Below are positions 1 to 64,000 of a stretch of 64,000 nt of DNA, piece after piece; position 1 is the stretch's first letter; each line of letters begins with the position of its first letter. The translations under genes and the position numbers were made by a program. Below the pieces are notes generated by a model, which was not told where the DNA came from, did not search any database, and saw only the letters and a program-made list of their open reading frames with translations. The DNA is from Wenjunlia vitaminophila DSM 41686 (GTDB lineage: Bacteria > Actinomycetota > Actinomycetes > Streptomycetales > Streptomycetaceae), in NCBI RefSeq assembly GCF_000380165.1, contig NZ_KB904634.1, positions 125,131 through 189,130 on the forward strand. The letters run 5' to 3'.

Positions 1-288
1 CACATGCTGGGCGTCATGACGGAACAGGTGGACGCGGTGAACGCCGGTAAGACCACCCGCAAGGAGGCGGGGGACGTCATGTGGGACCTCATGGAGAACA
101 CCAACTTCATGGCCGCCACGCTGGGATTCCAGTTCCGCAACGTCCACTTCATGCACCCGTCACGCAAGACGCTGCTGCACACGGGGCGGTGGATCCTGCG
201 CCACGGCGATCCCGACATGCGCCGGCTGACGATCCCCAATGCCCGTGAGGCCATCAAGCACCGGCTCCGTGGGGACAAGATCTTCTGA
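1..288 (+). CDS. C-terminal end of an unidentified protein (5' truncated)
   Basis: The frame is open from the first base and ends with TGA at 286-288, so this is the last 95 or so residues of a longer protein whose start lies outside the window. The tail is basic and aromatic (FQFRNVHFMHPSRKTLL near the middle, HRLRGDKIF at the end) and carries no motif I can assign to a family. A strong hairpin follows, separating it from the convergent methyltransferase gene. Function unknown; it could be the C-terminus of an oxidoreductase, but that is a guess. Confidence 0.6.
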   Translation, partial: HMLGVMTEQVDAVNAGKTTRKEAGDVMWDLMENTNFMAATLGFQFRNVHFMHPSRKTLLHTGRWILRHGDPDMRRLTIPNAREAIKHRLRGDKIF

Positions 289-321
289 CTTCCACCGGAC
301 GACGGTGCGGGCCGGGTGTGA

Positions 322-349
322 GGGTGGCGCCGTGACCACGGCGCCACCC
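322..349. terminator. Bidirectional terminator hairpin
   Basis: Perfect 13-bp inverted repeat (GGGTGGCGCCGTG at 322-334, its complement at 337-349) with a two-base centre. It lies between two convergent genes, ending at 288 and 355. There is no U-tract, as is common for actinomycete terminators. Confidence 0.7.
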
Positions 350-354
350 CAGTC

Positions 355-1023
355 CTACGCCGGTTCGAAGGAAATCAACCAGGCCGGCAGCTCCCTGGGT
401 TTCCTGTCGATCGGCAAACGCACCCGGAACACGCTGTCAGCCATGGACACGAGGTTCCAGTGCTCCGCGAAAGCCGCACGGATCTGGTCCTTGTCCGGCG
501 GGTCGAGCCGCTCGAGGATACGCCGCTGCATCCCGAGTCGGCCGAAAACCCCTTTCACTTCGTTCCGTGAGTCGACACTCATGGTCAGCAGGTGAACCCT
601 TGCGTCGTGGGTGCACACCCGCCGCAGAGCGGCAGCGTACTTCTCCCGGCTCTGACTCGGCAGCGAGGGGAACATGCCGCAGTCCACGACGGTCTGGAAC
701 CGGCTTTCGAAGCCCGCGAGCTCGATGACGTCGCCGACGAGGAACGTGGCTGTCACGCCGCGTTCCTCGGCCGCCTGCCGGGCCTGCGCGATGGCCGTTG
801 GTGCCAGATCGATGCCGGTGACGGAGAACCCCTGCGACGCGAGGTAGACGGACAGGGCTCCGGAACCACACCCGACGTCGAGCACCTCCCCGCCGACAGC
901 CCCCGAGTCAACCAACTCGACGAATGCTTGCTGGGGCCCGCCGATATTCCATGGCGGACGCTTTCCAATCGGTAGCTTCCCCTGGTAGGCGCGCTCGTAC
1001 TGAGCCGCACTCAGTTCGCTCAT
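355..1023 (-). CDS. Class I SAM-dependent methyltransferase
   Basis: Protein of 222 residues. The SAM-binding motif I is clear (VLDVGCGSGALSVYLA, about residues 47-62), followed by the acidic end of strand 2 (GIDLAPTAIAQAR) and a motif II/III region (VVDCGMFPSLPSQSREKYAAAL). This is the small Rossmann-fold type common around secondary metabolism; the methyl acceptor cannot be told. The ATG at 1023 is supported by a consensus promoter whose -10 lies six bases upstream, so the mRNA is probably leaderless. It stands alone, convergent with the upstream truncated gene and divergent from the secreted glycosidase. Confidence 0.88.
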   Translation of the reverse strand: MSELSAAQYERAYQGKLPIGKRPPWNIGGPQQAFVELVDSGAVGGEVLDVGCGSGALSVYLASQGFSVTGIDLAPTAIAQARQAAEERGVTATFLVGDVIELAGFESRFQTVVDCGMFPSLPSQSREKYAAALRRVCTHDARVHLLTMSVDSRNEVKGVFGRLGMQRRILERLDPPDKDQIRAAFAEHWNLVSMADSVFRVRLPIDRKPRELPAWLISFEPA

Positions 1024-1450
1024 GCTTCAACCCTGCGAGGGAATAGTCCCCATTGTCAACATCCCGGCACGGCATTCACCGGGACAAGGCGGGCCAGGCC
1101 GCCCCCCACCTCGCGAAATACCTGGACAGACAGCCCACGGCCCGCGGTTGAACGGAATTCACAGATTGTTTTCGAGAGACGGGCCCTAATTTTCCGAAAG
1201 CCAATTCGACGCTTTTCGAGTGCGCTCACCGGCCAGCCCGCGGCACAGCGGTCCGCCCGGGCGCGGAACGGGGGCAAAGGTGCGGCCCCACGGCGCGCGG
1301 TGGCACGCGACGCCCGTGTCCGACACGGCGCCGCACCGGCGCGCCCGCACCGACTCACCGTGCGTGCTGACATGATTTGCGGAGTGTGGTCCCGGTACGT
1401 TCCCGGCGGCACCGGGTGCCCGCACCCCACCGAGACATCCGGGAGCTTCC
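1024..1450. other. Divergent intergenic region
   Basis: 427 bases between a leftward methyltransferase and a rightward secreted protein. Apart from the leaderless promoter at its left end I see no gene, repeat or RNA. Small open frames here lack ribosome binding sites and recognisable sequence. Confidence 0.5.
1030..1059 (-). promoter_or_regulatory. Consensus leaderless promoter of the methyltransferase
   Basis: On the minus strand TTGACA (1054-1059) is followed after 18 bases by CAGGGT (1030-1035), and six bases later by the ATG at 1021-1023. Spacing and sequence fit a housekeeping-sigma promoter firing at or next to the start codon. Confidence 0.65.
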
Positions 1451-2761
1451 TTGTCCCTCCGCGCCTTCCGTGGACCAGCGGCCGTCCTCGCCGCGGTCGT
1501 CGCACTCACCTCCGGCGCCGTGGCTCCGGCCACCGCCGGGCCCGCGCCGGTACCCCCGCACCGGGCCCCGGCCGGCACGCCGGAGCCGGTGGTGCCTCCG
1601 TTCCCGGACGACGCCGACGCCACCTGGCCGTTCGAGGAGGGTGCCAGCTCGGCCCCCACCCACACCGAGCGCCTGGTGGCCCCGGGGGTCCGGCTGACCT
1701 CCTACGACCGACTGGGGCCCGACGACTCACTGCGCGCCGACGCGCTCTCCATCGACCTGACGTCGGGTGCCGAAGCGGACTACCTCTCCCCCGGCGCCGT
1801 CGCCAGCCGCCGAGCGCTGTCGCGGATGGCGGCGGAACACGATCCCGGCCCGGGTCGCCGCACGGTGGCCGCGGTCAACGCGGACTTCTTCGACATCAAC
1901 GAGACCGGCGCCCCCCAGGGGTTCTCCATCAAGGGAGGAGAGGTGGTCAGCTCCCCGGTGGCCGGGGCCAACCGGGCCGTGGGCATCGGCCCCGGTGACA
2001 GCGGCCGCGTCCTGGAGCTGGACTTCCAGGGGACCCTCTCCCTGCCGACCGGCACCCGGCCCCTCGCCTCGTTGAACGCCGCCAACGTCCCGGAGGACGG
2101 CATCGGCGCCTACACCAGCGGCTGGGGTGCCGCCCACCGGGCGTTGACCGTCAACGAGTCACGGCACACCACCGAGGTCACCGTGGTGGACGGCCGGGTG
2201 GCGAGGACCGCGGGCGCGCCGGGAAGCGGGCCGGTCCCACCGGGCACCACCGTGCTCGTCGGCAGGGACGCGGGCGCCGACGTGCTGGCCGCCCTCCGGG
2301 CCGGTGACCCGGTGTCATGGTGGTACCGGCCACGGCCGAGCAGCGGACAGGTGCCCAGGACCGCCGTCGGTGGCCGCGAACTCCTGGTGGTGAACGGCGG
2401 GGCGATCGACCACGAGGGCGAGGGCAACAACAAGGCCGCCCCGCGCACCGCCGTCGGTTTCACCCGCGACGGTCACACCATGCTGGTGCTCACCGTGGAC
2501 GGTCGGCAGCGCGACAGTGACGGGGTGACCCTCACCGAGCTGGGACTGCTGATGAAGCACGTCGGTGCCCACAACGCGCTCAACCTGGACGGGGGCGGCT
2601 CGTCCACCCTGCTGGCCCGCGCCCCGGACGGTGACTCCCTGCGGCTGGAGAACTCCCCCTCGGGCGGCAGGGAGCGGCCGGTCCCCAACGGGCTGGTGTT
2701 CACGGTGCCCGAAGGCGCCGGCCCATCGCCCGCCGGTGGCCGCCTCGGTGACCTTCCGTAG
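1451..2761 (+). CDS. Secreted phosphodiester glycosidase (NAGPA domain)
   Basis: 436 residues with a Sec signal peptide (MSLRAFRG, hydrophobic stretch about 9-29, Ala-rich cleavage site) and a body of the NAGPA/DUF2233 family. These are uncovering-type enzymes that cleave GlcNAc-1-phosphodiesters or related envelope phosphodiesters. Visible family signatures are AAVNADFFDINETGAPQG, RTAVGFTRDG and the C-terminal NALNLDGGGSSTLL, which holds the Asp/Gly-rich active-site loop. The start is TTG at 1451 because GGGAG lies five bases upstream and the signal peptide begins directly there. Probable role: processing of exopolysaccharide or wall glycopolymers outside the cell; substrate inferred only from the family. 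Confidence 0.88.
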   Translation: MSLRAFRGPAAVLAAVVALTSGAVAPATAGPAPVPPHRAPAGTPEPVVPPFPDDADATWPFEEGASSAPTHTERLVAPGVRLTSYDRLGPDDSLRADALSIDLTSGAEADYLSPGAVASRRALSRMAAEHDPGPGRRTVAAVNADFFDINETGAPQGFSIKGGEVVSSPVAGANRAVGIGPGDSGRVLELDFQGTLSLPTGTRPLASLNAANVPEDGIGAYTSGWGAAHRALTVNESRHTTEVTVVDGRVARTAGAPGSGPVPPGTTVLVGRDAGADVLAALRAGDPVSWWYRPRPSSGQVPRTAVGGRELLVVNGGAIDHEGEGNNKAAPRTAVGFTRDGHTMLVLTVDGRQRDSDGVTLTELGLLMKHVGAHNALNLDGGGSSTLLARAPDGDSLRLENSPSGGRERPVPNGLVFTVPEGAGPSPAGGRLGDLP

Positions 2762-2854
2762 CACCGCGCCAACACGCTCCGGACGGCCCGCCGCCTGCCC
2801 GAACCACGGCACGGCAGTGGTACCGGTGCCCTTGACCCACCTTCACTACGCCAT

Positions 2855-2919
2855 ACAGGCGCCAATTCCGGCATAGCGACAGATACCAGGCTATAGATGG
2901 TAGGCGACGAGGCGCCTGT
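2855..2919. repeat. Long-loop 9-bp inverted repeat upstream of the SRPBCC gene
   Basis: ACAGGCGCC at 2855-2863 is matched by its exact complement GGCGCCTGT at 2911-2919, 90 bases before the SRPBCC start. It could be a weak terminator for the preceding gene or a regulator site; no family is indicated. Confidence 0.3.
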
Positions 2920-3008
2920 CAGCGGCTCGGCCCTCCCTACCCAGATCGCAGGAGCCCGATTCCCCCTGCCCAACGGTGGGGGTTTCCACAGAGGAAGCCC
3001 GGTGAACG

Positions 3009-3425
3009 GTGAGTGAGTACGAGGCGACGCGGCGGCTCGAAGCCCTACCCGAGCTGGTGTTCAACGAAGCCAGTGACCTGCGGACGATGCACCGGTGGCT
3101 ACCGAGCGAGGTACGGGTGGAACCCCAGGAGCCACCCGCCGCGAACGTGACCGTGCGGCACGACGGCGAGGAGGTCAGGGAACGGGCGTTGGCCGAGGCC
3201 AGGAAGGGCCAGTTGCGTCTCGAATGGGGGACCCGGGACGAGGACCGCTACGCGGGGTGGTTGCAGGTGGCCGGGATCGGCTCGGGGGCGAGCGAGGTGA
3301 CCGTGCACCTGTCGTTCTTCGATCCGGACGCGGAACCACCCCGCCCCCAGGTGGAGGCCGCCCTCGAGCGCAGCCTGGCCCGGCTCGCCGAGCAGGTGCG
3401 GCTGCGCACCCAGACCCCGCTGTAG
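3009..3425 (+). CDS. SRPBCC-family (START/polyketide-cyclase-like) protein
   Basis: 138 residues, GTG start with GAGGAAG eleven bases upstream; the alternative GTG at 3002 is blocked by a stop. The pattern EATRRLEALPELVFNEASDL...HRWLPSEVRV followed by alternating strands and a C-terminal helix (AALERSLARLAEQVRL) is typical of helix-grip SRPBCC proteins, which bind hydrophobic ligands or help shape lipid or polyketide intermediates. No catalytic residues can be named. Many actinomycetes carry such single-domain proteins of unknown role. Confidence 0.75.
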   Translation: MSEYEATRRLEALPELVFNEASDLRTMHRWLPSEVRVEPQEPPAANVTVRHDGEEVRERALAEARKGQLRLEWGTRDEDRYAGWLQVAGIGSGASEVTVHLSFFDPDAEPPRPQVEAALERSLARLAEQVRLRTQTPL

Positions 3426-3473
3426 TCGGGGCCGGGTCCGCCGCGTCACGCCGGGGGCCGTGGACGCCCCTGT

Positions 3474-3504
3474 GGCCCCTCCGGCACCGAGCGCTGGAGG
3501 GGCC
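3474..3504. terminator. Terminator hairpin between convergent genes
   Basis: GGCCCCTCC (3474-3482) and GGAGGGGCC (3496-3504) form a 9-bp perfect stem with a 13-base loop, 49 bases after the SRPBCC stop and upstream of the end of the leftward LPMO gene. Confidence 0.5.
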
Positions 3505-3693
3505 CGGGTGTGCCGCCGGTCCGCGCGGCCGGGGCGCTCCGGTCCGGAGGTCGTCCCGTGGCGGCCCTCTCCCGGGCCGTGGTCCCAGATCCCGCCCATC
3601 CGGTCCCCGCGGCACCGGTCCCCGCGCTCCCCGGCGTGCGGGTCAGGCCCGCACACCTGGGTCCCACGGCACACCCCGCCCTTCTCGTGGCGG

Positions 3694-4284
3694 TCAGAAC
3701 TGCACGTCGGAGCAGGCGTAGAAGGCGTTGCCCGTGTCCGCGATGGTCCACACGCCGAGGATCAGGTGCTTGCCGTGCTTGCCCGAGGGGATGGTGCCGG
3801 AGTGGGTCACGGTGTAGGGCGGGATCTTGCCGTTGAACGGCACGGTCAGGAACGGCGTGGTCTCCAGCGCCGAACGGGTCAGCGGCTGGGTCGGGTCGTA
3901 GCCGTCCTTGGTGATGTAGTACTTGAAGTCCGTGGTGGCGTGTGCCGCCGTCAGCCGCCAGTTGAAGGTGTAGCTCTGGCCACCGCTGACCCTCGTGGCC
4001 GGCCAGGTTCCCCCGCGCGGGTCGTCGAGCTGCGCGAACCTGCTGTTGCCGCCGGCGCAGATCCTGCCGTCCGCGGGTCCGCCGCTGGGGAAGCCCTTGG
4101 GGCCCTCGACGCTCTGCGGCTCCCAGATGATCTCACCGCAGTTCGTCATCCCGCCGTTGGCGCACACCTTCTGCCGGCTGATCGGCGAGTCGGTGTAGCC
4201 GTGGCCCTGTGCGCTGCTGGTGGCCAGGACGGGCAGCCCGATGAGGCTCAGGCCGACCAGGGTGGCGCCTAGTTTCTTCCGCAT
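3694..4284 (-). CDS. Secreted AA10 lytic polysaccharide monooxygenase
   Basis: 196 residues. Copper enzyme that oxidatively breaks crystalline chitin or cellulose. A signal peptide ends at SSAQG so that the mature protein begins with His28 (HGYTDSP), which supplies the N-terminal half of the histidine brace; the second His is His115 in TAAHATTDFKYY, and the buried aromatic lies in NAFYACSDVQF at the C-terminus. Four Cys residues fit the two family disulfides. Single domain, no carbohydrate-binding module. A DasR operator overlaps its promoter, which argues for chitin as the natural substrate. Confidence 0.95.
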   Translation of the reverse strand: MRKKLGATLVGLSLIGLPVLATSSAQGHGYTDSPISRQKVCANGGMTNCGEIIWEPQSVEGPKGFPSGGPADGRICAGGNSRFAQLDDPRGGTWPATRVSGGQSYTFNWRLTAAHATTDFKYYITKDGYDPTQPLTRSALETTPFLTVPFNGKIPPYTVTHSGTIPSGKHGKHLILGVWTIADTGNAFYACSDVQF

Positions 4285-4338
4285 GCTTGAGCTCCAGGTG
4301 AACGTGGGGTGTTCGGTGAGCTGGCGAGCTGCGCGCAG

Positions 4339-4354
4339 CTTGGTCTAGACCAAG
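4339..4354. promoter_or_regulatory. DasR operator (dre site), perfect palindrome
   Basis: CTTGGTCTAGACCAAG is a perfect 16-bp palindrome matching the known dre core TGGTCTAGACCA bound by DasR, the GntR-family repressor released by glucosamine-6-phosphate. It sits four bases downstream of the -10 element of the LPMO promoter, across the expected transcription start, a position suited to repression. Confidence 0.85.
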
Positions 4355-4357
4355 AGG

Positions 4358-4387
4358 AGCGTAGCCCTCGTCCATTTAGCATGTCCA
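4358..4387 (-). promoter_or_regulatory. Promoter of the LPMO gene
   Basis: Minus-strand TGGACA (4382-4387), an 18-base spacer and TACGCT (4358-4363). The expected start falls inside the dre palindrome. Confidence 0.55.
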
Positions 4388-4404
4388 TACCAATGTCCAT
4401 ACCA
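4381..4404. repeat. 12-bp tandem duplication containing the -35 element
   Basis: ATGTCCATACCA occurs twice head to tail (4381-4392, 4393-4404). Read leftward each copy contains TGGACA, so the -35 hexamer of the LPMO promoter is duplicated; only the copy nearer the gene has normal spacing. Confidence 0.8.
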
Positions 4405-4746
4405 ATGGCGATGGAATCAGCGATTCCGGTCACGGTGACGAGTGGCATGTTCCTCCGCATTTGCGACCATGGAGTCATGACCAACCGGACCCCGGTCGCC
4501 ACCCCAGTTCCATGCCGTCCCTCCGGCGCGCGGCCGATCCGGCACTCCGCTCCCACCCAGGGCTGCCCGTGCTCACCCAAGGTGGCCGGAAACCGCTGGA
4601 CGGCGAAGGCGCCGCCCACCGCGCCGTCTAGCGGCGCCGCACCCGTCGCCCGGGGCGACGTCACCCGGACGCCGGCCGGCCCCCCGCGTGCGGTCCGTCG
4701 CACCGCCCGCTCGCACGGCCCAGCGACGCCCGGCTGACCCGGCGAC
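4405..4746. other. Intergenic region upstream of the LPMO and membrane-protein genes
   Basis: About 340 bases between divergent genes. No credible gene: the open frames crossing it lack ribosome binding sites and have arginine/proline-rich antisense-type composition. The promoter for the rightward membrane gene must lie here but no clear -35/-10 pair stands out. Confidence 0.4.
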
Positions 4747-5829
4747 ATGAGCGGCCCCGCCGGACCACCCCCGCCCCCCGCAGGTCCACCACCCCCGGCC
4801 GCGGGGCGTCACCCGGTCCGCACCCGCTTCGTCAACTCGCCGTTCCCCGCGGCCATCGTGATCGTCCTGATCCTCTCCGCGGCGGCCGGGCTCTTCGCCG
4901 GCTCCTACTGCTTCGCCCTGGCCAACCCCACCCCGCACCGAATCCCCATCGGGGTGACCGGCTCCTCGGAACACGGCGGCCGACTGGTCACCGGACTCGA
5001 ACGCGCACTGGGCAGTTCCCTGCCACCACGGCGGTTCCCCGACGACCCGGCCGCCCTGGCCGCGGTGGACCGCCAGGAGATCTTCGCTGTGCTCCGCCTG
5101 CTCCCGGGGCACGCCGAACTCCAGGTGGCGAGCGCCTCCGGAGCCTCGGTCGCCAGGGTGCTGCGCCAGGCCGGGCCCCCGGTGGGCAGGCAGGTCGGCG
5201 TCCCCGTCACGGTGCGGGACGTCCGCCCCCTGCAGTCCACGGACCCACAGGGCCTGGCGCTGTTCTACGTCTCCCTCGCCGCGGTGCTCGTCGGATTCGT
5301 CGGCGCCGCCCAGCTCAGCGTGCACGCCAAGGCGTTGCACCCGGTGGAGCGGGTGGCCGTCACCGCCACCTACGCGGGGCTCGGCGGTCTGTCCATCTGC
5401 CTGGTGGTGGACCCACTGCTGGGGGTGCTCGACCTGCCCCTCACCGAGACCTGGGGGATCCTCACGCTCACCATGTTCGCCTCGGGCATGGTCTTCACCA
5501 TGTTCCAGACCCTCGTGGGTCGCTGGGCGATCCTGCCCACCTGGGGACTGATGGTGCTGATCGGCAGCCCCTCGTCGGGCGGGGCGGTCTCCTGGGCCCT
5601 GCTGCCCGAGCCGTTCGGCACCGTCGGTCGCTGGCTGCCGCCCGGAGCATGCGTGAACGCCGTACACAACGCCGTCTACTTCCCCCACCACCAACAGGCC
5701 GCTCCCCTGTGGGTGCTGGGCACCTGGGCAGCGCTCGCCACCGCTGTCTTCCTCGTGTGGCGGGAGCGCCACCCCGGGGGGCGCGCACGGCGCGGCCGGG
5801 CGACCGCGGCACCGGCTCCTCCTCCGTGA
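4747..5829 (+). CDS. ABC-2 / YhgE-Pip-like membrane protein
   Basis: 360 residues. A proline-rich cytoplasmic tail (about 1-28) is followed by one membrane helix (about 34-58), an extracytoplasmic domain of about 140 residues, then five further hydrophobic helices between about 175 and 340 and a basic C-terminal tail. One helix, a large outside domain and a C-terminal helix bundle is the layout of DUF3533/YhgE-Pip and ABC-2-type permeases. No ATPase is adjacent, so an export function is only suggested. The ATG follows the LPMO promoter region divergently. Confidence 0.7.
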   Translation: MSGPAGPPPPPAGPPPPAAGRHPVRTRFVNSPFPAAIVIVLILSAAAGLFAGSYCFALANPTPHRIPIGVTGSSEHGGRLVTGLERALGSSLPPRRFPDDPAALAAVDRQEIFAVLRLLPGHAELQVASASGASVARVLRQAGPPVGRQVGVPVTVRDVRPLQSTDPQGLALFYVSLAAVLVGFVGAAQLSVHAKALHPVERVAVTATYAGLGGLSICLVVDPLLGVLDLPLTETWGILTLTMFASGMVFTMFQTLVGRWAILPTWGLMVLIGSPSSGGAVSWALLPEPFGTVGRWLPPGACVNAVHNAVYFPHHQQAAPLWVLGTWAALATAVFLVWRERHPGGRARRGRATAAPAPPP

Positions 5830-6302
5830 CGATCAGAGCTGGCACGCATCGTCAATCACATGGCACCGTGCGATAACGAAAAGGCATGCGACACTGCCCA
5901 CACTCATCCACAGGTCCTCGAGATCGATTCCGCTGGCCGGGCACGACCACGGCACCTCGCACGGTGCCCGCCTCCAGCGGACCTTCGCCGGGAGACAGGG
6001 GGGCTGCCCATGGCGAGGAGAGTAGTCGTCGGCGTCGCGGGCGACCCGGTCGAGCCCGCGGCGCCGGCCCGTAACGGGGGCCGGTGGTCGCCGCGCCGAC
6101 CATGAGGTCGCCACGCACGGCCACGGGTCCGGTGGGACCCGACGGGCGCGGAACGGCTGCCCGGCCCACGGCCCGGGCAGCGGTCCACCGGGTGCCGCGG
6201 CGGGTCCACCCGCCGGGCGCCGGTGGAGCGGCCGAGCGAGGTGCCGGGCGCCCTACGCCGTTCCCGGCGGCCAGGCGCCCCCCGCGAGCCAGGGGATGTG
6301 TG
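5830..6302. other. Leader region of the isonitrile cluster
   Basis: 473 bases without a supported gene. It must carry the promoter of the isonitrile operon; a GATAAC hexamer at 5872-5877 is a possible -10 but lacks a convincing -35. No RNA element recognised. Confidence 0.4.
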
Positions 6303-7271
6303 GTGACCCGGAGCAGCAGGCAGACGACCAGCAGCGAGATCCTGGACTTCGTCTTCCGCTTTCGCCGGCTGGCCGCGGGTCACGACCGCGGCTGCGCGGC
6401 CCGGCCGTGCGCCGACTGCCACGCCCCGCACCTGGCCAGGGTGGAGCGGCAGGTGGCCGCCGGGGCGCCACTGCACTTCGTCCTGCCGGCCTTCCCAGCC
6501 AAATCCCCCAATCCGCACAAGGTCCTGGGAACCCTGCCGGACCAGGGGGAACGGCTGGCGCTCCGGTTCCTCCAGTCGTTCTGCGAGGCCCTGGGCCGGC
6601 TACACCCGCCGGGCGCGCGGGTCACCATCTGCTCGGACGGGCACGTGTTCGCCGACGTGGTCGGCGTCTCCGACGCCGCCGTCACCCACTACCGCCGCGA
6701 ACTACAGGGCATGGCGGGCGAGCTGGGCACCCACTGCGTGGACTTCTTCTCACTGAGCGACGCCTTCGGCGGCTCGGGTCACACCGACGCCCGGCTGGCC
6801 CTGCTCGCCGGCTACGCGGAGCCGGTGCCGGAGCTGCGCGAGCGGGCCCGCGAGGACGGCGACCTGCGGCAGACATTCAACGGCATCCACCGGTTCGTCT
6901 TCGAGGACCGCGTCCCACTCAACCCCGGGGTCAGCCGCAACCGGGTCCGCCAGGAGTGCAAGGCCCTCGCCTGGAACGTCATCCAGCGCAGCAACGCCTG
7001 GAGCCGGCGGGTGGCGGAATCGTTCCCCGATGCCCTGCGGCTCTCGATCCACCCCCAGCCGCCCCACTCCGAGAAGATCGGCTTTCAACTCCTGCCCGCC
7101 AAGGACCGCTGGATCACGCCCTGGCACGGCGTCGTCCTCGAGACGGGCGACGGCACCTGGCTGACCAAGCGCGGTCACGCGGAACGCCTGCACGCCTCCC
7201 TCGTATGGAGGGACAACCGCCCCAGCCACTTCGTCGCGCCGCACGTGTCCTTCCGGGAGGTTCTCATATGA
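6303..7271 (+). CDS. Isonitrile (isocyanide) synthase, DIT1/PvcA family
   Basis: 322 residues. Enzymes of this family condense the amino group of L-tyrosine or L-tryptophan with ribulose-5-phosphate to install an isonitrile. Family features include the Cys-rich N-terminal segment CAARPCADCHAPHL, FVLPAFPAKSPNPHKVLG, ICSDGHVFADVVGV and, near the end, LSIHPQPPHSEKIGFQLL followed by TPWHGVV. The start is GTG 6303 (or the adjacent GTG 6300) after AGGGG at 6291-6295; an open frame extends further upstream, but that segment is unlike the family. Its stop overlaps the next gene's start (ATGA), so synthase and oxygenase are translationally coupled. Amino-acid specificity cannot be read from the sequence. 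Confidence 0.93.
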   Translation: MTRSSRQTTSSEILDFVFRFRRLAAGHDRGCAARPCADCHAPHLARVERQVAAGAPLHFVLPAFPAKSPNPHKVLGTLPDQGERLALRFLQSFCEALGRLHPPGARVTICSDGHVFADVVGVSDAAVTHYRRELQGMAGELGTHCVDFFSLSDAFGGSGHTDARLALLAGYAEPVPELRERAREDGDLRQTFNGIHRFVFEDRVPLNPGVSRNRVRQECKALAWNVIQRSNAWSRRVAESFPDALRLSIHPQPPHSEKIGFQLLPAKDRWITPWHGVVLETGDGTWLTKRGHAERLHASLVWRDNRPSHFVAPHVSFREVLI

Positions 7272-8089
7272 CGGCGTCCGTCCCGCTCGTGCCATGGGTC
7301 GCCGACGGTCTGCGTCGCACCGCACTCGACCCGTTCGGCCTGCTGGTCCAGCCGAAGGGGGTCACCGAGCTCACCGCGCTGCCGCCGGCCCTGCTGGCCC
7401 GTTGGGTCGGCGAGTTCCGGGTGGTGGTGCTGCGCGGGTTCGACGAACTGCCGGCGAGCGGCCTGGCCGACTACGCCAGGTCCTGGGGCGCCCTGCTCAC
7501 CTGGGACTTCGGTGAGGTCCTCGAGCTGGTCAACAAGGAGGGGTCGGGGAACTACCTGATGGGCTCGGGCCCGGTGCCGTTCCACTGGGACGGCGCCTTC
7601 GCGGGCCGTGCTCCCAGTTACCTCCTGTTCCGGTGCGCCCTCGCCACCCAGCCCGGCACCGGCGGTGAGACGTCCTTCTGCGACACCACCCGGGTGCTGC
7701 GGCAGGCACCCCCGGAACGGCAGCGGCTCTGGGAACGGGTACGGATCACCTACCGCATCGGCAGGACCGGCCACTTCGGCGGTACCACCTCCAGTCCGCT
7801 GGTGGTGCCGCACCCGCTCACCGGCCACCCCACGCTCCGCTACGCGGAGCCGTTGCCCGCAGAAGAGTTCGAGAATCCCATGACCCTCGGGATCTCCGGC
7901 ATCCCGGCGGCTGCCCGCGAGGACCTCCTCGGCGACCTGAGGGAACGGTTGTACCGCGGCGGAGCGCGGTACAGCCACCGCTGGCAGACCGGGGACTACG
8001 TGCTCGCGGACAACCACACCCTGCTGCACCGGCGGGAACCCTACCGGCGTGGCGCCTCCCGCCACCTCCAGCGCGTGCACATCCTGTGA
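7268..8089 (+). CDS. Fe(II)/2-oxoglutarate-dependent oxygenase, PvcB/TauD type
   Basis: 273 residues. Mononuclear iron oxygenase that in PvcAB/IsnAB pathways converts the isonitrile amino acid to a vinyl isonitrile by oxidative decarboxylation or desaturation. The facial triad is visible: His106 and Asp108 in FHWDGAFAG, and His254 in DNHTLLHRREPYRRG, with downstream Arg residues for 2-oxoglutarate. The ATG at 7268 overlaps the synthase stop by four bases. Together with the upstream gene it forms a minimal isonitrile pathway; no glycosyltransferase or peptide synthetase lies beside it. Confidence 0.92.
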   Translation: MTASVPLVPWVADGLRRTALDPFGLLVQPKGVTELTALPPALLARWVGEFRVVVLRGFDELPASGLADYARSWGALLTWDFGEVLELVNKEGSGNYLMGSGPVPFHWDGAFAGRAPSYLLFRCALATQPGTGGETSFCDTTRVLRQAPPERQRLWERVRITYRIGRTGHFGGTTSSPLVVPHPLTGHPTLRYAEPLPAEEFENPMTLGISGIPAAAREDLLGDLRERLYRGGARYSHRWQTGDYVLADNHTLLHRREPYRRGASRHLQRVHIL

Positions 8090-8197
8090 CCCCCGCGGGC
8101 GGCGCCGACCCCGCGCCGCCCGGCTGCCCGGCGGTCCCCGAGGGATCTCGGCTGGGCACGTCCACCCTGGGGGTTTGAACGATCCACTGATGGTCTG

Positions 8198-8209
8198 GCC
8201 GATTTCGGC
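8198..8209. promoter_or_regulatory. Small palindrome upstream of the AraC regulator
   Basis: GCCGATTTCGGC: 5-bp arms with a two-base centre, about 80 bases before the regulator start and 109 after the oxygenase stop. Possible operator or weak terminator. Confidence 0.25.
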
Positions 8210-8286
8210 TGGCCGGGAGAGCATGGTGACGCACCGAGGACACACCGCAACTATGCTGCCGTGATCGTCACCACCGGGAGGGGCAC

Positions 8287-9300
8287 GTGAGGACGGTGCG
8301 CGAGATCCAGGGGTCGCCCACGGACGAACGGCCTCCCCACTGGCGCGAGGAGGTCACCGGGCTCGCGGTGCCCGTGGAGGTCACCTCGGACTGCGAGTGG
8401 TACCACGCCGAACTGGGCATGGTGGAGCTCGGCCCGGTGCAGGTCACCTCGGTGCTCACCGCGCCGTGCACGGTCCACCGGCCCTCCCGCCTGATCCGCC
8501 GGTCCGACCCGGGGTTGTTCCAGCTCAACCTGATCTGGAGCGGCGGCAACGTGCTGGACCAGGACCGGAGCCAGACCCCCGTGGCCTCGAACGAGATGGT
8601 CCTGTACGACACCTCGCGCCCGTTCCGCATCGCGGCCAGGCCGACCGCACCGAACTCCGTGGTGCAGGGCGCGGGGATCATGTTCCCCCGTACGCTGCTG
8701 CCCCTCACACCCGCTCAGGTGAACCGCTTCACCGCGACCCGGCTCTCCGCCCGGGAGGGAGTGGGCACCCTGCTCTCCGAGTTCGTCGCCCGGCTGCTCC
8801 ACGACCCCGAGCAGTACCAGACCGACGACGCCATCCGGCTGGGCACCGTCCTGGTGGACCTGCTCGCGGCGCTGCTCGCCCAGGAACTCGACGGGGACTG
8901 CGCACTGCCCGCGGACACCCGCCAGCGCACCCTGTTGCTCAGTGTTCAGGCGTTCATCCACCAGAACCTGGGGGACCCCGAGCTGTCTCCCAGCCTGATC
9001 GCCTCCGCGCACAACATCTCGGCGCGCTCACTGCACCGGTTGTTCCAACCCCAGGGCAGCACCGTCGCGGAGTGGGTCCGTGCCCGGCGGCTGGAGCGCT
9101 GCCGGCGCGACCTCGCCGACCCGTCGCTGAGCCACCGGCCCATCCACGCCATCGCCGCGCGCTGGGGCCTCACCGACCCCGCGCACTTCAGCCGGCTGTT
9201 CCGCGCCGCCTACGGGGTCAGCCCGCAGGACTACCGCCACCAGCACCGGCGGCCCGGCGGTTCGAGGGTCCACCTGTCCCTGCCCGCGGTGCCACGGTGA
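8287..9300 (+). CDS. AraC/XylS-family transcriptional regulator
   Basis: 337 residues. An N-terminal cupin-like ligand domain of the AraC-binding type (about 1-190, with LNLIWSGGNVLDQDR and NEMVLYDTSRPFRI) precedes two helix-turn-helix motifs: SLIASAHNISARSLHRLF and PIHAIAARWGLTDPAHFSRLF, ending with the signature AAYGVSPQDYR. GTG start behind GGGAGGGG. It follows the isonitrile genes in the same direction and is the likely local regulator, though that link is only positional. Confidence 0.92.
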   Translation: MRTVREIQGSPTDERPPHWREEVTGLAVPVEVTSDCEWYHAELGMVELGPVQVTSVLTAPCTVHRPSRLIRRSDPGLFQLNLIWSGGNVLDQDRSQTPVASNEMVLYDTSRPFRIAARPTAPNSVVQGAGIMFPRTLLPLTPAQVNRFTATRLSAREGVGTLLSEFVARLLHDPEQYQTDDAIRLGTVLVDLLAALLAQELDGDCALPADTRQRTLLLSVQAFIHQNLGDPELSPSLIASAHNISARSLHRLFQPQGSTVAEWVRARRLERCRRDLADPSLSHRPIHAIAARWGLTDPAHFSRLFRAAYGVSPQDYRHQHRRPGGSRVHLSLPAVPR

Positions 9301-9322
9301 CCCGAGCCGGGTCCCCCAGCCG

Positions 9323-9829
9323 TCACCCGCGGTTCCTGACCTCGTAGCGGGGGCCCTGGTCGGGGTCGTCCACCTCGGACAGCTCCCGGGCCACCCGGTG
9401 GGTGACCACCAGGTCGTGCAGGAGCGGCCGGGTCGCGTCCCTGGGCAGCCCCGCGGCCCTGGCCACGTCCTCGAGGTGCACCGCCTGGCCCCGGTGCTCG
9501 TTCACCGCCCGGGCCAGCGCGGCGAAGACCTGCTCGTGACGTTCGGAGTACTCCGGGTGCCCCCGCCCGGCGAACAGCGGGACGGGCTCCTTGGCACCGG
9601 GGTCGTGCACCTCCTGCTCGGCGGTCTCGTCGGGCCACTGCTGCTTGCCCCGGTGCACGGCGGCGAGCCGGTCCTCGTGCGAGGCGGACCCGCCGTGCCG
9701 CTGGTGGGAACGCTGTTTGGAGGCTCCCTTGGTGGCCTGGTCGGCGCTGGGCTGGTCGCCCGCCCGGCGGGCCCTGCGGCCCGCGGCGCGCCGCTGTTCC
9801 TCGTTGCCCTCCATCTTCTTGCCCACCAT
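9323..9829 (-). CDS. Conserved actinobacterial protein of unknown function
   Basis: 168 residues starting MVGKKMEGNEEQRRAAGRRAR; GAGGAGAGG lies about nine bases before this ATG, and the open frame upstream is low-complexity. The N-terminal half is charged and looks disordered (NEEQRR, SKQRSHQ, HEDRLAAVHRGKQQW), while the C-terminal 75 residues resemble a small winged-helix fold (EQVFAALARAVNEH...VHLEDVARAAGLPRD...LLHDLVVTHRVARE). I recall similar short proteins in Streptomyces without known role. It lies downstream of the two-component pair on the same strand. Confidence 0.65.
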   Translation of the reverse strand: MVGKKMEGNEEQRRAAGRRARRAGDQPSADQATKGASKQRSHQRHGGSASHEDRLAAVHRGKQQWPDETAEQEVHDPGAKEPVPLFAGRGHPEYSERHEQVFAALARAVNEHRGQAVHLEDVARAAGLPRDATRPLLHDLVVTHRVARELSEVDDPDQGPRYEVRNRG

Positions 9830-9965
9830 CGCGACGATCCTCTCCTCGGTGGTGCTGCGCACCGGAAGGGGTTCCACGCCGGAAGCGGGCCAATCCTCCC
9901 GGACAGCCGCGGGCGGCCCCTCGGCCCACCGGGGGCGGGCACGGGTCCGGGGAGTGGCCGGACGG

Positions 9966-10679
9966 TCACCGATCGTCGTCGAGCAGGCCCGCGTCATGGA
10001 CCAGCAAGGCGATCTGCACCCGGTTGTTCAGGTCCAGCTTCGCCAGTATCCGCGACACATGGGTCTTGACCGTGGCGACGCTCATGTACAGCGCCGCCGC
10101 GACCTCCGCGTTGGACCGGCCCCGCGCCACCGCCGCGGCGACCTCGCGTTCGCGTTCGTTCAACCGGTCGAGCGACGCCTGCGCCCTGGCCTTCCGGTCG
10201 TCAGGAACCCCACCGACCACCCGGCTGATCAGTCGTCTGGTCACCGAGGAGGACAACACCGGCTCGCCCGCGGCCACCCGTCGCACCGCCGCCACGATCT
10301 CCCCGGGCGGGGTGTCCTTGAGCACGAAGCCGGCCGCCCCGGCGCGCAGTGCCCGCAGCACGTGTTCGTCGGCGTCGAAGGTGGTCAGCACCAGCACGTC
10401 GGGCGCACTCGACCGGCGGCGCAGCAACTCGGTCGCGGTCAGCCCGTCCACCGTGGGCATCCGAATGTCCATCAGCACCACGTCCGGGGCGAGCCGGTCC
10501 ACCAGGGGCAGCACCTGGGAGCCGTCCGCCGCCTCGCCCACCACCTCGATGTCCGGGGCGCCGCCGAGCATCATGGACAGCCCCATCCGGACCAGCGGGT
10601 CGTCATCGACGAGCAGCACCCGGACGGTCGGGCTCGGCTGCCCGGGGGGCGAGCGGTGGGGCTCCTGGGCGGGGGTCAT
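9966..10679 (-). CDS. NarL/FixJ-family response regulator
   Basis: 237 residues. Receiver domain (about 19-135) with acidic DDD pocket, phospho-acceptor Asp in VVLMDIRMP, Thr in VLTTFD and Lys in FVLKDT; LuxR-type helix-turn-helix at the C-terminus (LNEREREVAAAVARGRSNAEVAAALYMSVATVKTHVSRILAKL, read in pieces). The ATG overlaps the stop of the kinase gene by four bases, so the two are made together. No target operon is adjacent, so the stimulus and regulon are unknown. Confidence 0.95.
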   Translation of the reverse strand: MTPAQEPHRSPPGQPSPTVRVLLVDDDPLVRMGLSMMLGGAPDIEVVGEAADGSQVLPLVDRLAPDVVLMDIRMPTVDGLTATELLRRRSSAPDVLVLTTFDADEHVLRALRAGAAGFVLKDTPPGEIVAAVRRVAAGEPVLSSSVTRRLISRVVGGVPDDRKARAQASLDRLNEREREVAAAVARGRSNAEVAAALYMSVATVKTHVSRILAKLDLNNRVQIALLVHDAGLLDDDR

Positions 10680-11965
10680 GCGGGCCAGGGTAGCCAGGCG
10701 TGCAACCGGAAGTCGCCGCGGGACGTGCGGCCGTGCTCCAGCCGCCCGCCGACCAGGGTGGCCCGTTCGGTCAGGCCGAGCAGCCCCTGTCCGGCGCCGG
10801 GGATGTCGGAAGGAGCGCAGCCCGCGGCGGGCAGCGGGTTGCGGACCTCGACGGTCAGGCCGCGTCCAGGGTCGCCCTCGACGGTGACCGTCACCTCGCC
10901 CCCGGGGGCGTGCTTGCGGACGTTGGTGAGCCCCTCCTGAACGATCCGGTACGCGGTGCGGCCCACCGTGGCGGGGACCGCCTCCGGGTCCTCGAGCCGG
11001 TCGTCCAGGGTGACGGCGGTGCCTGCCCGCCTGGACTCGGCGACGAGGTCGGCCAGGTGGGACAGTGCGGGTTGGGGGCGTTCTCCGTCTGGCCCCGCGG
11101 GCTGCCCGCCGGGGTCCGCGTCCTCCCCGACGGGGGCCCGCAGCACGCCGATCACGTCCCGCAGGTCCTGCAGGGCCTGGTGTGCGCTGTGCCGGATCAC
11201 CCCGGCGGCACGGCTGACGTCCTCCGGTGAGGCGTCGGGGTGGTACTCCAGCGCACCGGCGTGCACGCTCAGCAGGGACAACCGGTGGGCGAGCACGTCA
11301 TGCATCTCCCGGGCGATCTGCTCACGGGCCCGCCGTTGGGCCTGCTCCGCCCGGAGCCTGGCCTCGGACTCCGCCCGCCGGGCCCGTTCCCGCAGCGAGA
11401 GCACCAACTGCCGCCGGGCCCGCACGAACATCCCCCAGCCCAGCACGGTGACGGTCAGCACGACGCCGAGCAGCGCCAGGAGGGGGAACGGGAGGTCCGG
11501 GTCCGCCCGCACCAGGCCGTACAGCGGCACGGTCGCCAGGCCGAGCCCGCACACCGGAGCGGCGACCCGGAACGGGCGGTGCACCACGACGGTGAACTGC
11601 GTGATCAGCACGGCTCCGCCCACCAGGTCGGAGAAGACGGCGAGCGGGGTGAGGGCCAGTGCGACCCCCACGGGCCAGCGGCGCCGCAGCCACAGCGCTG
11701 CGCAGCCGAGGACCCCGGCGAGCAGGTCGGCGCGCACCACCCAGGGCGAGGGGGCGGGGCTGGGATCGGTGGCCACGACCAGGGCGATCACGCCGGCTAG
11801 GAGGAACAGGCCGAGGTCCACGAGCCAGTCCCGCACGGTGCGCCGGACCCGGCGGGGGGAGCCGGGGTCCGCGGTGTGCTCCTCGATGAGGGTGGACGGT
11901 AGGAGCCGCGGGTGGTCCGGGCCGGTCAGGCTCGTTGGCGGTGTTGCGGTCGACGCCTCGCTCAT
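10676..11965 (-). CDS. Sensor histidine kinase (HisKA_3 type)
   Basis: 429 residues. The N-terminal half has several hydrophobic helices (about 48-180) with short loops, then a coiled linker rich in Arg/Glu/Ala, the HisKA_3 dimerisation helix with phospho-acceptor His in REMHDVLAHRLSLLS, and a HATPase_c domain (YRIVQEGLTNVRKHA N-box, GQGLLGLTERATLVGG G-box). Partner of the overlapping response regulator. The sensing part has almost no extracellular domain, the form typical of envelope-stress or intramembrane-sensing kinases. Confidence 0.95.
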   Translation of the reverse strand: MSEASTATPPTSLTGPDHPRLLPSTLIEEHTADPGSPRRVRRTVRDWLVDLGLFLLAGVIALVVATDPSPAPSPWVVRADLLAGVLGCAALWLRRRWPVGVALALTPLAVFSDLVGGAVLITQFTVVVHRPFRVAAPVCGLGLATVPLYGLVRADPDLPFPLLALLGVVLTVTVLGWGMFVRARRQLVLSLRERARRAESEARLRAEQAQRRAREQIAREMHDVLAHRLSLLSVHAGALEYHPDASPEDVSRAAGVIRHSAHQALQDLRDVIGVLRAPVGEDADPGGQPAGPDGERPQPALSHLADLVAESRRAGTAVTLDDRLEDPEAVPATVGRTAYRIVQEGLTNVRKHAPGGEVTVTVEGDPGRGLTVEVRNPLPAAGCAPSDIPGAGQGLLGLTERATLVGGRLEHGRTSRGDFRLHAWLPWPA

Positions 11966-12142
11966 TCCCGGGGATGGTACCGGGCGGTGCGTGCGGGTGG
12001 GCCCCGGTGTCGTCGGCCACGGGGGCCGGTGGTCCGGGCCCGGCGTCCGCGCAGGTCACGGGCGCCGGGCTGCGGGGGTCGCCGTCGGCCAGGTGGGTGG
12101 TGGGCTGCGGCGTGCCGGGGGTGCCGGGGGTGGTGGCGCGGG

Positions 12143-12148
12143 CATATT
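12143..12148 (+). promoter_or_regulatory. -10 element of a leaderless promoter (DUF3040 gene)
   Basis: CATATT ends six bases before the ATG at 12155 and there is no Shine-Dalgarno sequence. No clear -35 is seen. Confidence 0.45.
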
Positions 12149-12154
12149 GGACCC

Positions 12155-12424
12155 ATGGAGCTGACACCTCGTGAGCGGCGGGCGCTGGACGGCATCGCGG
12201 CCGACCTCGGCGCGGACCGTCGGCTGCGGCGGTCGTTGCGCGGGTTCCACCCGCCGCTTTCCCGGCGCAGGGTGGTCGCCACCCTCGCGGTGCTGTGCGC
12301 CCTGACGGCGGCGGGGCCGTGCATCGCCGTGCTGGGTGTGGGGCCGCAGTCGGTGGCGGTGCTCGCCCTCGCGGTGGTGTTCGGGGCGGTGGGGCTGCTC
12401 CTGTGGATCGCCAGGGGCGGATGA
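12155..12424 (+). CDS. DUF3040 membrane protein
   Basis: 89 residues: a soluble amphipathic start (MELTPRERRALDGIAADLGADRRLRRSLRGF) typical of DUF3040 and two membrane helices (about 38-58 and 63-84). The frame continues upstream, but the family begins at this Met, which has a leaderless -10 in front. DUF3040 proteins are small actinobacterial membrane proteins without known function; they are common near cell-division and envelope genes. Divergent from the histidine kinase. Confidence 0.85.
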   Translation: MELTPRERRALDGIAADLGADRRLRRSLRGFHPPLSRRRVVATLAVLCALTAAGPCIAVLGVGPQSVAVLALAVVFGAVGLLLWIARGG

Positions 12425-12472
12425 GGTGCGGGCGCGGGTCGTCGCCCGGGCGTCGGGACCTCCCCGCACGGT

Positions 12473-12490
12473 CGGCGGCTGACGCCGCCG
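12473..12490. terminator. Terminator hairpin
   Basis: CGGCGGC (12473-12479), loop TGAC, GCCGCCG (12484-12490): a 7-bp GC stem in the 78 bases between the convergent DUF3040 and oxidase genes. Confidence 0.5.
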
Positions 12491-12502
12491 GGCCCAGCGG
12501 TC

Positions 12503-14278
12503 TCAGCCGTCCCGGCCGGTGTCACCCTCGCCCGGCGTCTGCTTCCCCGCCTCCCCCCGCTCGATCCCCCGGTGCCCGGCCTTCGTGCGACCGGCGGCGC
12601 CGACCGGCCTGACCTCCTCGTGGTAGGGCGCCTCCAGGGTGGCGACGTCGGGGTGGTGCAGGTCGAACGCCGGTGACTCGGAGCGGATCCTGGGCAGGGT
12701 GTTGAAGTTGTGCCGGGGCGGCGGGCACGAGGTGGCCCATTCCAGTGATCGCCCGAACCCCCACGGGTCGTCCACCTCGACCCGGTGCCCGCGGTGGGCG
12801 GTCAGCCAGACGTTGTACAGGAACGGCAGGGTGGACAGTCCGAGCAGGAACGCGCCGATCGAGGAGACGGTGTTGTAGACGGTGAAGCCGTCGGCGGCGA
12901 GGTAGTCGGCGTAGCGACGCGGCATGCCGATCACGCCCAGCCAGTGTTGGACCAGGAACGTGGTGTGGAAGCCGACGAACAACGTCCAGAAGTGGATCTT
13001 CCCTAGGCGCTCGTCGAGCATGGTTCCGGTGAACTTGGGCCACCAGAAGTAGAAGCCGGCGAACATCGCGAAGACCACGGTGCCGAAGAGCACGTAGTGG
13101 AAGTGCGCCACCACGAAGTAGCTGTCGTGGACGTGGAAGTCCAGCGGTGGGGAGGCCAGGATGACCCCGGTGAGTCCGCCGAACAGGAAGGTGACCAGGA
13201 AGCCCACCGCCCACAGCATGGGCGTTTCGAACGAGAGCGAGCCCTGCCACATGGTGCCGATCCAGTTGAAGAACTTGATGCCCGTGGGGACGGCGATGAG
13301 GAACGACATCACCGAGAAGAACGGCAGCAGCACCCCGCCGGTGGTGAACATGTGGTGCGCCCACACGATGGCCGAGAGGCCCGTGATCGCCAGGGTCGCG
13401 GCCACCAGGCCGATGTAGCCGAAGATCGGTTTGCGGGAGAACACCGGGAAGACCTCGGTGACGATGCCGAAGAAGGGCAGGGCGACGATGTACACCTCCG
13501 GGTGGCCGAAGAACCAGAACAGGTGTTGCCAGAGCAGCGCCCCTCCGTTGACGGGGGCGAACACCTCGGAGTGGAACTTGCGGTCGATCTCCAGCACCAG
13601 CAGCGCGGCGGCCAGCACCGGGAAGACCATCAGCACCAGTACCGAGGTGAACAGGGTGTTCCAGGTGAAGATCGGCATCCGGAACATGGTGAGTCCGGGC
13701 GCGCGCATGCAGATGATGGTGGCGACGAAGTTGACGGCCCCCAGGATCGTGCCGAACCCGGCGAAGACCAGGCCCATGATCCACAGGTCGGCGCCGATGG
13801 TCGGGCTGTGGATCTTGCCGCTGAGCGGGGTGTAGGCCGTCCAGCCGAAGTCCGCGGTCCCGTTGGGGATCAGCATGCTCCCCAAGACGATCAGGCCGCC
13901 GAAGAGGAAGGCCCAGTAGCCGTACATGTTCAGCCGGGGGAAGGCCACATCGGGGGCGCCGATCTGCAGGGGCATGATGGCGTTGGCGAACCCGGCGAAC
14001 ATCGGGGTGGCGAAGAGCAGCAGCATCACCGCGCCGTGCATGGTGAACATCTGGTTGTACTGCTCGTTCGAGAAGATCTGGGTGCCCGGTCGCGCCAGCT
14101 CGGCCCGGAGGAGCAGGGCGAGCACCCCACCGACCAGGAAGAACACAAAAGCCGTGATCATGTAGAGGTGACCGATCCTCTTGTGGTCCGTGGTCGTCAT
14201 CCAGGCCACCACCACCGCCCCGCGCCGGCGTTTGCGGACGGGTGGCGGGGCTGACGAGGTCTCGGCCGACGTGGCCAT
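12503..14278 (-). CDS. ctaD: Cytochrome c oxidase subunit I (aa3 type)
   Basis: 591 residues, the heme-copper catalytic subunit of the terminal oxidase. Ligand motifs are intact: FTMHGAVM (low-spin heme a His), [13 protein letters not shown] (CuB His with the cross-linked Tyr), [10 protein letters not shown] (two CuB His) and [11 protein letters not shown] (heme a3/heme a His). Twelve membrane helices are expected and visible. The start at 14278 (MATSAETSS) has AAGGAG upstream. Subunits II, III and IV and the heme-A genes are absent here, so this is an orphan or second copy of ctaD, as seen in several actinomycetes. Confidence 0.95.
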
Positions 14279-14332
14279 GCGGGCTCCTTGACTCGACACG
14301 ATCACACGGAGAGGTCATCCGCATGCTTTCCG

Positions 14333-14348
14333 TGGTCAACAGTGACCA
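14333..14348. promoter_or_regulatory. Operator-like inverted repeat upstream of ctaD
   Basis: TGGTCA-ACAG-TGACCA, a 6-bp perfect inverted repeat with a four-base centre, 55 bases before the ctaD start. On the minus strand it contains TTGACC, which could serve as a -35. Confidence 0.4.
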
Positions 14349-14682
14349 ACATCTACCGGATCGTGGAGGTATCGACAGACCGCTGGGCGGGCGTGTCGCG
14401 GCCCGCCCCACCGCGTCACCCCCCGCCCCCCGCGGCGGTGGGCCCGCCGGGGTGCGGGCCCACCTTCCACTCGGGGTCGAGCCGACACCGGTGCCGCGTC
14501 CGGCCCGGGTCAAGCCGGACGCCCAGCCGGCGTGCGGCGACGGTGAGGGCGGCCTCGACCGGCCTCCGTCCGCCGCCAGAGGTCTGCACCGGTGAATTTC
14601 CTTTCCGGCGGGAACATGGGTTGACGCGCGTAGCACATCCCCTCCACCCTCTGGTGTCACACCCCTTCGGCATGGAGGTTCA
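14349..14682. other. Intergenic region between ctaD and the M15 peptidase
   Basis: About 330 bases between divergent genes. Nothing beyond the promoter area is recognised; GGAGG just before 14683 is the ribosome site of the peptidase. Confidence 0.4.
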
Positions 14683-15420
14683 ATGACCGGCCGCCTCACC
14701 AGATTCGTGCTTTCGATTGTCATGATCATTGCAGGTTCGCTCGTCGGCACCGTCGCCACCGCGTCCTCCGCGCACGCGGACACGTGTTACACGTGGAGCC
14801 GCACCCTCTCCGAGGGCATGTCCGGATCGGACGTCACCCAGTTGCAGATCCGGGTCGCCGGCTACCCCGGCTACGGAGGCGTCCTGGCCATCGACGGCCA
14901 GTTCGGCCCCGCCACCAAGGCCGCGGTCACCCGTTTCCAGCAGGCCTACGGGCTGTCCGCCGACGGCGTCGCCGGCTCACAGACCTTCAGCAAGATCTAC
15001 GATCTGCAGGACGGCGACTGCACCCCGGCACACTTCAGCTACGCCGAGCTGAACGACTGCAACAGCGACTGGTCCGGCGGCGCCGTCTCGGCCAGCACGG
15101 CCAAGGCGAACGCCCTGCGCAGCATGTGGAAGCTCGAGGCGATGCGGCACGCGCTCGGCGACCAGCCCATCACGGTCACCAGTGGCTTCAGGTCCTACGC
15201 CTGCAACTCCGCGGTGGGCGGTGCCAGCAACAGCCGCCACCTGTACGGTGACGCGGCGGACCTGGGCTCCGGCCCGCACTCCCTGTGCACGCTCGCCAAG
15301 CAGGCGCGCTACCACGGCTTCAACGGCATCCTCGGCCCCGGGTACCCGGGCCACAGCGACCACACCCATGTGGACCACCGGTCCAGCAGGTACTGGTCCG
15401 CGTCCTCCTGCGGCATCTGA
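14683..15420 (+). CDS. Secreted M15 D-Ala-D-Ala carboxypeptidase with peptidoglycan-binding domain
   Basis: 245 residues. Signal peptide to about residue 32 (ASSAHAD), a PG_binding_1 repeat (about 42-105: SEGMSGSDVTQLQIRV...IDGQFGPATKAAVTRFQ), then an M15A zinc peptidase domain. The zinc site is visible: His and Asp in SRHLYGDAADLG and the HVDH segment near the C-terminus (SDHTHVDHRSS). It should trim peptide stems in the cell wall. A GGAGG site lies directly before the ATG. Confidence 0.92.
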   Translation: MTGRLTRFVLSIVMIIAGSLVGTVATASSAHADTCYTWSRTLSEGMSGSDVTQLQIRVAGYPGYGGVLAIDGQFGPATKAAVTRFQQAYGLSADGVAGSQTFSKIYDLQDGDCTPAHFSYAELNDCNSDWSGGAVSASTAKANALRSMWKLEAMRHALGDQPITVTSGFRSYACNSAVGGASNSRHLYGDAADLGSGPHSLCTLAKQARYHGFNGILGPGYPGHSDHTHVDHRSSRYWSASSCGI

Positions 15421-15500
15421 TCGGACCGGCCCCCGGCCGGCTTGGTCCGACTGCCCGGTTCGAGTTGCCAGCGAGCACGGCACGGCCCCAGCGTGGGAGC

Positions 15501-17063
15501 GTGTCCATACTTCAGACCGCCTCTCGGCGTGAGCCGGTGCCGCACTCCGTCGACCGCCGCCCGTCCCGCTTCTGGCTGGGACCGGCGGCGGTCGCGGCCG
15601 GGTTCGTCATAGCCCAGGTCATCCTGGTCATACCAGGGCTGGGGATGGGTTGGGACGAGACCGTCTACGCCAGTCAGGTCGATCCCCGCTCCCCCACGGC
15701 GTTCTTCAGCGCGCCCCGCGCCCGCGGCATCACCTACCTCATCGCGCCGGTGACCGTGCTGACCCCGTCGCTCCTCGCGCTGCGGATCTGGTTGGCGCTC
15801 CTGTCCGGCATCGGGCTGCTGCTGGCCCTGCGGGTCTGGCGGCGGCTGCTGCCCGCCCCGGTGCTCACCGTGGCGGGGGCCCTGTTCGCCAGCCTCTGGA
15901 TCACCGTCTTCTACGGGCCGCAGGCCATGCCCAACCTGTGGGTCGCCCTGGGGTGCCTGGCCGCGGTGGGCTACTTCCTCAGGTCCGGGGCCGTGCGCAC
16001 CGGCACGAGCCGCGTCGGCACCGTCCGGCTCGAGGCCCTGCCGCTGCGCCGGGTCGATCCGGACCGGCACGCCCTGCTCGGCCTCGGCGCGTCGGTGACC
16101 GCCGTCGGGCTGATGCGCCCCACCGACGCGGCCTGGCTGGTCCTGCCCCTGGGCCTGGTCGCCCTGGTGGGCAGGGTCCGACCGGCGGTCCTCGCCGTGT
16201 TGGCCTGCGGGCTGGCCCTCGGTTGGGCGGAGTGGCTCATCGAGGCGTGGGCGCGTTACGGCGGGCCGAGGAGCAGGCTGCACCGCGCCAGTGAGGTCCA
16301 GGGCGGCATGGGCTGGAACTGGGCCGTCGACGACCAGGCGCGCTCCCTGGACGGCCGGGGCCTGTGCCGCCCCTGCGACGTGCCCTGGCCCCACCCCTCG
16401 GTGACCGCCTGGTGGTTCCTGCTGCCCCTGCTGGTCCTGGCCGGACTGTGGGTCGCCCGGCGTGCCGGGCGGGGCCGGCTCGTGGGCACGGCGACCCTGA
16501 CCGGAGGGGCCCTCGCGGTGCCCTACCTGTTCCTCATCGGGTACGCCGCACCACGCTTCCTGCTGCCCACCTACGCGCTGCTGGCCGTGCCCACGGCCGA
16601 GTGCCTGCTGCGTCTGACGGCGTCCGCACGGCACCGCAGGCAGGTACTGGCCGCGCTCGCCGCCGTCCTGAGCGCGCATCTGGCCGTCCAGTACGCCGTG
16701 CTCGCCAAGACCACCCAGCGCAGTGACGCCGCGCGCCGGGACGTCAAACGGGTCGCCGAGGAACTGCACCGCCAGGGCGTCCGGCCCCCGTGCGTGGTCT
16801 CCGGGCACCAGGCCGTCCAGATCGCCTACCAGGCGGGGTGCGCGTCGCGCCAGACCCGGGGCAACGACACCAGCATCACCCCCCGGGCACTGGTGGGCCT
16901 GTCCGCGTCCCGTCCGGTCGCCGTCGTGGTGGTGGGCCGGCGTCCGCCCCCCTCGTTCGCCCGCGACTGGCGCCGCCAGGCACTGCCCGACCTGGGCTCC
17001 ACCCGTGGGGTGCGCGCCTACCTCTCCCCGTCCGCCGTGCCCGGTCCGACCTCCGGCGGCTGA
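15501..17063 (+). CDS. GT-C-like integral membrane protein (putative lipid-linked glycosyltransferase)
   Basis: About 520 residues with some ten membrane helices. The first outside loop carries GMGWDETVYASQ, in the place where GT-C enzymes have their catalytic acidic motif, and a soluble C-terminal part (about 430-520) follows the helix bundle. This resembles polyprenol-phosphate-sugar-using glycosyltransferases of the PMT/ArnT type, but no subfamily is recognised. The start is uncertain: GTG 15501 is chosen, GTG 15537 is also possible; upstream sequence in frame overlaps the peptidase and is not credible. Confidence 0.75.
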   Translation: MSILQTASRREPVPHSVDRRPSRFWLGPAAVAAGFVIAQVILVIPGLGMGWDETVYASQVDPRSPTAFFSAPRARGITYLIAPVTVLTPSLLALRIWLALLSGIGLLLALRVWRRLLPAPVLTVAGALFASLWITVFYGPQAMPNLWVALGCLAAVGYFLRSGAVRTGTSRVGTVRLEALPLRRVDPDRHALLGLGASVTAVGLMRPTDAAWLVLPLGLVALVGRVRPAVLAVLACGLALGWAEWLIEAWARYGGPRSRLHRASEVQGGMGWNWAVDDQARSLDGRGLCRPCDVPWPHPSVTAWWFLLPLLVLAGLWVARRAGRGRLVGTATLTGGALAVPYLFLIGYAAPRFLLPTYALLAVPTAECLLRLTASARHRRQVLAALAAVLSAHLAVQYAVLAKTTQRSDAARRDVKRVAEELHRQGVRPPCVVSGHQAVQIAYQAGCASRQTRGNDTSITPRALVGLSASRPVAVVVVGRRPPPSFARDWRRQALPDLGSTRGVRAYLSPSAVPGPTSGG

Positions 17064-17120
17064 CCCAGGGGCCCCCGATCCACCCTCCGCGACCCGTCGC
17101 GGGCGCGGGTGGGCGTCTGG

Positions 17121-17126
17121 CAGGCT
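17121..17126 (+). promoter_or_regulatory. -10 element of a leaderless promoter (methyltransferase)
   Basis: CAGGCT followed after six bases by ATG 17133, with no ribosome binding site; it matches the TAGGCT-N6-ATG form seen elsewhere in this window. Confidence 0.5.
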
Positions 17127-17132
17127 GTCGGC

Positions 17133-17867
17133 ATGCCGTTCGACCACAACGACCACTACCACCGCCTCCTGCTGCGTCAGATACCCGTCGGCTGCCGCAC
17201 GGCGCTGGACGTGGGGTGCGGCACCGGTCGGTTCGCCCGACGGCTCGCCGGCCTCGGCATCGAGGTGACCGCGGTGGACGCGTCGGCGGACGTGCTCAGC
17301 GCGGCCCACGCGGCTCACCCAGGGCAGCGCCAGCCCCGCTACCGGCAGGCCGACGTCACCACGCTGGAGCTGCCCGCGGGCCACTACGACTTCATCAGTT
17401 GTCTGAGCAGCCTGCACCACATGCCGTTCGACACCCTGGGACGACTGCGCGACGCGCTCGCCCCCGGTGGGGTCCTGGCGGTTCTCGGGCCCTATGCCGA
17501 GCGCACGGCCGCTGACTACGCGTGGGCGCTGGCCGCTGTCCCGGTCAACGCCGTCGTTCGGACCGCCGTCGCCGCGAAGGACCTGGCCTGCGCCACCCCG
17601 GTCCCGCTCCGGCCCCCGGTGCGGCCGGCTGACATGCCGCTGGCCGTCGTCCGCCGCGAGGCCGCCGCCCTGCTCCCCGGGTGCACCGTCCGGCGACTGC
17701 TGTTCTGGCGCTTCCTGCTGGTGTACCGGCAGGAAGCGGTGACGGCACCGCGGCCGGCCGGGGAACCGCGGGCGTCGCGGCGGCGGGACGACGGGGACGG
17801 AGTCCCGCCCGTGCCCGAGCGGGGCAACCGGGCGCAGGGCCGCGAAGCCACCCCGTCAACCGGGTGA
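17133..17867 (+). CDS. Class I SAM-dependent methyltransferase
   Basis: 244 residues starting MPFDHNDHYHRLLL. Motif I is ALDVGCGTGRFARRLA, motif II VTAVDASADVLSAA, motif III YDFISCLSSLHHM and motif IV LAPGGVLAVLG. The last 60 residues are Arg/Pro-rich and probably disordered. Close to UbiE/Methyltransf_11-type enzymes acting on small molecules; substrate unknown. A GTG nine codons upstream is in frame, but the leaderless -10 favours this ATG. Confidence 0.87.
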   Translation: MPFDHNDHYHRLLLRQIPVGCRTALDVGCGTGRFARRLAGLGIEVTAVDASADVLSAAHAAHPGQRQPRYRQADVTTLELPAGHYDFISCLSSLHHMPFDTLGRLRDALAPGGVLAVLGPYAERTAADYAWALAAVPVNAVVRTAVAAKDLACATPVPLRPPVRPADMPLAVVRREAAALLPGCTVRRLLFWRFLLVYRQEAVTAPRPAGEPRASRRRDDGDGVPPVPERGNRAQGREATPSTG

Positions 17868-17960
17868 ACCCCTCCCCGAACAGCCCAAGCCGGCGAGGCC
17901 CACCCCTGCGACCCGGGTGACGATCGGCTGGACACCCCCGAAGCGAGGAGCAGGCCCGCC

Positions 17961-18230
17961 ATGCTGGAAAGCACCCGCCCCCAGAGCCACGTCGAGGGCC
18001 CCTCCGCGGGCCCTTCCGACCGCACCGTCACGCAGGTCGGCGTCGCGGGCGAAGCGGAAGGACAGCGGCCGGGGGCACAGCCTCCCGTCCGCCGTCCGGA
18101 CGACGCCCGGACGGTCACCGTGGCCCCGTCGCCCGAGCCCGGCCGGGGGCGCCATCGCGCCTGCGGCGACTACTGGTTCGACGAGCACGAGAAGCGGACG
18201 GACACGGCGGCCCCAGGAGCGTTCCGCTGA
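17961..18230 (+). CDS. Possible small hypothetical protein
   Basis: 89 residues (MLESTRPQSHVEG...ACGDYWFDEHEKRTDTA). A GAGGAG site ten bases before the ATG is good, and the C-terminal CGDYWFDEHEK is not the Arg/Pro-rich sort of sequence produced by shadow frames. No family recognised, no signal peptide or membrane helix. It lies in a 410-base gap before the convergent DUF3618 gene. Could be a real small protein or chance. Confidence 0.4.
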   Translation: MLESTRPQSHVEGPSAGPSDRTVTQVGVAGEAEGQRPGAQPPVRRPDDARTVTVAPSPEPGRGRHRACGDYWFDEHEKRTDTAAPGAFR

Positions 18231-18279
18231 TCTGACGGCACCGCCGTGCGCGGGAGCGCCGCCCCTCGAGCGGCGCGAC

Positions 18280-18702
18280 CTACCGGTGCCGGTGGCAGTG
18301 CCGGTGGCGGGCGCGCCGGAGCGCCAGGACGGCGACGGCCAGTCCGCCGGCACCCGCAGCCACCCTGGTCGCGTTGCACCGTGCGGCCTGGGCGACCCCG
18401 GCCAGGGTCTCGCCGGCCAGGGCGGGTTCCTCCGTGCCGCCCTCCACTCCGGTACCCGCGGCGCCTCCCGCGGCCCCCCGCCGGGGCACCCGCTCCTGCA
18501 CCGTCTGCGTGGCGTTGTCGACCTGCTGTCTGGCCCGGGTTCGCAGGGCGGCGGCCCGGTGCAGGGCGCGACCCTTGACGTCGGCCTTGGCCGCGAGCTC
18601 CTCGACGGTGCGCCCCAGGCTCTCACGGGTCTTCTCGATCTCCTGGCGCAGTTCCTCGGGGCTCGTGCCCGGGGCCGCGCCTCGTTCCGGCTTGGTGCTC
18701 AT
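18280..18702 (-). CDS. DUF3618 protein
   Basis: 140 residues. The N-terminal DUF3618 signature is SPEELRQEIEKTRESLGRTVEELAAKADVKGRA, seen here as PEELRQEIEKTRESLGRTV and what follows; a Gly/Ala-rich linker leads to one hydrophobic segment (about 112-130) and a His/Arg-rich end. Family members are membrane-anchored helical proteins usually found, as here, directly behind a holin-superfamily protein. The ATG overlaps the upstream gene's stop by four bases. Confidence 0.85.
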   Translation of the reverse strand: MSTKPERGAAPGTSPEELRQEIEKTRESLGRTVEELAAKADVKGRALHRAAALRTRARQQVDNATQTVQERVPRRGAAGGAAGTGVEGGTEEPALAGETLAGVAQAARCNATRVAAGAGGLAVAVLALRRARHRHCHRHR

Positions 18703-19136
18703 CGGTGGGCCCTCTCCCTGATCTGTTCCATGTCTGCCTTGACGCTCTCGATGAAGTCCGGCGGTGTGGACGGCGTCGCGAGCTTCACCTGGGCCACACC
18801 GATCAGCGCCATGCAGGCCGCGAGGAGCATCAGGGCTCCGAACATGACGAGGGCGGCGGCCCACACCGGCAGTACCAGCGCGAGTGCCGCCGTCCCCGCG
18901 CCCACCAGGGGCACCAGGGCGAAGAGAGCCACCACGCCGGCGCCGCCGAGCATCCCGCCGCCGAGGCCGAAGCGCTTCCCCTTGGCGGCCATCTCTGCCT
19001 GCGCCAACCGCATCTCCTGGCGGACCAGGAGGGTGATCTGTTCCGACGCCTGCTTGACCAGCTCACCCGTGGAGTGCTCGCGCACCGTCGGCGGCGCTTC
19101 CGCCGCGGTGGGCCGGTCCTGGACGACTCCAGCCAT
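18699..19136 (-). CDS. Phage-holin-family (DUF1469-like) membrane protein
   Basis: 145 residues: a soluble helix (about 20-55, STGELVKQASEQITLLVRQE then MRLAQAEM) followed by two membrane helices (about 60-83 and 88-115) and a charged tail. This is the layout of the actinobacterial Phage_holin_3_6 family, which is chromosomal and not evidence of prophage. It forms a two-gene operon with the DUF3618 gene. Divergent from the GH3 gene. Confidence 0.88.
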   Translation of the reverse strand: MAGVVQDRPTAAEAPPTVREHSTGELVKQASEQITLLVRQEMRLAQAEMAAKGKRFGLGGGMLGGAGVVALFALVPLVGAGTAALALVLPVWAAALVMFGALMLLAACMALIGVAQVKLATPSTPPDFIESVKADMEQIRERAHR

Positions 19137-19321
19137 CGGTCATTCGCCTCCCGTGTGCGTGTGTTCTCCGGCTACCCAGGGCGACGCGGGCTACCCCCGG
19201 CAGCGAACACAGATCCGACCGACAGGCGGTAAAACCCGCAAAAGCCCGATTTACCCCATCAGAGAGCGCATCATCGTGTCCGGGAATAAAGGCCGTAAAC
19301 CGGTCAAAAGGAGTCATTAAC

Positions 19322-22300
19322 GTGCGACGATGGATGTCGATCCGATCCCCGGGCACGTGCCCCCCGGGGATCGGAGCGAGACGTGGCAGGGCCCGGTACC
19401 GCGGGTCCCTGGCCGGGCGGATCACGCCCCGGGAGGGCCGCCGATCGAAGTCGGGGGCCCGCCGTGGTGCCGTGCTCGCCGCGGCGGTGCTGGTGGCCGG
19501 GCTGGTCCCGCTGGGAGTGGGTGGCGCCCCAGCCACCGCCGGAGGATCGGTCGTGGCCGCGGGGCCGGTCATCGCGGGCGATCCGTCCACCATGGACGGC
19601 CCCCTCGCGGTCGAGGAACCGGCCGCGGCCGGTGTGGCGCCACCGCGGCTGCTGGACGGCTTCGAGGGAGAGACGCCGTTCGCCACACCCCCGGCCGCCG
19701 GGATCTACCCCTGGGGTGCCCACACCCGGGACCGCCCCACCCTGAGCCTGCAGAGGCGCGCCGACGCCCCGGAGGGCCACGCGGTGCTCCACGGAAGGTA
19801 CGAGATCAGCACCCGCGGCGGCTTCACCCGCAACGTCAGCAACGACGACGCCCCCCAGGACTGGAGCACGCACCGCGGGCTGCGCTTCTGGTGGTACGGG
19901 CAGAACGACGTCCCCCTCCCCGCGGGCACCGGGAAACGCATCCGGATCGACATCAAGGACGGTGGTGCCGACGCCGAGGCGTCCGAGCTGTGGACCACGT
20001 CGTTCACTGACGACTGGCAGGGCTGGCACCTGGTGGAGATCCCGTTCTCCACGCTGCGGTACCGCACCGACTACCAACCCGTGGGCGGCATCGACCAGAT
20101 CCTCGACCTCACCCGCGTGTGGGGCTACGCCGTCACCCTGCCCAGTGGGGGCAAGGCCCAGTTCGCCATGGACGGGGTGGCCCTCTACGGAACCCCCGAT
20201 CCCGAACTGCGGGCCAGTGTGCGCACCGACGCCGCGGTCTACCCGGTGAACGAGGGCGACACGGCCAAGGTCCGGATCTCCCTGGTCACCGCGGGCCACA
20301 GGCCGCTGGCCAAGCCGGTGACGGTCCGCTACGAGACCGGTGGGGGAAGCGCCCAGGACGGCAGCGACTACACGCCCGTCTCAGGCAGCTTCACCTTCCC
20401 GGTCGGTGCCTCCTCCGGCTCGTCCAGGACCGTGACCGTGCGCACGGCGGGCAACGGGCGTGCGGAGACCGCCGAGACCGTGCCGTTCACGATGCGGGTC
20501 CACGGCGCCAGGCCGCCCGCGGACCAGCCGAAGATCGCGATCAACGCCCACGACCTGCCCTACCTGGACCCCGGGCGTCCCGTGGGGGAGCGGGTCAAGG
20601 ACCTGCTCTCCAGGATGACCCTGGAGGAGAAGGTCGGGCAGATGACCCAGGCGGAGCGGAGCGCCCTGCGTTCCCAGGACGACATCTCCACCTACGCGCT
20701 GGGGTCGCTGCTCTCCGGCGGCGGCTCCGCCCCCACCCCGAACAACCCGCAGGGCTGGGCCCGGATGGTCAACTCGTACCAGCTCCGCGCCCAACAGACC
20801 CGGCTGCAGGTCCCGTTGCTGTACGGCGCGGACGCGGTGCACGGACACAACAACCTGCACGGCGCCACGATCATGCCGCACAACATCGGGCTCGGCGCCA
20901 CCCGTGACCCGGCCCTGGTCCAGCGCACGGGTGAGGTCACCGCCCGGGAGACCCGGGCCACGGGGGTCGCCTGGACCTTCGCCCCCTGCCTGTGCGTGGT
21001 CCGCGACGACCGGTGGGGCCGTTCCTACGAGTCGTTCGGTGAGGACCCGGCACTGGTGGAGTCCATGGAGACGGTCATCCAGGGTCTCCAGGGCCGGGTC
21101 GACGGCCGCGACCTCGCCGACGGCGACCGGGTGCTGGCCACCGCCAAGCACTACGTCGGCGACGGGGGTACCGTCTACGGCTCCTCCACCACCGGCAGCT
21201 ACACCATCGACCAGGGGGTGACCACCGTCACCCGGGACGTCCTGCGGAGGGTGCACCTCGCCCCGTACGCCGAGGCCGTGCGGCGCGGCGTGGGAACGGT
21301 GATGCCGTCGTTCTCCAGCGTGGACCTGACCGATGACGGCAAGGGCCCGGTGAAGATGCACGGCAACGACGAGTTGATCAACGGGGAGCTGAAGGGCCGG
21401 ATGGGCTTCCCCGGCCTGGTGGTCAGCGACTGGCAGGGCATCGACCAACTGCCCGGTGACTACCCCAGCGACGTGCGGACCTCGATCAACGCCGGCCTCG
21501 ACATGATCATGGTGCCGGACGCCTACCAGGAGTTCGTCCGCACCCTGCTGGACGAGGTCAGGGCCGGCCGGGTCGACGAGGCGCGGATCGACGACGCCGT
21601 GTCGAGGATCCTGCGGACCAAGTTCCAGCTCGGCCTGTTCGAGAAGCCCTACGCGGACACCACCCACGCGGACACGATCGGCTCCGCCCAGCACCGCGCG
21701 GTGGCCCGGCAGGCGGTGGCCGGCTCCCAGGTGTTGCTGAAGAACCGCGGCGGACTGCTGCCGCTGCCCGCCGACAGCAAGGTCTACCTGGCCGGCAGCA
21801 ACGCCGACGACCTGGGCAACCAGGCCGGCGGATGGACCGTCACCTGGCAGGGCGGGTCCGGGAGGACGACCGTGGGAACCACCATCCGCGAGGGCATCCA
21901 CCAGGTCGCCCCGCGCGCCTCGGTCACCTACAGCAAGGACGCCTCCGCACCCACCAGGGGTCATGACGTGGGCGTGGTGGTGGTCGGCGAGACGCCCTAC
22001 GCGGAGGGCATCGGGGACGTGGGCAACGAGCACGACATGTGGCTGGGCAAGGCCGACCAGCGGGCCGTGGACACCGTGTGCGGCGCGATGAAGTGCGTGG
22101 TGCTGGTCGTCTCCGGCCGCCCACAGCTCCTCGGCGACCAGTTGCGGTCCATCGACGCCCTGGTCGCCTCGTGGCTGCCGGGCACCGAGGGCGCGGGGGT
22201 CGCCGACGTGCTGTTCGGCCGACGCCCCTTCACCGGGCGCAACCCGGTGTCGTGGCCCAGGACGATCGATCAGCAGCCGATCAACGTCGGCGACGAGAGG

Positions 22301-22663
22301 TACGACCCGGAGTTCCCGTACGGCTGGGGGCTGACCACCGAGCACCAGGTGCGCGCCGCGCTGTCGCAGGCCGGCGTGGGCCGCAGGGCGCTGGCCGTCC
22401 GGGACTGGGACCGTCACCCGCGACAGGTGTTCCGGTCGTTGTGGCGTGCCGCCGCCATCCTCCAGCACACCCCGCACTCCTGGCGCGAGCGGAACGCGGT
22501 CGTCGGTGCCGCACGCCACCTGGCCCAGCGGGCGGTCGTCGCCCATGACGCCCAGTCCGCCACCGCCAAGCTGACCGCGGACGCGGAACACCGTCTGCTG
22601 ACCGGTGACGTGGTGGGCGCGGTGTCCCTGCTGGCCGAGGCCCACCGGACGGCGGTGGGGTGA
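19322..22663 (+). CDS. Secreted GH3 beta-glucosidase with N-terminal binding and Calx-beta domains
   Basis: 1113 residues, long for GH3. Order: basic leader and signal peptide (to about 70), a beta-sandwich sugar-binding region (about 118-298, LLDGFEGETPF...GLRFWWYG...GKAQFAMDGVALYG), a Calx-beta domain (about 298-398, VYPVNEGDTAKVRISL...DGSDYTPVSGSFTFP), then the GH3 catalytic domain with nucleophile Asp in GLVVSDWQGID, the KHYVGDGGT motif, and the GH3 C-terminal domain (VAGSQVLLKNRGGLLPLP) plus about 90 extra residues. It probably releases glucose from beta-glucans or cello-oligosaccharides outside the cell. GTG start after AAAGGAG. A strong terminator follows. Confidence 0.93.
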   Translation: MRRWMSIRSPGTCPPGIGARRGRARYRGSLAGRITPREGRRSKSGARRGAVLAAAVLVAGLVPLGVGGAPATAGGSVVAAGPVIAGDPSTMDGPLAVEEPAAAGVAPPRLLDGFEGETPFATPPAAGIYPWGAHTRDRPTLSLQRRADAPEGHAVLHGRYEISTRGGFTRNVSNDDAPQDWSTHRGLRFWWYGQNDVPLPAGTGKRIRIDIKDGGADAEASELWTTSFTDDWQGWHLVEIPFSTLRYRTDYQPVGGIDQILDLTRVWGYAVTLPSGGKAQFAMDGVALYGTPDPELRASVRTDAAVYPVNEGDTAKVRISLVTAGHRPLAKPVTVRYETGGGSAQDGSDYTPVSGSFTFPVGASSGSSRTVTVRTAGNGRAETAETVPFTMRVHGARPPADQPKIAINAHDLPYLDPGRPVGERVKDLLSRMTLEEKVGQMTQAERSALRSQDDISTYALGSLLSGGGSAPTPNNPQGWARMVNSYQLRAQQTRLQVPLLYGADAVHGHNNLHGATIMPHNIGLGATRDPALVQRTGEVTARETRATGVAWTFAPCLCVVRDDRWGRSYESFGEDPALVESMETVIQGLQGRVDGRDLADGDRVLATAKHYVGDGGTVYGSSTTGSYTIDQGVTTVTRDVLRRVHLAPYAEAVRRGVGTVMPSFSSVDLTDDGKGPVKMHGNDELINGELKGRMGFPGLVVSDWQGIDQLPGDYPSDVRTSINAGLDMIMVPDAYQEFVRTLLDEVRAGRVDEARIDDAVSRILRTKFQLGLFEKPYADTTHADTIGSAQHRAVARQAVAGSQVLLKNRGGLLPLPADSKVYLAGSNADDLGNQAGGWTVTWQGGSGRTTVGTTIREGIHQVAPRASVTYSKDASAPTRGHDVGVVVVGETPYAEGIGDVGNEHDMWLGKADQRAVDTVCGAMKCVVLVVSGRPQLLGDQLRSIDALVASWLPGTEGAGVADVLFGRRPFTGRNPVSWPRTIDQQPINVGDERYDPEFPYGWGLTTEHQVRAALSQAGVGRRALAVRDWDRHPRQVFRSLWRAAAILQHTPHSWRERNAVVGAARHLAQRAVVAHDAQSATAKLTADAEHRLLTGDVVGAVSLLAEAHRTAVG

Positions 22664-22709
22664 CGCCCGGCCCGTGGGCCCACCCACCGGGTGGACGCAC
22701 GGGCCGAGG

Positions 22710-22755
22710 CCCCGGCAAGGAGGGCCCCGCCGAGGCGGGGCCCTCCTTGCCGGGG
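22710..22755. terminator. Strong bidirectional terminator, 22-bp perfect stem
   Basis: 22710-22731 and 22734-22755 are exact complements with two bases between (four-base loop if one pair opens). It lies 46 bases past the GH3 stop and 38 bases past the end of the convergent protease gene. Confidence 0.85.
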
Positions 22756-22793
22756 CGTGACCTGCGCCGCTGGCGGTGGCCACGGCCCAGGGG

Positions 22794-23867
22794 TCAGTTC
22801 AGCGACACGTCGTACGCGTTGAGTGCCTCGTCCACGGGCTGGAAGTAGGTGATTCCGCCCGAGGCGCAGTCCCCGTTTCCCCCCGACGTCAGCCCCAGGG
22901 CCTGACTGCCGTGGAAGAAGGGCCCGCCGCTGTCGCCGGGCTCGGCGCAGGCATCGGTGCCGACCAGACCCGTCACCGTCCCCTGGGGGTAGTTGACCGT
23001 GGTGCCCACACTGATCACGTGTCCGCCACGCACCCCGGTGGTGCTGCCGCTGCGCTGCACCGACTGGCCGACGAACGCCGTGCCCACCTTGTCGATCTTC
23101 TGGGACCGCCCGTCGTGCAGGCTGACGTCACCGGGACGCGGGACCCAGGCGGTGGTGCGTTCGAGCAGGCCGTAGTCGTTCCCCGGGAAACTGCTGCCGA
23201 CGGTGTCCCCCAACTCCTCCTGGCCGCGGGGGTCGGTGAACCACTTGCCCCTGCCAGCGGTGCAGTGCCCGGCGGTCAGGGTGAAGTGGCGGTTGCCCCG
23301 GTGGACGTTGAAACCGGCGGAGCACCGGATGTTGCCGGCGTAGATGGGCTCCCCGCCGGCCAGGTAGGGGCTGAACCTTCCCCGGTGGCGCTCCAGTCGG
23401 GCCGCGTCGCCGAGCGTGGTGATGACGCCGTTGAGCTGGGCGAGTTCGGTGTCGGACACCGTCTCGTCCGCGCGCACCACCACCTGGTTGGACTGGGGGT
23501 CCGCCGCCCAGGCGGTGCCGGGGATGCGGGCGCTCTTCTCCAGCGTGCTGAGCGCGGCGGCCAGTTCCACGCCGCTGCGCCTGACCACGCGGGGTGTGGC
23601 CCCGGAGGCCCTGACCTGCTCCGCGGCGGTGCTGCTGGTGACGTTGACCACCATCCGGCCGACCGAGTCACGGTAGTAGCCGGCGGTGCTCTCGGGCCCG
23701 AGCAGCGACTCGAGGGTGGCCACCCGCCTGACCTCGAGCTCGTCGGCGGGGGCCGCGGTGGCGCCGTGCACACCTGAGGTGGTACTCGTGATCAGGCCCA
23801 CGGCCGCGAGGGCGACGAAGGGCGCGCGCGGTCTGGCTCTCGGCCGGCGGGGTCTGCTTGCGCTCAT
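22794..23867 (-). CDS. Secreted S1 serine protease (streptogrisin / alpha-lytic type)
   Basis: 357 residues: signal peptide (to about 39), a propeptide with the alpha-lytic-protease pro-domain pattern (about 45-165, ending near the mature start YLAGGEPIYAGN), and the protease domain. Catalytic triad: His201 in LTAGHC, Asp231 in GNDYGLL and Ser313 in GDSGGPF. Cys pairs at 182/202 and 307/334-like positions fit the family disulfides. Expected to be an extracellular protease of broad or Phe/Leu preference; specificity not deduced. Alone, leftward, sharing the terminator with GH3. Confidence 0.93.
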   Translation of the reverse strand: MSASRPRRPRARPRAPFVALAAVGLITSTTSGVHGATAAPADELEVRRVATLESLLGPESTAGYYRDSVGRMVVNVTSSTAAEQVRASGATPRVVRRSGVELAAALSTLEKSARIPGTAWAADPQSNQVVVRADETVSDTELAQLNGVITTLGDAARLERHRGRFSPYLAGGEPIYAGNIRCSAGFNVHRGNRHFTLTAGHCTAGRGKWFTDPRGQEELGDTVGSSFPGNDYGLLERTTAWVPRPGDVSLHDGRSQKIDKVGTAFVGQSVQRSGSTTGVRGGHVISVGTTVNYPQGTVTGLVGTDACAEPGDSGGPFFHGSQALGLTSGGNGDCASGGITYFQPVDEALNAYDVSLN

Positions 23868-24141
23868 CTGAACCTCCTGGGTCGGAGCCGCTGACGGGCT
23901 CTCGGATCGCAGCGATCCGTACCCGAAGCACCTTCACCGAACGCCGGGGTGACCACCAACGGAGTACGTCAGGTGACGGCACGTGACGCGCCCTCGCGGC
24001 CAGCTCGGACACGCGGGTGAGGATCAGGTGACGTGCCATCAACCAGGTGAGAACCCGTGGTCGCCCTCGACCACGGGCATCCCCGGTCAGGTGGGGCCTC
24101 TCGCTGCGCCGTGGGGCGGGACCGCGTCGGGAAGCGGGCGT

Positions 24142-24600
24142 TCAGGAGGCCTGGCACTGGTCGCCGACGGCCCGGAGGTCGGGTTCCGACCGCGGTGACA
24201 GCACGGGCGCCAGCGACTGCGACGGGGTCGGATCACTTTGGGTGTCGGAGCCCTGCGGCTCTTCCCCAGGCGTCTCCCGTTCGACCTCCCGGTCGAGGGT
24301 GTCCCGTTCCAGGAACAGCGAGAGCAGCCCGCTGATGGGCACCCCGGCCTCCGCCGGGTGCCGGAACCGGCTGTCTGCATGGACGGTGTAGCGGTTCCGC
24401 CGGCCGATCCTGGTCCGGGTGATGCAGCCCGCGGCCTCGAGATCGGCGACGATCGCCTGCGCCGCCCGCTCGGTGATCCCGGCGGTTGCGGCGACCTCCC
24501 TCAGCCGCACGTCGGGATTGCGGGCGATCTCAAGCAGGACACGGGCATGGCTGGTCAGGAACGTCCAACGTGCCGCCCGGCGGCCCTCGAGGTCGGCCAT
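24142..24600 (-). CDS. Winged-helix transcriptional regulator
   Basis: 152 residues. N-terminal winged HTH (about 11-70: FLTSHARVLLEIARN, VRLREVAATAGITERAAQAI, VADLEAAGCITRTRIGRRNRYTV) like MarR/ArsR-type proteins of actinomycetes; the second half is acidic and Ser/Pro/Glu-rich with a short conserved piece (HPAEAGVPISGLLSLFLERD). It is divergent from the STAS gene, with a palindrome between them. Ligand and targets unknown. Confidence 0.82.
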   Translation of the reverse strand: MADLEGRRAARWTFLTSHARVLLEIARNPDVRLREVAATAGITERAAQAIVADLEAAGCITRTRIGRRNRYTVHADSRFRHPAEAGVPISGLLSLFLERDTLDREVERETPGEEPQGSDTQSDPTPSQSLAPVLSPRSEPDLRAVGDQCQAS

Positions 24601-24652
24601 GTCCCCATCATACGGTCGCGGGGTCGGATGTCAGCCCTCCACGTCCCCCTCG

Positions 24653-24676
24653 ATTCGCGAATGGTCATTGGCGAAT
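24653..24676. promoter_or_regulatory. Palindrome pair between the wHTH and STAS genes
   Basis: ATTCGCGAAT (24653-24662) is a perfect 10-bp palindrome; its left half also pairs with GCGAAT at 24671-24676. It sits in an AT-richer stretch 53 bases before the wHTH start, a plausible autoregulatory operator. Confidence 0.4.
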
Positions 24677-24811
24677 TAAATCTCTGGTGTTGTGTTGACT
24701 CCCCGTCGGGAAACGGACCACGATCGAGGGACGCGCCGTTCTGGCGCGAACGGGCTCGATCCCAGCCGGCCACGGCCGGGCCAGGAGAACCCGACCGGAT
24801 GCGAGGAGACA

Positions 24812-25156
24812 TTGACCACCACCCCACTGTTCGGCGTGCGCGCCACCCACGACGACCACACGGCCCACCTCGCCCTGGACGGCGAGATGGACATGGAGGC
24901 CGTGGCAGTGTTCCACTCCCAGGTCTGCCTGTGCCTGTCCTCGCGGCCCGAGGCACTCGTCCTCGACCTCGGCCGGCTCAGCTTCTGCGACTGTGCGGGA
25001 CTCAACCTGCTGCTGTGGGCGAGGGAGCGGGCCCTGGAGAGCGGAGCCTCCTTCACCCTGCGCCACGTCCGCACCCAACCGGGCCGCCTCTTCGCGGTCT
25101 CGGGCACCGCCCATCTCCTGGGAACGGGTCAGAGCACCGTGACGCTCGCCTCGTGA
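24812..25156 (+). CDS. STAS-domain (anti-sigma-factor-antagonist-like) protein without phospho-serine
   Basis: 114 residues. STAS fold: strand HTAHLALDGEMDMEAVAVF, then ALVLDLGRLSFCDCAGLNLLL and the C-terminal RTQPGRLFAVSGTAHLL. Start is TTG 24812 with GAGGAG four bases upstream; the longer frame upstream is Arg/Pro-rich. In SpoIIAA/BldG-type antagonists the loop reads D-S-S/T-G-L and carries the phosphorylated Ser; here it is D-C-A-G-L, so neither position can be phosphorylated. No kinase or anti-sigma gene is adjacent. Confidence 0.83.
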   Translation: MTTTPLFGVRATHDDHTAHLALDGEMDMEAVAVFHSQVCLCLSSRPEALVLDLGRLSFCDCAGLNLLLWARERALESGASFTLRHVRTQPGRLFAVSGTAHLLGTGQSTVTLAS

Positions 25157-25299
25157 CGCCCCCGGCGTTCCCCTGAAAGGGTGCATCGAGGGCTGAACGG
25201 CATCAACCCCCACCACCCGGGGCAGGTAGCCCGACAAGGGTCGCGGTACCGGCCGCGCCGCCGTACCGCCCCGCTGCCTCACCGTGGGAGGTGACCGCC

Positions 25300-26529
25300 G
25301 TGGCCACCACGTCCCCGTTGGACGGCCCCCAAGGAGCCGAACGGGAGGTCCGCTTCTGGCCCATGCGTGACCTCGCCGGGCTCGACTTCGACCCGCTGCT
25401 GGCCGAACTGCTGGCGAACGACCCGGTCACCCGAATCCGACTGCCCCAGGGCGAGGGGGACGCCTGGCTGGTGACCCGCTACCGGGACGTCCAGTTCGTC
25501 TCCAACGACCCGCGGTTCAGCAGGAAGGCCGTCAGGGGACGCTCGGTGACCCGGGTGGCGCCCCACTTCATCCCGCTCGACCAGGCGGTCAACTTCTTCG
25601 ACCCGCCGGAGCACACCCGGGTGCGCAGGACCGTGGCCAAGGCGTTCGCCGCGCGACGGATGAGGGCGTTACAGCCCCGGGTCCAGCAGTTGGCCGACGA
25701 ACTGCTCGACGCCGTCGAGCGACACGGACCACCGGCCGACCTCGTCGCCATGCTGCACGCCCCGTTCCCGCTGGCGGCCCTGAGCACGCTGATGGGCGTG
25801 CCGCCGGAGGACTGGCCGCGCATCGACGACTGGACCGAGAGGGTGCTGTCCGCGGCCCGGGGCCGGCAGGACAGCGACCGGGCCAAGGCAGAGATGGGCG
25901 CCTACTACGCGGACCTGCTCAGGCACCGGCTCGCCGAACCGCGGGAGGACCTGGTCAGCACGCTGGCCCGAGCCGTGCGGGAGGAGCAGGCGACCGAGGA
26001 GGAGATGGCGGCGACCGCGGTCCTCATCCACTCGTCGGGCATCCACGCCGTCCGCAACAACAGCGCCAACATGGTCTACGCGCTGCTCACCCATCCCCGG
26101 CAGTTGGACAGGCTGCGGGCCGACCGGTCACTGCTCCCGCAGGCCGTGGAGGAGTTGTTGCGCTTCATCCCGCACCGCAACGGCGTGGGGCTGTCCCGCA
26201 TCGCCGTGGCGGACGTCGAGGTGGGCGGGGTACTGATCCGCGAGGGGGACGCGGTGTACGTGTCCTACCTGTCCGCCAACCGGGACCCGGCCGTCTTCGC
26301 GGACCCGGACGCCCTGGACTTCGACCGGCAGCACAATCCCCACCTGGCGTTCGGCCACGGTCCGCACCACTGCCTCGGCGCCTCACTGGCGAGGATGGAG
26401 TCGCAGATGATGCTCGCCGGGCTGCTGGACCGCTTTCCCGAGCTGCGCCTGGCGGTGCCCGTGGAGCAGGTGCGGTGGCGAGCGAGCGCCCTGATCCGGG
26501 GGCCGGTGGCCCTTCCCGTCACCTGGTGA
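25300..26529 (+). CDS. Cytochrome P450 with atypical I-helix
   Basis: 409 residues. Heme ligand Cys358 in AFGHGPHHCLGASLARME, ExxR motif at 285-288 (EELLR) and the DPPEHTRVRR segment of bacterial class I P450s. The I-helix, normally AG-x-D/E-T, reads HSSGIHAVRNNSANM (about 244-258): acid and alcohol positions are His and Ala. Start at GTG 25300, nine bases past GGGAG; a GTG at 25291 touches that site and is less likely. No ferredoxin gene is adjacent. Substrate unknown. Confidence 0.92.
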   Translation: MATTSPLDGPQGAEREVRFWPMRDLAGLDFDPLLAELLANDPVTRIRLPQGEGDAWLVTRYRDVQFVSNDPRFSRKAVRGRSVTRVAPHFIPLDQAVNFFDPPEHTRVRRTVAKAFAARRMRALQPRVQQLADELLDAVERHGPPADLVAMLHAPFPLAALSTLMGVPPEDWPRIDDWTERVLSAARGRQDSDRAKAEMGAYYADLLRHRLAEPREDLVSTLARAVREEQATEEEMAATAVLIHSSGIHAVRNNSANMVYALLTHPRQLDRLRADRSLLPQAVEELLRFIPHRNGVGLSRIAVADVEVGGVLIREGDAVYVSYLSANRDPAVFADPDALDFDRQHNPHLAFGHGPHHCLGASLARMESQMMLAGLLDRFPELRLAVPVEQVRWRASALIRGPVALPVTW

Positions 26530-26739
26530 GCCCGGGCCCCGGCGACCGACCGCCGGGCACGCGCCGGCGCGCCGCAAGGCAGCCCGCTATGCCCTCTATG
26601 TACGATATATGGACGTGCACCCTCACCAGGCCATGCCCATGCGAGCCCGAGTGTGCTCCTCAACCTCTTGGGATTCCCAGGGTGGCGAACCGGCCCTCGC
26701 GACGGCTGCGCCCGCCCCAGCACAGACAGGAGTGAGACC

Positions 26740-27438
26740 GTGGCGCACCTCCGCTACACCGTCCCGGGAATGACCACGGCCGAGGCCGGAATGGTCATCG
26801 ACACCCTCAGGATGCGACTGCACTCGTTGAACGACCTCGCCCTCACCCTCAAACACATCCACTGGAACGTGGTGGGCCCGCACTTCATCGCCGTGCACAC
26901 CATGCTGGACCCGCAGGTCGACGCCGTCCGCACCATGGCGGACCAGACCGCAGAGCGGATCTCCACCCTGGGCGCCTCCCCCTGGGGAACGGCCGGGGTG
27001 CTGGTGCGCGAGCGCAACTGGGACGACTACACCATCGGGCGCGCCGACGCGATCGAACACCTCGGCGCCCTGGACCTGGTCTACTCCGGGGTGATCGCCG
27101 ACCACCGGGCGGCCGTGGTCAAGTTCGACGAACTGGACCTGGTCAGTCAGGACATGATGATCGAGCACCTGCGCAAGCTCGAGCTCTACCACTGGTTCGT
27201 CCGGGCCCACCTGGAGAACGCCAGCGGCGCCCTGGTCGAGGGGCGGGCCGGGGCCCGGGAGGAGGCCGCAGCGGCGAGGACCCCCAAGGCACGCAAGGCC
27301 GCCGTCCGCAAGACCGCCGCGCGCAAGCCGGCGACCAAGCGCGCGTCGTCCGGTGCGGCCAAGTCCACCGCGCCCAAGGGCAGGGCGACCAAGACGACCA
27401 AGACCGCCAAGCGGAGCACCGCGTCCAGCAGCAAGTGA
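26740..27438 (+). CDS. Dps ferritin with histone-H1-like C-terminal tail
   Basis: 232 residues. The Dps body (about 1-160) has the inter-subunit ferroxidase residues in LKHIHWNVVGPHFIAVHTML and DAVRTMADQTAERI. The remaining 70 residues are almost only Lys, Ala, Arg, Thr and Ser in PAKKA-like runs (KARKAAVRKTAARKPATKR), a DNA-binding tail. It should store iron, protect against peroxide and compact DNA. GTG start with AGGAG seven bases upstream. The tail is longer than in most Dps proteins and recalls HupB/Hlp. Confidence 0.93.
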   Translation: MAHLRYTVPGMTTAEAGMVIDTLRMRLHSLNDLALTLKHIHWNVVGPHFIAVHTMLDPQVDAVRTMADQTAERISTLGASPWGTAGVLVRERNWDDYTIGRADAIEHLGALDLVYSGVIADHRAAVVKFDELDLVSQDMMIEHLRKLELYHWFVRAHLENASGALVEGRAGAREEAAAARTPKARKAAVRKTAARKPATKRASSGAAKSTAPKGRATKTTKTAKRSTASSSK

Positions 27439-27575
27439 CGGCGCCGAACCCGGGACGGGCCGGAACCAGAACCGGCCCGGCAACGACGGGGGAACGCTGC
27501 CGAACCGGTTCTACTCAAGAGTAACTGGCATGACATCCCTTGCAAAGACGAGTCCCCGCGGCACCCCCGTCACCG

Positions 27576-28847
27576 TCAGGTCCGCTGCGGCGGCGCGGTG
27601 AAGGAGACGTCGCCGACGTAGGAGATCGGCCCGGAGGCGATCCTGTTCTCCCGGACCGTGACCCGGCTGATCCCGGCACGCGGCACCGCACGCACCCCGA
27701 TGGCCAGCCGGTCCGTGTTCGGGTCAAGACTCACGCTGTTGCCGGTGACGGTGACCCCGTCCAGCGGGTTGGGGGTGACCGACCTGACGTGGATGCCACC
27801 CCAGCACCCCCGGATGTCGTTCTCCGAGATGACCAGTCCGTCGGTACCGATCGGGCCGATGGCGTCCCACAGCGTCTCCCGGACGGTGTTCCCCTCGATC
27901 CGCACGTACCGGTGCCTGATGCCGTCGGCGAAGGTGTGCGACCCCAGCAGCGTCCCCCAGGAACGCCTGGTGGTGGAGGGGCCGCACCGGTTGTGCACCA
28001 CCCTGATCTCCGAGCAGGGGGTGAGGTCCGCCGCTCCACCCCAGACGGTGGCTCGGGTCGCGGTGTCGAGCTGCACCGCCTCGCCGTGCCACAGCCCGAC
28101 CGTCGGCGCCTCCACCCATCCCTGGAGCAGACAGCACCGCACGGTGGCGTTCCGCACCGCGTTGAACTCCACGGCGTGCCACCACTTGACGTTGCGGACG
28201 ACGACGTCCTGCACGACGACGTCCTGGGTGTGCTGGAAGGTGAGGGCGTTCATCGGCGGGGCGCCTGTGGCACGGTCCAGGTCGGGACCGGGCGCCTCGT
28301 CGCGCAGGTAGTGCTCGGTGGGGTCCCAGGTGCCGCCCCTGACCACGATGTTGCCCGGCGCCTGGTAGCCGCGGGCATCCGGGGCCACCTCGTTGATCAG
28401 CATGCTCGCGGTGCGGACACCGCGTGCGGTTCGCACCCCGGTGAAGCGCGGCGGATAGGGCGGTTCCGGGCTGTGCCGGTGCGTCGGGTCGGGGTCGCGT
28501 TCGTAGGTCGCGGGCACCACGGGGAAGTCAGCGACGAAGTGCGCCCCAGTGGCGTCGAGGTGGGTGTTGCCCCCGATGACCAGGCTGTCCCTGAGGACGT
28601 GGCGGGTGGCGTCGGCCCTGACCACGATCCGGCCGCGGCCGTCCCGCCCGCCCGGACCGACGACCCCGCGCGCCGCCTCCGCCAGCGCCCGGCGCAGCCG
28701 GATGGTGGGACGGTCCTCACCTTGCACCGGTCCGGCCTCCTCGTCCGACGTGCGCACGGGCGCGTAAGTCGGGTTGACCCTATGCGAGTCCGACGCACCA
28801 CCCGCGCGGATCGCCTGGGACGGCACCGGGTGTCCCGCACCGGTCAT
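27576..28847 (-). CDS. Right-handed parallel beta-helix protein
   Basis: About 423 residues made of short repeated strands with Asn/Asp/Val turns (NIVVRGGTWD, DVVVQDVVVRNVKWWHAV, IRVVHNRCG, YVRIEGNTVRETLWDAIG, VTVTGNSVSLD, VTVRENRIASG), the pattern of PbH1 repeats in pectate-lyase-like and GH28-like proteins. No catalytic set can be fixed and no signal peptide is seen from the chosen ATG 28847, which lacks a clear ribosome site; the start is uncertain. Possible polysaccharide lyase, epimerase or surface protein. Confidence 0.7.
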   Translation of the reverse strand: MTGAGHPVPSQAIRAGGASDSHRVNPTYAPVRTSDEEAGPVQGEDRPTIRLRRALAEAARGVVGPGGRDGRGRIVVRADATRHVLRDSLVIGGNTHLDATGAHFVADFPVVPATYERDPDPTHRHSPEPPYPPRFTGVRTARGVRTASMLINEVAPDARGYQAPGNIVVRGGTWDPTEHYLRDEAPGPDLDRATGAPPMNALTFQHTQDVVVQDVVVRNVKWWHAVEFNAVRNATVRCCLLQGWVEAPTVGLWHGEAVQLDTATRATVWGGAADLTPCSEIRVVHNRCGPSTTRRSWGTLLGSHTFADGIRHRYVRIEGNTVRETLWDAIGPIGTDGLVISENDIRGCWGGIHVRSVTPNPLDGVTVTGNSVSLDPNTDRLAIGVRAVPRAGISRVTVRENRIASGPISYVGDVSFTAPPQRT

Positions 28848-29087
28848 CCGGGCGCAGTAGCGGACCGGTCGGTGCTCGGTGACCCCTGACCGGGCCGGTG
28901 CGTCCGCGGGGCCGGGGCGACGGCGCGGCGGCACGCCACCAGGAGGACAAAACCCAGATAACCGGAATACCCGGCTTCTCACTGATTCAGCCTAAGCATC
29001 CGTGACGTGGCGCCTCGTCGGCCGTTGTTGGTGGCACCGCCGCTTCACCAGCGGTCAGCATGGAAACCGATGAAAGGACACGACTTC

Positions 29088-29369
29088 ATGTCGCGTATCG
29101 CCAAGGCCGCCGTTCTCGCTGCCGCAACCGGCCTTGCCCTGAGCGGCTCGGCGGGTGTCGCCGCTGCCGACTCGGGCTCCGAAGCCACGGTCAGCCACAG
29201 CCCCGGCTTCCTTTCGGGCAACGCGGTGCAGGCCAACCTCCCCGTCGATGGCCGCAACCTCACGGACGACGTCCTCAGCCTGCTCAACACCACCCAGGGA
29301 AGCACCCGCCTCCAGGACGGCGGCCAGTTGACGGCCCACACCACCGCGCACCACTACTACCACCGGTAG
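29088..29369 (+). CDS. Small secreted chaplin-like peptide lacking cysteines
   Basis: 93 residues: signal peptide (MSRIAKAAVLAAATGLALSG, cleavage after VAAA), then SHSPGFLSGNAVQANLPVD, which resembles the chaplin opening SPGVLSGN-x-x-Q-V-P, followed by NLTDDVLSLLN and a His-rich end (AHTTAHHYYHR). The two chaplin Cys and the NPAFGNTC part are missing, so the relation is uncertain. AAAGGA lies nine bases before the ATG. It is probably a surface or secreted structural peptide. Confidence 0.75.
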   Translation: MSRIAKAAVLAAATGLALSGSAGVAAADSGSEATVSHSPGFLSGNAVQANLPVDGRNLTDDVLSLLNTTQGSTRLQDGGQLTAHTTAHHYYHR

Positions 29370-29421
29370 AAGCGCACCGCCGCACGTGCCGGACCTGTGC
29401 CCCACGGCGGCGGCGTACCGA

Positions 29422-29463
29422 GGCCGTGGTCTCCCCGTGGACGTCCCAGGGGGGACCACGGCC
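29422..29463. terminator. Bidirectional terminator hairpin
   Basis: 15-base arms (29422-29436 and 29449-29463; one mismatch, GGCCGTGGTC outer part perfect) with a 12-base loop, between the convergent chaplin-like and DUF4287 genes. Confidence 0.75.
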
Positions 29464-29505
29464 GTGCCGTCGTGCCGGTCGGACGGGGCGGCGGGGGCTG
29501 GGGGC

Positions 29506-29718
29506 CTACGTGCCGCTGCCCTCGGCCAGGGTGTGGGCCACCAGGGCGTTGGCGTGGCCGTGCCCCAGTCCGTGCTCGGCCTTGAGCCAGGAGACCAGCT
29601 CCATGTGCCTGGTCAGCGGAGACGAGCGGATGAGCGCCTTCCAGTGCTCGATCGGATGACCGTACTTCTTCTCGATCGAGGGAAAGTAGCTGGCGGGGCC
29701 CTTCACCGTTGCGGTCAT
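29506..29718 (-). CDS. DUF4287 small protein
   Basis: 70 residues (GPASYFPSIEKKYGHPIEHW, then ALIRSSPLTRHMELVSWLKAEHGLGHGHANALVAHTL). The sequence matches the DUF4287 pattern: a conserved YFPSIE-x-KYG start and GLGHGHANALVAH end. Function unknown; it is a soluble, all-helical protein widespread in bacteria. Single gene. Confidence 0.85.
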   Translation of the reverse strand: MTATVKGPASYFPSIEKKYGHPIEHWKALIRSSPLTRHMELVSWLKAEHGLGHGHANALVAHTLAEGSGT

Positions 29719-29979
29719 GCGCGCACTGTCCTGTCTGTCCGTGGCGGCCGTCGTCGATCACCGTTGACCCGGAGCGCCTGGAGACCACCGCCTCCGCGCC
29801 GTCACCGCGTTGCAGTCGCCGCCGGACGAGCCATGCTGGCCAGGGCCCGTGGCAACGGCGCCCGTCCGGCGCGGACCCGTCCCGCTGCCCGGTGCGGCGG
29901 TCCTTCCGTCCCTGGTCCGGGCCGTCCCTGGTCCCGGCCGCTCTGGTCGGCGCAGCTCCCGCCGGGACGGCCGGGGTGG

Positions 29980-31875
<1,896 letters not shown>

Positions 31876-32400
31876 ATGTCAGTTATGCGGCAAGTCGCGC
31901 GTCCCATGCTGGCCTGGATCTTCATCCAGTTCGGTTTCAACCACCTGCGTGACCCCTCCGCCGCCGCCCCGGCGGCCGAAGCGGTCGTGACTCCCCTCGC
32001 CGAGTACCTGCCCGGTTTTCCGAAGGACCACGAGCAGGCGGTACGGCTGAACGGCGCGGTGCAGGTCGGCGCCGGGGCCATGCTGGCCATGGGGCGGATG
32101 CCCCGGGCGGCGGCCCTCGCCCTGGCCGCGTCCCTGGTGCCGACCACGGTCGCCGGGCACGCCTTCTGGAAGATCGAGGACCCCCAGGAGCGCAACCAGC
32201 AGCTCGTCCACTTCCTGAAGAACCTCTCCATGCTCGGTGGTCTGCTCCTCGCCGCCGCCGACACCGGTGGCCGTCCCTGCCTGGCCCGGCGCTCGCGCGC
32301 CGCCACCGCACACGCCCGGCGGGACGTCCGACTGGCCTGCCGTTCCGCTCAGGCCGCGAACACCGCCCGGGGCGTCAAGGAACGACTGCCCGGCCGCTGA
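31876..32400 (+). CDS. DoxX-family membrane protein
   Basis: 174 residues with about four hydrophobic helices. DoxX features: MLAWIFIQFGFNHLRDPSAA at the start, VRLNGAVQVGAGAMLAMGRMPR and HAFWKIEDPQERNQQLVHFLKNL. Members are quinone- or redox-linked membrane proteins, sometimes tied to oxidative-stress systems (MRC complex of mycobacteria). The basic tail (about 135-174) is probably cytoplasmic. ATG with CTGGAG upstream; further upstream sequence in frame is not credible. Confidence 0.88.
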   Translation: MSVMRQVARPMLAWIFIQFGFNHLRDPSAAAPAAEAVVTPLAEYLPGFPKDHEQAVRLNGAVQVGAGAMLAMGRMPRAAALALAASLVPTTVAGHAFWKIEDPQERNQQLVHFLKNLSMLGGLLLAAADTGGRPCLARRSRAATAHARRDVRLACRSAQAANTARGVKERLPGR

Positions 32401-32543
32401 CGGTCCGGACCCGCACCGGGGGCTCCCGCTCGAGCACGGATATGACGTCGTATCAGTACCGAGCGACGTATCCCGTTATGCTGCGGGGCCACAACGGCCC
32501 GCGCACAGGGCGCCGGCTGCGGGGAAGGACGACAACGCTGACC

Positions 32544-33332
32544 ATGGCCCACGACATACGCGGGATCGACCTGGAGATCGACAAGCCGCACCCGGCCCGG
32601 ATCTACGACTACTGGCTCGGCGGCAAGGACAACTTCGCCCCGGACCGGGAGGCAGCCGAGTACGCCATCAGGACCTCACCCGACGTCCCCATCGCCGCCC
32701 GGGAGAACCGCGACTTCCTCCGGCGAGCGGTCCGCATGTGCGCGCAGGCGGGGATCCGCCAGTTCGTCGACGTCGGCGCGGGACTCCCCACCCGGGGTAA
32801 CGTGCACGAGATCGCCCAGCAGGTGGACCCCGACACACGGGTCGTCTACGTGGACAACGACCCCATCGTGCTGGCCCACGGCCGGGCCCTGCTCGCGGAC
32901 AACCGCACCACCACGGTGATCACCGCGGACATGCGCGAACCCCAGGCGCTGCTCGGCCACCCCGAGCTGCTCGAGCACATCGACTACCGGCAACCGGTGG
33001 CGGTGCTGCTGCTGGCCGTCCTGCACTTCCTCGACGACGAGCAGGCCGCGGCGGCGGTGGCGGCGGTCCGCGAGCGGATGGCCCCGGGCAGCTACCTGCT
33101 GATCTCCTTCAGCTCCGACGAGTCCAACCCGGAGAAGGCCGCCGAGATCGCCAAGACCTGGAAGAACACCACGACGGGCATCGTCCTGCGGCGACGGGAC
33201 GCGCTGGTGCGGTTCTTCGAGGGGTTCGACCTGGTCGATCCCGGCATCGTCCACCCCCCGTTGTGGCGGCCGGAGGGGTCCACCGAGGGCACCACCACCT
33301 GGATGTGGGCGGGAGTGGGACGCAAGCCCTGA
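32544..33332 (+). CDS. DUF574 SAM-dependent methyltransferase
   Basis: 262 residues. DUF574 (Methyltransf_19) signatures: HPARIYDYWLGGKDNFAPDR, ENRDFLRRAVRM, FVDVGAGLPTRGNVHEIAQ, VVYVDNDPIVLAHGRALLA and VLHFLDDEQAAA. The family is expanded in Streptomyces and relatives and its substrates are mostly unknown. GGAAGGA lies upstream; ATG 32544 chosen, although a CTG two codons earlier has better spacing. A paralogue sits at 62176-63018. Confidence 0.93.
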   Translation: MAHDIRGIDLEIDKPHPARIYDYWLGGKDNFAPDREAAEYAIRTSPDVPIAARENRDFLRRAVRMCAQAGIRQFVDVGAGLPTRGNVHEIAQQVDPDTRVVYVDNDPIVLAHGRALLADNRTTTVITADMREPQALLGHPELLEHIDYRQPVAVLLLAVLHFLDDEQAAAAVAAVRERMAPGSYLLISFSSDESNPEKAAEIAKTWKNTTTGIVLRRRDALVRFFEGFDLVDPGIVHPPLWRPEGSTEGTTTWMWAGVGRKP

Positions 33333-33649
33333 CCCCGCGTCGCGCCCCGTCCGCCCGGTCGACGACCGGTCGACGCGCGGCGGGTCACTGGTGGGCCGGC
33401 GGTGGCCCGGCGGTCGGCGCGCGGTGGAGCCCGGGTGGACGCCCCGCCCTCTCCCGCTCGGCCCTGACGGTGGCCTGCGCGGAACCTGCCTCGACTCGCC
33501 CGACGTGGCCGGTCGGCGGCGGCGACGGCGGGGCAGCGGCATCCCTTTCCCTGGGGAACGGCCCTGCATAAACTACCGGCGCTAGCAGCACCCGCCCAGG
33601 AGACCGCACGCCCACCGATGGATGGGCCAGCGAGACCAAGGAGCACGCG
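33333..33649. other. Intergenic region upstream of the aldehyde dehydrogenase
   Basis: 317 bases between two rightward genes. A TAAACT hexamer in TGCATAAACTACCGG could be a -10 for the next operon. No gene or strong hairpin seen. Confidence 0.4.
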
Positions 33650-35068
33650 GTGGCACCCCACGACGGTTTCTACATCGACGGCGACTGGCGGCCACCGTCA
33701 CGCGGTGACGTGCTGGAGGTGGTGAACCCGGCAACCGAGCAGGTCGTCGGTACCGCCCCGGCCGGGTCGGCGCAGGACGTGGACCGGGCCGTGCGGGCCG
33801 CCTCGGCCTCGGCCGCCGCCTGGGCCAACACCGAGCCCACCCGTCGGGCGGAGCACCTGGCCCGAATACGGGACGGTTTGGCGGCCCGACAGGAGGACCT
33901 GGCCCACTGCGTCGTCGCCGAGATGGGCTCCCCCCTCACGTTCTCCCGCAAGGTCCAGGTCGGTCTCCCGGTGACGGTGGCGGCGTCCTGCGTGGAGCTG
34001 CTGACCGGCTTCGAGTTCGAGGAGAAGATCGGCAACTCCCGGGTGCTCCACGAGCCCGCCGGCGTGGTCGCGGCGATCACGCCCTGGAACTACCCGCTCC
34101 ACCAGATCGTGGCCAAGGTGGTGCCCGCCCTCGCCGCCGGGTGCCCGGTGGTGCTCAAGCCCGCGGAGAACACCCCGCTGGTGGCCCAGTTGTTCGCCGA
34201 GATCGTGCACGAGGCGGGGCTGCCCCCGGGGGTGTTCAACCTGGTGACCGGGGTCGGCTCGGTGGCCGGCGCCGCGCTGGCGGCGCACCCCGGGGTGGAC
34301 CTGGTCTCGTTCACCGGCTCCACCGCCGTGGGTCGGGCCATCGGCCGGGTCGCCGGCGAGAGACTGAAACGGGTCGCCCTGGAGCTGGGCGGCAAGTCCG
34401 CAACCGTCGTCCTGTCCGACGCCGACCTGGAACGCGCCGTGCGGGCCGGGGTGGGCAGCGCGTTCGCCAACGCCGGTCAGACGTGCAGCGCCTGCACCCG
34501 GATGCTGGTGCCCGCCGACGTCCACGACGAGGCCGTCGAGCTCGCGGTCCTGGCCTCCGCCAGGTACCGGCCCGGCGACCCCACCGACCCGGCAACCCGA
34601 CTCGGCCCGCTGGTCTCCGCGCGCCAAAGGGAGCGGGTGCGGGGCTACCTCGCCGAGGGCCCCCGGTGCGGCGCCCGCCTGGCCGTCGGCGGCGCAGAAC
34701 CGCCCGACGGCCACGACCTGGGCTACTACGTGCGGCCCACGATCTTCGCGGACGTGCCGCCGGACTCCCCCATCGCCCAGGAGGAGATCTTCGGCCCGGT
34801 CCTCTCGGTCATCCCGTACCGGGACGAGGACGAGGCGTTGGCCATTGCCAACGGCACCCCCTACGGTCTGTCCGGCGCTGTCTGGTCCGCGGACGAGGAC
34901 CGCGCGGTGGCCTTCGCCCGCCGGATGCAGACCGGTCAGGTGGACATCAACGGCGGCGCGTTCAACCCCCTGGCGCCGTTCGGCGGTTACAAGGACTCCG
35001 GCGTCGGCCGGGAGCTGGGCCGGCACGGTCTGGTGGAGTTCCTCCAGACCAAGTCGCTCCAGTTCTGA
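33650..35068 (+). CDS. NAD(P)-dependent aldehyde dehydrogenase
   Basis: 472 residues, full-length ALDH superfamily. Visible: TPWNYPLHQIVAKVVPALAAG (cofactor site; given in part), GSTAVGRAI, general base Glu in LELGGKSATVV and nucleophile Cys in NAGQTCSACTRM, then EEIFGPVLSVIPY. It oxidises an aldehyde to the acid. GTG start with AAGGAG seven bases upstream. First gene of a pair with the alcohol dehydrogenase 70 bases downstream, so a two-step alcohol-to-acid oxidation is likely. Confidence 0.94.
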   Translation: MAPHDGFYIDGDWRPPSRGDVLEVVNPATEQVVGTAPAGSAQDVDRAVRAASASAAAWANTEPTRRAEHLARIRDGLAARQEDLAHCVVAEMGSPLTFSRKVQVGLPVTVAASCVELLTGFEFEEKIGNSRVLHEPAGVVAAITPWNYPLHQIVAKVVPALAAGCPVVLKPAENTPLVAQLFAEIVHEAGLPPGVFNLVTGVGSVAGAALAAHPGVDLVSFTGSTAVGRAIGRVAGERLKRVALELGGKSATVVLSDADLERAVRAGVGSAFANAGQTCSACTRMLVPADVHDEAVELAVLASARYRPGDPTDPATRLGPLVSARQRERVRGYLAEGPRCGARLAVGGAEPPDGHDLGYYVRPTIFADVPPDSPIAQEEIFGPVLSVIPYRDEDEALAIANGTPYGLSGAVWSADEDRAVAFARRMQTGQVDINGGAFNPLAPFGGYKDSGVGRELGRHGLVEFLQTKSLQF

Positions 35069-35138
35069 GCCCGCCGTCGCCCCGGGTCCGACCGGGCTGC
35101 TCCCCCGCCACCCGTCGCCCTCACAGAACCGGAGAGTC

Positions 35139-36218
35139 ATGGTCCACGCCATCGTCCTGACCGCCGTCGGCGCACCCCTGGAGCTGTCCGAGATCGACCT
35201 CCCCGAGCCGGGCCCCGGCCAGGTCAGGGTGCGCCTGGCCGCCGCCGGCGTCTGCCACTCCGACCTTTCGCTGGGCAACGGGACGCTGCGCCAACCCGTC
35301 CCCGCGGTCCTGGGCCACGAGGGGGCCGGCACGGTGACCGCGGTGGGTCCCGACGTCACCCACGTCCACCCGGGCGACCAGGTGCTGCTCAACTGGAACC
35401 CGTCCTGCGGCGCGTGCCACCCGTGCACGCTCGGCGAGCCCTACCTGTGCGCCCGGTCGAGCGAGGGTGCCGCCACCCCGTACGCGACGCTGCGCGACGG
35501 CACCCCGCTGTACGCGGGCCTGGGCACGGCGGCCTTCGCCGAGGAGACGGTGGTCGGCGCCCGGGCCGTCCTCCCGCTGCCCCCCGGGGTGCCGCTGACC
35601 ACGGCCGCCCTGCTGGGCTGCGCGGTGCTCACCGCCAACGGCGCGGTGAACAACGCGGCCCGGCTGCGCCGTGGCGAGTCCGCTGCGGTGTACGGTCTGG
35701 GCGGCGTCGGCCTGGCCGTGGTGCAGGCAGCCAGGATCGCCGGGGCCGACCCCATCATCGCGGTGGACGTCTCACCGCAGAAGGAGGAGTTGGCCCGGGC
35801 CCAGGGGGCCACCCACTTCCTGCTCGCCGACGAGGGCACCCCCAAGGAGATCCACGCCATCACCGGCCACGGCGCCGACCACGCCTTCGAGTGCGTGGGG
35901 CGCTCCTCCACGATCCGCGCCGCGTGGTCCTCCACCCGTCGCGGCGGCCACACGACCGTGCTGGGCATCGGCCGCCGGGACGACCAGGTGACCTTCTCCG
36001 CCCTCGAGCTGTTCCACCAGGCCCGCACCCTGACCGCGAGCATGTACGGCAACAGCGCACCGGACAGGGACCTCCCGGCCCTCGCCGAGCAGGTCCGCAC
36101 CGGCCTCCTCGACCTCGACGCCCTGGTCACCGACCGCGTCGGGCTGGACGGCGTCCCCGCCGCGTTCGACCGCATGCTCGCCGGTAGGGGCGGGCGGACC
36201 CTGGTCGTCTTCGACTGA
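35139..36218 (+). CDS. Zinc-dependent alcohol dehydrogenase (MDR family)
   Basis: 359 residues. Catalytic zinc ligands in GVCHSDLSLG and GHEGAGTV; structural zinc Cys cluster in CGACHPCTLGEPYLC; Rossmann motif YGLGGVGLAVVQAARIAGA. It belongs with the long-chain or mycothiol-type ADHs of actinobacteria; exact alcohol unknown. ATG 35139 has GGAGAG upstream; the frame open before it runs through the ALDH gene and is not used. Convergent with the TetR gene. Confidence 0.93.
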   Translation: MVHAIVLTAVGAPLELSEIDLPEPGPGQVRVRLAAAGVCHSDLSLGNGTLRQPVPAVLGHEGAGTVTAVGPDVTHVHPGDQVLLNWNPSCGACHPCTLGEPYLCARSSEGAATPYATLRDGTPLYAGLGTAAFAEETVVGARAVLPLPPGVPLTTAALLGCAVLTANGAVNNAARLRRGESAAVYGLGGVGLAVVQAARIAGADPIIAVDVSPQKEELARAQGATHFLLADEGTPKEIHAITGHGADHAFECVGRSSTIRAAWSSTRRGGHTTVLGIGRRDDQVTFSALELFHQARTLTASMYGNSAPDRDLPALAEQVRTGLLDLDALVTDRVGLDGVPAAFDRMLAGRGGRTLVVFD

Positions 36219-36269
36219 GGGTCCGGCGGCCCGAGGCTCCCGCCAGTGCCGCCGCCGTCCCCGGGCGGC

Positions 36270-36968
36270 TCACCCGGAGCCGGGGTGGCACTCCTGGGTG
36301 GGGATCTGCACCGTGGGCTCGTCGGGAAGCGGCGGCAGGGGCCCCACCACCGCCTCGTAGCGCAGGGACAGGCCGCTGATCAGGGCCTCGAGGCCCACCT
36401 CGAAGGCCAGCTCGTCCACCTCCTGCTGGTACCGCGGCAGCAGGTGCGCCTGGGCGAGCGCCGGGTAGCGCTCGCGGTACAGGTCGGCGTCGTCGACGAA
36501 GCCACGGGCGAACGAGCCCAGGGCGGAACCGGCGATGAAGTAGCGCATCATGGCACCGATCCGGGTGGCGTGCGGCACCGGCCACCCCGCGTCGCGCAGC
36601 CCGCCGAACACCGCGTTGGCGAGGCGCAGCGAGGCGGGCCGACGGCCGGGGCCCTGGGCGAGGAAGGGAACGATGTTCGGGTGGGCCGCGAGGGCCGCGC
36701 GGTAGGAGCGGCCCCAACGGCGCAGTGCCACCCGCCAGTCGCAGGAGCCGAACATCGACAGGTCGACCTGGGCGACGACGCTGTCGGCGGCCGCGTCCAG
36801 GATCTCTTCCTTGGTGGCGAAGTGGTTGTACAGGGAGGGTCCGCTCACTCCCAGTTCGGCGGCGAGCCGACGGGTGGACAGGGCCTGGAGACCCTCACTG
36901 TCCATCAGGGCGAGCGCCGCCTCGACAATGCGTTCCCGGCTCAGCAGTGGGTGGCGGGGCCTCGCCAT
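36270..36968 (-). CDS. TetR-family transcriptional repressor
   Basis: 232 residues. N-terminal HTH: RERIVEAALALMDSEGLQAL, STRRLAAELGVSGPSLYNHF, ATKEEILDAAADSV. The C-terminal ligand domain (about 75-215) has the TetR_C_1 look. Start at ATG 36968 with GAAGGA upstream; a longer frame to 37043 has no ribosome site. Divergent from the acyl-CoA dehydrogenase, with an inverted repeat between, so it probably represses that gene and perhaps the alcohol/aldehyde genes. Confidence 0.92.
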   Translation of the reverse strand: MARPRHPLLSRERIVEAALALMDSEGLQALSTRRLAAELGVSGPSLYNHFATKEEILDAAADSVVAQVDLSMFGSCDWRVALRRWGRSYRAALAAHPNIVPFLAQGPGRRPASLRLANAVFGGLRDAGWPVPHATRIGAMMRYFIAGSALGSFARGFVDDADLYRERYPALAQAHLLPRYQQEVDELAFEVGLEALISGLSLRYEAVVGPLPPLPDEPTVQIPTQECHPGSG

Positions 36969-37046
36969 GGCTGCGGGGTCCTTCACGGTCGTCACAGGTG
37001 GGGCGAGGCCCATTGTTCCATCTTCCGAGGGGTGGTGGACCACAGT

Positions 37047-37063
37047 AACTAGCAGTGGTAGTT
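37047..37063. promoter_or_regulatory. Inverted repeat, candidate TetR operator
   Basis: AACTA (37047-37051) and TAGTT (37059-37063) with a seven-base centre, in the 197-base divergent region between TetR and acyl-CoA dehydrogenase. It is the only AT-rich symmetry there. Confidence 0.4.
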
Positions 37064-37165
37064 TCCTCCCCCCGCACCGTACGCTCCGTCAGCCGATGAC
37101 CGCGAGACGCCACCGTGGCCGCCGACAGCGACGGCCACTTCGCGACAAGGACCGAGGGACCCGCG

Positions 37166-38317
37166 ATGAATCTGGAGCTCTCCGACGAACAAGCGGCCGT
37201 GCGCATGCTGGCCGCGAGGTTCACCGACCGTGAGATCATCCCGCACGCCGCCTCCTGGGACCGCGCCGAGTCCGTGGACCGGGCCGTCATCGGACACCTC
37301 GCCGCACTGGGCTTCCTCGGCCTCACCGTGCCGGTGGAGCACGGCGGTTCCGGCGGCGACCACCTCTCCTACTGCCTGGTGCTCGAGGAGTTGGGCCGGG
37401 GCGACTCCTCCGTGCGGGGCATCGTCTCCGTCTCCCTGGGGCTGGTCGCCAAGTCGATCCACACCTACGGAACACCGGACCAGCAGCAGCGGTGGCTGCC
37501 GGCCCTGTGCGCCGGGGAAGCGCTCGGCTGCTTCGCGCTCACCGAGCCCGACACGGGGTCCGACGCGGCCAACCTGAGTACCCGTGCGGTGCGGGACGGC
37601 GGTGACTGGCTCCTGCACGGCACCAAGACGTTCATCAGCAACGGCACCTGGGCGGACGTGGCGCTGGTCTTCGCCCGCACCGGCGGGGCGGGGCACCGGG
37701 GCATCACCGCGTTCCTGGTGCAGACGGACGCCCCCGGCTTCACCCGGGCCGACCTGCGCGGCAAGCTGGGGCTGCGCGGACAGGCCACCTCCTCGCTGTT
37801 CCTTGACGGGGTGCGGGTCCCGGACTCGGCGAGGCTCGGAGCCGTCGGGCAGGGCTTCACCGTGGCGATGTCCGCGCTGGCCAAGGGCCGGATGTCGGTG
37901 GCGGCCGGATGTGTCGGGATCGCCCAGGGCTGCCTGGACGCGGCGGTGCGGTACGCCAACGAGCGCACCCAGTTCGGCCGACCCATAGCCGGGCACCAGT
38001 TGGTGCAGGAGCTGTTGGCCGACATCGCCGTGGACACCGACGCGGCCCGCCTGCTGGTGTGGCGGGTCGCCGACCTGATCGACCGCGGCCAGCCGTTCGC
38101 CACGGAGTCGTCCACGGCCAAACTGTTCGCCAGCGAGGCGGCGGTGCGCGCGGCCAACAACGCGCTCCAGGTCTTCGGCGGCTACGGGTACATCGACGAG
38201 TACCCGGTCGGGAAGTTCCTCAGGGACGCCCGGGTGACCACGCTCTACGAGGGCACCAGCCAGATCCACAAGCTGCTCATCGGCCGGTCGCTGACGGGCG
38301 TGAACGCCTTCACCTGA
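37166..38317 (+). CDS. Acyl-CoA dehydrogenase
   Basis: 383 residues. FAD enzyme of beta-oxidation type: CFALTEPDTGSDAANLST and FISNGTWADVALVFART (FAD/substrate sites), RTQFGRPIAGHQLVQELLAD, LQVFGGYGYIDEYPVGKFLRD and catalytic Glu in LYEGTSQIHKL. ATG 37166 has GAGGGA upstream. With the ALDH, ADH and TetR genes it suggests breakdown of an alcohol or branched acid to acyl-CoA; chain length cannot be told. Confidence 0.94.
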   Translation: MNLELSDEQAAVRMLAARFTDREIIPHAASWDRAESVDRAVIGHLAALGFLGLTVPVEHGGSGGDHLSYCLVLEELGRGDSSVRGIVSVSLGLVAKSIHTYGTPDQQQRWLPALCAGEALGCFALTEPDTGSDAANLSTRAVRDGGDWLLHGTKTFISNGTWADVALVFARTGGAGHRGITAFLVQTDAPGFTRADLRGKLGLRGQATSSLFLDGVRVPDSARLGAVGQGFTVAMSALAKGRMSVAAGCVGIAQGCLDAAVRYANERTQFGRPIAGHQLVQELLADIAVDTDAARLLVWRVADLIDRGQPFATESSTAKLFASEAAVRAANNALQVFGGYGYIDEYPVGKFLRDARVTTLYEGTSQIHKLLIGRSLTGVNAFT

Positions 38318-38406
38318 GCGCCCCGGGCGCCCCGGGGGTGGCGGGAGGTCGTTTAGCCGCGGCGCTGCTGGGCAGTCGGTGGCGTGCCCAACGGAAGGTG
38401 ACCGCC

Positions 38407-39978
38407 ATGCCGCTGCCTCCGCTGCACGCGTCCTACTGGATGGACTCCACCCAGAGCACCGACTTCCCCTGTCTGGACGAGGACCGGGAGGCTGACGTCG
38501 TCGTGGTCGGCGGTGGCATCGCCGGGCTCTGCACCGCCTGGGAACTGGTCCGCGCCGGTCGGGGCGTGGTGCTGCTGGAGGCCGGGCGGATCGCCTCCGG
38601 GGTGACCGGGCACACCACGGCGAAGCTGTCCTGCCTGCACTCCCTGATCTACGCGCGGCTGCGGGCCGCGTCGGGAGCCGACGCGGCCCGCTGGTACGCC
38701 ACCTCCCAGCGGGAGGCCATCGACCGCGTGTTCCGGCTCGTGGAGGACCTCGGGGTGGACTGCGAACTGGAGACCGCGGACTCGTACACCTACGCCGTCA
38801 CCCCCGACACCGCGGCCCGGGTGCGGGAGGAGGCCGAGGCGGCTCGGCAGGCCGGGCTGCCGGCGTCGTTCGTCACCAGGACGGAGCTGCCCTTCCCGGT
38901 CGCCGGCGCGGTGCGGGTCGCTGACCAGGCCACGTTCCACCCCCGCAGGTTCCTGCTCGCGCTCGCCGCCGACCTGGTGGCCCGTGGGGGCCGGATCTTC
39001 GAGGGAAGCCGGGTGACCGGGCTGCGCGAGGGCGAGCCGTGCCGAGTGACCACCGAGCCCGGCCCCGCGGTGACCGCCGCGGACGTGGTGGTCGCCACCC
39101 ACTACCCGGTGTTCAACCGCGCGCTGTCCTTCGCCCGGCTGGAGCCGCGCCGGGAGCTGGTGATCGCCGGCCCGGTCCCGTCGGACCGGGCCCCGGCGGG
39201 GATGTACCTCACCCCGGACCAGAACACCCGCTCGGTGCGGACCGCCCCGTACGGCGCGGGGCAGCGCCTGCTGATCGTCACCGGTGAGCACTTCGGGCCG
39301 GGCACCGGCAGGGTGCGCGAGAGGCAGGAGCGGCTGACCGCCTGGGCCCGGGAGCACTTCCCCGACCTGGTGCCCACCTACCAGTGGGCGGCCCAGGACA
39401 ACGCCACCACCGACGGCCTGCCCCACGTCGGGCCGTTCCACCCCCGGGCGCGCCACGTCCACGTCGCCACCGGGTTCGGGGGCTGGGGGATGAGCAACGG
39501 TGTGATGGCCGGCGGGCTGCTCGCCGCCCACCTCACCGGGCGGGAGCTGCCACCGTGGGCGTCCCTGTACGACCCCCGGCGGCTGCACCCGGTGCGCGAG
39601 GCGCCGGCCCTGCTGGGGTTGCAGGCGTCGGTCGCCCGGCACTTCGTGGGGGACCGCCTGCCGGGGGCCACGACGGACTCGGTGGCCCGGATCGCGCCCG
39701 GGGGCGGCGCCGTGGTCCGGTGCGGGGGCCGCCACCTCGCGGTGCACCGGGACGACCTCGGAGGGCTGCACGCGGTGCAGGCGCGCTGCACCCACCTGGG
39801 CTGCCTGGTCCGGTTCAACGACGCGGAACGCACCTGGGAGTGCCCGTGCCACGGTTCCCGGTTCGACGTGGAGGGACACGTCCTGCAGGGGCCCGCCGTC
39901 CGTCCGCTGCGTCCGGAGCCGGTCCGCGACGATCCCCGCACCGACCCGGGCACCGACGCCGGGACGCCGCCGCACTGA
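38407..39978 (+). CDS. FAD-dependent oxidoreductase fused to a Rieske 2Fe-2S domain
   Basis: 523 residues. N-terminal DAO-type flavoprotein (about 1-400): DVVVVGGGIAGLCTAWEL dinucleotide motif, VTGHTTAKLSCLHSLIY, and HVATGFGGWGMSNGVMAGGLLA near the end. C-terminal Rieske domain (about 420-510) with cluster ligands in CTHLGCLVRF and CPCHGSRFD. This fusion family occurs in actinobacteria and Bacillus; the reaction is not established. GGAAGGTGA lies just before the ATG. Confidence 0.92.
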   Translation: MPLPPLHASYWMDSTQSTDFPCLDEDREADVVVVGGGIAGLCTAWELVRAGRGVVLLEAGRIASGVTGHTTAKLSCLHSLIYARLRAASGADAARWYATSQREAIDRVFRLVEDLGVDCELETADSYTYAVTPDTAARVREEAEAARQAGLPASFVTRTELPFPVAGAVRVADQATFHPRRFLLALAADLVARGGRIFEGSRVTGLREGEPCRVTTEPGPAVTAADVVVATHYPVFNRALSFARLEPRRELVIAGPVPSDRAPAGMYLTPDQNTRSVRTAPYGAGQRLLIVTGEHFGPGTGRVRERQERLTAWAREHFPDLVPTYQWAAQDNATTDGLPHVGPFHPRARHVHVATGFGGWGMSNGVMAGGLLAAHLTGRELPPWASLYDPRRLHPVREAPALLGLQASVARHFVGDRLPGATTDSVARIAPGGGAVVRCGGRHLAVHRDDLGGLHAVQARCTHLGCLVRFNDAERTWECPCHGSRFDVEGHVLQGPAVRPLRPEPVRDDPRTDPGTDAGTPPH

Positions 39979-39979
39979 C

Positions 39980-40000
39980 CCGGCCCGCGCCGCGGGCCGG
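39980..40000. terminator. Hairpin between convergent genes
   Basis: CCGGCCCGCG (39980-39989) and CGCGGGCCGG (39991-40000) are exact complements around one base, in the 30-base gap between the FAD-Rieske gene and the siderophore-interacting gene. Confidence 0.65.
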
Positions 40001-40008
40001 CGCCTGGG

Positions 40009-40854
40009 CTACCGCAGCGCCTGCTCCTCCTCGCGGTCGATCCGGGCGTTCCACTCCTTCTTGGACGCCCGCCAGCCCTCGTCGTCCACGTCGCAGCGCC
40101 AGTAACCGGAGATCGAGAGCTGTTCGGGCGCCATCTGGTTCTCCACCCGCAGCCAGCGCCGCAGGTTCCGCACGAAGTGCGCCTCGCCGTGGACGAACGC
40201 CTGGCCGCGTCCCCCGGGCAGGGGCCGGGCCCGCACCTCTTCCACCAGGGCCTCGCCGAACGGCCTGCCGGCCCGGTGCACCCAGACCACCTCGACGTCG
40301 CCGGAGGCGTCGAGCTTCAGTTCCTCCTCGGCGTCGGCGACCTCCACCAGGACCCGGGCGGGGACGGCGTGGGGCAGCCGCTCGACCGCCGCGGCGATCG
40401 CCGGCAGCGCACTGGTGTCGCCGACCAGCAGGTGCCAGTCCGCCGCGGGGTCAGGGGCGTAGGCGCCCCCGGGGCCGAGGAAGGAGATCTCGTCCCCGCG
40501 CCGCGCCGCGGCTGCCCAGGGCCCGCCAAGGCCGGTGTCGCCGTGGTACACGAAGTCGATGGTGAGTTCGAGGGCCGCCGGGTCGAAGGCCCGCACGGTG
40601 TAGGCGCGGGTCCGCGGCCACTGGTCGGGCGGCAGCTCGGCGCGGACCGCCTCCAGGTCCAGCGGGCGGGGGTACTCCACTCCCGGCCGGGGGAACACCA
40701 GCTTCACGTAGTGGTCGGTGTACTCGCCCACCTCGAGGTCCGCCAGTTCGGGTCCGCCGAGGACGACCCTGATCAGGCGGGGGGTCAGCCATTCTGTGCG
40801 CAGCACCCCCGCGGTACGCAGCCGTGGCTTTCGACGTTGCGGTCGGTCGGACAA
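40009..40854 (-). CDS. Siderophore-interacting protein (flavin ferric-siderophore reductase)
   Basis: 281 residues. SIP/ViuB family: FAD-binding barrel (about 10-130, with TPRLIRVVLGG, VKLVFPRP and TRAYTVRAFDP), then the NAD(P)H part (HLLVGDTSALPAIAAAVERL) and the C-terminal signature SISGYWRCDVDDEGWRASKKEW. It releases iron from imported ferric siderophores by reduction. TTG 40854 is chosen because GGGAGAG lies about seven bases upstream; GTG 40869 is the alternative without a site. An iron box lies about 64 bases upstream. No siderophore synthesis or uptake genes adjoin. Confidence 0.92.
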   Translation of the reverse strand: MSDRPQRRKPRLRTAGVLRTEWLTPRLIRVVLGGPELADLEVGEYTDHYVKLVFPRPGVEYPRPLDLEAVRAELPPDQWPRTRAYTVRAFDPAALELTIDFVYHGDTGLGGPWAAAARRGDEISFLGPGGAYAPDPAADWHLLVGDTSALPAIAAAVERLPHAVPARVLVEVADAEEELKLDASGDVEVVWVHRAGRPFGEALVEEVRARPLPGGRGQAFVHGEAHFVRNLRRWLRVENQMAPEQLSISGYWRCDVDDEGWRASKKEWNARIDREEEQALR

Positions 40855-40917
40855 CGAGCACTCTCCCACTGCGGTGACGGGGCCGGGCCCGGCTCGGCCA
40901 GGCGACCGAACACAGCC

Positions 40918-40935
40918 AGTTAGGCAAGCCTAACT
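40918..40935. promoter_or_regulatory. Iron box (DmdR/IdeR-type operator)
   Basis: AGTTAGGC-AA-GCCTAACT is a perfect 8-bp inverted repeat containing the TTAGG...CCTAA core of actinobacterial iron-repressor sites. It lies upstream of the siderophore-interacting gene, so expression should rise when iron is scarce. Confidence 0.75.
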
Positions 40936-41424
40936 TACACAGCGCGCCAGGGCGACCCGGCGCCCCTCCCTGGGCCCCCGGCGCCCGGACCGGGGTGCTC
41001 CGCTCTTCGAGATGCCCTACGAAGGAGAAGCCATCAGACGGCGCACGCCCACTCCTGCCACCCGACGGGGCCGCCGGTCGAGACGTCCGGTAGCGAACCT
41101 TGTCAGTGACCGCTGGCAGGTTTACGGTGCCCCGTGCCGGAGTCGGCCGCGCACCGGCGCGCGCGCCGCGACGACCCACACCCTTTTCCCGTTCACTTCT
41201 TCACCGGCATTCGACGGACAAGCGCGGTGGGCGGCGTCGACTCTGCCTTTTCTGCATTTCCGGCAATTCGCAACCACATCGCGGTCAATAAATCATCACA
41301 ACACCCCTTGCCGGGGCGGTGCCGTGTCCCGCATCATCGCTACCAGTCGGTAGCTTTCTTTCGCGGCGTGGTCCGCGTGCCGTGGCCTTCTGCCGCGATC
41401 TCCTCATCACAAAGGACGTGAACC
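40936..41424. other. Long divergent intergenic region
   Basis: About 490 bases between the iron box and the DUF6230 gene. Its right part (about 41200-41420) is clearly richer in A/T than the surroundings and should hold the DUF6230 promoter. No RNA or gene recognised. Confidence 0.4.
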
Positions 41425-42045
41425 ATGAGGGACTCTGAGGGTAGACAGGTCACGGGACGGGTGCGCTGGCGGCGTTTCGCCGCGCTGTCCGTTCCCGGAT
41501 TCGCAGCAACGGCGGCGCTTGCCGTCGCCCTGGCCAACGGCGCCATCGCGGCGTCCTTCGCCGTTTCCGGCCAGCAGTTCAAGGTCTCCGCCGACAAGCT
41601 CGAAGGCACGGGCTTCGCCCAGTACGGGAGTGTGGACACCAACGCCAGGGACGAGTTGTTACCGGTGATGGTCACCGCCATCAAGGACTCGGACATCCAC
41701 AACCTGTGCCAGTCCGTGGTCACGTCCCTGCCCATCATCGGCGACATCTCACTGAAGATCTCCGCGGGCGGGGAGGGCACCCCCGTCGAGGCCAAGGACC
41801 TGTTCGTGGACGCCACCCAACTGTCGGGAAACGCCTCGTTCACCAACATCGAGATCGGCCGTGACGCATCCACCCTGGACAAGGGCCCCAAGGGGGCACG
41901 GGGTTGGCAGGACGCGTTCGCCCAGCAGTCGGACACGGTCAGCATCACCGACCTGGAACAGGTCGCCTGGGCCACCAACGCCGGAACGTTCAAGCTCACC
42001 GATCTCAACATGAAGATCAGCAAGGGCAAGAAGGAATGCTTCTGA
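41425..42045 (+). CDS. DUF6230 family protein
   Basis: 206 residues: a basic start (RVRWRRFAALSVPGFAATAA), one membrane helix (about 22-44), then an outside beta-rich domain (FAVSGQQFKVSADKLEGTGF, DSDIHNLCQSV, TDLEQVAWATNAGTFKLTDL) ending KKECF. This matches DUF6230, a streptomycete family sometimes misnamed cholesterol esterase; role unknown. AAAGGA precedes the ATG. It is 22 bases from its usual partner DUF6114 and starts a five-gene rightward group. Confidence 0.88.
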   Translation: MRDSEGRQVTGRVRWRRFAALSVPGFAATAALAVALANGAIAASFAVSGQQFKVSADKLEGTGFAQYGSVDTNARDELLPVMVTAIKDSDIHNLCQSVVTSLPIIGDISLKISAGGEGTPVEAKDLFVDATQLSGNASFTNIEIGRDASTLDKGPKGARGWQDAFAQQSDTVSITDLEQVAWATNAGTFKLTDLNMKISKGKKECF

Positions 42046-42067
42046 GCGGACGCAGGGGGAGGTCACG

Positions 42068-42535
42068 GTGAGGGCGGTCCTGGCACGTTGGAGACGTTGG
42101 CGCAGGAGCCGGCCGTTCTGGGGCGGGGTGTTCACGGTCGCAGCCGGCGCTGAAATCTGCGCAATTCCGCTCGCCCCCATGGAGGTCATGCTGCACGAGG
42201 GAATTGCCGGTTTCTACTCGATCCTCCTGGGACTGCTTCTGATCCTGATGGGACTGACCTTCTGGTTCGCGCCCCACTTCCGGTCCCTGGCCGGAATAGT
42301 CGCCGTCATCCTGGCCGCGGCGTGCCTGGTGCTGTCCAACCTCGGTGGTTTCTTCCTGGGCACCGTCGTGGCCATCATCGGCGGCAGCATGGGATTCGGT
42401 TGGCAGCCACACCCGCACCGCCAGGACGACGCCGCCGCACCCGGCGAACCGCCCGGGGAAGGCGGTGCACCACGGGCCGAGGACGGCGCCACCCCCCGGT
42501 CCGCACCACCCGCACGTTCCACCCACCCTCAGTAA
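42068..42535 (+). CDS. DUF6114 family membrane protein
   Basis: 155 residues. After RRWRRSRPFWGGVFTVAAGA there are three or four hydrophobic helices (about 15-110) and a Pro/Gly/Ala-rich hydrophilic tail (about 112-155). The RPFWGG start and the placement directly after DUF6230 identify DUF6114. GTG start preceded by GGGAGG. Presumably forms a membrane complex with DUF6230; function unknown. Confidence 0.87.
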   Translation: MRAVLARWRRWRRSRPFWGGVFTVAAGAEICAIPLAPMEVMLHEGIAGFYSILLGLLLILMGLTFWFAPHFRSLAGIVAVILAAACLVLSNLGGFFLGTVVAIIGGSMGFGWQPHPHRQDDAAAPGEPPGEGGAPRAEDGATPRSAPPARSTHPQ

Positions 42536-42551
42536 AGGAGTGCACTCGGTG

Positions 42552-43268
42552 ATGAGCCATTCCTTCTCGTCGAGCGATGGCGGGTCACGCACCATCCTCA
42601 GGGCCACCACCGCGGTCGCCGCCGCGTTGGGGCTGACCATGGCCGGGACCGGGCTCGCCGGAGCCGCCGGCGCACCGGACCTGGCCCCGTCAACCACCGT
42701 CACCCCGGCCGGGGCGTACTTCTCCGCCTCCCTCGTGCCAGGCACCAAGGCCACCTTCAGCGCCGGAGGCGTCGTGGTGACCTGCTCGGTCTCCGAGACC
42801 GTGCCCACCTCCCCCCTCGGCACCGACACCAAGAACCAGGTGCCGGCGGCCAACCACAACGCGGACGGTCCGGTCACCTCGGGACTCAACGCGCCCACGT
42901 ACTCCTCGTGCACCACCAACGCACCCGGGGTGAGCGCCACCGTCACCACCAGCGGAGCGTGGTCCATCGACATGCAGTACAGCCCGGACGGCAGCAAGGG
43001 CACGTTGACCGTTCCCGTCGGCGGAGTCGTGGTCAAGACCAGCGGCATCGCCGTGTGTACCGTGACCACCGCCCCGGACGCACCGGCCCAGATCACCGGT
43101 GCCTGGACGGGTGGCAACCCGCCCACCCTCGCGTTCGACGCGGCGGTCCCGGTGCGGGTGGACGGCGGGTTCGGTTGCCCGACCAGTTCGAAGGCCGCCC
43201 AGTTCACCGCCACCTATGAGATCAACAACGTCAGCGATCCGACCGCGCCCGTCACGGTCGGCCCCTGA
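42552..43268 (+). CDS. Secreted beta-rich protein of unknown function with four cysteines
   Basis: 238 residues. Signal peptide (to about 38, LAGAAGA), then a Thr/Val/Gly-rich domain with Cys in VVTCSVSETV, YSSCTTNAPG, IAVCTVTTAP and GGFGCPTSS, probably two disulfides. No family recognised; the sequence looks like an immunoglobulin- or lipocalin-like beta-sandwich. AAAGGAG lies ten bases before the ATG (seven before the adjacent GTG 42549). Thirteen bases after DUF6114, so in one operon with it. Confidence 0.8.
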   Translation: MSHSFSSSDGGSRTILRATTAVAAALGLTMAGTGLAGAAGAPDLAPSTTVTPAGAYFSASLVPGTKATFSAGGVVVTCSVSETVPTSPLGTDTKNQVPAANHNADGPVTSGLNAPTYSSCTTNAPGVSATVTTSGAWSIDMQYSPDGSKGTLTVPVGGVVVKTSGIAVCTVTTAPDAPAQITGAWTGGNPPTLAFDAAVPVRVDGGFGCPTSSKAAQFTATYEINNVSDPTAPVTVGP

Positions 43269-43394
43269 CCCCGCGCCGGCACTGAACCACCCCGGCCGGG
43301 CGACCACGATCACCGTGGCGCCCGGCCGGGGCCGGGGCGGACACCGGCCGGAGGCACGACCCGACGCCCAGTAGGAGCAGGAGGCAGAGACCGC

Positions 43395-44438
43395 GTGAAC
43401 GAGCCAGGTCAGAACGGGCCCACCACCCAGGAGGAACGCGTCGGGGAGGACCCGGCACGCGACGGCCGCGCCCACGACGGGGGTTCCGTACGCCGGCACG
43501 GCCACGGCACCGAACGCGGCGGACCGGAGGTACCCGGGACGTCGCGGTGGGTGGCCTCCCCCGACGGGACCCGACTCCACGTCAGGGAGTACGGGCCGCC
43601 CCGCGCACCCACCGTCCTGCTGGCGCACGGCTGGACCTGCTCGGTCGAGTTCTGGGCGCCGGTGACCCGCAGGCTGCTGTCCCGCGGACTGCGGGTGGTC
43701 GCCTACGACCAGCGCGGCCACGGGCGCAGCGACGTGCCGCGGCGCGCCGGGTACAGCACCAATGCCCTGGCCGACGACCTGCAGACGGTGGCCCTCTCCT
43801 GCGTCGCGGAAGGGGACTCGGCGGTCCTGGTCGGGCACAGCATGGGCGCGATGAGCATCCTGGCCGCCAGCGGCCGTCCCGCTGTGCGGGACCGCGCCGC
43901 GGCGGTGCTGCTGGCCAGCACCGGCTGCTGCGACCTCCTCGACGGCCTGCGGGTGCTGCCGGTGCGCGGTCCGCGGCTGCGGGCCGGTCTGCACCGGGTG
44001 TTCCTGAGCGCCCCGCTGCCGCTCGGCCCGCCCACCGCGGTCAGCCGACGGCTGCTGAAGTACGCCACCATGGGGTCCGCGGCCACCCCGGAGCAGGTCG
44101 AGCTCTGCTGTCGCGTCGTCAACGCCTGCCGGGGCCTGCCTCGTTCCCGTTGGGGGCGGGTGCTGGGCCGGCTGGACCTGCGGGCCAATGTCCCCGAGCT
44201 CTCCGTGCCGACCACGGTGCTGGTGGGCACCTCGGACCGGCTCACCCCGCCCGCTCACTCGCGGCTCCTGGTCGAACGGCTGCCGGAACTGGTGGAGTTC
44301 GTGGAGCTTCCCGGGGCCGGGCACATGACCCCGGTGGAGCGGACGGACGAGGTGGTCGGGGCGGTGTGGCGCCTGGTGCGCGACCACCTCCCCACGGGGG
44401 GAGCCACGCTCCCCGCCGGAGGAAGGGAGACGGTGTGA
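43395..44438 (+). CDS. Alpha/beta hydrolase
   Basis: 347 residues with a polar N-terminal extension of about 50. Hydrolase fold with HGW oxyanion motif (LLAHGWTCSVEFW), nucleophile elbow VGHSMGAMS, acid in GTSDRLTPP and His in GAGHMTPVE. Close to epoxide-hydrolase/haloperoxidase-like esterases; substrate unknown. GTG start with CAGGAGG upstream. Its stop overlaps the SDR start by four bases, so the two are coupled. Confidence 0.9.
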   Translation: MNEPGQNGPTTQEERVGEDPARDGRAHDGGSVRRHGHGTERGGPEVPGTSRWVASPDGTRLHVREYGPPRAPTVLLAHGWTCSVEFWAPVTRRLLSRGLRVVAYDQRGHGRSDVPRRAGYSTNALADDLQTVALSCVAEGDSAVLVGHSMGAMSILAASGRPAVRDRAAAVLLASTGCCDLLDGLRVLPVRGPRLRAGLHRVFLSAPLPLGPPTAVSRRLLKYATMGSAATPEQVELCCRVVNACRGLPRSRWGRVLGRLDLRANVPELSVPTTVLVGTSDRLTPPAHSRLLVERLPELVEFVELPGAGHMTPVERTDEVVGAVWRLVRDHLPTGGATLPAGGRETV

Positions 44439-45334
44439 GCACGGGTCGGCGGTTGACCGGACGGGTGGCCGTGGTCACCGGCGCGGCACGGGGCGTCGGC
44501 GCGGAACTCGCCAGGACCCTGCACGCCCGGGGAGCGCGCGTCGCCCTCCTCGGCCTGGAGCCGGAGGAGTTGGCGAAGGTCGCCGCGGGCTGCGGTGAGG
44601 ACGCCGGGTGGTGGGAGGTCGACGTCACGGACAACGCGGCGCTGGCCCGGGTGGCCGCCGAGGTCGCCGAGCGGTTCGGACGGGTGGACGTGGTGGTGGC
44701 CAACGCCGGCATCGCCGTGGGCGGTCTGTTCGAGCGCGCCGACGCGACCTCCTTCGACCGGGTGGTCGAGGTGAACCTCCTGGGGAGCATAGCCACCGCC
44801 AGGGCGTTCCTCCCGCACCTGGTGCGCTCCCGGGGGCACCTGCTCCAGGTGGCGTCGTTGGCCGCGCTCACCCCGGCCCCGCTGATGGCGGCCTACTGTG
44901 CCAGCAAGTCCGGCGTGGAGGCGTTCGCCCACTGTCTGCGGGCGGAGTTGGCGCTGAGCGGCGTCACCGTCGGGGTGGCGTACCTGAGTTGGACCGACAC
45001 CGACATGGTTCGGGGGGCGTTCGCCCAGGAGGGGATGGCCAGGCTCCGCGGCACCCTGCCGTTCCCGATGAACCGGGTGCATCCCCTTGCCCCCGCCGTG
45101 GAGCGCATCGCCGACGGGGTGGTCCGCCGGAGCGCGCACGTCTACGGGCAGGGCTGGCTCCGCCTGCTCCAGCCGGTGCGGGGCGTGGTGCCCGCGGTGC
45201 TCTCGGCGGCGGCTCCGCGCCGGCTCGCCAGGTTCCGGGACGTCCTGGAGTCGGTGCAGCCCACGGGACCGGTCGGCGCCGGAGGGGAGGCGGACACCCG
45301 GGCGCGCTCCGGTGCCGCCCGGGACGGCCGGTAG
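44435..45334 (+). CDS. Short-chain dehydrogenase/reductase
   Basis: 299 residues. NAD(P) motif TGAARGVGAEL, NNAG-like VVANAGIAVGG, catalytic Ser in LLQVASLAALTPAP and YxxxK in AAYCASKSGVEAF; a C-terminal extension past residue 240 is Arg/Pro-rich and may lie at the membrane. GTG start overlaps the hydrolase stop. The hydrolase-SDR pair suggests metabolism of a hydrophobic ester or ketone; not determined. Confidence 0.92.
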   Translation: MSTGRRLTGRVAVVTGAARGVGAELARTLHARGARVALLGLEPEELAKVAAGCGEDAGWWEVDVTDNAALARVAAEVAERFGRVDVVVANAGIAVGGLFERADATSFDRVVEVNLLGSIATARAFLPHLVRSRGHLLQVASLAALTPAPLMAAYCASKSGVEAFAHCLRAELALSGVTVGVAYLSWTDTDMVRGAFAQEGMARLRGTLPFPMNRVHPLAPAVERIADGVVRRSAHVYGQGWLRLLQPVRGVVPAVLSAAAPRRLARFRDVLESVQPTGPVGAGGEADTRARSGAARDGR

Positions 45335-45470
45335 TCGCCGGGGCCGCGGGCTCCCCCGCGGCCCACTCCACGCCGTGTCGTTGACGGCCGGTCGGCTACC
45401 GGACCTGTGGCCCGGGCGGCGGGAGGGGCGGGGGCGACGGCCGTGGTGGGAGGGCCTTGCGCGACAGGAG

Positions 45471-45476
45471 TAGGCT
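45471..45476 (+). promoter_or_regulatory. -10 element of a leaderless promoter (SDR gene)
   Basis: TAGGCT, six bases, then ATG 45483. This is the clearest leaderless signal in the window; the -35 is weak. Confidence 0.6.
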
Positions 45477-45482
45477 TTGGTC

Positions 45483-46241
45483 ATGCCCACGGCGTTCATC
45501 ACCGGTGCCACCGCGGGGATCGGGGCGGCGTTCACCCGCCGGCTCGCTGCGGACGGCTTCGACCTGGTCCTCCTGGCCCGTGACCGCTCCCGCCTGGAGG
45601 AGGCCGCCGAGAGGTACCGCACCACCCACCGGGTGCGGGTGGAGACCCTGATCGCGGACCTGGCCACGGACGAGGGCCTGGCCGCGGCCGAGGACCGGGC
45701 CCGCCACGGGGTGGACCTGCTGGTCAACAACGCCGGTTTCGCCCAGCGGGGGACCTTCCTCAGGACCGACGTGGGCGAGGAAGTGGCCATGCTCAGGGTG
45801 CACTGCGAGGCCGTGCTGCGGCTCAGCCACGCGGCGCTGCCCGGCATGATGGAACGCGGCAGGGGCGGCGTGATCAACGTCGCCTCGGTTGCCGCGTTCT
45901 TCACCCGGGGCACCTACAGCGCCTCCAAGGCGTGGGTGGTCAACTTCAGCGAGAGCGTGCTGCGGGACATCGCGGGCAGCGGGGCCCATGTGATGGCGCT
46001 CTGCCCGGGTTGGACGCACACCGAGTTCCACGACCGGGCCAGCATGGACATGTCCGGTGTGCCGGGGTTCCTGTGGTTGGACGCCGACGAGCTGGTGGAC
46101 GCCGCGGTGCGTGACTTCCGCCGCGGCGTCCCGGTGAGCGTCCCAGGACTGCCGTACAAGGCGTTCATCGCCCTGGGCCGGGCGCTGCCACACGGTCTGA
46201 CCACGCGGATCTCCACCCGGGTGGGTCGGCGCTACCGCTGA
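45483..46241 (+). CDS. Short-chain dehydrogenase/reductase
   Basis: 252 residues. MPTAFITGATAGIGAAFTRRLA (TGxxxGxG), LLVNNAGFAQRG, INVASVAAF and YSASKAWVVNFSES (YxxxK). This DltE/YciK-like subtype often reduces carbonyls of fatty or aromatic compounds. ATG 45483 chosen because of the leaderless -10; a TTG two codons upstream with AGGAG before it is the alternative. Convergent with GH65. Confidence 0.9.
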   Translation: MPTAFITGATAGIGAAFTRRLAADGFDLVLLARDRSRLEEAAERYRTTHRVRVETLIADLATDEGLAAAEDRARHGVDLLVNNAGFAQRGTFLRTDVGEEVAMLRVHCEAVLRLSHAALPGMMERGRGGVINVASVAAFFTRGTYSASKAWVVNFSESVLRDIAGSGAHVMALCPGWTHTEFHDRASMDMSGVPGFLWLDADELVDAAVRDFRRGVPVSVPGLPYKAFIALGRALPHGLTTRISTRVGRRYR

Positions 46242-46266
46242 CGGCCACCGCGCCGGCCGGTTCCGC

Positions 46267-48699
46267 TCACTGCCGCACCACCTCGAGCCACTTCGCGTCG
46301 CCGGGAGCGATCACTTCGGCTTGGCCGTCCAGCACCACCCGGATCGGGAGCTGTTCGGACGCCGGCACGCTGACCCGCACCCGGTTGCCGCACAGCCGCA
46401 CCCCGACCCCCCAGTGCCCGCGGTAGCGGATGGAGAAGGAGAACTCCGACATCTCCGGCAGCGGCGCGGGGTTCAGCCACAACCCGTCGGTGCGGCCCTC
46501 GAGCCCGGTGAGACCGCGCTGCACCAGGTCCAGGGTGCCGCCCATGGCGCCCAGGTGGATGCCCTCCGCGGTGGTGCCGCCCTGCACGTCGGCGACGTCC
46601 TCGGCCAGCGCCTCAAGGACGTACTGCCAGGCGTCCACGCGTCGTTCCCTGGCCAGCACCCAGCCGTGCACCAGACCGCTCAGGGTGGAGCCGTGGCTGG
46701 TGCGGGCCAGGTAGTAGTCCACCGTGCGGTGCCAGTCGTCGTCGTCCAGGCGGTGGCCCAGGCTGCGCATCAGCCCCGCGAGCTCCTCGGGGGCGAAGAG
46801 GTAGCCGAGCATCAGCACGTCGGCCTGTTTGGACGCCTGGTAGCGGTTGACCGTGTCGCCCTCCGCCTCCAGGATGCGGTCGAGCCGCCGGATGTCGCCG
46901 TAGCGCCTCCGGTAACCGTCCCAGTCCAGCTCCAACAGGTCGCCGTAGCCGTCGAACTGGCTGATCACCCCGCGGTGGAACGGCACGTACAGCCCGTGGG
47001 CCACCTCCGCCCAGCGGTCCAGCTCCCCGTCCTCGAGGCCGATGCGCTCGAACAGCTCCCGGCGCCTGGGTTCGGGGAGGGTGGCTGCGAGCTCCAGGGC
47101 CCGTTGCAACACCCACGACGCGGTGACGTTGGTGTACGCGTTGTCGTTCACCCCGGGCCGCTCGGCGTCGGGGTAGCCGTCGTGGTACTCGTCGGGACCC
47201 ATCACCCCGCGGATGCGGTACCGACCCACCTCGGGGTCGAACGCGGCCAGGGCGGCCCAGTGGCGGGCGATCTGCGTCAGCATCTCGGCGCCCTTGGTGT
47301 GCAGGAACTCGACGTCCCCGCTGGCCCTGGAGTACTGCCAGACGTTGTAGGCCACGGCCGAGCCGACGTGGTGCTGCAGCCGGGAATGGTCCGGCAGCCA
47401 ACGTCCGGAGCGCGGGTTCAGGTGCAGCCGCTGGGTCTCCTCCCGGCCGTCGCTGCCGCTCTGCCACGGGTAGCGGGCCCCGGCGTACCCGGCCTCCCGG
47501 GCGGCGCGGCAGGCCTGGCGCAGCCGCCGGTGGCGGTAGGTGAGCAGGGCCTTGGACACCTCCGGGAGGTGCAGGTTGAGGTAGGGCAGGACGAAGAGCT
47601 CGTCCCAGAAGACGTGGCCGCGGTACGCCTCGCCGTGCAGTCCCCTGGCCGGTACCCCCACGTCCAGCTCCGCGGTGTGCGGGGAGAGCGTCTGGAGCAC
47701 GTGGAACAGGTGCAGCCGCAGGATGTGCCCGGCCTCACCGGGCACGTCGAGCTCGTTGCGCTGCCACAGGTGCCGCCAGGCGGCGCGGTGGGACGCGAGC
47801 AGGGTGGCGAAGTCCGGGGCCAACTCGACTTCCTCCAGGGCGGCCCGCAGCGGGTCGGAGACCGCGGTGTCCCGGGACGTGTGCAACGCGACGACCTTCT
47901 CCACCACGGACGGCTGGTCCTTGCCCACCGCCAGTTCGGTGCGCTGGGTGGCCCTGCGCTCCATCAACCGGGGGAACACCGGGGTGGGCCCGGCCCCGTC
48001 GGTGCCGCGGACCCGGGACGCCAGGGCCACGGTGATGCCCGAGGTGGTGGTGCGGCAGCGCAGCCAGGCCGTCTCGGGGCTGTGCATCCCGGTCTGGACC
48101 CCGTTCAGGTGCCGGCCCTCGAGGTCCCGGTAGCGGGCGACACCGTGGTTGGTGACCGTCCCGTCCAGGGTGCACTCGACCTCCACGGTGCCGGACCAGT
48201 CGTCGGCGGAGAACACGGTGTGCAGCGCCGCCACGTGCGGGTCCCCCATGTGGACCAGCCGGGTCTGCTCCACGCGCAGCAGCCGGCCGTACGGGTCCCG
48301 GTAGGTCATCCGGCGGGTGAGCGTGCCCCCGCGCAGGTCGAGGGTCTGCCGGTAGTCCAGCAGCCCGGGGCCGTCCGGGGACAGCCAGGCGGTGTCGGCG
48401 CCGCGTTCGATGGGCCCCTCGGCGGGTCGGTCGTCCGGGGGCAGGACGCGGAACCGCAGCGGCAGCCAGTTGGGGAGGTTGACCAGGTCCTCGTTCTCCA
48501 CGGCCCGGCCGGCGACGTCGGACACCAGCCGGTTGTAGCAGCCGGCGACGTAGGTGCCGGGGTAGTGGTGGGGTCCCGGGGCCGCCTCCGGGCAGGCGCC
48601 CCGGGTGGCGAAGTACCCGTTGCCGAGGGTGCACAGCGACTCGCGCAATCCCTCGTCCTCGGGCCGGTAACCCTCGTACTCCCAGGTCCATCGGGACAT
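46267..48699 (-). CDS. GH65 family disaccharide phosphorylase
   Basis: 810 residues, typical GH65 size. N-terminal beta-sandwich domain, linker helices, then the (alpha/alpha)6 catalytic barrel (about 320-700). General acid Glu504 in GVMGPDEYHDG; GHVFWDELFV and ASKQADVLML (phosphate-binding KQAD) indicate a phosphorylase rather than a hydrolase. The family splits trehalose, maltose, kojibiose or nigerose with phosphate into glucose and beta-glucose-1-phosphate; which one is not clear. The preceding HAD gene, three bases away, should use the product. Confidence 0.93.
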   Translation of the reverse strand: MSRWTWEYEGYRPEDEGLRESLCTLGNGYFATRGACPEAAPGPHHYPGTYVAGCYNRLVSDVAGRAVENEDLVNLPNWLPLRFRVLPPDDRPAEGPIERGADTAWLSPDGPGLLDYRQTLDLRGGTLTRRMTYRDPYGRLLRVEQTRLVHMGDPHVAALHTVFSADDWSGTVEVECTLDGTVTNHGVARYRDLEGRHLNGVQTGMHSPETAWLRCRTTTSGITVALASRVRGTDGAGPTPVFPRLMERRATQRTELAVGKDQPSVVEKVVALHTSRDTAVSDPLRAALEEVELAPDFATLLASHRAAWRHLWQRNELDVPGEAGHILRLHLFHVLQTLSPHTAELDVGVPARGLHGEAYRGHVFWDELFVLPYLNLHLPEVSKALLTYRHRRLRQACRAAREAGYAGARYPWQSGSDGREETQRLHLNPRSGRWLPDHSRLQHHVGSAVAYNVWQYSRASGDVEFLHTKGAEMLTQIARHWAALAAFDPEVGRYRIRGVMGPDEYHDGYPDAERPGVNDNAYTNVTASWVLQRALELAATLPEPRRRELFERIGLEDGELDRWAEVAHGLYVPFHRGVISQFDGYGDLLELDWDGYRRRYGDIRRLDRILEAEGDTVNRYQASKQADVLMLGYLFAPEELAGLMRSLGHRLDDDDWHRTVDYYLARTSHGSTLSGLVHGWVLARERRVDAWQYVLEALAEDVADVQGGTTAEGIHLGAMGGTLDLVQRGLTGLEGRTDGLWLNPAPLPEMSEFSFSIRYRGHWGVGVRLCGNRVRVSVPASEQLPIRVVLDGQAEVIAPGDAKWLEVVRQ

Positions 48700-48702
48700 G
48701 GT

Positions 48703-49539
48703 TCACCCCTCCCGGACGACGAGACGGGACAGGTCGTCCACCACCAGGTCGGCGCCGTGGGCCCGCAGCCCGGCGGCGCCCGACGGGTCCGGCCCGCGGT
48801 CCACCCCGACCACCAGGCCGAACCCGCCCCGCCGGCCGGCCTCCACACCGGCCAGGGCGTCCTCCACCACGGCCGTGTCGTTCGGCGGGACCCCCAGCCG
48901 GTGCGCCGCCTCGAGGAACAGCGCCGGGTCGGGCTTGCCCGGCAGCGCGAGCCGCGCCGCCTCGTCCCCGTCCACCAGCACCGGGAGCAGTTCCCGCACC
49001 CCGGCCGCGGCGAGCACCTGCCCGGCGTGCCGGGAGGCGGAGACGGCGGCGCGGGGCACCCGCTCCCGTTCCAGGACCCTCAGCAGCCGCACCGTCCCGG
49101 GCCAGGTGTCGACCCCCTGTTCGCGCAGTGCGCGGGTGAACGCCTGCTCCTTGCGGGCGGCGACCGCCCACACCGTGTCGGTTCCGGGCGGGTCCTGCGG
49201 CGTGCCCGTGGGGAGGTGGACGCCCCGGGAGGCCAGGAACGCGGACGCCCCGTCCAGCCTGGGCCGGCCGTCCACGTGCTCCCGGTACTCCCCCACCGGG
49301 TCGAAGGGCCCGCGCTGGGCGGGGTCCCGCGGGGGGCGTTCCCGCAGGTAGCCGTCGAACGCGAGTTTCCACGCGGCGGCATGCGTCCGGGCCGAGTCGG
49401 TGAGCACACCGTCGGTGTCCAGCACCACGGCACGAACCGCCCGCAACGGCGGCGCCAGGACGTCCCGCCCGGTACCCGCCTCCGGCGGCGGGCCTGCGGA
49501 CCGTGGCCGGTGCCCCGGCGCCCCGGATGGGGGTGACAT
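48703..49539 (-). CDS. HAD hydrolase, beta-phosphoglucomutase type
   Basis: 278 residues. HAD motif I is VVLDTDGVLTDSARTH (nucleophile and acid Asp), with AVSASRHAGQVLAAAG (motif II), GKPDPALFLEAAHRLG (motif III Lys) and VVEDALAGVEAGRRGGF (motif IV), the beta-PGM subfamily pattern. It should turn beta-glucose-1-phosphate from the GH65 enzyme into glucose-6-phosphate. Start ATG 49539 with AAGGAG upstream; first gene of the two-gene operon. Confidence 0.9.
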   Translation of the reverse strand: MSPPSGAPGHRPRSAGPPPEAGTGRDVLAPPLRAVRAVVLDTDGVLTDSARTHAAAWKLAFDGYLRERPPRDPAQRGPFDPVGEYREHVDGRPRLDGASAFLASRGVHLPTGTPQDPPGTDTVWAVAARKEQAFTRALREQGVDTWPGTVRLLRVLERERVPRAAVSASRHAGQVLAAAGVRELLPVLVDGDEAARLALPGKPDPALFLEAAHRLGVPPNDTAVVEDALAGVEAGRRGGFGLVVGVDRGPDPSGAAGLRAHGADLVVDDLSRLVVREG

Positions 49540-49668
49540 GGCCGCTCCTTCCTCCCCACCGTGCGGCGGGAGGTCCAGTGGCCGGTTGCGGTACCCCCAT
49601 TTCTCGACCTGATGCGCGGACGCCCGCGTCATCTCGGCCGGCCCCCCCGCCGTGCCGGGTGCCGGTCC

Positions 49669-49713
49669 CACGCGCAGCGCCCCGCCCCCACGGGAGGCGG
49701 GGCGGGGCGCGTG
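49669..49713. terminator. Terminator at the end of the lar/lipid operon
   Basis: Outer arms CACGCGC (49669-49675) / GCGCGTG (49707-49713) and inner arms GCCCCGCC (49679-49686) / GGCGGGGC (49696-49703) make a long GC hairpin 33 bases past the plsC-type gene. Confidence 0.6.
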
Positions 49714-49745
49714 GTCGCGACGACCGGCGGCGGGGGCTCAGCGGG

Positions 49746-50765
49746 TCAGTTCCGCCACACCCTCGGGTTGCCGTCGGGCCCCGAGGGACGGGTGGACTCC
49801 CAGACCTTGCGCCAGTCGGCCACGGGCCTGCCCCGTTCCACCGGGGTCCTGGTGACCGGCAGCGCGGGCTCCCGGCCCTCGGGGAGGTGCAACTTGCCCT
49901 CCTCGGCCGCCCGCAGCGACTGGTACCAGCCGAGGTCCTCCTCGGCCCACAGGGCGGCGACCTGCTTGAGCATCCTGGCCTGGAACTCCGCGGTGCCCTC
50001 CTCCTTGCCCGGGTACAGCGGCCGGCCGAAGCGGACCACCAGACGGGTCGCGTTGCGCGTCGGGAGGCTGGCGCCGCGGGGCATCGCCGCGAACGTGCCG
50101 CGCACCGCGATCGGCACCGCGGGGACGCCCATGCTCAGGCAGAGCCGGGCGGCACCCCGCTTGAACGCCGTCATCCAGCCGTCGTGCGAGCGGGTGCCCT
50201 CCGGGAAGAGCAGCAGGCTCCACCCGTCGTCGACGAGCTGGGCCGGCAGGCTGGGGCCGCCGCGTCGCCGGCCGTACCGGTCCACCGGGAAGGCGTTGAA
50301 GACCAGCGTGGTGGTGACGCTGACCGCCTTGGAGGTGAAGAAGTAGTCCGCGGCGGCGCCGACCGCGGTGCGGTCGGAGATCCTGCGGGGCAGCGCCCCC
50401 AGGATCAGCGGCGTGTCCAGGTGACTGGAGTGGTTGGCCACGAAGACCGCGGGTCCGCGCAGGCCCTCGAGCAGGTCCAGGCCCTCGATGGTGGGCCGGG
50501 TCTTCGCCCAGGCGTACGGCTTGAGGACGCCGCGCTGCAGGATGTTGCGCACGGCCCCGGCGGCCGGGGTGCGCGCCCACGCGGTCGGGAACGTCGTGGT
50601 GTCCTCGTCCCCGCTGCCGTAGCCGCCCGTGCTCCCGCTCGCCGTCGGGTAGCCCCGCGGGGTCATGGCGCGGCCCCGCAGGTCCCGGTTCTTCCGCAGC
50701 ATCGCCAGGTCGCCGCGCAGGCTTCCTCCGGTGCGCCTGGCCCCGCCCTTCTTGGCGCCGCTCAT
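49746..50765 (-). CDS. PlsC-type lysophospholipid acyltransferase
   Basis: 339 residues. Acyltransferase motifs I to III: NHSSHLDTPLILG (catalytic His-Asp), DRYGRRRGG, LLLFPEGTRSHDGW, then VPAVPIAVRGTF. It transfers an acyl chain to a lysolipid or other alcohol. An N-terminal extension of about 60 residues is charged. The ATG overlaps the stop of the LarA-like gene by four bases, so the two are translationally coupled; it is the last gene of the lar/lipid operon. The acceptor could be a product of that pathway rather than lysophosphatidic acid. Confidence 0.92.
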   Translation of the reverse strand: MSGAKKGGARRTGGSLRGDLAMLRKNRDLRGRAMTPRGYPTASGSTGGYGSGDEDTTTFPTAWARTPAAGAVRNILQRGVLKPYAWAKTRPTIEGLDLLEGLRGPAVFVANHSSHLDTPLILGALPRRISDRTAVGAAADYFFTSKAVSVTTTLVFNAFPVDRYGRRRGGPSLPAQLVDDGWSLLLFPEGTRSHDGWMTAFKRGAARLCLSMGVPAVPIAVRGTFAAMPRGASLPTRNATRLVVRFGRPLYPGKEEGTAEFQARMLKQVAALWAEEDLGWYQSLRAAEEGKLHLPEGREPALPVTRTPVERGRPVADWRKVWESTRPSGPDGNPRVWRN

Positions 50766-52339
50766 CGGACCGACGCCAGGGTGAGCGGGGGCATGTGCTG
50801 GTAGGTGATCGACGGGCTGGTGCCCACGGTGTGGGAGGCCAGCTCCAGCGCGTCGTTGAGCGTGGAGGCGGCCCGGAAGCCCAGCCGGGCGGCGGTCTTG
50901 CGGTCCGCGCCCACGAAGATCACCTCACCGAGGTGCTGCATGGCGTGCGCACCCCAGTACCACATGTAGAACGGGTGCACCCCGTGGTACGCGTAGCTCT
51001 TCCGGTACAGGTGGGTGTACCAGGGGTCCGTGGCGAACTGCTTCTCGTACTTGGCCTCGATCACCGCGGGGTCGGTGGTCTCGGCCAGGATCTCCTCGTA
51101 GAAGTCGATGTAGCTGGGGTGGTGCACCGGGTGGAACTCGTTGGGCATCGGGTGGTAGAAGATCGCCACCCCGCCCTCCCGGACGATGGGCTTGTTCACG
51201 TAGAGGTTGAAGAAGTAGCCCAGGCCCAGCGACATCACCAGGATCGGGTTCATCACCGAGTTGACGTTGTACGGGCCGATGTAGGGCAACCCGTAGACCG
51301 CCACGTCGGCCTGGCCGTCCACCTCGGTGAGCTGCTGCCGGTGCACGTTCTTCAGGGTGAGCGGGTGCACCTCGCTCGGCGCCCCCGCGTGCACTCCGGT
51401 GACCCCGTACGGCGCCTCCGTCTTGTGCCACAGCCGGCGCCGCATCGCCGGCTTCAGCAGGCCGTTGCCCCGCCGGGTGGCGAGGTAGGTGGCCTGGTCG
51501 GCGTAGTTCCACTCCCACTCGCGCTTGTTGAGGAAGCGTGCCGCGCTCGGGAACGTGTCGTTGTTGAGCGTGGTCTCGATCGTGAAGATCTTGACGTGGC
51601 CGCCGAGCAGGTCCGCCATCCGGTGGTACGAGTGGTGCATCGCCGAGTTCGGCGGGTCGTTGAACGACCGCGAGTGCTGCAGCGTGTGCACGTTGTGGTG
51701 GTGCCGCAGGCTGCGGTAGCTGGCCAGTCCCACCGCCACCGACTTGGGGCCGCCGCTCATCGCGGTGGAGGTGATGTTGACGTACACCACCAGGTCGCTC
51801 TCCGCCGCCCGGCGGTTGATCTCGACGTCCTCGCCCTCGTGGGTGTTCCCGAGGTGGACCAGGTTCTCCCGGTCCTCCGCGTCGTGGTTGGTCAGGTGCT
51901 TGGGGAAGAACGACCGGAACACCCGCTCGCCCACGATGTGCTTGAGCTCCGCCGGGGTCATCCTGCGGTGCAGGGCGTTGGCGGCGATCAGCTCGACGTC
52001 GTCCACGCCCTTGGCCGCGGCGAACTCGAGGACCTGCTCGATGATGCGCTGGCGCACGTCAGGACTGCGCATCGAGGGAAGCGGCAGCGACAGGTCGTCG
52101 AAGACGATCGTCAGCCGCATCCCCGGCGTCAACAGCTCGGGCAGGGGGTCCATCCCGTGCGGGTTCAGCAGCGCACGGCGGATCGCTCCGTCCAGGTCCT
52201 TGATACCCGGCAGCGAGTCCGGCGGGTAGATCACCCTGCTGCCGTGGGGCAGCCGCTCCAGCCGGAAATTCTCGCCCTCGTGCACCAGCAGCGGCGGGGT
52301 ACGTTCATCGACTTCCAGCACGAAGCCTGGTCTGCTCAC
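50762..52339 (-). CDS. Divergent LarA-family (DUF2088) nickel-pincer-dependent enzyme
   Basis: 525 residues, about 100 longer than lactate racemase LarA. N-terminal DUF2088 domain: LTIVFDDLSLPLPSM (the place of LarA's SDVTRP loop, Arg changed), NALHRRMTPAEL (catalytic His124), ENLVHLGNTHEGEDVEINRR, and MSGGPKSVAVGLASYRS, whose Lys199 is in the place of the Lys that binds the nickel-pincer nucleotide; LRHHHN follows. The His expected just before that loop in LarA seems missing (NITSTAMSGG). GTG start with GAGGAGAG upstream. The operon also holds larE, larB and larC. Reaction unknown; probably a racemase, epimerase or hydride-transfer enzyme on a lipid-linked alpha-hydroxy acid or alcohol. Confidence 0.85.
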   Translation of the reverse strand: MSRPGFVLEVDERTPPLLVHEGENFRLERLPHGSRVIYPPDSLPGIKDLDGAIRRALLNPHGMDPLPELLTPGMRLTIVFDDLSLPLPSMRSPDVRQRIIEQVLEFAAAKGVDDVELIAANALHRRMTPAELKHIVGERVFRSFFPKHLTNHDAEDRENLVHLGNTHEGEDVEINRRAAESDLVVYVNITSTAMSGGPKSVAVGLASYRSLRHHHNVHTLQHSRSFNDPPNSAMHHSYHRMADLLGGHVKIFTIETTLNNDTFPSAARFLNKREWEWNYADQATYLATRRGNGLLKPAMRRRLWHKTEAPYGVTGVHAGAPSEVHPLTLKNVHRQQLTEVDGQADVAVYGLPYIGPYNVNSVMNPILVMSLGLGYFFNLYVNKPIVREGGVAIFYHPMPNEFHPVHHPSYIDFYEEILAETTDPAVIEAKYEKQFATDPWYTHLYRKSYAYHGVHPFYMWYWGAHAMQHLGEVIFVGADRKTAARLGFRAASTLNDALELASHTVGTSPSITYQHMPPLTLASVR

Positions 52340-52457
52340 ACTCTCTCCTCGTCGTGGTCGCCGGCACGACGCCTCGGGCGACGGTGCATGCGGTTGTGGT
52401 GCGGTGGCCGGTGCGACCGCCCTGTCTGCGGTGCTTCCGCCCTGCCATTCCCCGCGG

Positions 52458-53684
52458 TCAGCCCTCCAGCGACAGGTCGAAGGCGATCTTGATGGACCCC
52501 GCGGAGCCGGCCGAGGACGCATGCTCCAGGGCCTGGCGCCAGTGGTGCAGCGGGTAGCGCTCGACATACCCGTCCAGGGGTGCGGACGCCGCGAGCGCGA
52601 CGGCCTTGGCGAAGTCGGAGCTGGTGTCCTCCTCCGGTCCCCCGGGCTCCCGCTGGCGCGTCGCGTACGCCCCCACCAGGTTCAGTTCCCTGAACCACAG
52701 CGGCGTGAGGTCAGCACCCGCCGTCGGCATGCCGGACAGCAGCACCGTACCCCCGGCCCGCACCGACCGCAGGGCGGTGTCCAGGCCCGAGGAACCCCCG
52801 GTGCACTCGAACGCGAAGTCCGCACCTCCGAGCAGGAACTCCGAGCCGATCTCCGGCCGGTGGGCCAGCGCCGAGGTCATCCTGCGCACCGCGCGCAGCG
52901 CCCGGCCCGGCTCGACCACCTCGGTGGCCCCGAGCTGCCGGGCCTTCTCCTGCTGGTGGCGGTACTTGGCGACCACGTGGATGGAACCGGCCTCGGTGAG
53001 CTGGCGCAGCGCCAGCACGGTGAAGAGCCCGACGGTGCCCGCCCCGACCACGAGCACGGAGGCACCCGGTGGGATCGGCACCCGGCGCACCGAGTGGATG
53101 GCGCAGGCCAACGGCTCGACCAGGACGGCCCGCTGGTCGGACAGCGAGTCCGGGATCGGGTGCAGTTGCTCCTCGTGGGCCACCATCCGCTGGCTCCACC
53201 CGCCGCCGGTGTCCGCGCAGAACCCGGTCTGCAGGCCGGGCGCGAGGTGGCCGGAGGTGATGTGGTCGCAGCGGTTGGTCTGCCCCTCCTGGCAGGACTC
53301 GCAGGGCGGCAGCCCGCGCACCCGGCAGGACAGCACCGAGTCCAGCACCACCCGGGTGCCCTTGGCGATCCCCGGCAGGTCGTCCAGGGTGGTGCCGACC
53401 ACCTCGTGGCCGAGCACGAACGGCGGGGAGGTCAGCGGCCCCAGGTAGGGGGAGGCGGTGCCGTGCAGCAGCCCGAGGTCGGAGCCGCAGATCCCGGAGA
53501 GCGTCGGGGACACCCTGGTCCAGCCGTCGCCCTTGGGGAGTTCGGGGTCCCCGTTGCGGACCAGCCGCAGGGGAGCGAGCGCCCCGGCGAGGGTGCCGCC
53601 GACCCGGCTGCGGGTGCGGCTCAGTCCGCGGGCGGCCAGGAAGCGCCCGGGAGAACGGTGGTACTCAAGCGCCAGGCTGCTCAT
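52458..53684 (-). CDS. Zinc-dependent alcohol dehydrogenase (MDR family)
   Basis: 408 residues. Catalytic zinc site SGICGSDLGLL, GHEVVGTTL; structural zinc Cys in PPCESCQEGQTNRCDH; Rossmann motif VLVVGAGTVGLFTVLAL. It resembles threonine/sorbitol-type dehydrogenases with an extra N-terminal 40 residues. ATG overlaps the reductase stop by four bases. In this operon it may set the redox state of a hydroxyl group handled by the LarA-like enzyme, or oxidise a fatty alcohol. Confidence 0.92.
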   Translation of the reverse strand: MSSLALEYHRSPGRFLAARGLSRTRSRVGGTLAGALAPLRLVRNGDPELPKGDGWTRVSPTLSGICGSDLGLLHGTASPYLGPLTSPPFVLGHEVVGTTLDDLPGIAKGTRVVLDSVLSCRVRGLPPCESCQEGQTNRCDHITSGHLAPGLQTGFCADTGGGWSQRMVAHEEQLHPIPDSLSDQRAVLVEPLACAIHSVRRVPIPPGASVLVVGAGTVGLFTVLALRQLTEAGSIHVVAKYRHQQEKARQLGATEVVEPGRALRAVRRMTSALAHRPEIGSEFLLGGADFAFECTGGSSGLDTALRSVRAGGTVLLSGMPTAGADLTPLWFRELNLVGAYATRQREPGGPEEDTSSDFAKAVALAASAPLDGYVERYPLHHWRQALEHASSAGSAGSIKIAFDLSLEG

Positions 53685-56032
53685 CGGGCCTTCTCCTGGT
53701 GAGTGGTGCCGGCGGTGGGCAGGGCGTGCACGGAGAGGTCCTGCACGGGCCGCGGGCGGGTGTGGGCGACAACGGAGTCCGACACGGTGTCCCAGCGGCT
53801 CGCCGTGTGGGTTCCCCAGCGGGAGATCTGCCAGTGCCGGCGTTTGGCGTGCCGGAACAGGCGGGTGTCCGGGTTGACCGCGCAGGGGTTGCCCACCGCC
53901 TCGAGCAGCGGCCGGTCCGAGTAGCTGTCGGCGTAGGCGTAGGAACGCGCCAGGTCCAGGTCGTGCTGCTGGGCGTGGTGCCGCAGCCAGGCCGCCCGGG
54001 CCTCGCCCACCACCGGCGGGGTCTCCAGGAACCCGGTCATCACCCCGTCCTCGGTGTGCAGCCGGCAGGCCGAGATGTGGTCGAACAGCGGTCGCAACGG
54101 CTCCACCAGCAGGTCAACGCTGCCGGTGATCAGGATGGTGCGGTGTCCCGCGGCCCGGTGGGCGCGGATGCGGCGGACCGCCTCGGGCATCACCCGGTGC
54201 AGCAGCGCGTCGCTGAGCTGCTCGTCGACGAGACGGCGCAGCTCCTCCACGTTGGCGCCGGCGTAGCGGCGGAAGAAGGTCCGGGCGAAGTCCCCTCGGT
54301 CCCGACGCTCGGCGATCAGGTAGCGCGGCGCGTCGCGGAGCAGGTCCCAGAACTCCGGCGCCCACTTGCCGCGGGGCAACGAGGCGAGCCGGGCCCACAG
54401 GTAGGACTCGACGATGTCGGAGGCGAGGATGGTGCCGTCGAGGTCGAACACGGCGGCGATGCCCTCGCCCGCCGGCAGGTTGACCCGCCCCCCGCGCGCG
54501 GTGGAGCCCCGCCCCCCCGTCCTGGCCCGCAGCGGGGCGGTGACCTTGGGGCAGTGCACCTCCTCGAGGTACACCCGCCAGTCGATCTCGCTGGGGTCGA
54601 AGCCGTGCTCGGCGGTCCGGTCCGCGGGGAGCGACTCGTGCAGCGCCCGCAGCTCGGTGTCGTCGTAGACCACCTCGGTGCGGGTGTAGACGCCGTACAG
54701 GTCCGAGTACTTGCGCAGGGTCTCCAGGGAGCGCTTCTCCCGGTGCAGCTTGGTCGCCCACTCCTGGGTCCGCTCGGTTCCCGGCAGGTGCCCGAGGAGC
54801 TTCTCGGCGGCGTTGGCCGCCCGCTCGCCGGCGGTCAGCGCCAGTTCCACCCGGGAGGCGCCGGGGAACGTCCAGGCGGGGGCCTTCACGTGGCCGCGCC
54901 CCGTGCTCTCCGGCAGCGGGTGGCGACCGAAGTAGCTGTACACGTGCCCGTACATCTGCCGCAGCGTCAGCGGGTTGGTGGCACCCGAGCCCACGTGGAA
55001 GTAGTGCGGCGCGTCCGGCGGCGGGGGCGCCGCCGCGGCGGCCAGGGTGGCGTTGACCACCAGGTCCACCGGGATCACGTCCATCACGGTGTCGGGCTGC
55101 CCCGGGATGTCCCGCAGCAGGCCGCTGCCGTAGGCGATGATCAGCGGGTCCGCCATCTTGTAGCCGTCGATCCAGCCCGGGTACGGGTGGCGCAGGGCGC
55201 TCTCCACGATGGCGGGGCGGACGACGGACAGGGGCTTGCCCGCCCACAGCTCCTCGGCTGCGCGCTCGGACATGGCCTTGGTGAACGTGTAGACGTCGGG
55301 CCAGCCCAGGATCTGCGCCCGGGTGCGGCCGTGGTCCACCAGGCGGTCCTCCACCCAGGCGCGGCGGGCCTCCTCGGCGTCCCGGGCGGCGGTCTGCGGA
55401 CCGGCCTTGCCGTGGGCGCGGTTGGCGCTGCGCAGCGTCTTGCGCAGCACCTCGGGGCGGCGGGAGTCGCGCTCCACCTCGGCGCGGGCGGCGAGGCCGA
55501 GCGCGAGTTCGGTGCGCCAGTCCACGTCGTGGGTCAGTCGGCCCTCGTGGATCAGGCCACGGCCACCGCTGGAGACGTACGCCGTGGAGATGTGCACCAC
55601 GTGCGGCGGGCGTTCCTGCTGGGCGAGCTTCTCGTACAGCGAGACGGCACCGGAGACGTTGGTGCTGAACGCCTCGTCGATGGGCGGGTCGAAGGACACC
55701 GTGGACGCGCAGTGGATGGCCACGTCCACGTCCCCGGGGATCTCGGCGGTGCCCAGGTCGCCCTCGAGGACGTTGACCCGCTCCAGCGCCTGGGCGATGG
55801 CCTCGTCGGCGCCGAGCTTCTCGCGCCAGGTACGGAAGACGTCCTTGCGCAGCAGCCTGGTGAACCGGTCCTGGGCGGTGCCGTTTCCGCGGGGTCGCAC
55901 GATGACCGAGACCCGGGTCTCGGGGTACCCGGACAGCAGTCGCTCCAGCAGCGCCTGTCCGATGAACCCGGTGGCTCCGGTGAGGAGGATGTGCGAGCCC
56001 CCGAGGTGCCCGATCCGGTACTTGCTCGGCAC
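53681..56032 (-). CDS. Fatty acyl reductase (SDR, NAD_binding_4) fused to a HAD-IB phosphatase
   Basis: 783 residues. N-terminal extended SDR of the fatty acyl-CoA reductase/male-sterility type: LLTGATGFIGQALLE (residues about 16-30), HISTAYVSS, catalytic YTFTKAMSE (Tyr248, Lys252) and VVRPAIVESAL. After a helical linker comes a HAD-IB domain from about 525: AVFDLDGTILASDI (nucleophile Asp530), ILITGSVDLLVEPL and YADSYSDRPLLEAVG. It should reduce an acyl thioester to aldehyde or alcohol and hydrolyse a phosphate ester. GTG 56032 has AGGAGGA upstream. Starts 80 bases after larC. Confidence 0.9.
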   Translation of the reverse strand: MPSKYRIGHLGGSHILLTGATGFIGQALLERLLSGYPETRVSVIVRPRGNGTAQDRFTRLLRKDVFRTWREKLGADEAIAQALERVNVLEGDLGTAEIPGDVDVAIHCASTVSFDPPIDEAFSTNVSGAVSLYEKLAQQERPPHVVHISTAYVSSGGRGLIHEGRLTHDVDWRTELALGLAARAEVERDSRRPEVLRKTLRSANRAHGKAGPQTAARDAEEARRAWVEDRLVDHGRTRAQILGWPDVYTFTKAMSERAAEELWAGKPLSVVRPAIVESALRHPYPGWIDGYKMADPLIIAYGSGLLRDIPGQPDTVMDVIPVDLVVNATLAAAAAPPPPDAPHYFHVGSGATNPLTLRQMYGHVYSYFGRHPLPESTGRGHVKAPAWTFPGASRVELALTAGERAANAAEKLLGHLPGTERTQEWATKLHREKRSLETLRKYSDLYGVYTRTEVVYDDTELRALHESLPADRTAEHGFDPSEIDWRVYLEEVHCPKVTAPLRARTGGRGSTARGGRVNLPAGEGIAAVFDLDGTILASDIVESYLWARLASLPRGKWAPEFWDLLRDAPRYLIAERRDRGDFARTFFRRYAGANVEELRRLVDEQLSDALLHRVMPEAVRRIRAHRAAGHRTILITGSVDLLVEPLRPLFDHISACRLHTEDGVMTGFLETPPVVGEARAAWLRHHAQQHDLDLARSYAYADSYSDRPLLEAVGNPCAVNPDTRLFRHAKRRHWQISRWGTHTASRWDTVSDSVVAHTRPRPVQDLSVHALPTAGTTHQEKAR

Positions 56033-56112
56033 TCGTGTCCTCCTGGGGTCGGGATCTGGTGGTTCGGTGGGTGGGCAGGTTGATGGTGCCAGGTCCGGAC
56101 CGGCGGGCACGC

Positions 56113-57363
56113 TCATGCGAGGGACCGCGCGGCCACGGACGGGGTGAGGTCCTGACGGTAGCGGCTCACGGCAGCTTCGCACACCGCGCGCACCGGCCAG
56201 CCGAGCGCGGTCGCGGCCAACTCCGCGTCCGCCAACTCCGGTTGCACGGTCACCGCACCGTCGGGTCCATCGGCGACCTTAACGGTGACGTGCTGTGCGG
56301 AGTCGGGCGGGCCGACGGAGACGGTCACCTGACGGCGTCGCAACATCACCCGCTGCTGTGCGACCCAGCGCACGCCCAGCGTAGTCGTGTGGCGGAACAG
56401 CGCCTCGGTGACCGCCGGGCGCACCTGGTGGGCGCAGAGCGCGGTGACCACCCGGCCCGGGCGGCCGTGCCGGCCCACGGTCTCGGTGGTCCAGCAGTCC
56501 CACGCGCCGGCGTCCCGCAGGGCGGCGAGCACCGAGGGCCACAGGCGGGGGTCGAGGTCGTCCACGGTGGACTCCACCACGACGACCTCGTCGGGGACGG
56601 GTTCGCTGGAAGCCGCGGCGCTGGCCCGTCCGACCACCACCCGGGTGACGTTGGGGCGGTCCCTGGTGTCCCGGGACCCACCACCCGTGCCCACGGCGCG
56701 CACGGTCATCGCCGGCAGCGGCCCCGGGGTGGCCAGTGCCGCGACCAGCGCGGCCCCGGTGGGAGTGGTCCGCTCACCGGCGAGCTCCCCGCCGGTGAGC
56801 TCGAGGCCGGCCCGGGCCGCGAGGAGGAGCACCGCGGGCACGGGGACCGGCATCCGGCCGTGGGCGCAGTCCACGCTGCCGCTCCCGGCGGCCAACGGCG
56901 AGCAGGTGACCTCGCTGCCCTCGGCGAGCAGCCCGAGGTCGTCCAGGGCGGCGGCGCAACCCACCACGTCGGCGAGCGCGTCGTAGGCGCCGACCTCGTG
57001 GAAGTGCACCGCGTTGGCGTCGGTGCCGTGGGCCTCGCCCTCCGCCTTGGCGAGCAGGGTGAAGACCCGCGAGGCGAACGCGGCGGCGCTCGGGGAGAGC
57101 CGGGCCCGCGCCACCAGTTCGAGCACGTCCGGCAGATGCCGGTGGTGGTCGGGGACCGAGGGCCGGGAGACGGTGACCCTCAGGCAGCCGAAACCGCCGC
57201 GGCGGTCCCTCCCGACGGTGAGGTCGAGGTCCGGCACACCGAGGGAGAGCACGGCCCCGCGCACCCGGTCATGGTCCGCCCCCGCGTCCAGCAGCGCGCC
57301 CAACAGCATGTCCCCGGCCACACCCGCGGTGCAGTCCAGGTGGGCGGCCTTGCGTTCATCCAC
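56113..57363 (-). CDS. larC: Nickel-pincer cofactor biosynthesis protein LarC
   Basis: 416 residues. LarC (DUF111) inserts nickel into the dithio-pyridinium nucleotide in a CTP-dependent step. Signatures: HLDCTAGVAGDMLLGALLDA at the N-terminus and NAVHFHEVGAYDALADVVG in the middle, then ERTTPTGAALVAAL and the C-terminal half (VVVESTVDDLDPRLW). In Lactiplantibacillus the protein is split by a frameshift into LarC1 and LarC2; here it is one frame. GTG 57363 overlaps the end of larB by eight bases; GGAGG is just upstream. Confidence 0.93.
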   Translation of the reverse strand: MDERKAAHLDCTAGVAGDMLLGALLDAGADHDRVRGAVLSLGVPDLDLTVGRDRRGGFGCLRVTVSRPSVPDHHRHLPDVLELVARARLSPSAAAFASRVFTLLAKAEGEAHGTDANAVHFHEVGAYDALADVVGCAAALDDLGLLAEGSEVTCSPLAAGSGSVDCAHGRMPVPVPAVLLLAARAGLELTGGELAGERTTPTGAALVAALATPGPLPAMTVRAVGTGGGSRDTRDRPNVTRVVVGRASAAASSEPVPDEVVVVESTVDDLDPRLWPSVLAALRDAGAWDCWTTETVGRHGRPGRVVTALCAHQVRPAVTEALFRHTTTLGVRWVAQQRVMLRRRQVTVSVGPPDSAQHVTVKVADGPDGAVTVQPELADAELAATALGWPVRAVCEAAVSRYRQDLTPSVAARSLA

Positions 57364-58129
57364 CGTGCATCCTCCGCACGATCTTCGCGGCGTGCGCGGC
57401 GGCACCGAAACCGTTGTCGATGTTGACCACGGTCAGTCCGGGGGCGCAGGAGGAGAGCATCGAGGCCGCGGCGGCGCGCCCGCCGTCGGCGAAGCCGTAG
57501 CCGACCGAGGTCGGCACCCCGACCACGGGGGCCGGTACCAGGCCGGTCACCACGCTGGGCAGCGCCCCGTCCATCCCGGCGACCACGATGACGCAGTCGG
57601 CGTCACGGATGTCGGCGAGGTGTTCGAGCAGCCGGGGCAGACCGGCCACCCCGACGTCGTCGAGCAGGCGGGTGCGCACACCCCAGGCGCTCAGCGCGGC
57701 GACGCACTCCCGGGCCACCGGGAGGTCGCTGGTGCCGGCGGTGAGCACCGAAACGGAGCCGTGCTCGGCGGGTGGGTCACCAACCGTGACGGTCCTGGCC
57801 ACGGGGTCCACCAGCACCGGCTGTCCGGGAAAGGCGTCCGGGGCCGCGGCGAGCACCTCCTGGGGGCACCTGGTGGCCAGCGCGGGTGTCTCCGGGGCGC
57901 GGTCACGGAGCTCGGCAAGCAGCCGCAGGGTCTGCTCCGGGGTCTTGCCCTCGGCGAACACCACCTCCGGCACGCCGGTGCGGCGCTGTCGTCCGGTGTC
58001 GAGTCGGGCGAAGTCCCCGACCCTGGCCACGGCGCCGTCGAGCAGGTCCGCGAGGGTCGCGGCGAGGGCGGAGTCACCCCGCTCGGGATCGGGGTCCCGC
58101 TGCGGCGACGTCTCCTCGACCTCGATCAT
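57356..58129 (-). CDS. larB: Nickel-pincer cofactor biosynthesis protein LarB
   Basis: 257 residues. LarB carboxylates and hydrolyses nicotinic acid adenine dinucleotide, the first step to the pincer nucleotide. The AIR-carboxylase-like domain is plain: VAGMDGALPSVVTGLVPAPV, GVPTSVGYGFADGG, and the Cys that binds the pyridinium ring is Cys228 in MLSSCAPGLTVVNIDNGFG. ATG overlaps the larE stop by four bases. Confidence 0.94.
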   Translation of the reverse strand: MIEVEETSPQRDPDPERGDSALAATLADLLDGAVARVGDFARLDTGRQRRTGVPEVVFAEGKTPEQTLRLLAELRDRAPETPALATRCPQEVLAAAPDAFPGQPVLVDPVARTVTVGDPPAEHGSVSVLTAGTSDLPVARECVAALSAWGVRTRLLDDVGVAGLPRLLEHLADIRDADCVIVVAGMDGALPSVVTGLVPAPVVGVPTSVGYGFADGGRAAAASMLSSCAPGLTVVNIDNGFGAAAHAAKIVRRMHGG

Positions 58130-59082
58130 GGTGCTGGTTCCTCTCGTGCTGGCCCGGCGGATCCGGTTCGGGACCCGGCGGCTGACGTGCTCACCGCCCC
58201 GGAACTGTACGGCCCCAGTCTCCCGGTCCCCATCGGCCCCACGGCGCCGACCCCCTCGAGCAGGGCGTGGGTAAGGCCGGGGCGGGCCTCGGCGAGGCGT
58301 AGCGCGGGGGCGTCCAACTCGATCCGGAAACCTCGGTCAAGGAGCCTCACCCGCACGTCCCGGGCGTTGACCCGGTGCTCCGCGAGGGTGGCCTGGACCC
58401 GGGCCTCGGCCTGCTCCACCAGGTGCAGGCGGTCCCTGGAGACGGTCAGGCCCACCGCGATCCGTGAGGCGAGGCAGGGCATGCCCGGCTTCTCGGAGAC
58501 GCTCAGCCCCCAGTGCCGGGCGACCGCGCGCACCGCGGCCTTGGTGAGCCCGGCGTCCGCGAGCGGCTCGACCACGGCGAGTTCACGGGCCGCGCGGAGC
58601 CCGGGGCGGTGCGGGGCGGACCGGTCGTCCAGGTGGGTGCCGGTGGCGACGTGCTCCAGGCCCCGGGCGGCGGCCAGCTCGGACACCCGGCCCAGCACGG
58701 TCTGCTTGCAGAAGTAACAGCGGTCGCCGGCGTTGGCCCGGTACCCGTCCACCGAGAGCTCGTCGGTGGCCAGGACGACCAGCTCGGCGCCGAGCTCCTC
58801 GGCGGTCCGCCTGGCCAGGGCCAGTTCGTCACGGGCCAGCGCCGGGGAGTCGGCGATGGCCCCCACCACGCGGCCGTGCGGGAGGGCACGCACGGCTGCG
58901 GCCAGCACGACCGCGGAGTCCACGCCGCCGGAGAACGCCACCGCCACGCTGCCGAGCCGCTCCACCTCGGTGAGCAGGGCGGCTTCGGCAAGCGCGGGAT
59001 CAACGGGTTCCGACGGCGGCGCGGGTTCCCCGTGTCGGCCGGACGGGCCGGCCGACACGGGGAGGGGTGCGGAGCCGGTCAT
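58126..59082 (-). CDS. larE: ATP-dependent sacrificial sulfur transferase LarE
   Basis: 318 residues. LarE adenylates the carboxylates of the cofactor precursor and donates sulfur. PP-loop AFSGGVDSAVVLAAA (residues 51-56 SGGVDS), RCYFCKQTVLG with two Cys (122, 125), and the sulfur-donating Cys203 in GMPCLASRIAVG, matching Cys176 of the Lactiplantibacillus enzyme; hence the sacrificial type rather than the cluster type seems likely. Coupled by a four-base overlap to the diiron gene upstream and to larB downstream. Confidence 0.94.
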   Translation of the reverse strand: MTGSAPLPVSAGPSGRHGEPAPPSEPVDPALAEAALLTEVERLGSVAVAFSGGVDSAVVLAAAVRALPHGRVVGAIADSPALARDELALARRTAEELGAELVVLATDELSVDGYRANAGDRCYFCKQTVLGRVSELAAARGLEHVATGTHLDDRSAPHRPGLRAARELAVVEPLADAGLTKAAVRAVARHWGLSVSEKPGMPCLASRIAVGLTVSRDRLHLVEQAEARVQATLAEHRVNARDVRVRLLDRGFRIELDAPALRLAEARPGLTHALLEGVGAVGPMGTGRLGPYSSGAVSTSAAGSRTGSAGPAREEPAP

Positions 59083-60020
59083 GCGGAGAAGCCGAGTGCC
59101 GAACGTCGGCGGTTCTTGGCCATCTTGGTTCCGACCACCTTGGCGGCGCCGGCCGCGGCGGCGGCCCCCGCCAGCAGCCCCAGCGGCTTGGCCAGGGGCT
59201 TGCTCGTCTTGGGCACCACGGGCACCGGGACGCCGGCGCCGAACGCGGCGACACCCTGCTGCACCAGCCTCAGCCCCTCCATGCCCGGCAACTTCTCGAC
59301 CTTGTCGTCGATCTTACGGATCGCCTCGGCGCCCGCCTCGTCACCCAGCAGGTGCTGGAGGACGAACCGGGTCTCCTCCTCCGGCTCGATGGTGGAGCCC
59401 ACCGGCTGCCAGAAGCGCTGGGTGATCCACCGGGTGATCGCCCTGGCCCGCTTGGAACGCTCCAGGCGCTCCCTGGCCTGGCTGGCGTAGAACGCCAGGT
59501 GGCGGGTCTCCTGCCGCTGGATTCTGGTGAGCAGCTTGGTCAGCTCCGGGTGCTGCTCCTTGGCGATCAGGCTGCCGTAGGCGGCGTGCGCGGACCACTC
59601 GTTGATCGCGCCCCACGTCATGTGCACCGCGACGAAGTCGTCCCCGACCGTGTTGGCCGCGAGCGACTGGTAGATGGGCGACAGCCGGTCCTTGATGCCC
59701 TGGGCCAGCCGCACCGACCGGATGTGGTCGTAGTCCGCCTTCACCCCGTGGGTCCGCAGCACCGCGTCGAGCGCCTCGCCGTGCCAGAACTCCTCGAACG
59801 CCCACATCGACATGAACGCGGTGACGTCGGGGTCCCGGTGCGAGGGCGTCACCAGGACGTCCCGCAGGTAACAGATGGTGTGGCTCTCCACGTCGGACAT
59901 GTAGCGCAGGCAACGCAGCGTCTCCGGCGAAAGGGGGCGGCGCACGAATGCCTCATGGTCCAGATCATCGACCTGCACCCGCCCGGCGTTGTTGATGTAG
60001 CCGGTTATGTCGAAGGTCAT
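59079..60020 (-). CDS. Ferritin-like diiron protein with acyl-ACP-desaturase ligand pattern
   Basis: 313 residues, mostly helical. Candidate iron ligands are Glu45 (VESHTICYL), Glu77 and His80 (FEEFWHGEAL), Glu141 (INEWSAHAAY), Glu171 and His174 (RQETRHLAFYA): the same order and similar spacing as in stearoyl-ACP desaturase (E, ExxH, E, ExxH). A hydrophobic Ala/Gly-rich C-terminal segment (about 270-300) could bind membrane. It may desaturate or hydroxylate an acyl chain. First gene of the eight-gene operon; ATG 60020 with GAGG upstream. A longer start at 60032 is possible. Confidence 0.82.
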   Translation of the reverse strand: MTFDITGYINNAGRVQVDDLDHEAFVRRPLSPETLRCLRYMSDVESHTICYLRDVLVTPSHRDPDVTAFMSMWAFEEFWHGEALDAVLRTHGVKADYDHIRSVRLAQGIKDRLSPIYQSLAANTVGDDFVAVHMTWGAINEWSAHAAYGSLIAKEQHPELTKLLTRIQRQETRHLAFYASQARERLERSKRARAITRWITQRFWQPVGSTIEPEEETRFVLQHLLGDEAGAEAIRKIDDKVEKLPGMEGLRLVQQGVAAFGAGVPVPVVPKTSKPLAKPLGLLAGAAAAAGAAKVVGTKMAKNRRRSALGFSA

Positions 60021-60458
60021 GGCTCTCGTCATCCTCGGGGGTCGAAAGGCGGAACACGTCCTGCACTGCACCGGACATGACGGTCACGTCCCAGGCACAC
60101 TCTGTATCCCAAACGCGCTGAGTCCATCACGGTACTTGGTTTTATATCAACAGCAGTTGAGTTGGGGTGAGTATGGTCCAGAAGCGCCTTCCGACGCCAC
60201 CGGCGACACTGGAGCGCGACTCGCGTCCGTCCCGCTCCCCGGGCACGCCGGCGCACCCACTCCCCGTCTCCCTGCAACGACCCACGATGCCCTGGCAGAT
60301 GGCCATTCGGAAGTCGGATTCGGTGATGCGGAAAGGGCGCGGCCGAGTCCCGGTCGAACGGCTGCGCCAGGAACCGCCAGCTCCTCGCGCCGAGTTGTCC
60401 GGGCCGCTGTACGCCGCGAGCGAACAGCGGCCGTGACCAACGCCACGTCGGCTTCGGG
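60021..60458. other. Control region upstream of the lar/lipid operon
   Basis: 438 bases between the TetR stop and the first operon gene. Besides the inverted repeat with its AT-rich flank nothing is recognised; open frames here are Arg/Pro-rich and lack ribosome sites. Confidence 0.45.
60147..60160. promoter_or_regulatory. Inverted repeat in the promoter area of the lar/lipid operon
   Basis: TCAAC-AGCA-GTTGA overlaps an AT-rich element that reads GATATAAAA on the minus strand, about 125 bases upstream of the operon's first start. It is the best candidate for promoter and operator and may bind the adjacent TetR protein. Confidence 0.45.
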
Positions 60459-61121
60459 CTATTCCGCGCCACCGTCCAACCCACCGGGACGGTTCCAGGA
60501 CGCGGACAGCGGCAGCGGACCGAACAGATAAGCGTCGATGGTGGCACCGACGAACCGCGCCAACTCGGCGAGCGGCAGGTCGGCGAGCGGCGCCATCCGC
60601 ACCACATAACAGATCATCGCGGTGCCCACCAGGTGCGAACTGGCCAGCGCCGCCCGCAGTTCGGCACGGTCCGCCACGGCGCGGTCCGCGACCTTGCCCA
60701 CCAGCTCACGGGAGACGAACTCGCGCAACATGTCGGCGGCCGGCCGGTAGGAGGCCGCGGACATCAGCATCGCCTGGAGCGGCCCCCGGGTCTCCACGTC
60801 GTTCCACAGCCCGAAGTAGTAGTCGGCGATGCGTTCCCCGACCCCCATCGAGGCGTCGCCGACGATGCGCCCCACCACCTCGTCCCCCGGCATCACGTCG
60901 GCCATGGCCGCCAGGTAGAGCCCCTCCTTGTTGCCGAAGAACTGCACGACCAGGGACGGGTCAACACCGGCCTCCCGAGCCACCGCGCGCAGGCTGCAGG
61001 AGGTGTACCCCTGTGCGAACTGGCGCTTGGCGGCGCGGATGATGTCCGCCCTGGTGTCCGGGCGTCCGGGGCGGGGCCCGAGCGGCCTGAACCCAGGTCT
61101 CGTCGCTCGTTTCCTGGCCAC
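60459..61121 (-). CDS. TetR-family transcriptional regulator
   Basis: 220 residues. HTH region: TRADIIRAAKRQFAQGYTSC, SLRAVAREAGVDPSLVVQFF, GNKEGLYLAAMADV. The C-terminal domain (about 80-205) is of the TetR_C_17/AcrR-like kind. GTG start. It precedes the lar/lipid operon in the same direction, 438 bases away, and is the likely local regulator. FadR/DesT-type acyl-CoA sensing would fit the context but is not shown by sequence. Confidence 0.9.
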   Translation of the reverse strand: MARKRATRPGFRPLGPRPGRPDTRADIIRAAKRQFAQGYTSCSLRAVAREAGVDPSLVVQFFGNKEGLYLAAMADVMPGDEVVGRIVGDASMGVGERIADYYFGLWNDVETRGPLQAMLMSAASYRPAADMLREFVSRELVGKVADRAVADRAELRAALASSHLVGTAMICYVVRMAPLADLPLAELARFVGATIDAYLFGPLPLSASWNRPGGLDGGAE

Positions 61122-61338
61122 GGTTGATTATCACCCTGGAGAAGCAGGACTCGGGGTGCGACTTTGGTGAACCTTGCCCCATCCCTGACCAGCACCATCC
61201 CTGACCTGGCCAGTAACCGGCGGGACCGGGTCGCGGCCCCGGGCGGGTGGCGGTCCGACCAATCGGGGGCCGCGCCGGTTTTGCCCACTCCTGGACGGGT
61301 ACGCGGTGGGCTCGGATTCCTCGAGGGGCAGGCGCACC

Positions 61339-62145
61339 ATGAGCGAGTGGAACACCGGCCGCCGGGTGGCGGTGCTCACCGGAGCCGACTCCGGCGTCGG
61401 CCGGGCCACCGCGCTGCGCCTGGCCAGAGAGGACGTGGACATCGGCCTCACCTGGCAGGCCGACGCGGAGAGCATCGAACGCACCGCCGAAGAGGTACGA
61501 CGGACCGGTCGCCTGGTGGCGGTCGAGCAACTCGACCCCACCCGGTTGCCGGAGGCGGCTCAGGTGGTGGACCGGCTCGCGGACTCCCTCGGCCGGGTGG
61601 ACATCCTGGTCAACCACGCCAGCACGGTCGCCACCGCGCTGTTCCTCGACGTCACCCTCGACCGGGTGCGCGAGGTGATCGACGCCGACCTGATCGCACC
61701 CTTCCTCTGCGGGCAGCGCGCGGCCCACCGGATGATCGCCCAGGGCAGGGGCGGAAGGATCATCAACGTCACCAGCGTCCACGAGCACGCGCCCCTGGTC
61801 GGCGGGGCCCCGTACTGCGCTGCCAAGGGCGGCCTGCGGCTGCTCACCCAGGTGATGGCACTGGAGCTGAGCGAGTACGGGATCACGGTCAACTCGGTGG
61901 CGCCGGGGGAGATCACCAGCCTGACGCCCAGGGAGGAGGAAGCCACGGCGCGCCCCATGGCCCGGCCGGGCATTCCGCTGGGCCGCGCGGGTGACGCCCA
62001 CGAGGTTGCGGCCCTGATCACCTTCCTGGCCAGTGAGGAGGCCGGCTACATCACCGGCGCCTCCTACGTGGTGGACGGCGGGATGCTGCACATGGGGCCG
62101 CACGCCGGCCAGCAGTTGCGCGACTCGGTCTGGCGCCTTCCCTGA
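61339..62145 (+). CDS. Short-chain dehydrogenase/reductase (FabG-like)
   Basis: 268 residues. TGADSGVGRATALRLA, ILVNHASTVATALF (NNAG replaced by NHAS), INVTSVHEH, YCAAKGGLRLLTQVMA (YxxxK), NSVAPGEITS and the C-terminal EEAGYITGASYVVDGGML. Classical SDR of glucose-dehydrogenase/FabG type. Start at ATG 61339 with GAGGGG ten bases upstream. Divergent from TetR, so it could belong to the same regulon. Confidence 0.9.
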   Translation: MSEWNTGRRVAVLTGADSGVGRATALRLAREDVDIGLTWQADAESIERTAEEVRRTGRLVAVEQLDPTRLPEAAQVVDRLADSLGRVDILVNHASTVATALFLDVTLDRVREVIDADLIAPFLCGQRAAHRMIAQGRGGRIINVTSVHEHAPLVGGAPYCAAKGGLRLLTQVMALELSEYGITVNSVAPGEITSLTPREEEATARPMARPGIPLGRAGDAHEVAALITFLASEEAGYITGASYVVDGGMLHMGPHAGQQLRDSVWRLP

Positions 62146-62175
62146 GCCGGCGGGCAGCCGGCACGGCCGGCGCCG

Positions 62176-63018
62176 CTACACCCTGGCGATCCCGCCGTAC
62201 CAGGAGACCTCCGCGTGCGACGGCCGCTGGCCCTCCGTGAGGCCGGAACGCCAGTCCGACACCACCTGCACCCTGGGCTCGACCAGCTCCATCCCCTGGA
62301 AGAACTCGAGGAACTGGGCCCGGTCCCGCAGGGTCAGCGGCACCCCCTGGGCCCGGTAGGCACGCTGGACACCGAGCGCCGTCTCCGGGGAGATCTCCGC
62401 CGTCGCGTGGGACAGGACGAAGTAGCTGCCGGGGGCGACGGCGTCGCGCAGCGTCCGCAGGATGCCGATGGGGTCCTCGTCGTCCCCGATGAAGTGGAAC
62501 AACGCCACCACCAGCACCGCCATCGGCCGGGAGAAGTCGAGCAACTGCCTGGCCCCGGGGTGCTCCAGGATCGAGCGGGGCTCGCGGACGTCCGCCTGGA
62601 TCACCGTGGTCCTGGTGTCCTCCTCCAGCAGTGCCCGGCCGTGGGCCAGCACGATGGGGTCGTTGTCCACGTACACCACCCGCGCCCCCGGGGAATGGCG
62701 CTGCGCCACCTGGTGGACGTTCTCCGCGGTCGGCAGACCCGAGCCGATGTCGAGGAACTGCTCGATTCCGGCCTCGCGCACCAGGTACTCCACCGCCCGC
62801 CCCAGGAACCGACGGTTCTCCTCGGCGGCGATCCGCAGCGTCGGGAAGGCCGAGAGGGCTTTCTTGGCGGCCTGGCGGTCGGCGGCGAAGTGGTCCCTTC
62901 CCCCGAGCAGGAAGTCGTACATCCGTGCTGCGTGTGGCTGATTGGTCCGCAGGTCCGTCGTCGGCTGGTACCCGGCGTCGTCCAGGTGCCCGCTGCCGGT
63001 CTCACTGATCTGAGCCAC
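62176..63018 (-). CDS. DUF574 SAM-dependent methyltransferase
   Basis: 280 residues. Same family as the gene at 32544: HAARMYDFLLGGRDHFAADR, EENRRFLGRAVEYLV, FLDIGSGLPTAENVHQVAQ, VVYVDNDPIVLAHGRALLE and ALFHFIGDDEDP. GTG 63018 follows GGAGGG directly; the frame extends upstream but is low-complexity there. Substrate unknown. Confidence 0.93.
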   Translation of the reverse strand: MAQISETGSGHLDDAGYQPTTDLRTNQPHAARMYDFLLGGRDHFAADRQAAKKALSAFPTLRIAAEENRRFLGRAVEYLVREAGIEQFLDIGSGLPTAENVHQVAQRHSPGARVVYVDNDPIVLAHGRALLEEDTRTTVIQADVREPRSILEHPGARQLLDFSRPMAVLVVALFHFIGDDEDPIGILRTLRDAVAPGSYFVLSHATAEISPETALGVQRAYRAQGVPLTLRDRAQFLEFFQGMELVEPRVQVVSDWRSGLTEGQRPSHAEVSWYGGIARV

Positions 63019-63225
63019 TCGCCCTCCACTCGCTCGATGACGCCGGGGCGAACGGCCCCGCGCCGGCTGAAACACACCCTTCCCCGGTGTCGTACCAAAA
63101 ACGAGGGGCGGCCGTCCCGGACTTGGTCCGCTCCGGAAGCGGCACGGACCCGTGGCGGTGGGGCGGCGGGGCCGGGGCGGGGCGGGCACAGGGCAGGCGG
63201 CGGAGCCCCCGCGGGGCGGCTGACC

Positions 63226-63231
63226 TAGGGT
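63226..63231 (+). promoter_or_regulatory. -10 element of a leaderless promoter (GNAT gene)
   Basis: TAGGGT, seven bases, then ATG 63239; no Shine-Dalgarno sequence is present. Confidence 0.5.
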
Positions 63232-63238
63232 GATCGGC

Positions 63239-63904
63239 ATGAACTCCACCGAACCCACTCCGGGTGCCCCCGGCCCGGCGCGGCAGGTCAGGGTCAGGCC
63301 CTACCGCCCCGAGGACCGGGGCGACGTGTACGACATCTGCATCCGCACCGGGGACCGCGGCGGCGACGCCAGGCACCTGTACCCGGACCACGACCTGCTG
63401 CCCAGCATCTTCGCCGGCCCCTACGTCGAGTACGACCCGGAGTTGGCGTTCGTGCTGGACAACGGCGAGCGCGCGGTCGGCTACGTCATCGCCACCGCGG
63501 ACACCGTGCGGTTCGCCCAGCAGTTCCGGGACCACTGGCTGCCCTCGCTCGCCGACCGGTACCCGCGCCCCGCGCCTGACGCGTCCCCGCGGACGCCGAC
63601 CGACCAGATGCTCCACCTGCTGCACACACCGGAGAACATCGTGCTCCCGCAGGTGGTCGCGGAGTACCCGGCCCACCTGCACATCGACATCCTCCCCGAG
63701 TACCAGGGGGCTGGTCACGGCCGGGCACTGATGGCGGCCTGCCTGGCCGCCCTGGCGGACCACGGCGTTCCCACCGTCCACCTCGGGATGCACCCCTCGA
63801 ACACCCGGGCCCGGGCGTTCTACGACCGGCTGGGGTTCACCGAGATACCGGTGCCGGACCGCGAGGACGTCACCTTCCTGGGACGCCGCACCGGGGAACT
63901 GTGA
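63239..63904 (+). CDS. GNAT-family N-acetyltransferase
   Basis: 221 residues. The acetyl-CoA site is HIDILPEYQGAGHGRALMAA (Q/R-x-x-G-x-G/A) followed by VHLGMHPSNTRARAFYDRLGF. The N-terminal part (VRPYRPEDRGDVYDICIRTG, RHLYPDHDLLPSIFAGPYV) matches the subfamily found fused to or annotated with bacterial O-GlcNAcase/hyaluronidase proteins. Acceptor unknown. ATG chosen for its leaderless -10; a GTG three codons earlier overlaps that element. Confidence 0.9.
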   Translation: MNSTEPTPGAPGPARQVRVRPYRPEDRGDVYDICIRTGDRGGDARHLYPDHDLLPSIFAGPYVEYDPELAFVLDNGERAVGYVIATADTVRFAQQFRDHWLPSLADRYPRPAPDASPRTPTDQMLHLLHTPENIVLPQVVAEYPAHLHIDILPEYQGAGHGRALMAACLAALADHGVPTVHLGMHPSNTRARAFYDRLGFTEIPVPDREDVTFLGRRTGEL

Positions 63905-63911
63905 GGCAACG

Positions 63912-63937
63912 GCCCGGCCCTCCCCCGGAGGCCGGGC
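63912..63937. terminator. Terminator hairpin
   Basis: GCCCGGCC (63912-63919) and GGCCGGGC (63930-63937), with TCC/GGA pairing inside, between the GNAT stop and the convergent gene entering from the right. Confidence 0.55.
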
Positions 63938-63945
63938 GCGGGCAC

Positions 63946-64000
63946 TCAGTCGATCGGGGTCAGCCAGCCGTGCAGCACCACGGTCCCGGCGCCGTACCGT
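63946..64000 (-). CDS. C-terminal end of a leftward gene cut by the window edge
   Basis: Reading leftward the frame is open from the edge and ends with TGA at 63946-63948, giving YGAGTVVLHGWLTPID as the C-terminus. The position just behind a hairpin, convergent with the GNAT gene, supports a real gene end. Too short to name a family. Confidence 0.4.
   Translation of the reverse strand, partial: RYGAGTVVLHGWLTPID

Follow-up and report, generated by a model that had tools for sequence, protein, structure and literature searches.

The gene run and its LarA homolog

The window, that is, the whole 64,000-nucleotide stretch of DNA analysed here, contains a close-packed gene run whose features are given in Table 1. 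The protein on which this work centres, LarAH, is encoded by an open reading frame that starts with GTG. It had been placed in the LarA family by an earlier note on this DNA, and this is borne out by a Pfam Lar_N domain (E 3.3e-44) and by the NCBIfam LarAH14/15/16 model NF052592. LarAH scores 909.2 bits against this curated model (cut-off 740), covers 520 of its 520 positions, and so belongs to the same family as LarAH14 of Frankia.

Table 1. Genes of the LarAH run, with positions in the window and the evidence for each assignment.
Feature	Coordinates	Strand	Evidence
PlsC-like acyltransferase	49746..50765	-	Pfam Acyltransferase 1.6e-18; 4 bp overlap with the LarAH gene
LarAH14-type LarA homolog (LarAH), 525 aa	50762..52339	-	Lar_N, NF052592, predicted structure
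Zinc-dependent medium-chain dehydrogenase (ADH)	52458..53684	-	ADH_N 2.6e-15, ADH_zinc_N 3.8e-14
Fatty acyl-CoA reductase fused to HAD-IB phosphatase (FAR-HAD)	53681..56182	-	NAD_binding_4 2.2e-46, HAD 1.3e-35
larC	56113..57405	-	TIGR00299 and NF052512, both over cut-off
larB	57356..58129	-	NF033503 246.9 bits, cut-off 175
larE	58126..59082	-	TIGR00268 233.9 bits, cut-off 150
Ferritin-like, possible di-iron protein	59079..60071	-	Weak FA_desaturase_2 resemblance, PF03405 E 0.003, below cut-off

The predicted structure of LarAH (pLDDT 95.6) finds its best fold match in LarA_Sp (9q3k; Z 41.4, rmsd 2.2, 451 residues aligned), with LarA_Bw at Z 37.8 and the LarA of Lactiplantibacillus plantarum, LarA_Lp (5huq), at Z 30.4 and rmsd 3.2. 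The model also matches the fold of 4nar, which is annotated as a putative uronate isomerase. The earlier note had pointed to about 100 extra residues; this is correct relative to LarA_Lp, whose PDB chain has 433 residues, but the length is not special, as the PDB chain of LarA_Sp numbers 498 residues and that of LarA_Bw 505.

A pseudogene or frame artefact is ruled out by the open frame, the length of 525 residues and the pLDDT of the model. An ordinary lactate or malate racemase is ruled out by the active-site residues and by the scores with the corresponding NCBIfam models, 66-91 bits against cut-offs of 460-540. The gene is not one of known plasmids either: there is no full-length match among 72,556 plasmid records, nine of which hold partial matches at 24-30%.

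The neighbouring lipid genes, which the earlier note passes over, are the best clue to the role of LarAH. Genes for FAR, HAD and a glycerolipid acyltransferase occur together in the LarAH cassette, as would be expected of an ether-lipid gene cassette, and larE-larB-larC form part of the same close-packed run. Residues 59-572 of FAR-HAD match structure 7eoz (5.3e-49), and the best structures for the ADH include ketose reductase, butanediol and sorbitol dehydrogenases.

The active site of LarAH and its relatives

Residues were matched through alignments of LarAH with LarA_Lp, Mar2, LarA_Sp and LarA_Bw, numbered as in PMC7583248 and PMC12611868, and the family-wide counts refer to 130 distinct close relatives that passed length and completeness filters. 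Lys199 takes the place of the Lys that binds the nickel-pincer nucleotide, NPN (LarA_Lp K184, LarA_Sp K195), His124 that of the catalytic His (H108 and H115, respectively), and Asp82 that of LarA_Lp D72 and LarA_Sp D73. A mass of 449 Da is given for NPN in PMC12611868. The third residue of the HHH at 213-215, His215, occupies the nickel ligand position (LarA_Lp H200, LarA_Sp H211). All four are invariant (130/130). The earlier note had asked for such an alignment, and its view that Lys199 and His124 are kept as cofactor Lys and catalytic His is upheld; its description of the HHH as unusual was mistaken, given the place of His215.

The Arg of the SDxTRP loop (LarA_Lp R75; K76 in LarA_Sp), which the earlier note rightly held to be lost, is Leu85 in LarAH, and none of the 130 relatives has Arg or Lys at this position. 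In LarA, Arg75 contacts the NPN phosphate and the substrate carboxylate. The second catalytic His, His174 of LarA, had been thought to be exchanged for Ser or Thr. Instead, it is deleted: the loop preceding SGGPK is four residues shorter in LarAH than in any of the four aligned proteins, no LarAH residue aligns with the Asn that LarA_Sp and LarA_Bw have there, none of the 130 relatives fills any of the four gap columns, and just 1/130 has a His anywhere at 186-197. That groups 14 and 15 are missing an equivalent of His174 is already published (PMC12611868). The C-terminal domain, which includes the region of catalytic Lys298, aligns poorly by sequence with LarA_Lp; Y357 and H455 match the active-site Y307 and H401 of the LarA_Sp type (130/130), with Pro356 at the position of H306.

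As judged from these alignments, the altered active site is common to a whole family, not a trait of one gene. The suggestion of a new substrate or reaction stands in part. Cofactor residues that are kept beside altered substrate and catalytic residues do indicate another substrate or reaction: Frankia LarAH14 showed 0/7 of the racemase/epimerase activities listed in Table 1 of PMC7583248 (Desguin 2020), and the gene has ties to lipid genes. The alteration itself, however, had been described before and is shared with the relatives. No function or pathway is given for LarAH14 in the portions of PMC7583248 and PMC12611868 consulted.

The cassette across genomes and the distribution of AGPS

Our set of 140 cassette loci includes eight repeat copies and hence 132 distinct loci; a listing of matches comprised the best 80 of at least 579 confirmed places. 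ORFs in unannotated loci were called by a script using GC by codon position. A survey of 246 actinobacterial genomes comprised 61 LarAH14 carriers and 185 others, with association tests that ignore kinship. Carriers among the matches listed include Nocardioides, Kribbella, Frankia, Actinomadura and a few Streptomyces; the LarAH of Streptomyces aculeolatus DSM 41644 (L001) is 89% identical. FAR-HAD is present in all 61 carriers. FAR-HAD, ADH, LarAH14 and, usually, the acyltransferase travel as a block with gene order kept across loci: the ADH lies within 6 kb of LarAH in 119/124 testable loci, the acyltransferase is downstream of it in 105/127, and the distance correlations are 0.90-0.92. The combination of FAR-HAD, ADH and PlsC was found in 0/28 more distant LarAH loci (26-43%), where weak matches were seen to FAR-HAD and PlsC (L120), to FAR-HAD (L101) and to ADH (L114, L116).

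The ferritin-like gene is near LarAH in 8/140 loci and lies beside FAR-HAD in NZ_CP109481.1. LarB is encoded in 28/140 cassette loci, and at the genome level it exceeds its cut-off in 55/61 carriers vs 99/185 others. In five LarAH14 genomes (81-95% complete), none of LarB, LarC2 and LarE was found; K199 and the HHH are retained there.

Alkyl-DHAP synthase (AGPS) is an FAD enzyme unrelated to LarAH. It was detected at E<=1e-90 in 34 of the 246 genomes, none of them a LarAH14 carrier. Weaker AGPS-like matches (2.3e-75 to 2.1e-41) occur in seven carriers, one of which belongs to the Rubrobacteraceae. The genome of the window has no AGPS at E<=1e-40, and at least 161 LarAH loci gave nothing beyond weak GlcD-like matches. 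DUF2229, which we take as a mark of PlsA/Ger-type enzymes, was found in 0/34 LarAH14 carrier genomes.

In Streptomyces sp. NBC_01450, a cluster with FAR-HAD, ferritin-like and PlsC genes has AGPS (matching structure 2uuu, 1.6e-114) and an SDR instead of LarAH14 and ADH, neither of which occurs within 26 kb. In trees, the FAR-HAD of this cluster belongs to the cassette clade, the PlsC is on a long branch and does not group with the PlsC of the window, and the ferritin-like protein groups with the window's clade at 0.86 (ten sequences). Such a swap of AGPS for LarAH14 was seen in a single case, itself on a long branch. Near AGPS at 20 other loci from the sampled genomes, FAR-HAD was found in none, and a cassette-like ADH (31-35%) in four, in another gene cluster.

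The Rubrobacterales are described, in the title of a paper on their lipids, as dominated by mixed ether/ester lipids. Among 21 sampled Rubrobacteraceae genomes, LarAH14 is over the cut-off in 20 and partial in the remaining one, FAR-HAD is found in all 21, and a PlsY gene, by sequence, precedes FAR-HAD in six loci, three of them Pfam-confirmed. The abstract of the Rubrobacterales study reportedly refers to a candidate operon for making 1-O-alkyl-glycerol phosphate; therefore, a link between the operon and ether lipids may already be published. Our literature search did not find the lipid-gene setting of LarAH14 in print, nor, for that wording, a paper mentioning lactate racemase together with ether lipid.

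A possible role in ether-lipid synthesis

We propose, with middling confidence, that LarAH14 is an NPN enzyme, with one of the two catalytic His of LarA, in a cassette most likely making 1-O-alkyl (ether) glycerophospholipids; for the alkyl-ether glycerolipid pathway of the cassette, there is moderate support. The proposal draws on the invariant NPN residues, the place of larE-larB-larC in the gene run of the window, the constant company of FAR-HAD, the kept cassette order and distance correlations, the carriage by Rubrobacteraceae, the lack of strong AGPS matches and of DUF2229 in carriers, the swap in NBC_01450 and the domain likeness to the elb operon. It is weakened because the swap is single, on a long branch and with a PlsC apart from that of the window, the association tests ignore kinship, seven carriers have AGPS-like matches, five genomes are without LarB, LarC2 and LarE, and the 20 other AGPS loci have no FAR-HAD nearby.

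In the proposed pathway, FAR would convert acyl-CoA to a fatty aldehyde or alcohol, and LarAH14, as a hidden-redox hydride shuttle, would act where alkyl chain and glycerol phosphate unit are joined or made ready for joining. This would give a ketone of the 1-O-alkyl-DHAP type, to be reduced by the ADH to 1-O-alkyl-glycerol 3-phosphate, which PlsC would acylate; LarAH14 and the ADH would then take over the work of AGPS and its reductase. With no stereocentre to invert, a single catalytic His could be enough, and the loss of the Arg would fit a substrate without an alpha-carboxylate. Perhaps LarAH14 is the ether-forming step itself. It is tempting, though we regard this version as unlikely, to predict a nickel-pincer ether synthase that forms 1-O-alkyl-DHAP with loss of water: a hydride would be borrowed from an alcohol onto NPN and returned after condensation of a fatty aldehyde with either DHAP or glycerol 3-phosphate. 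With the ADH as reductase, such an enzyme would be an analogue of AGPS unrelated to it. We know of no earlier NPN enzyme that joins two substrates, and LarAH14 would be the first.

An alternative that we consider possible, if somewhat doubtful, places LarAH14 in the same lipid pathway as an NPN-dependent isomerase or epimerase that would only prepare a substrate, while another enzyme forms the lipid bond. It could, for instance, invert or shift a hydroxyl in a precursor such as a polyol, a glycerate-type compound or a hydroxy-lipid. The LarA homolog reactions reported in PMC7583248 do invert C2 of hydroxyacids, the NCBIfam family is named hydroxyacid isomerase, and for the closest structures, LarA_Sp and LarA_Bw, carbohydrate substrates are assumed (PMC12611868). 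However, the second catalytic base and the carboxylate Arg are gone family-wide, the Frankia protein was negative for seven such activities (PMC7583248), and the AGPS cluster of NBC_01450 has no LarAH14.

It is decidedly unlikely that the cassette makes some other FAR-derived lipid, such as a wax-like ester, a long-chain diol or an acylated alcohol, with LarAH14 acting on that: FAR, ADH and acyltransferase are compatible with these products too, but acyltransferases of the PlsC/PlsY type point to glycerol phosphate, and ethers are what both the Rubrobacteraceae and the AGPS swap suggest. Very improbable is a LarAH14 that is no longer an NPN enzyme and keeps its residues for another metal or role, as the five genomes without LarB, LarC2 and LarE, the lost NPN contact of Arg75 and the fold match to 4nar might suggest. 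Against this stand the invariance of K199, H215, H124 and D82, with K199 and the HHH retained even in those five genomes, and the observations that larEBC lie in the gene run of the window, and that LarB occurs in cassette loci and in carriers at the frequencies given above.

No reaction is known for several groups of LarA homologs in which a catalytic His is missing; of these, LarAH14 comes with a testable pathway. If the ether-lipid proposal is true, nickel-pincer chemistry would extend from hydroxyacid racemization to membrane lipid synthesis. LarAH14 would then be a candidate for the ether lipids of Rubrobacter, in which the genomes examined have no clear AGPS or PlsA/Ger-type enzyme, and ether lipids would be predicted in the other carriers, from Nocardioides, Kribbella, Frankia and Actinomadura to a few Streptomyces.

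Among known systems, LarA_Lp shares with LarAH the Lar_N domain and the counterparts of K184, H108, H200 and D72, but LarAH is without those of His174 and Arg75. Its best fold matches, LarA_Sp and LarA_Bw (9q2u/9q3k and 9q3j; PMC12611868), are single-His LarA homologs that have in common with it the NPN Lys, the nickel His, one catalytic His, and a Tyr and a His of the C-terminal site. They carry Asn at His174 and Lys at Arg75, whereas LarAH has the four-residue-shorter loop and Leu85, and the gene neighbours reported for them are sugar genes (PMC12611868), those of LarAH lipid genes. Finally, the elb ether-lipid operon of Myxococcus xanthus has FAR, HAD phosphatase and AGPAT-like acyltransferase domains, as the LarAH cassette does, but differs from it in that ElbD is a fusion of FAR with acyl-CoA synthetase, ACP and the acyltransferase (PMC9131029).

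The LarA homolog and its active site

The LarA homolog encoded in the window (LarAH) carries a Lar_N Pfam domain (E 3.3e-44) and scores 909.2 bits with NCBIfam NF052592, above the cut-off of 740; that model, entitled 'NPN-dependent hydroxyacid isomerase, LarAH14/15/16 family' (NPN, nickel-pincer nucleotide), serves groups 14, 15 and 16 together. By sequence, the closest solved proteins are the single-His LarA homologs 9q2u (LarA_Sp; 2.7e-37) and 9q3j (3.1e-33), followed in the single-sequence comparison by lactate racemase 5huq (2.5e-12); a profile of 65 sequences gives 1.8e-104, 2.7e-87 and 2.6e-29, respectively. An AlphaFold2 model from the 65-sequence alignment (mean pLDDT 95.6, pTM 0.93) is nearest, by VIA-align 2, to 9q3k (Z 41.4, rmsd 2.2, 451 aligned), with 9q3j (37.8), 9eid (32.2), 5huq (30.4) and 4nar (23.8) next and other folds at 6.2 or below. 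Foldseek with this model also places 9q3k and 9q3j at the top, and 4nar at the bottom of the clear matches.

Residues were matched from alignments of LarAH read with the numbering in sections of PMC7583248 and PMC12611868. Lys199 aligns with K184 of Lactiplantibacillus plantarum LarA and His124 with H108, which bears out the cofactor lysine and retained catalytic histidine proposed in the earlier note; the Arg of the SDxTRP loop is gone, as also proposed there, with Leu85 at the R75 position (K76 in LarA_Sp). The suggested swap of the His before the cofactor Lys for Ser/Thr has to be revised: because LarAH lacks four residues in the stretch that carries H174 (N185 in LarA_Sp), the counterpart is deleted, not replaced. 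Nor is the HHH motif unusual, as had been thought, since its last residue, His215, aligns with the nickel ligand H200. Asp82 aligns with D72, and Tyr357, His452 and His455 match Y307, H398 (a number that we counted along the chain) and H401 in the C-terminal domain of LarA_Sp, whereas H306 of that protein faces Pro356. Across 130 distinct relatives that share 48% identity or more, the residues D82, H124, K199, H215, N188, Y357, H452 and H455 are invariant, none has Arg or Lys at position 85, and the four gap columns of the H174 stretch are empty in all. A His occurs somewhere at 186-197 in one of the 130, and directly before Lys199, where the window protein has Pro198, in 87.

Gatreddi 2025 (PMC12611868) reports the His174 equivalent absent from groups 14 and 15. 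Passages of Desguin 2020 (PMC7583248) propose that groups in which H174 or K298 has no counterpart may run another hydride-mediated reaction and set aside groups 12, 13 and 16 as perhaps non-NPN enzymes; in its Table 1, purified Frankia LarAH14 was active in none of seven activities tested. Since these passages of the two papers describe it, the altered active site is already known. Both the LarA family to which the window's uncharacterised LarAH belongs and the loss of the His had been described before; what is added here is the tight link of LarAH14 to a lipid cassette, together with the ether-lipid hints.

The lipid cassette and its distribution

On the minus strand, the genes follow the order ferritin-like, larE, larB, larC (NPN biosynthesis), FAR-HAD (fatty acyl-CoA reductase fused to a HAD phosphatase), ADH, LarAH and PlsC (acyltransferase). 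They overlap in places, and the widest gap, 118 bp, precedes LarAH. The structures closest to ADH are a putative zinc dehydrogenase, a ketose reductase, and butanediol and sorbitol dehydrogenases.

Features of the gene run and its upstream neighbour in the window
Feature	Coordinates	Strand	Remarks
TetR-like (by eye)	60459-61121		upstream of run
Ferritin-like protein	60071-59079	minus	first gene of run
FAR-HAD	56182-53681	minus	reductase structure 7eoz, 5.3e-49, over residues 59-572; HAD domain after, 1.3e-35
LarAH14-type protein	50762-52339	minus	525 aa, GTG start, uninterrupted ORF
PlsC	end at 49746	minus	last gene of run

We compared 140 loci with a LarAH of at least 48% identity, drawn from named contigs (best 80 of 579) and sampled genomes, eight repeat copies included. 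FAR-HAD lies upstream on the same strand at 115 of 117 testable loci and ADH within 6 kb at 119 of 124 (three more about 8 kb away, two without), while PlsC is downstream at 105 of 127. The other 22 are 19 Rubrobacteraceae loci and three copies of one locus ending at a contig edge; in six Rubrobacteraceae loci a PlsY-like gene, judged by sequence, immediately precedes FAR-HAD, and all three tested match PF02660 (1e-51 or better). Pairwise distances correlate with those of LarAH at 0.92 for FAR-HAD (96 loci), 0.90 for ADH (122), 0.90 for PlsC (75) and 0.58 for LarB (20). At 28 more distant LarAH loci (26-43% identity), FAR-HAD, ADH and PlsC are never found together, and at four of them one or two of these genes give weak matches.

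Another set of long LarA homologs (L101-L111, 37-43% identity; 7 of 11 from one family, f22) keeps K199, H124 and H215 without the lipid cassette; the f22 genomes carry alkyl-DHAP synthase (AGPS) instead. The ferritin-like protein has ExxH-type motifs and weakly resembles FA_desaturase_2 (E 0.003). Its gene is near the cassette in 8 of the 140 loci and also beside the AGPS-type cluster described below (L188:14289-15080), and a possible task of the protein is to modify the alkyl chain. Window positions 46267-49671 (minus strand), immediately beyond the downstream end of the cassette, encode a family 65 glycoside hydrolase/phosphorylase and a beta-phosphoglucomutase-like HAD protein, a pair not found at the best 80 of 579 LarAH loci.

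In 246 genomes spanning the phylum, LarAH14 exceeds the cut-off in 61, and all 61 have FAR-HAD, which occurs at E<1e-40 in 66 (Fisher p 2e-52, kinship ignored). Of the five additional genomes, three have a partial LarAH14, and in two the FAR-HAD gene lies where a contig ends. LarB exceeds its cut-off in 55 of the 61 carriers versus 99 of 185 other genomes. One of the six carriers without LarB has LarC2 and LarE; five (G084, G106, G160, G181, G213), two of which share a genus, lack all three, and their LarAH keeps K199 and HHH. Because these five are drafts, 81-95% complete, gene loss, use of LarAH without NPN, NPN salvage or an assembly gap may lie behind this. No LarAH14 match turned up in the seven further genomes sampled from the family to which the window belongs; among the matches listed, the nearest copies are those of S. 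aculeolatus and S. phytophilus, at 89%.

A possible role in ether-lipid synthesis

DUF2229, which we take to mark PlsA/Ger-type enzymes, was detected in none of 34 LarAH14 carrier genomes tested, 20 of them Rubrobacteraceae, and in 4 of 14 control genomes, Thermotoga included. AGPS at E<=1e-90 occurs in 34 of the 246 genomes, and none of these 34 carries LarAH14 (p 5e-5, without regard to kinship); weaker matches (2.3e-75 to 2.1e-41), some spanning most of the protein, occur in seven carriers, one of them in Rubrobacteraceae. Sixteen FAD-oxidase proteins were found across four Rubrobacteraceae genomes and the window's genome, and the seven scanned resemble glycolate oxidase, D-2-hydroxyglutarate or D-lactate dehydrogenase. 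Rubrobacteraceae is family f18 of the sample (contig C2 of G076 is identical to a Rubrobacter indicoceani plasmid over the 6,591 bases compared); LarAH14 is over cut-off in 20 of its 21 genomes and partial in one, and FAR-HAD is in all 21. According to the title of Sinninghe Damste 2023, as cited in PMC11150832, mixed ether/ester lipids are dominant in five species of Rubrobacterales.

One of 72,556 plasmid records, NZ_CP109481.1 of Streptomyces sp. NBC_01450, contains a match covering 80% of the FAR-HAD query. The matching gene has as neighbours a ferritin-like gene (54% to that of the window), PlsC (46%), an SDR (46% to the one at 45477-46241 in the window) and a gene for a 566-aa protein. 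The top structure matches of this protein are alkyl-DHAP synthases (2uuu, 1.6e-114; 4bby, 8.9e-85). In 26 kb of the cluster neither LarAH14 nor ADH was matched at 1e-3, and the whole record gave no LarAH match at 1e-5. In the FAR-HAD tree (98 sequences, midpoint root), this copy falls within the cassette clade on a long branch (0.75), with support of 1.0 at nodes of 23 and 12 tips and 0.90 at 10; the PlsC tree does not repeat this placement. We read AGPS and SDR as putative stand-ins for LarAH14 and ADH in this single case, seen in a plasmid record. Away from the cluster, the same record has larE-larB-larC (L245:3278-11377) with a DUF362 protein (PF04015, 1e-33) about 4 kb off, which could be another NPN user because the LarA superfamily tree of PMC11770544 takes in DUF362 sequences. 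Elsewhere, four loci from three other actinobacterial families (L228, L234, L235, L236) have an AGPS-like gene near a cassette-like ADH (31-35%) and a gene resembling thiamine-diphosphate enzymes, with 2-hydroxyacyl-CoA dehydratase-like parts in three (by eye).

Three indirect hints converge, namely Rubrobacteraceae, the absence of known enzymes where they were looked for and one AGPS swap, and on these we give an ether-lipid role of the LarAH14 cassette an even chance. The cassette would provide FAR, an acyltransferase and an ADH resembling ketose reductase; the remaining piece, LarAH14, would join or prepare the alkyl chain. LarAH14 might catalyse a hydride-borrowing etherification; this would be redox-neutral, one acid/base His would be enough, and the carboxylate-binding Arg would not be needed. 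The main rival to such an etherification is that LarAH14 isomerizes a precursor, and we consider formation of the ether bond by NPN unlikely.

In animal ether-lipid synthesis, FAR yields the fatty alcohol, AGPS forms 1-O-alkyl-DHAP, and a reductase and later an acyltransferase follow. The myxobacterial elb operon, in the account excerpted from PMC9131029, has FAR, HAD and AGPAT-like domains; the cassette has FAR-HAD and an acyltransferase.
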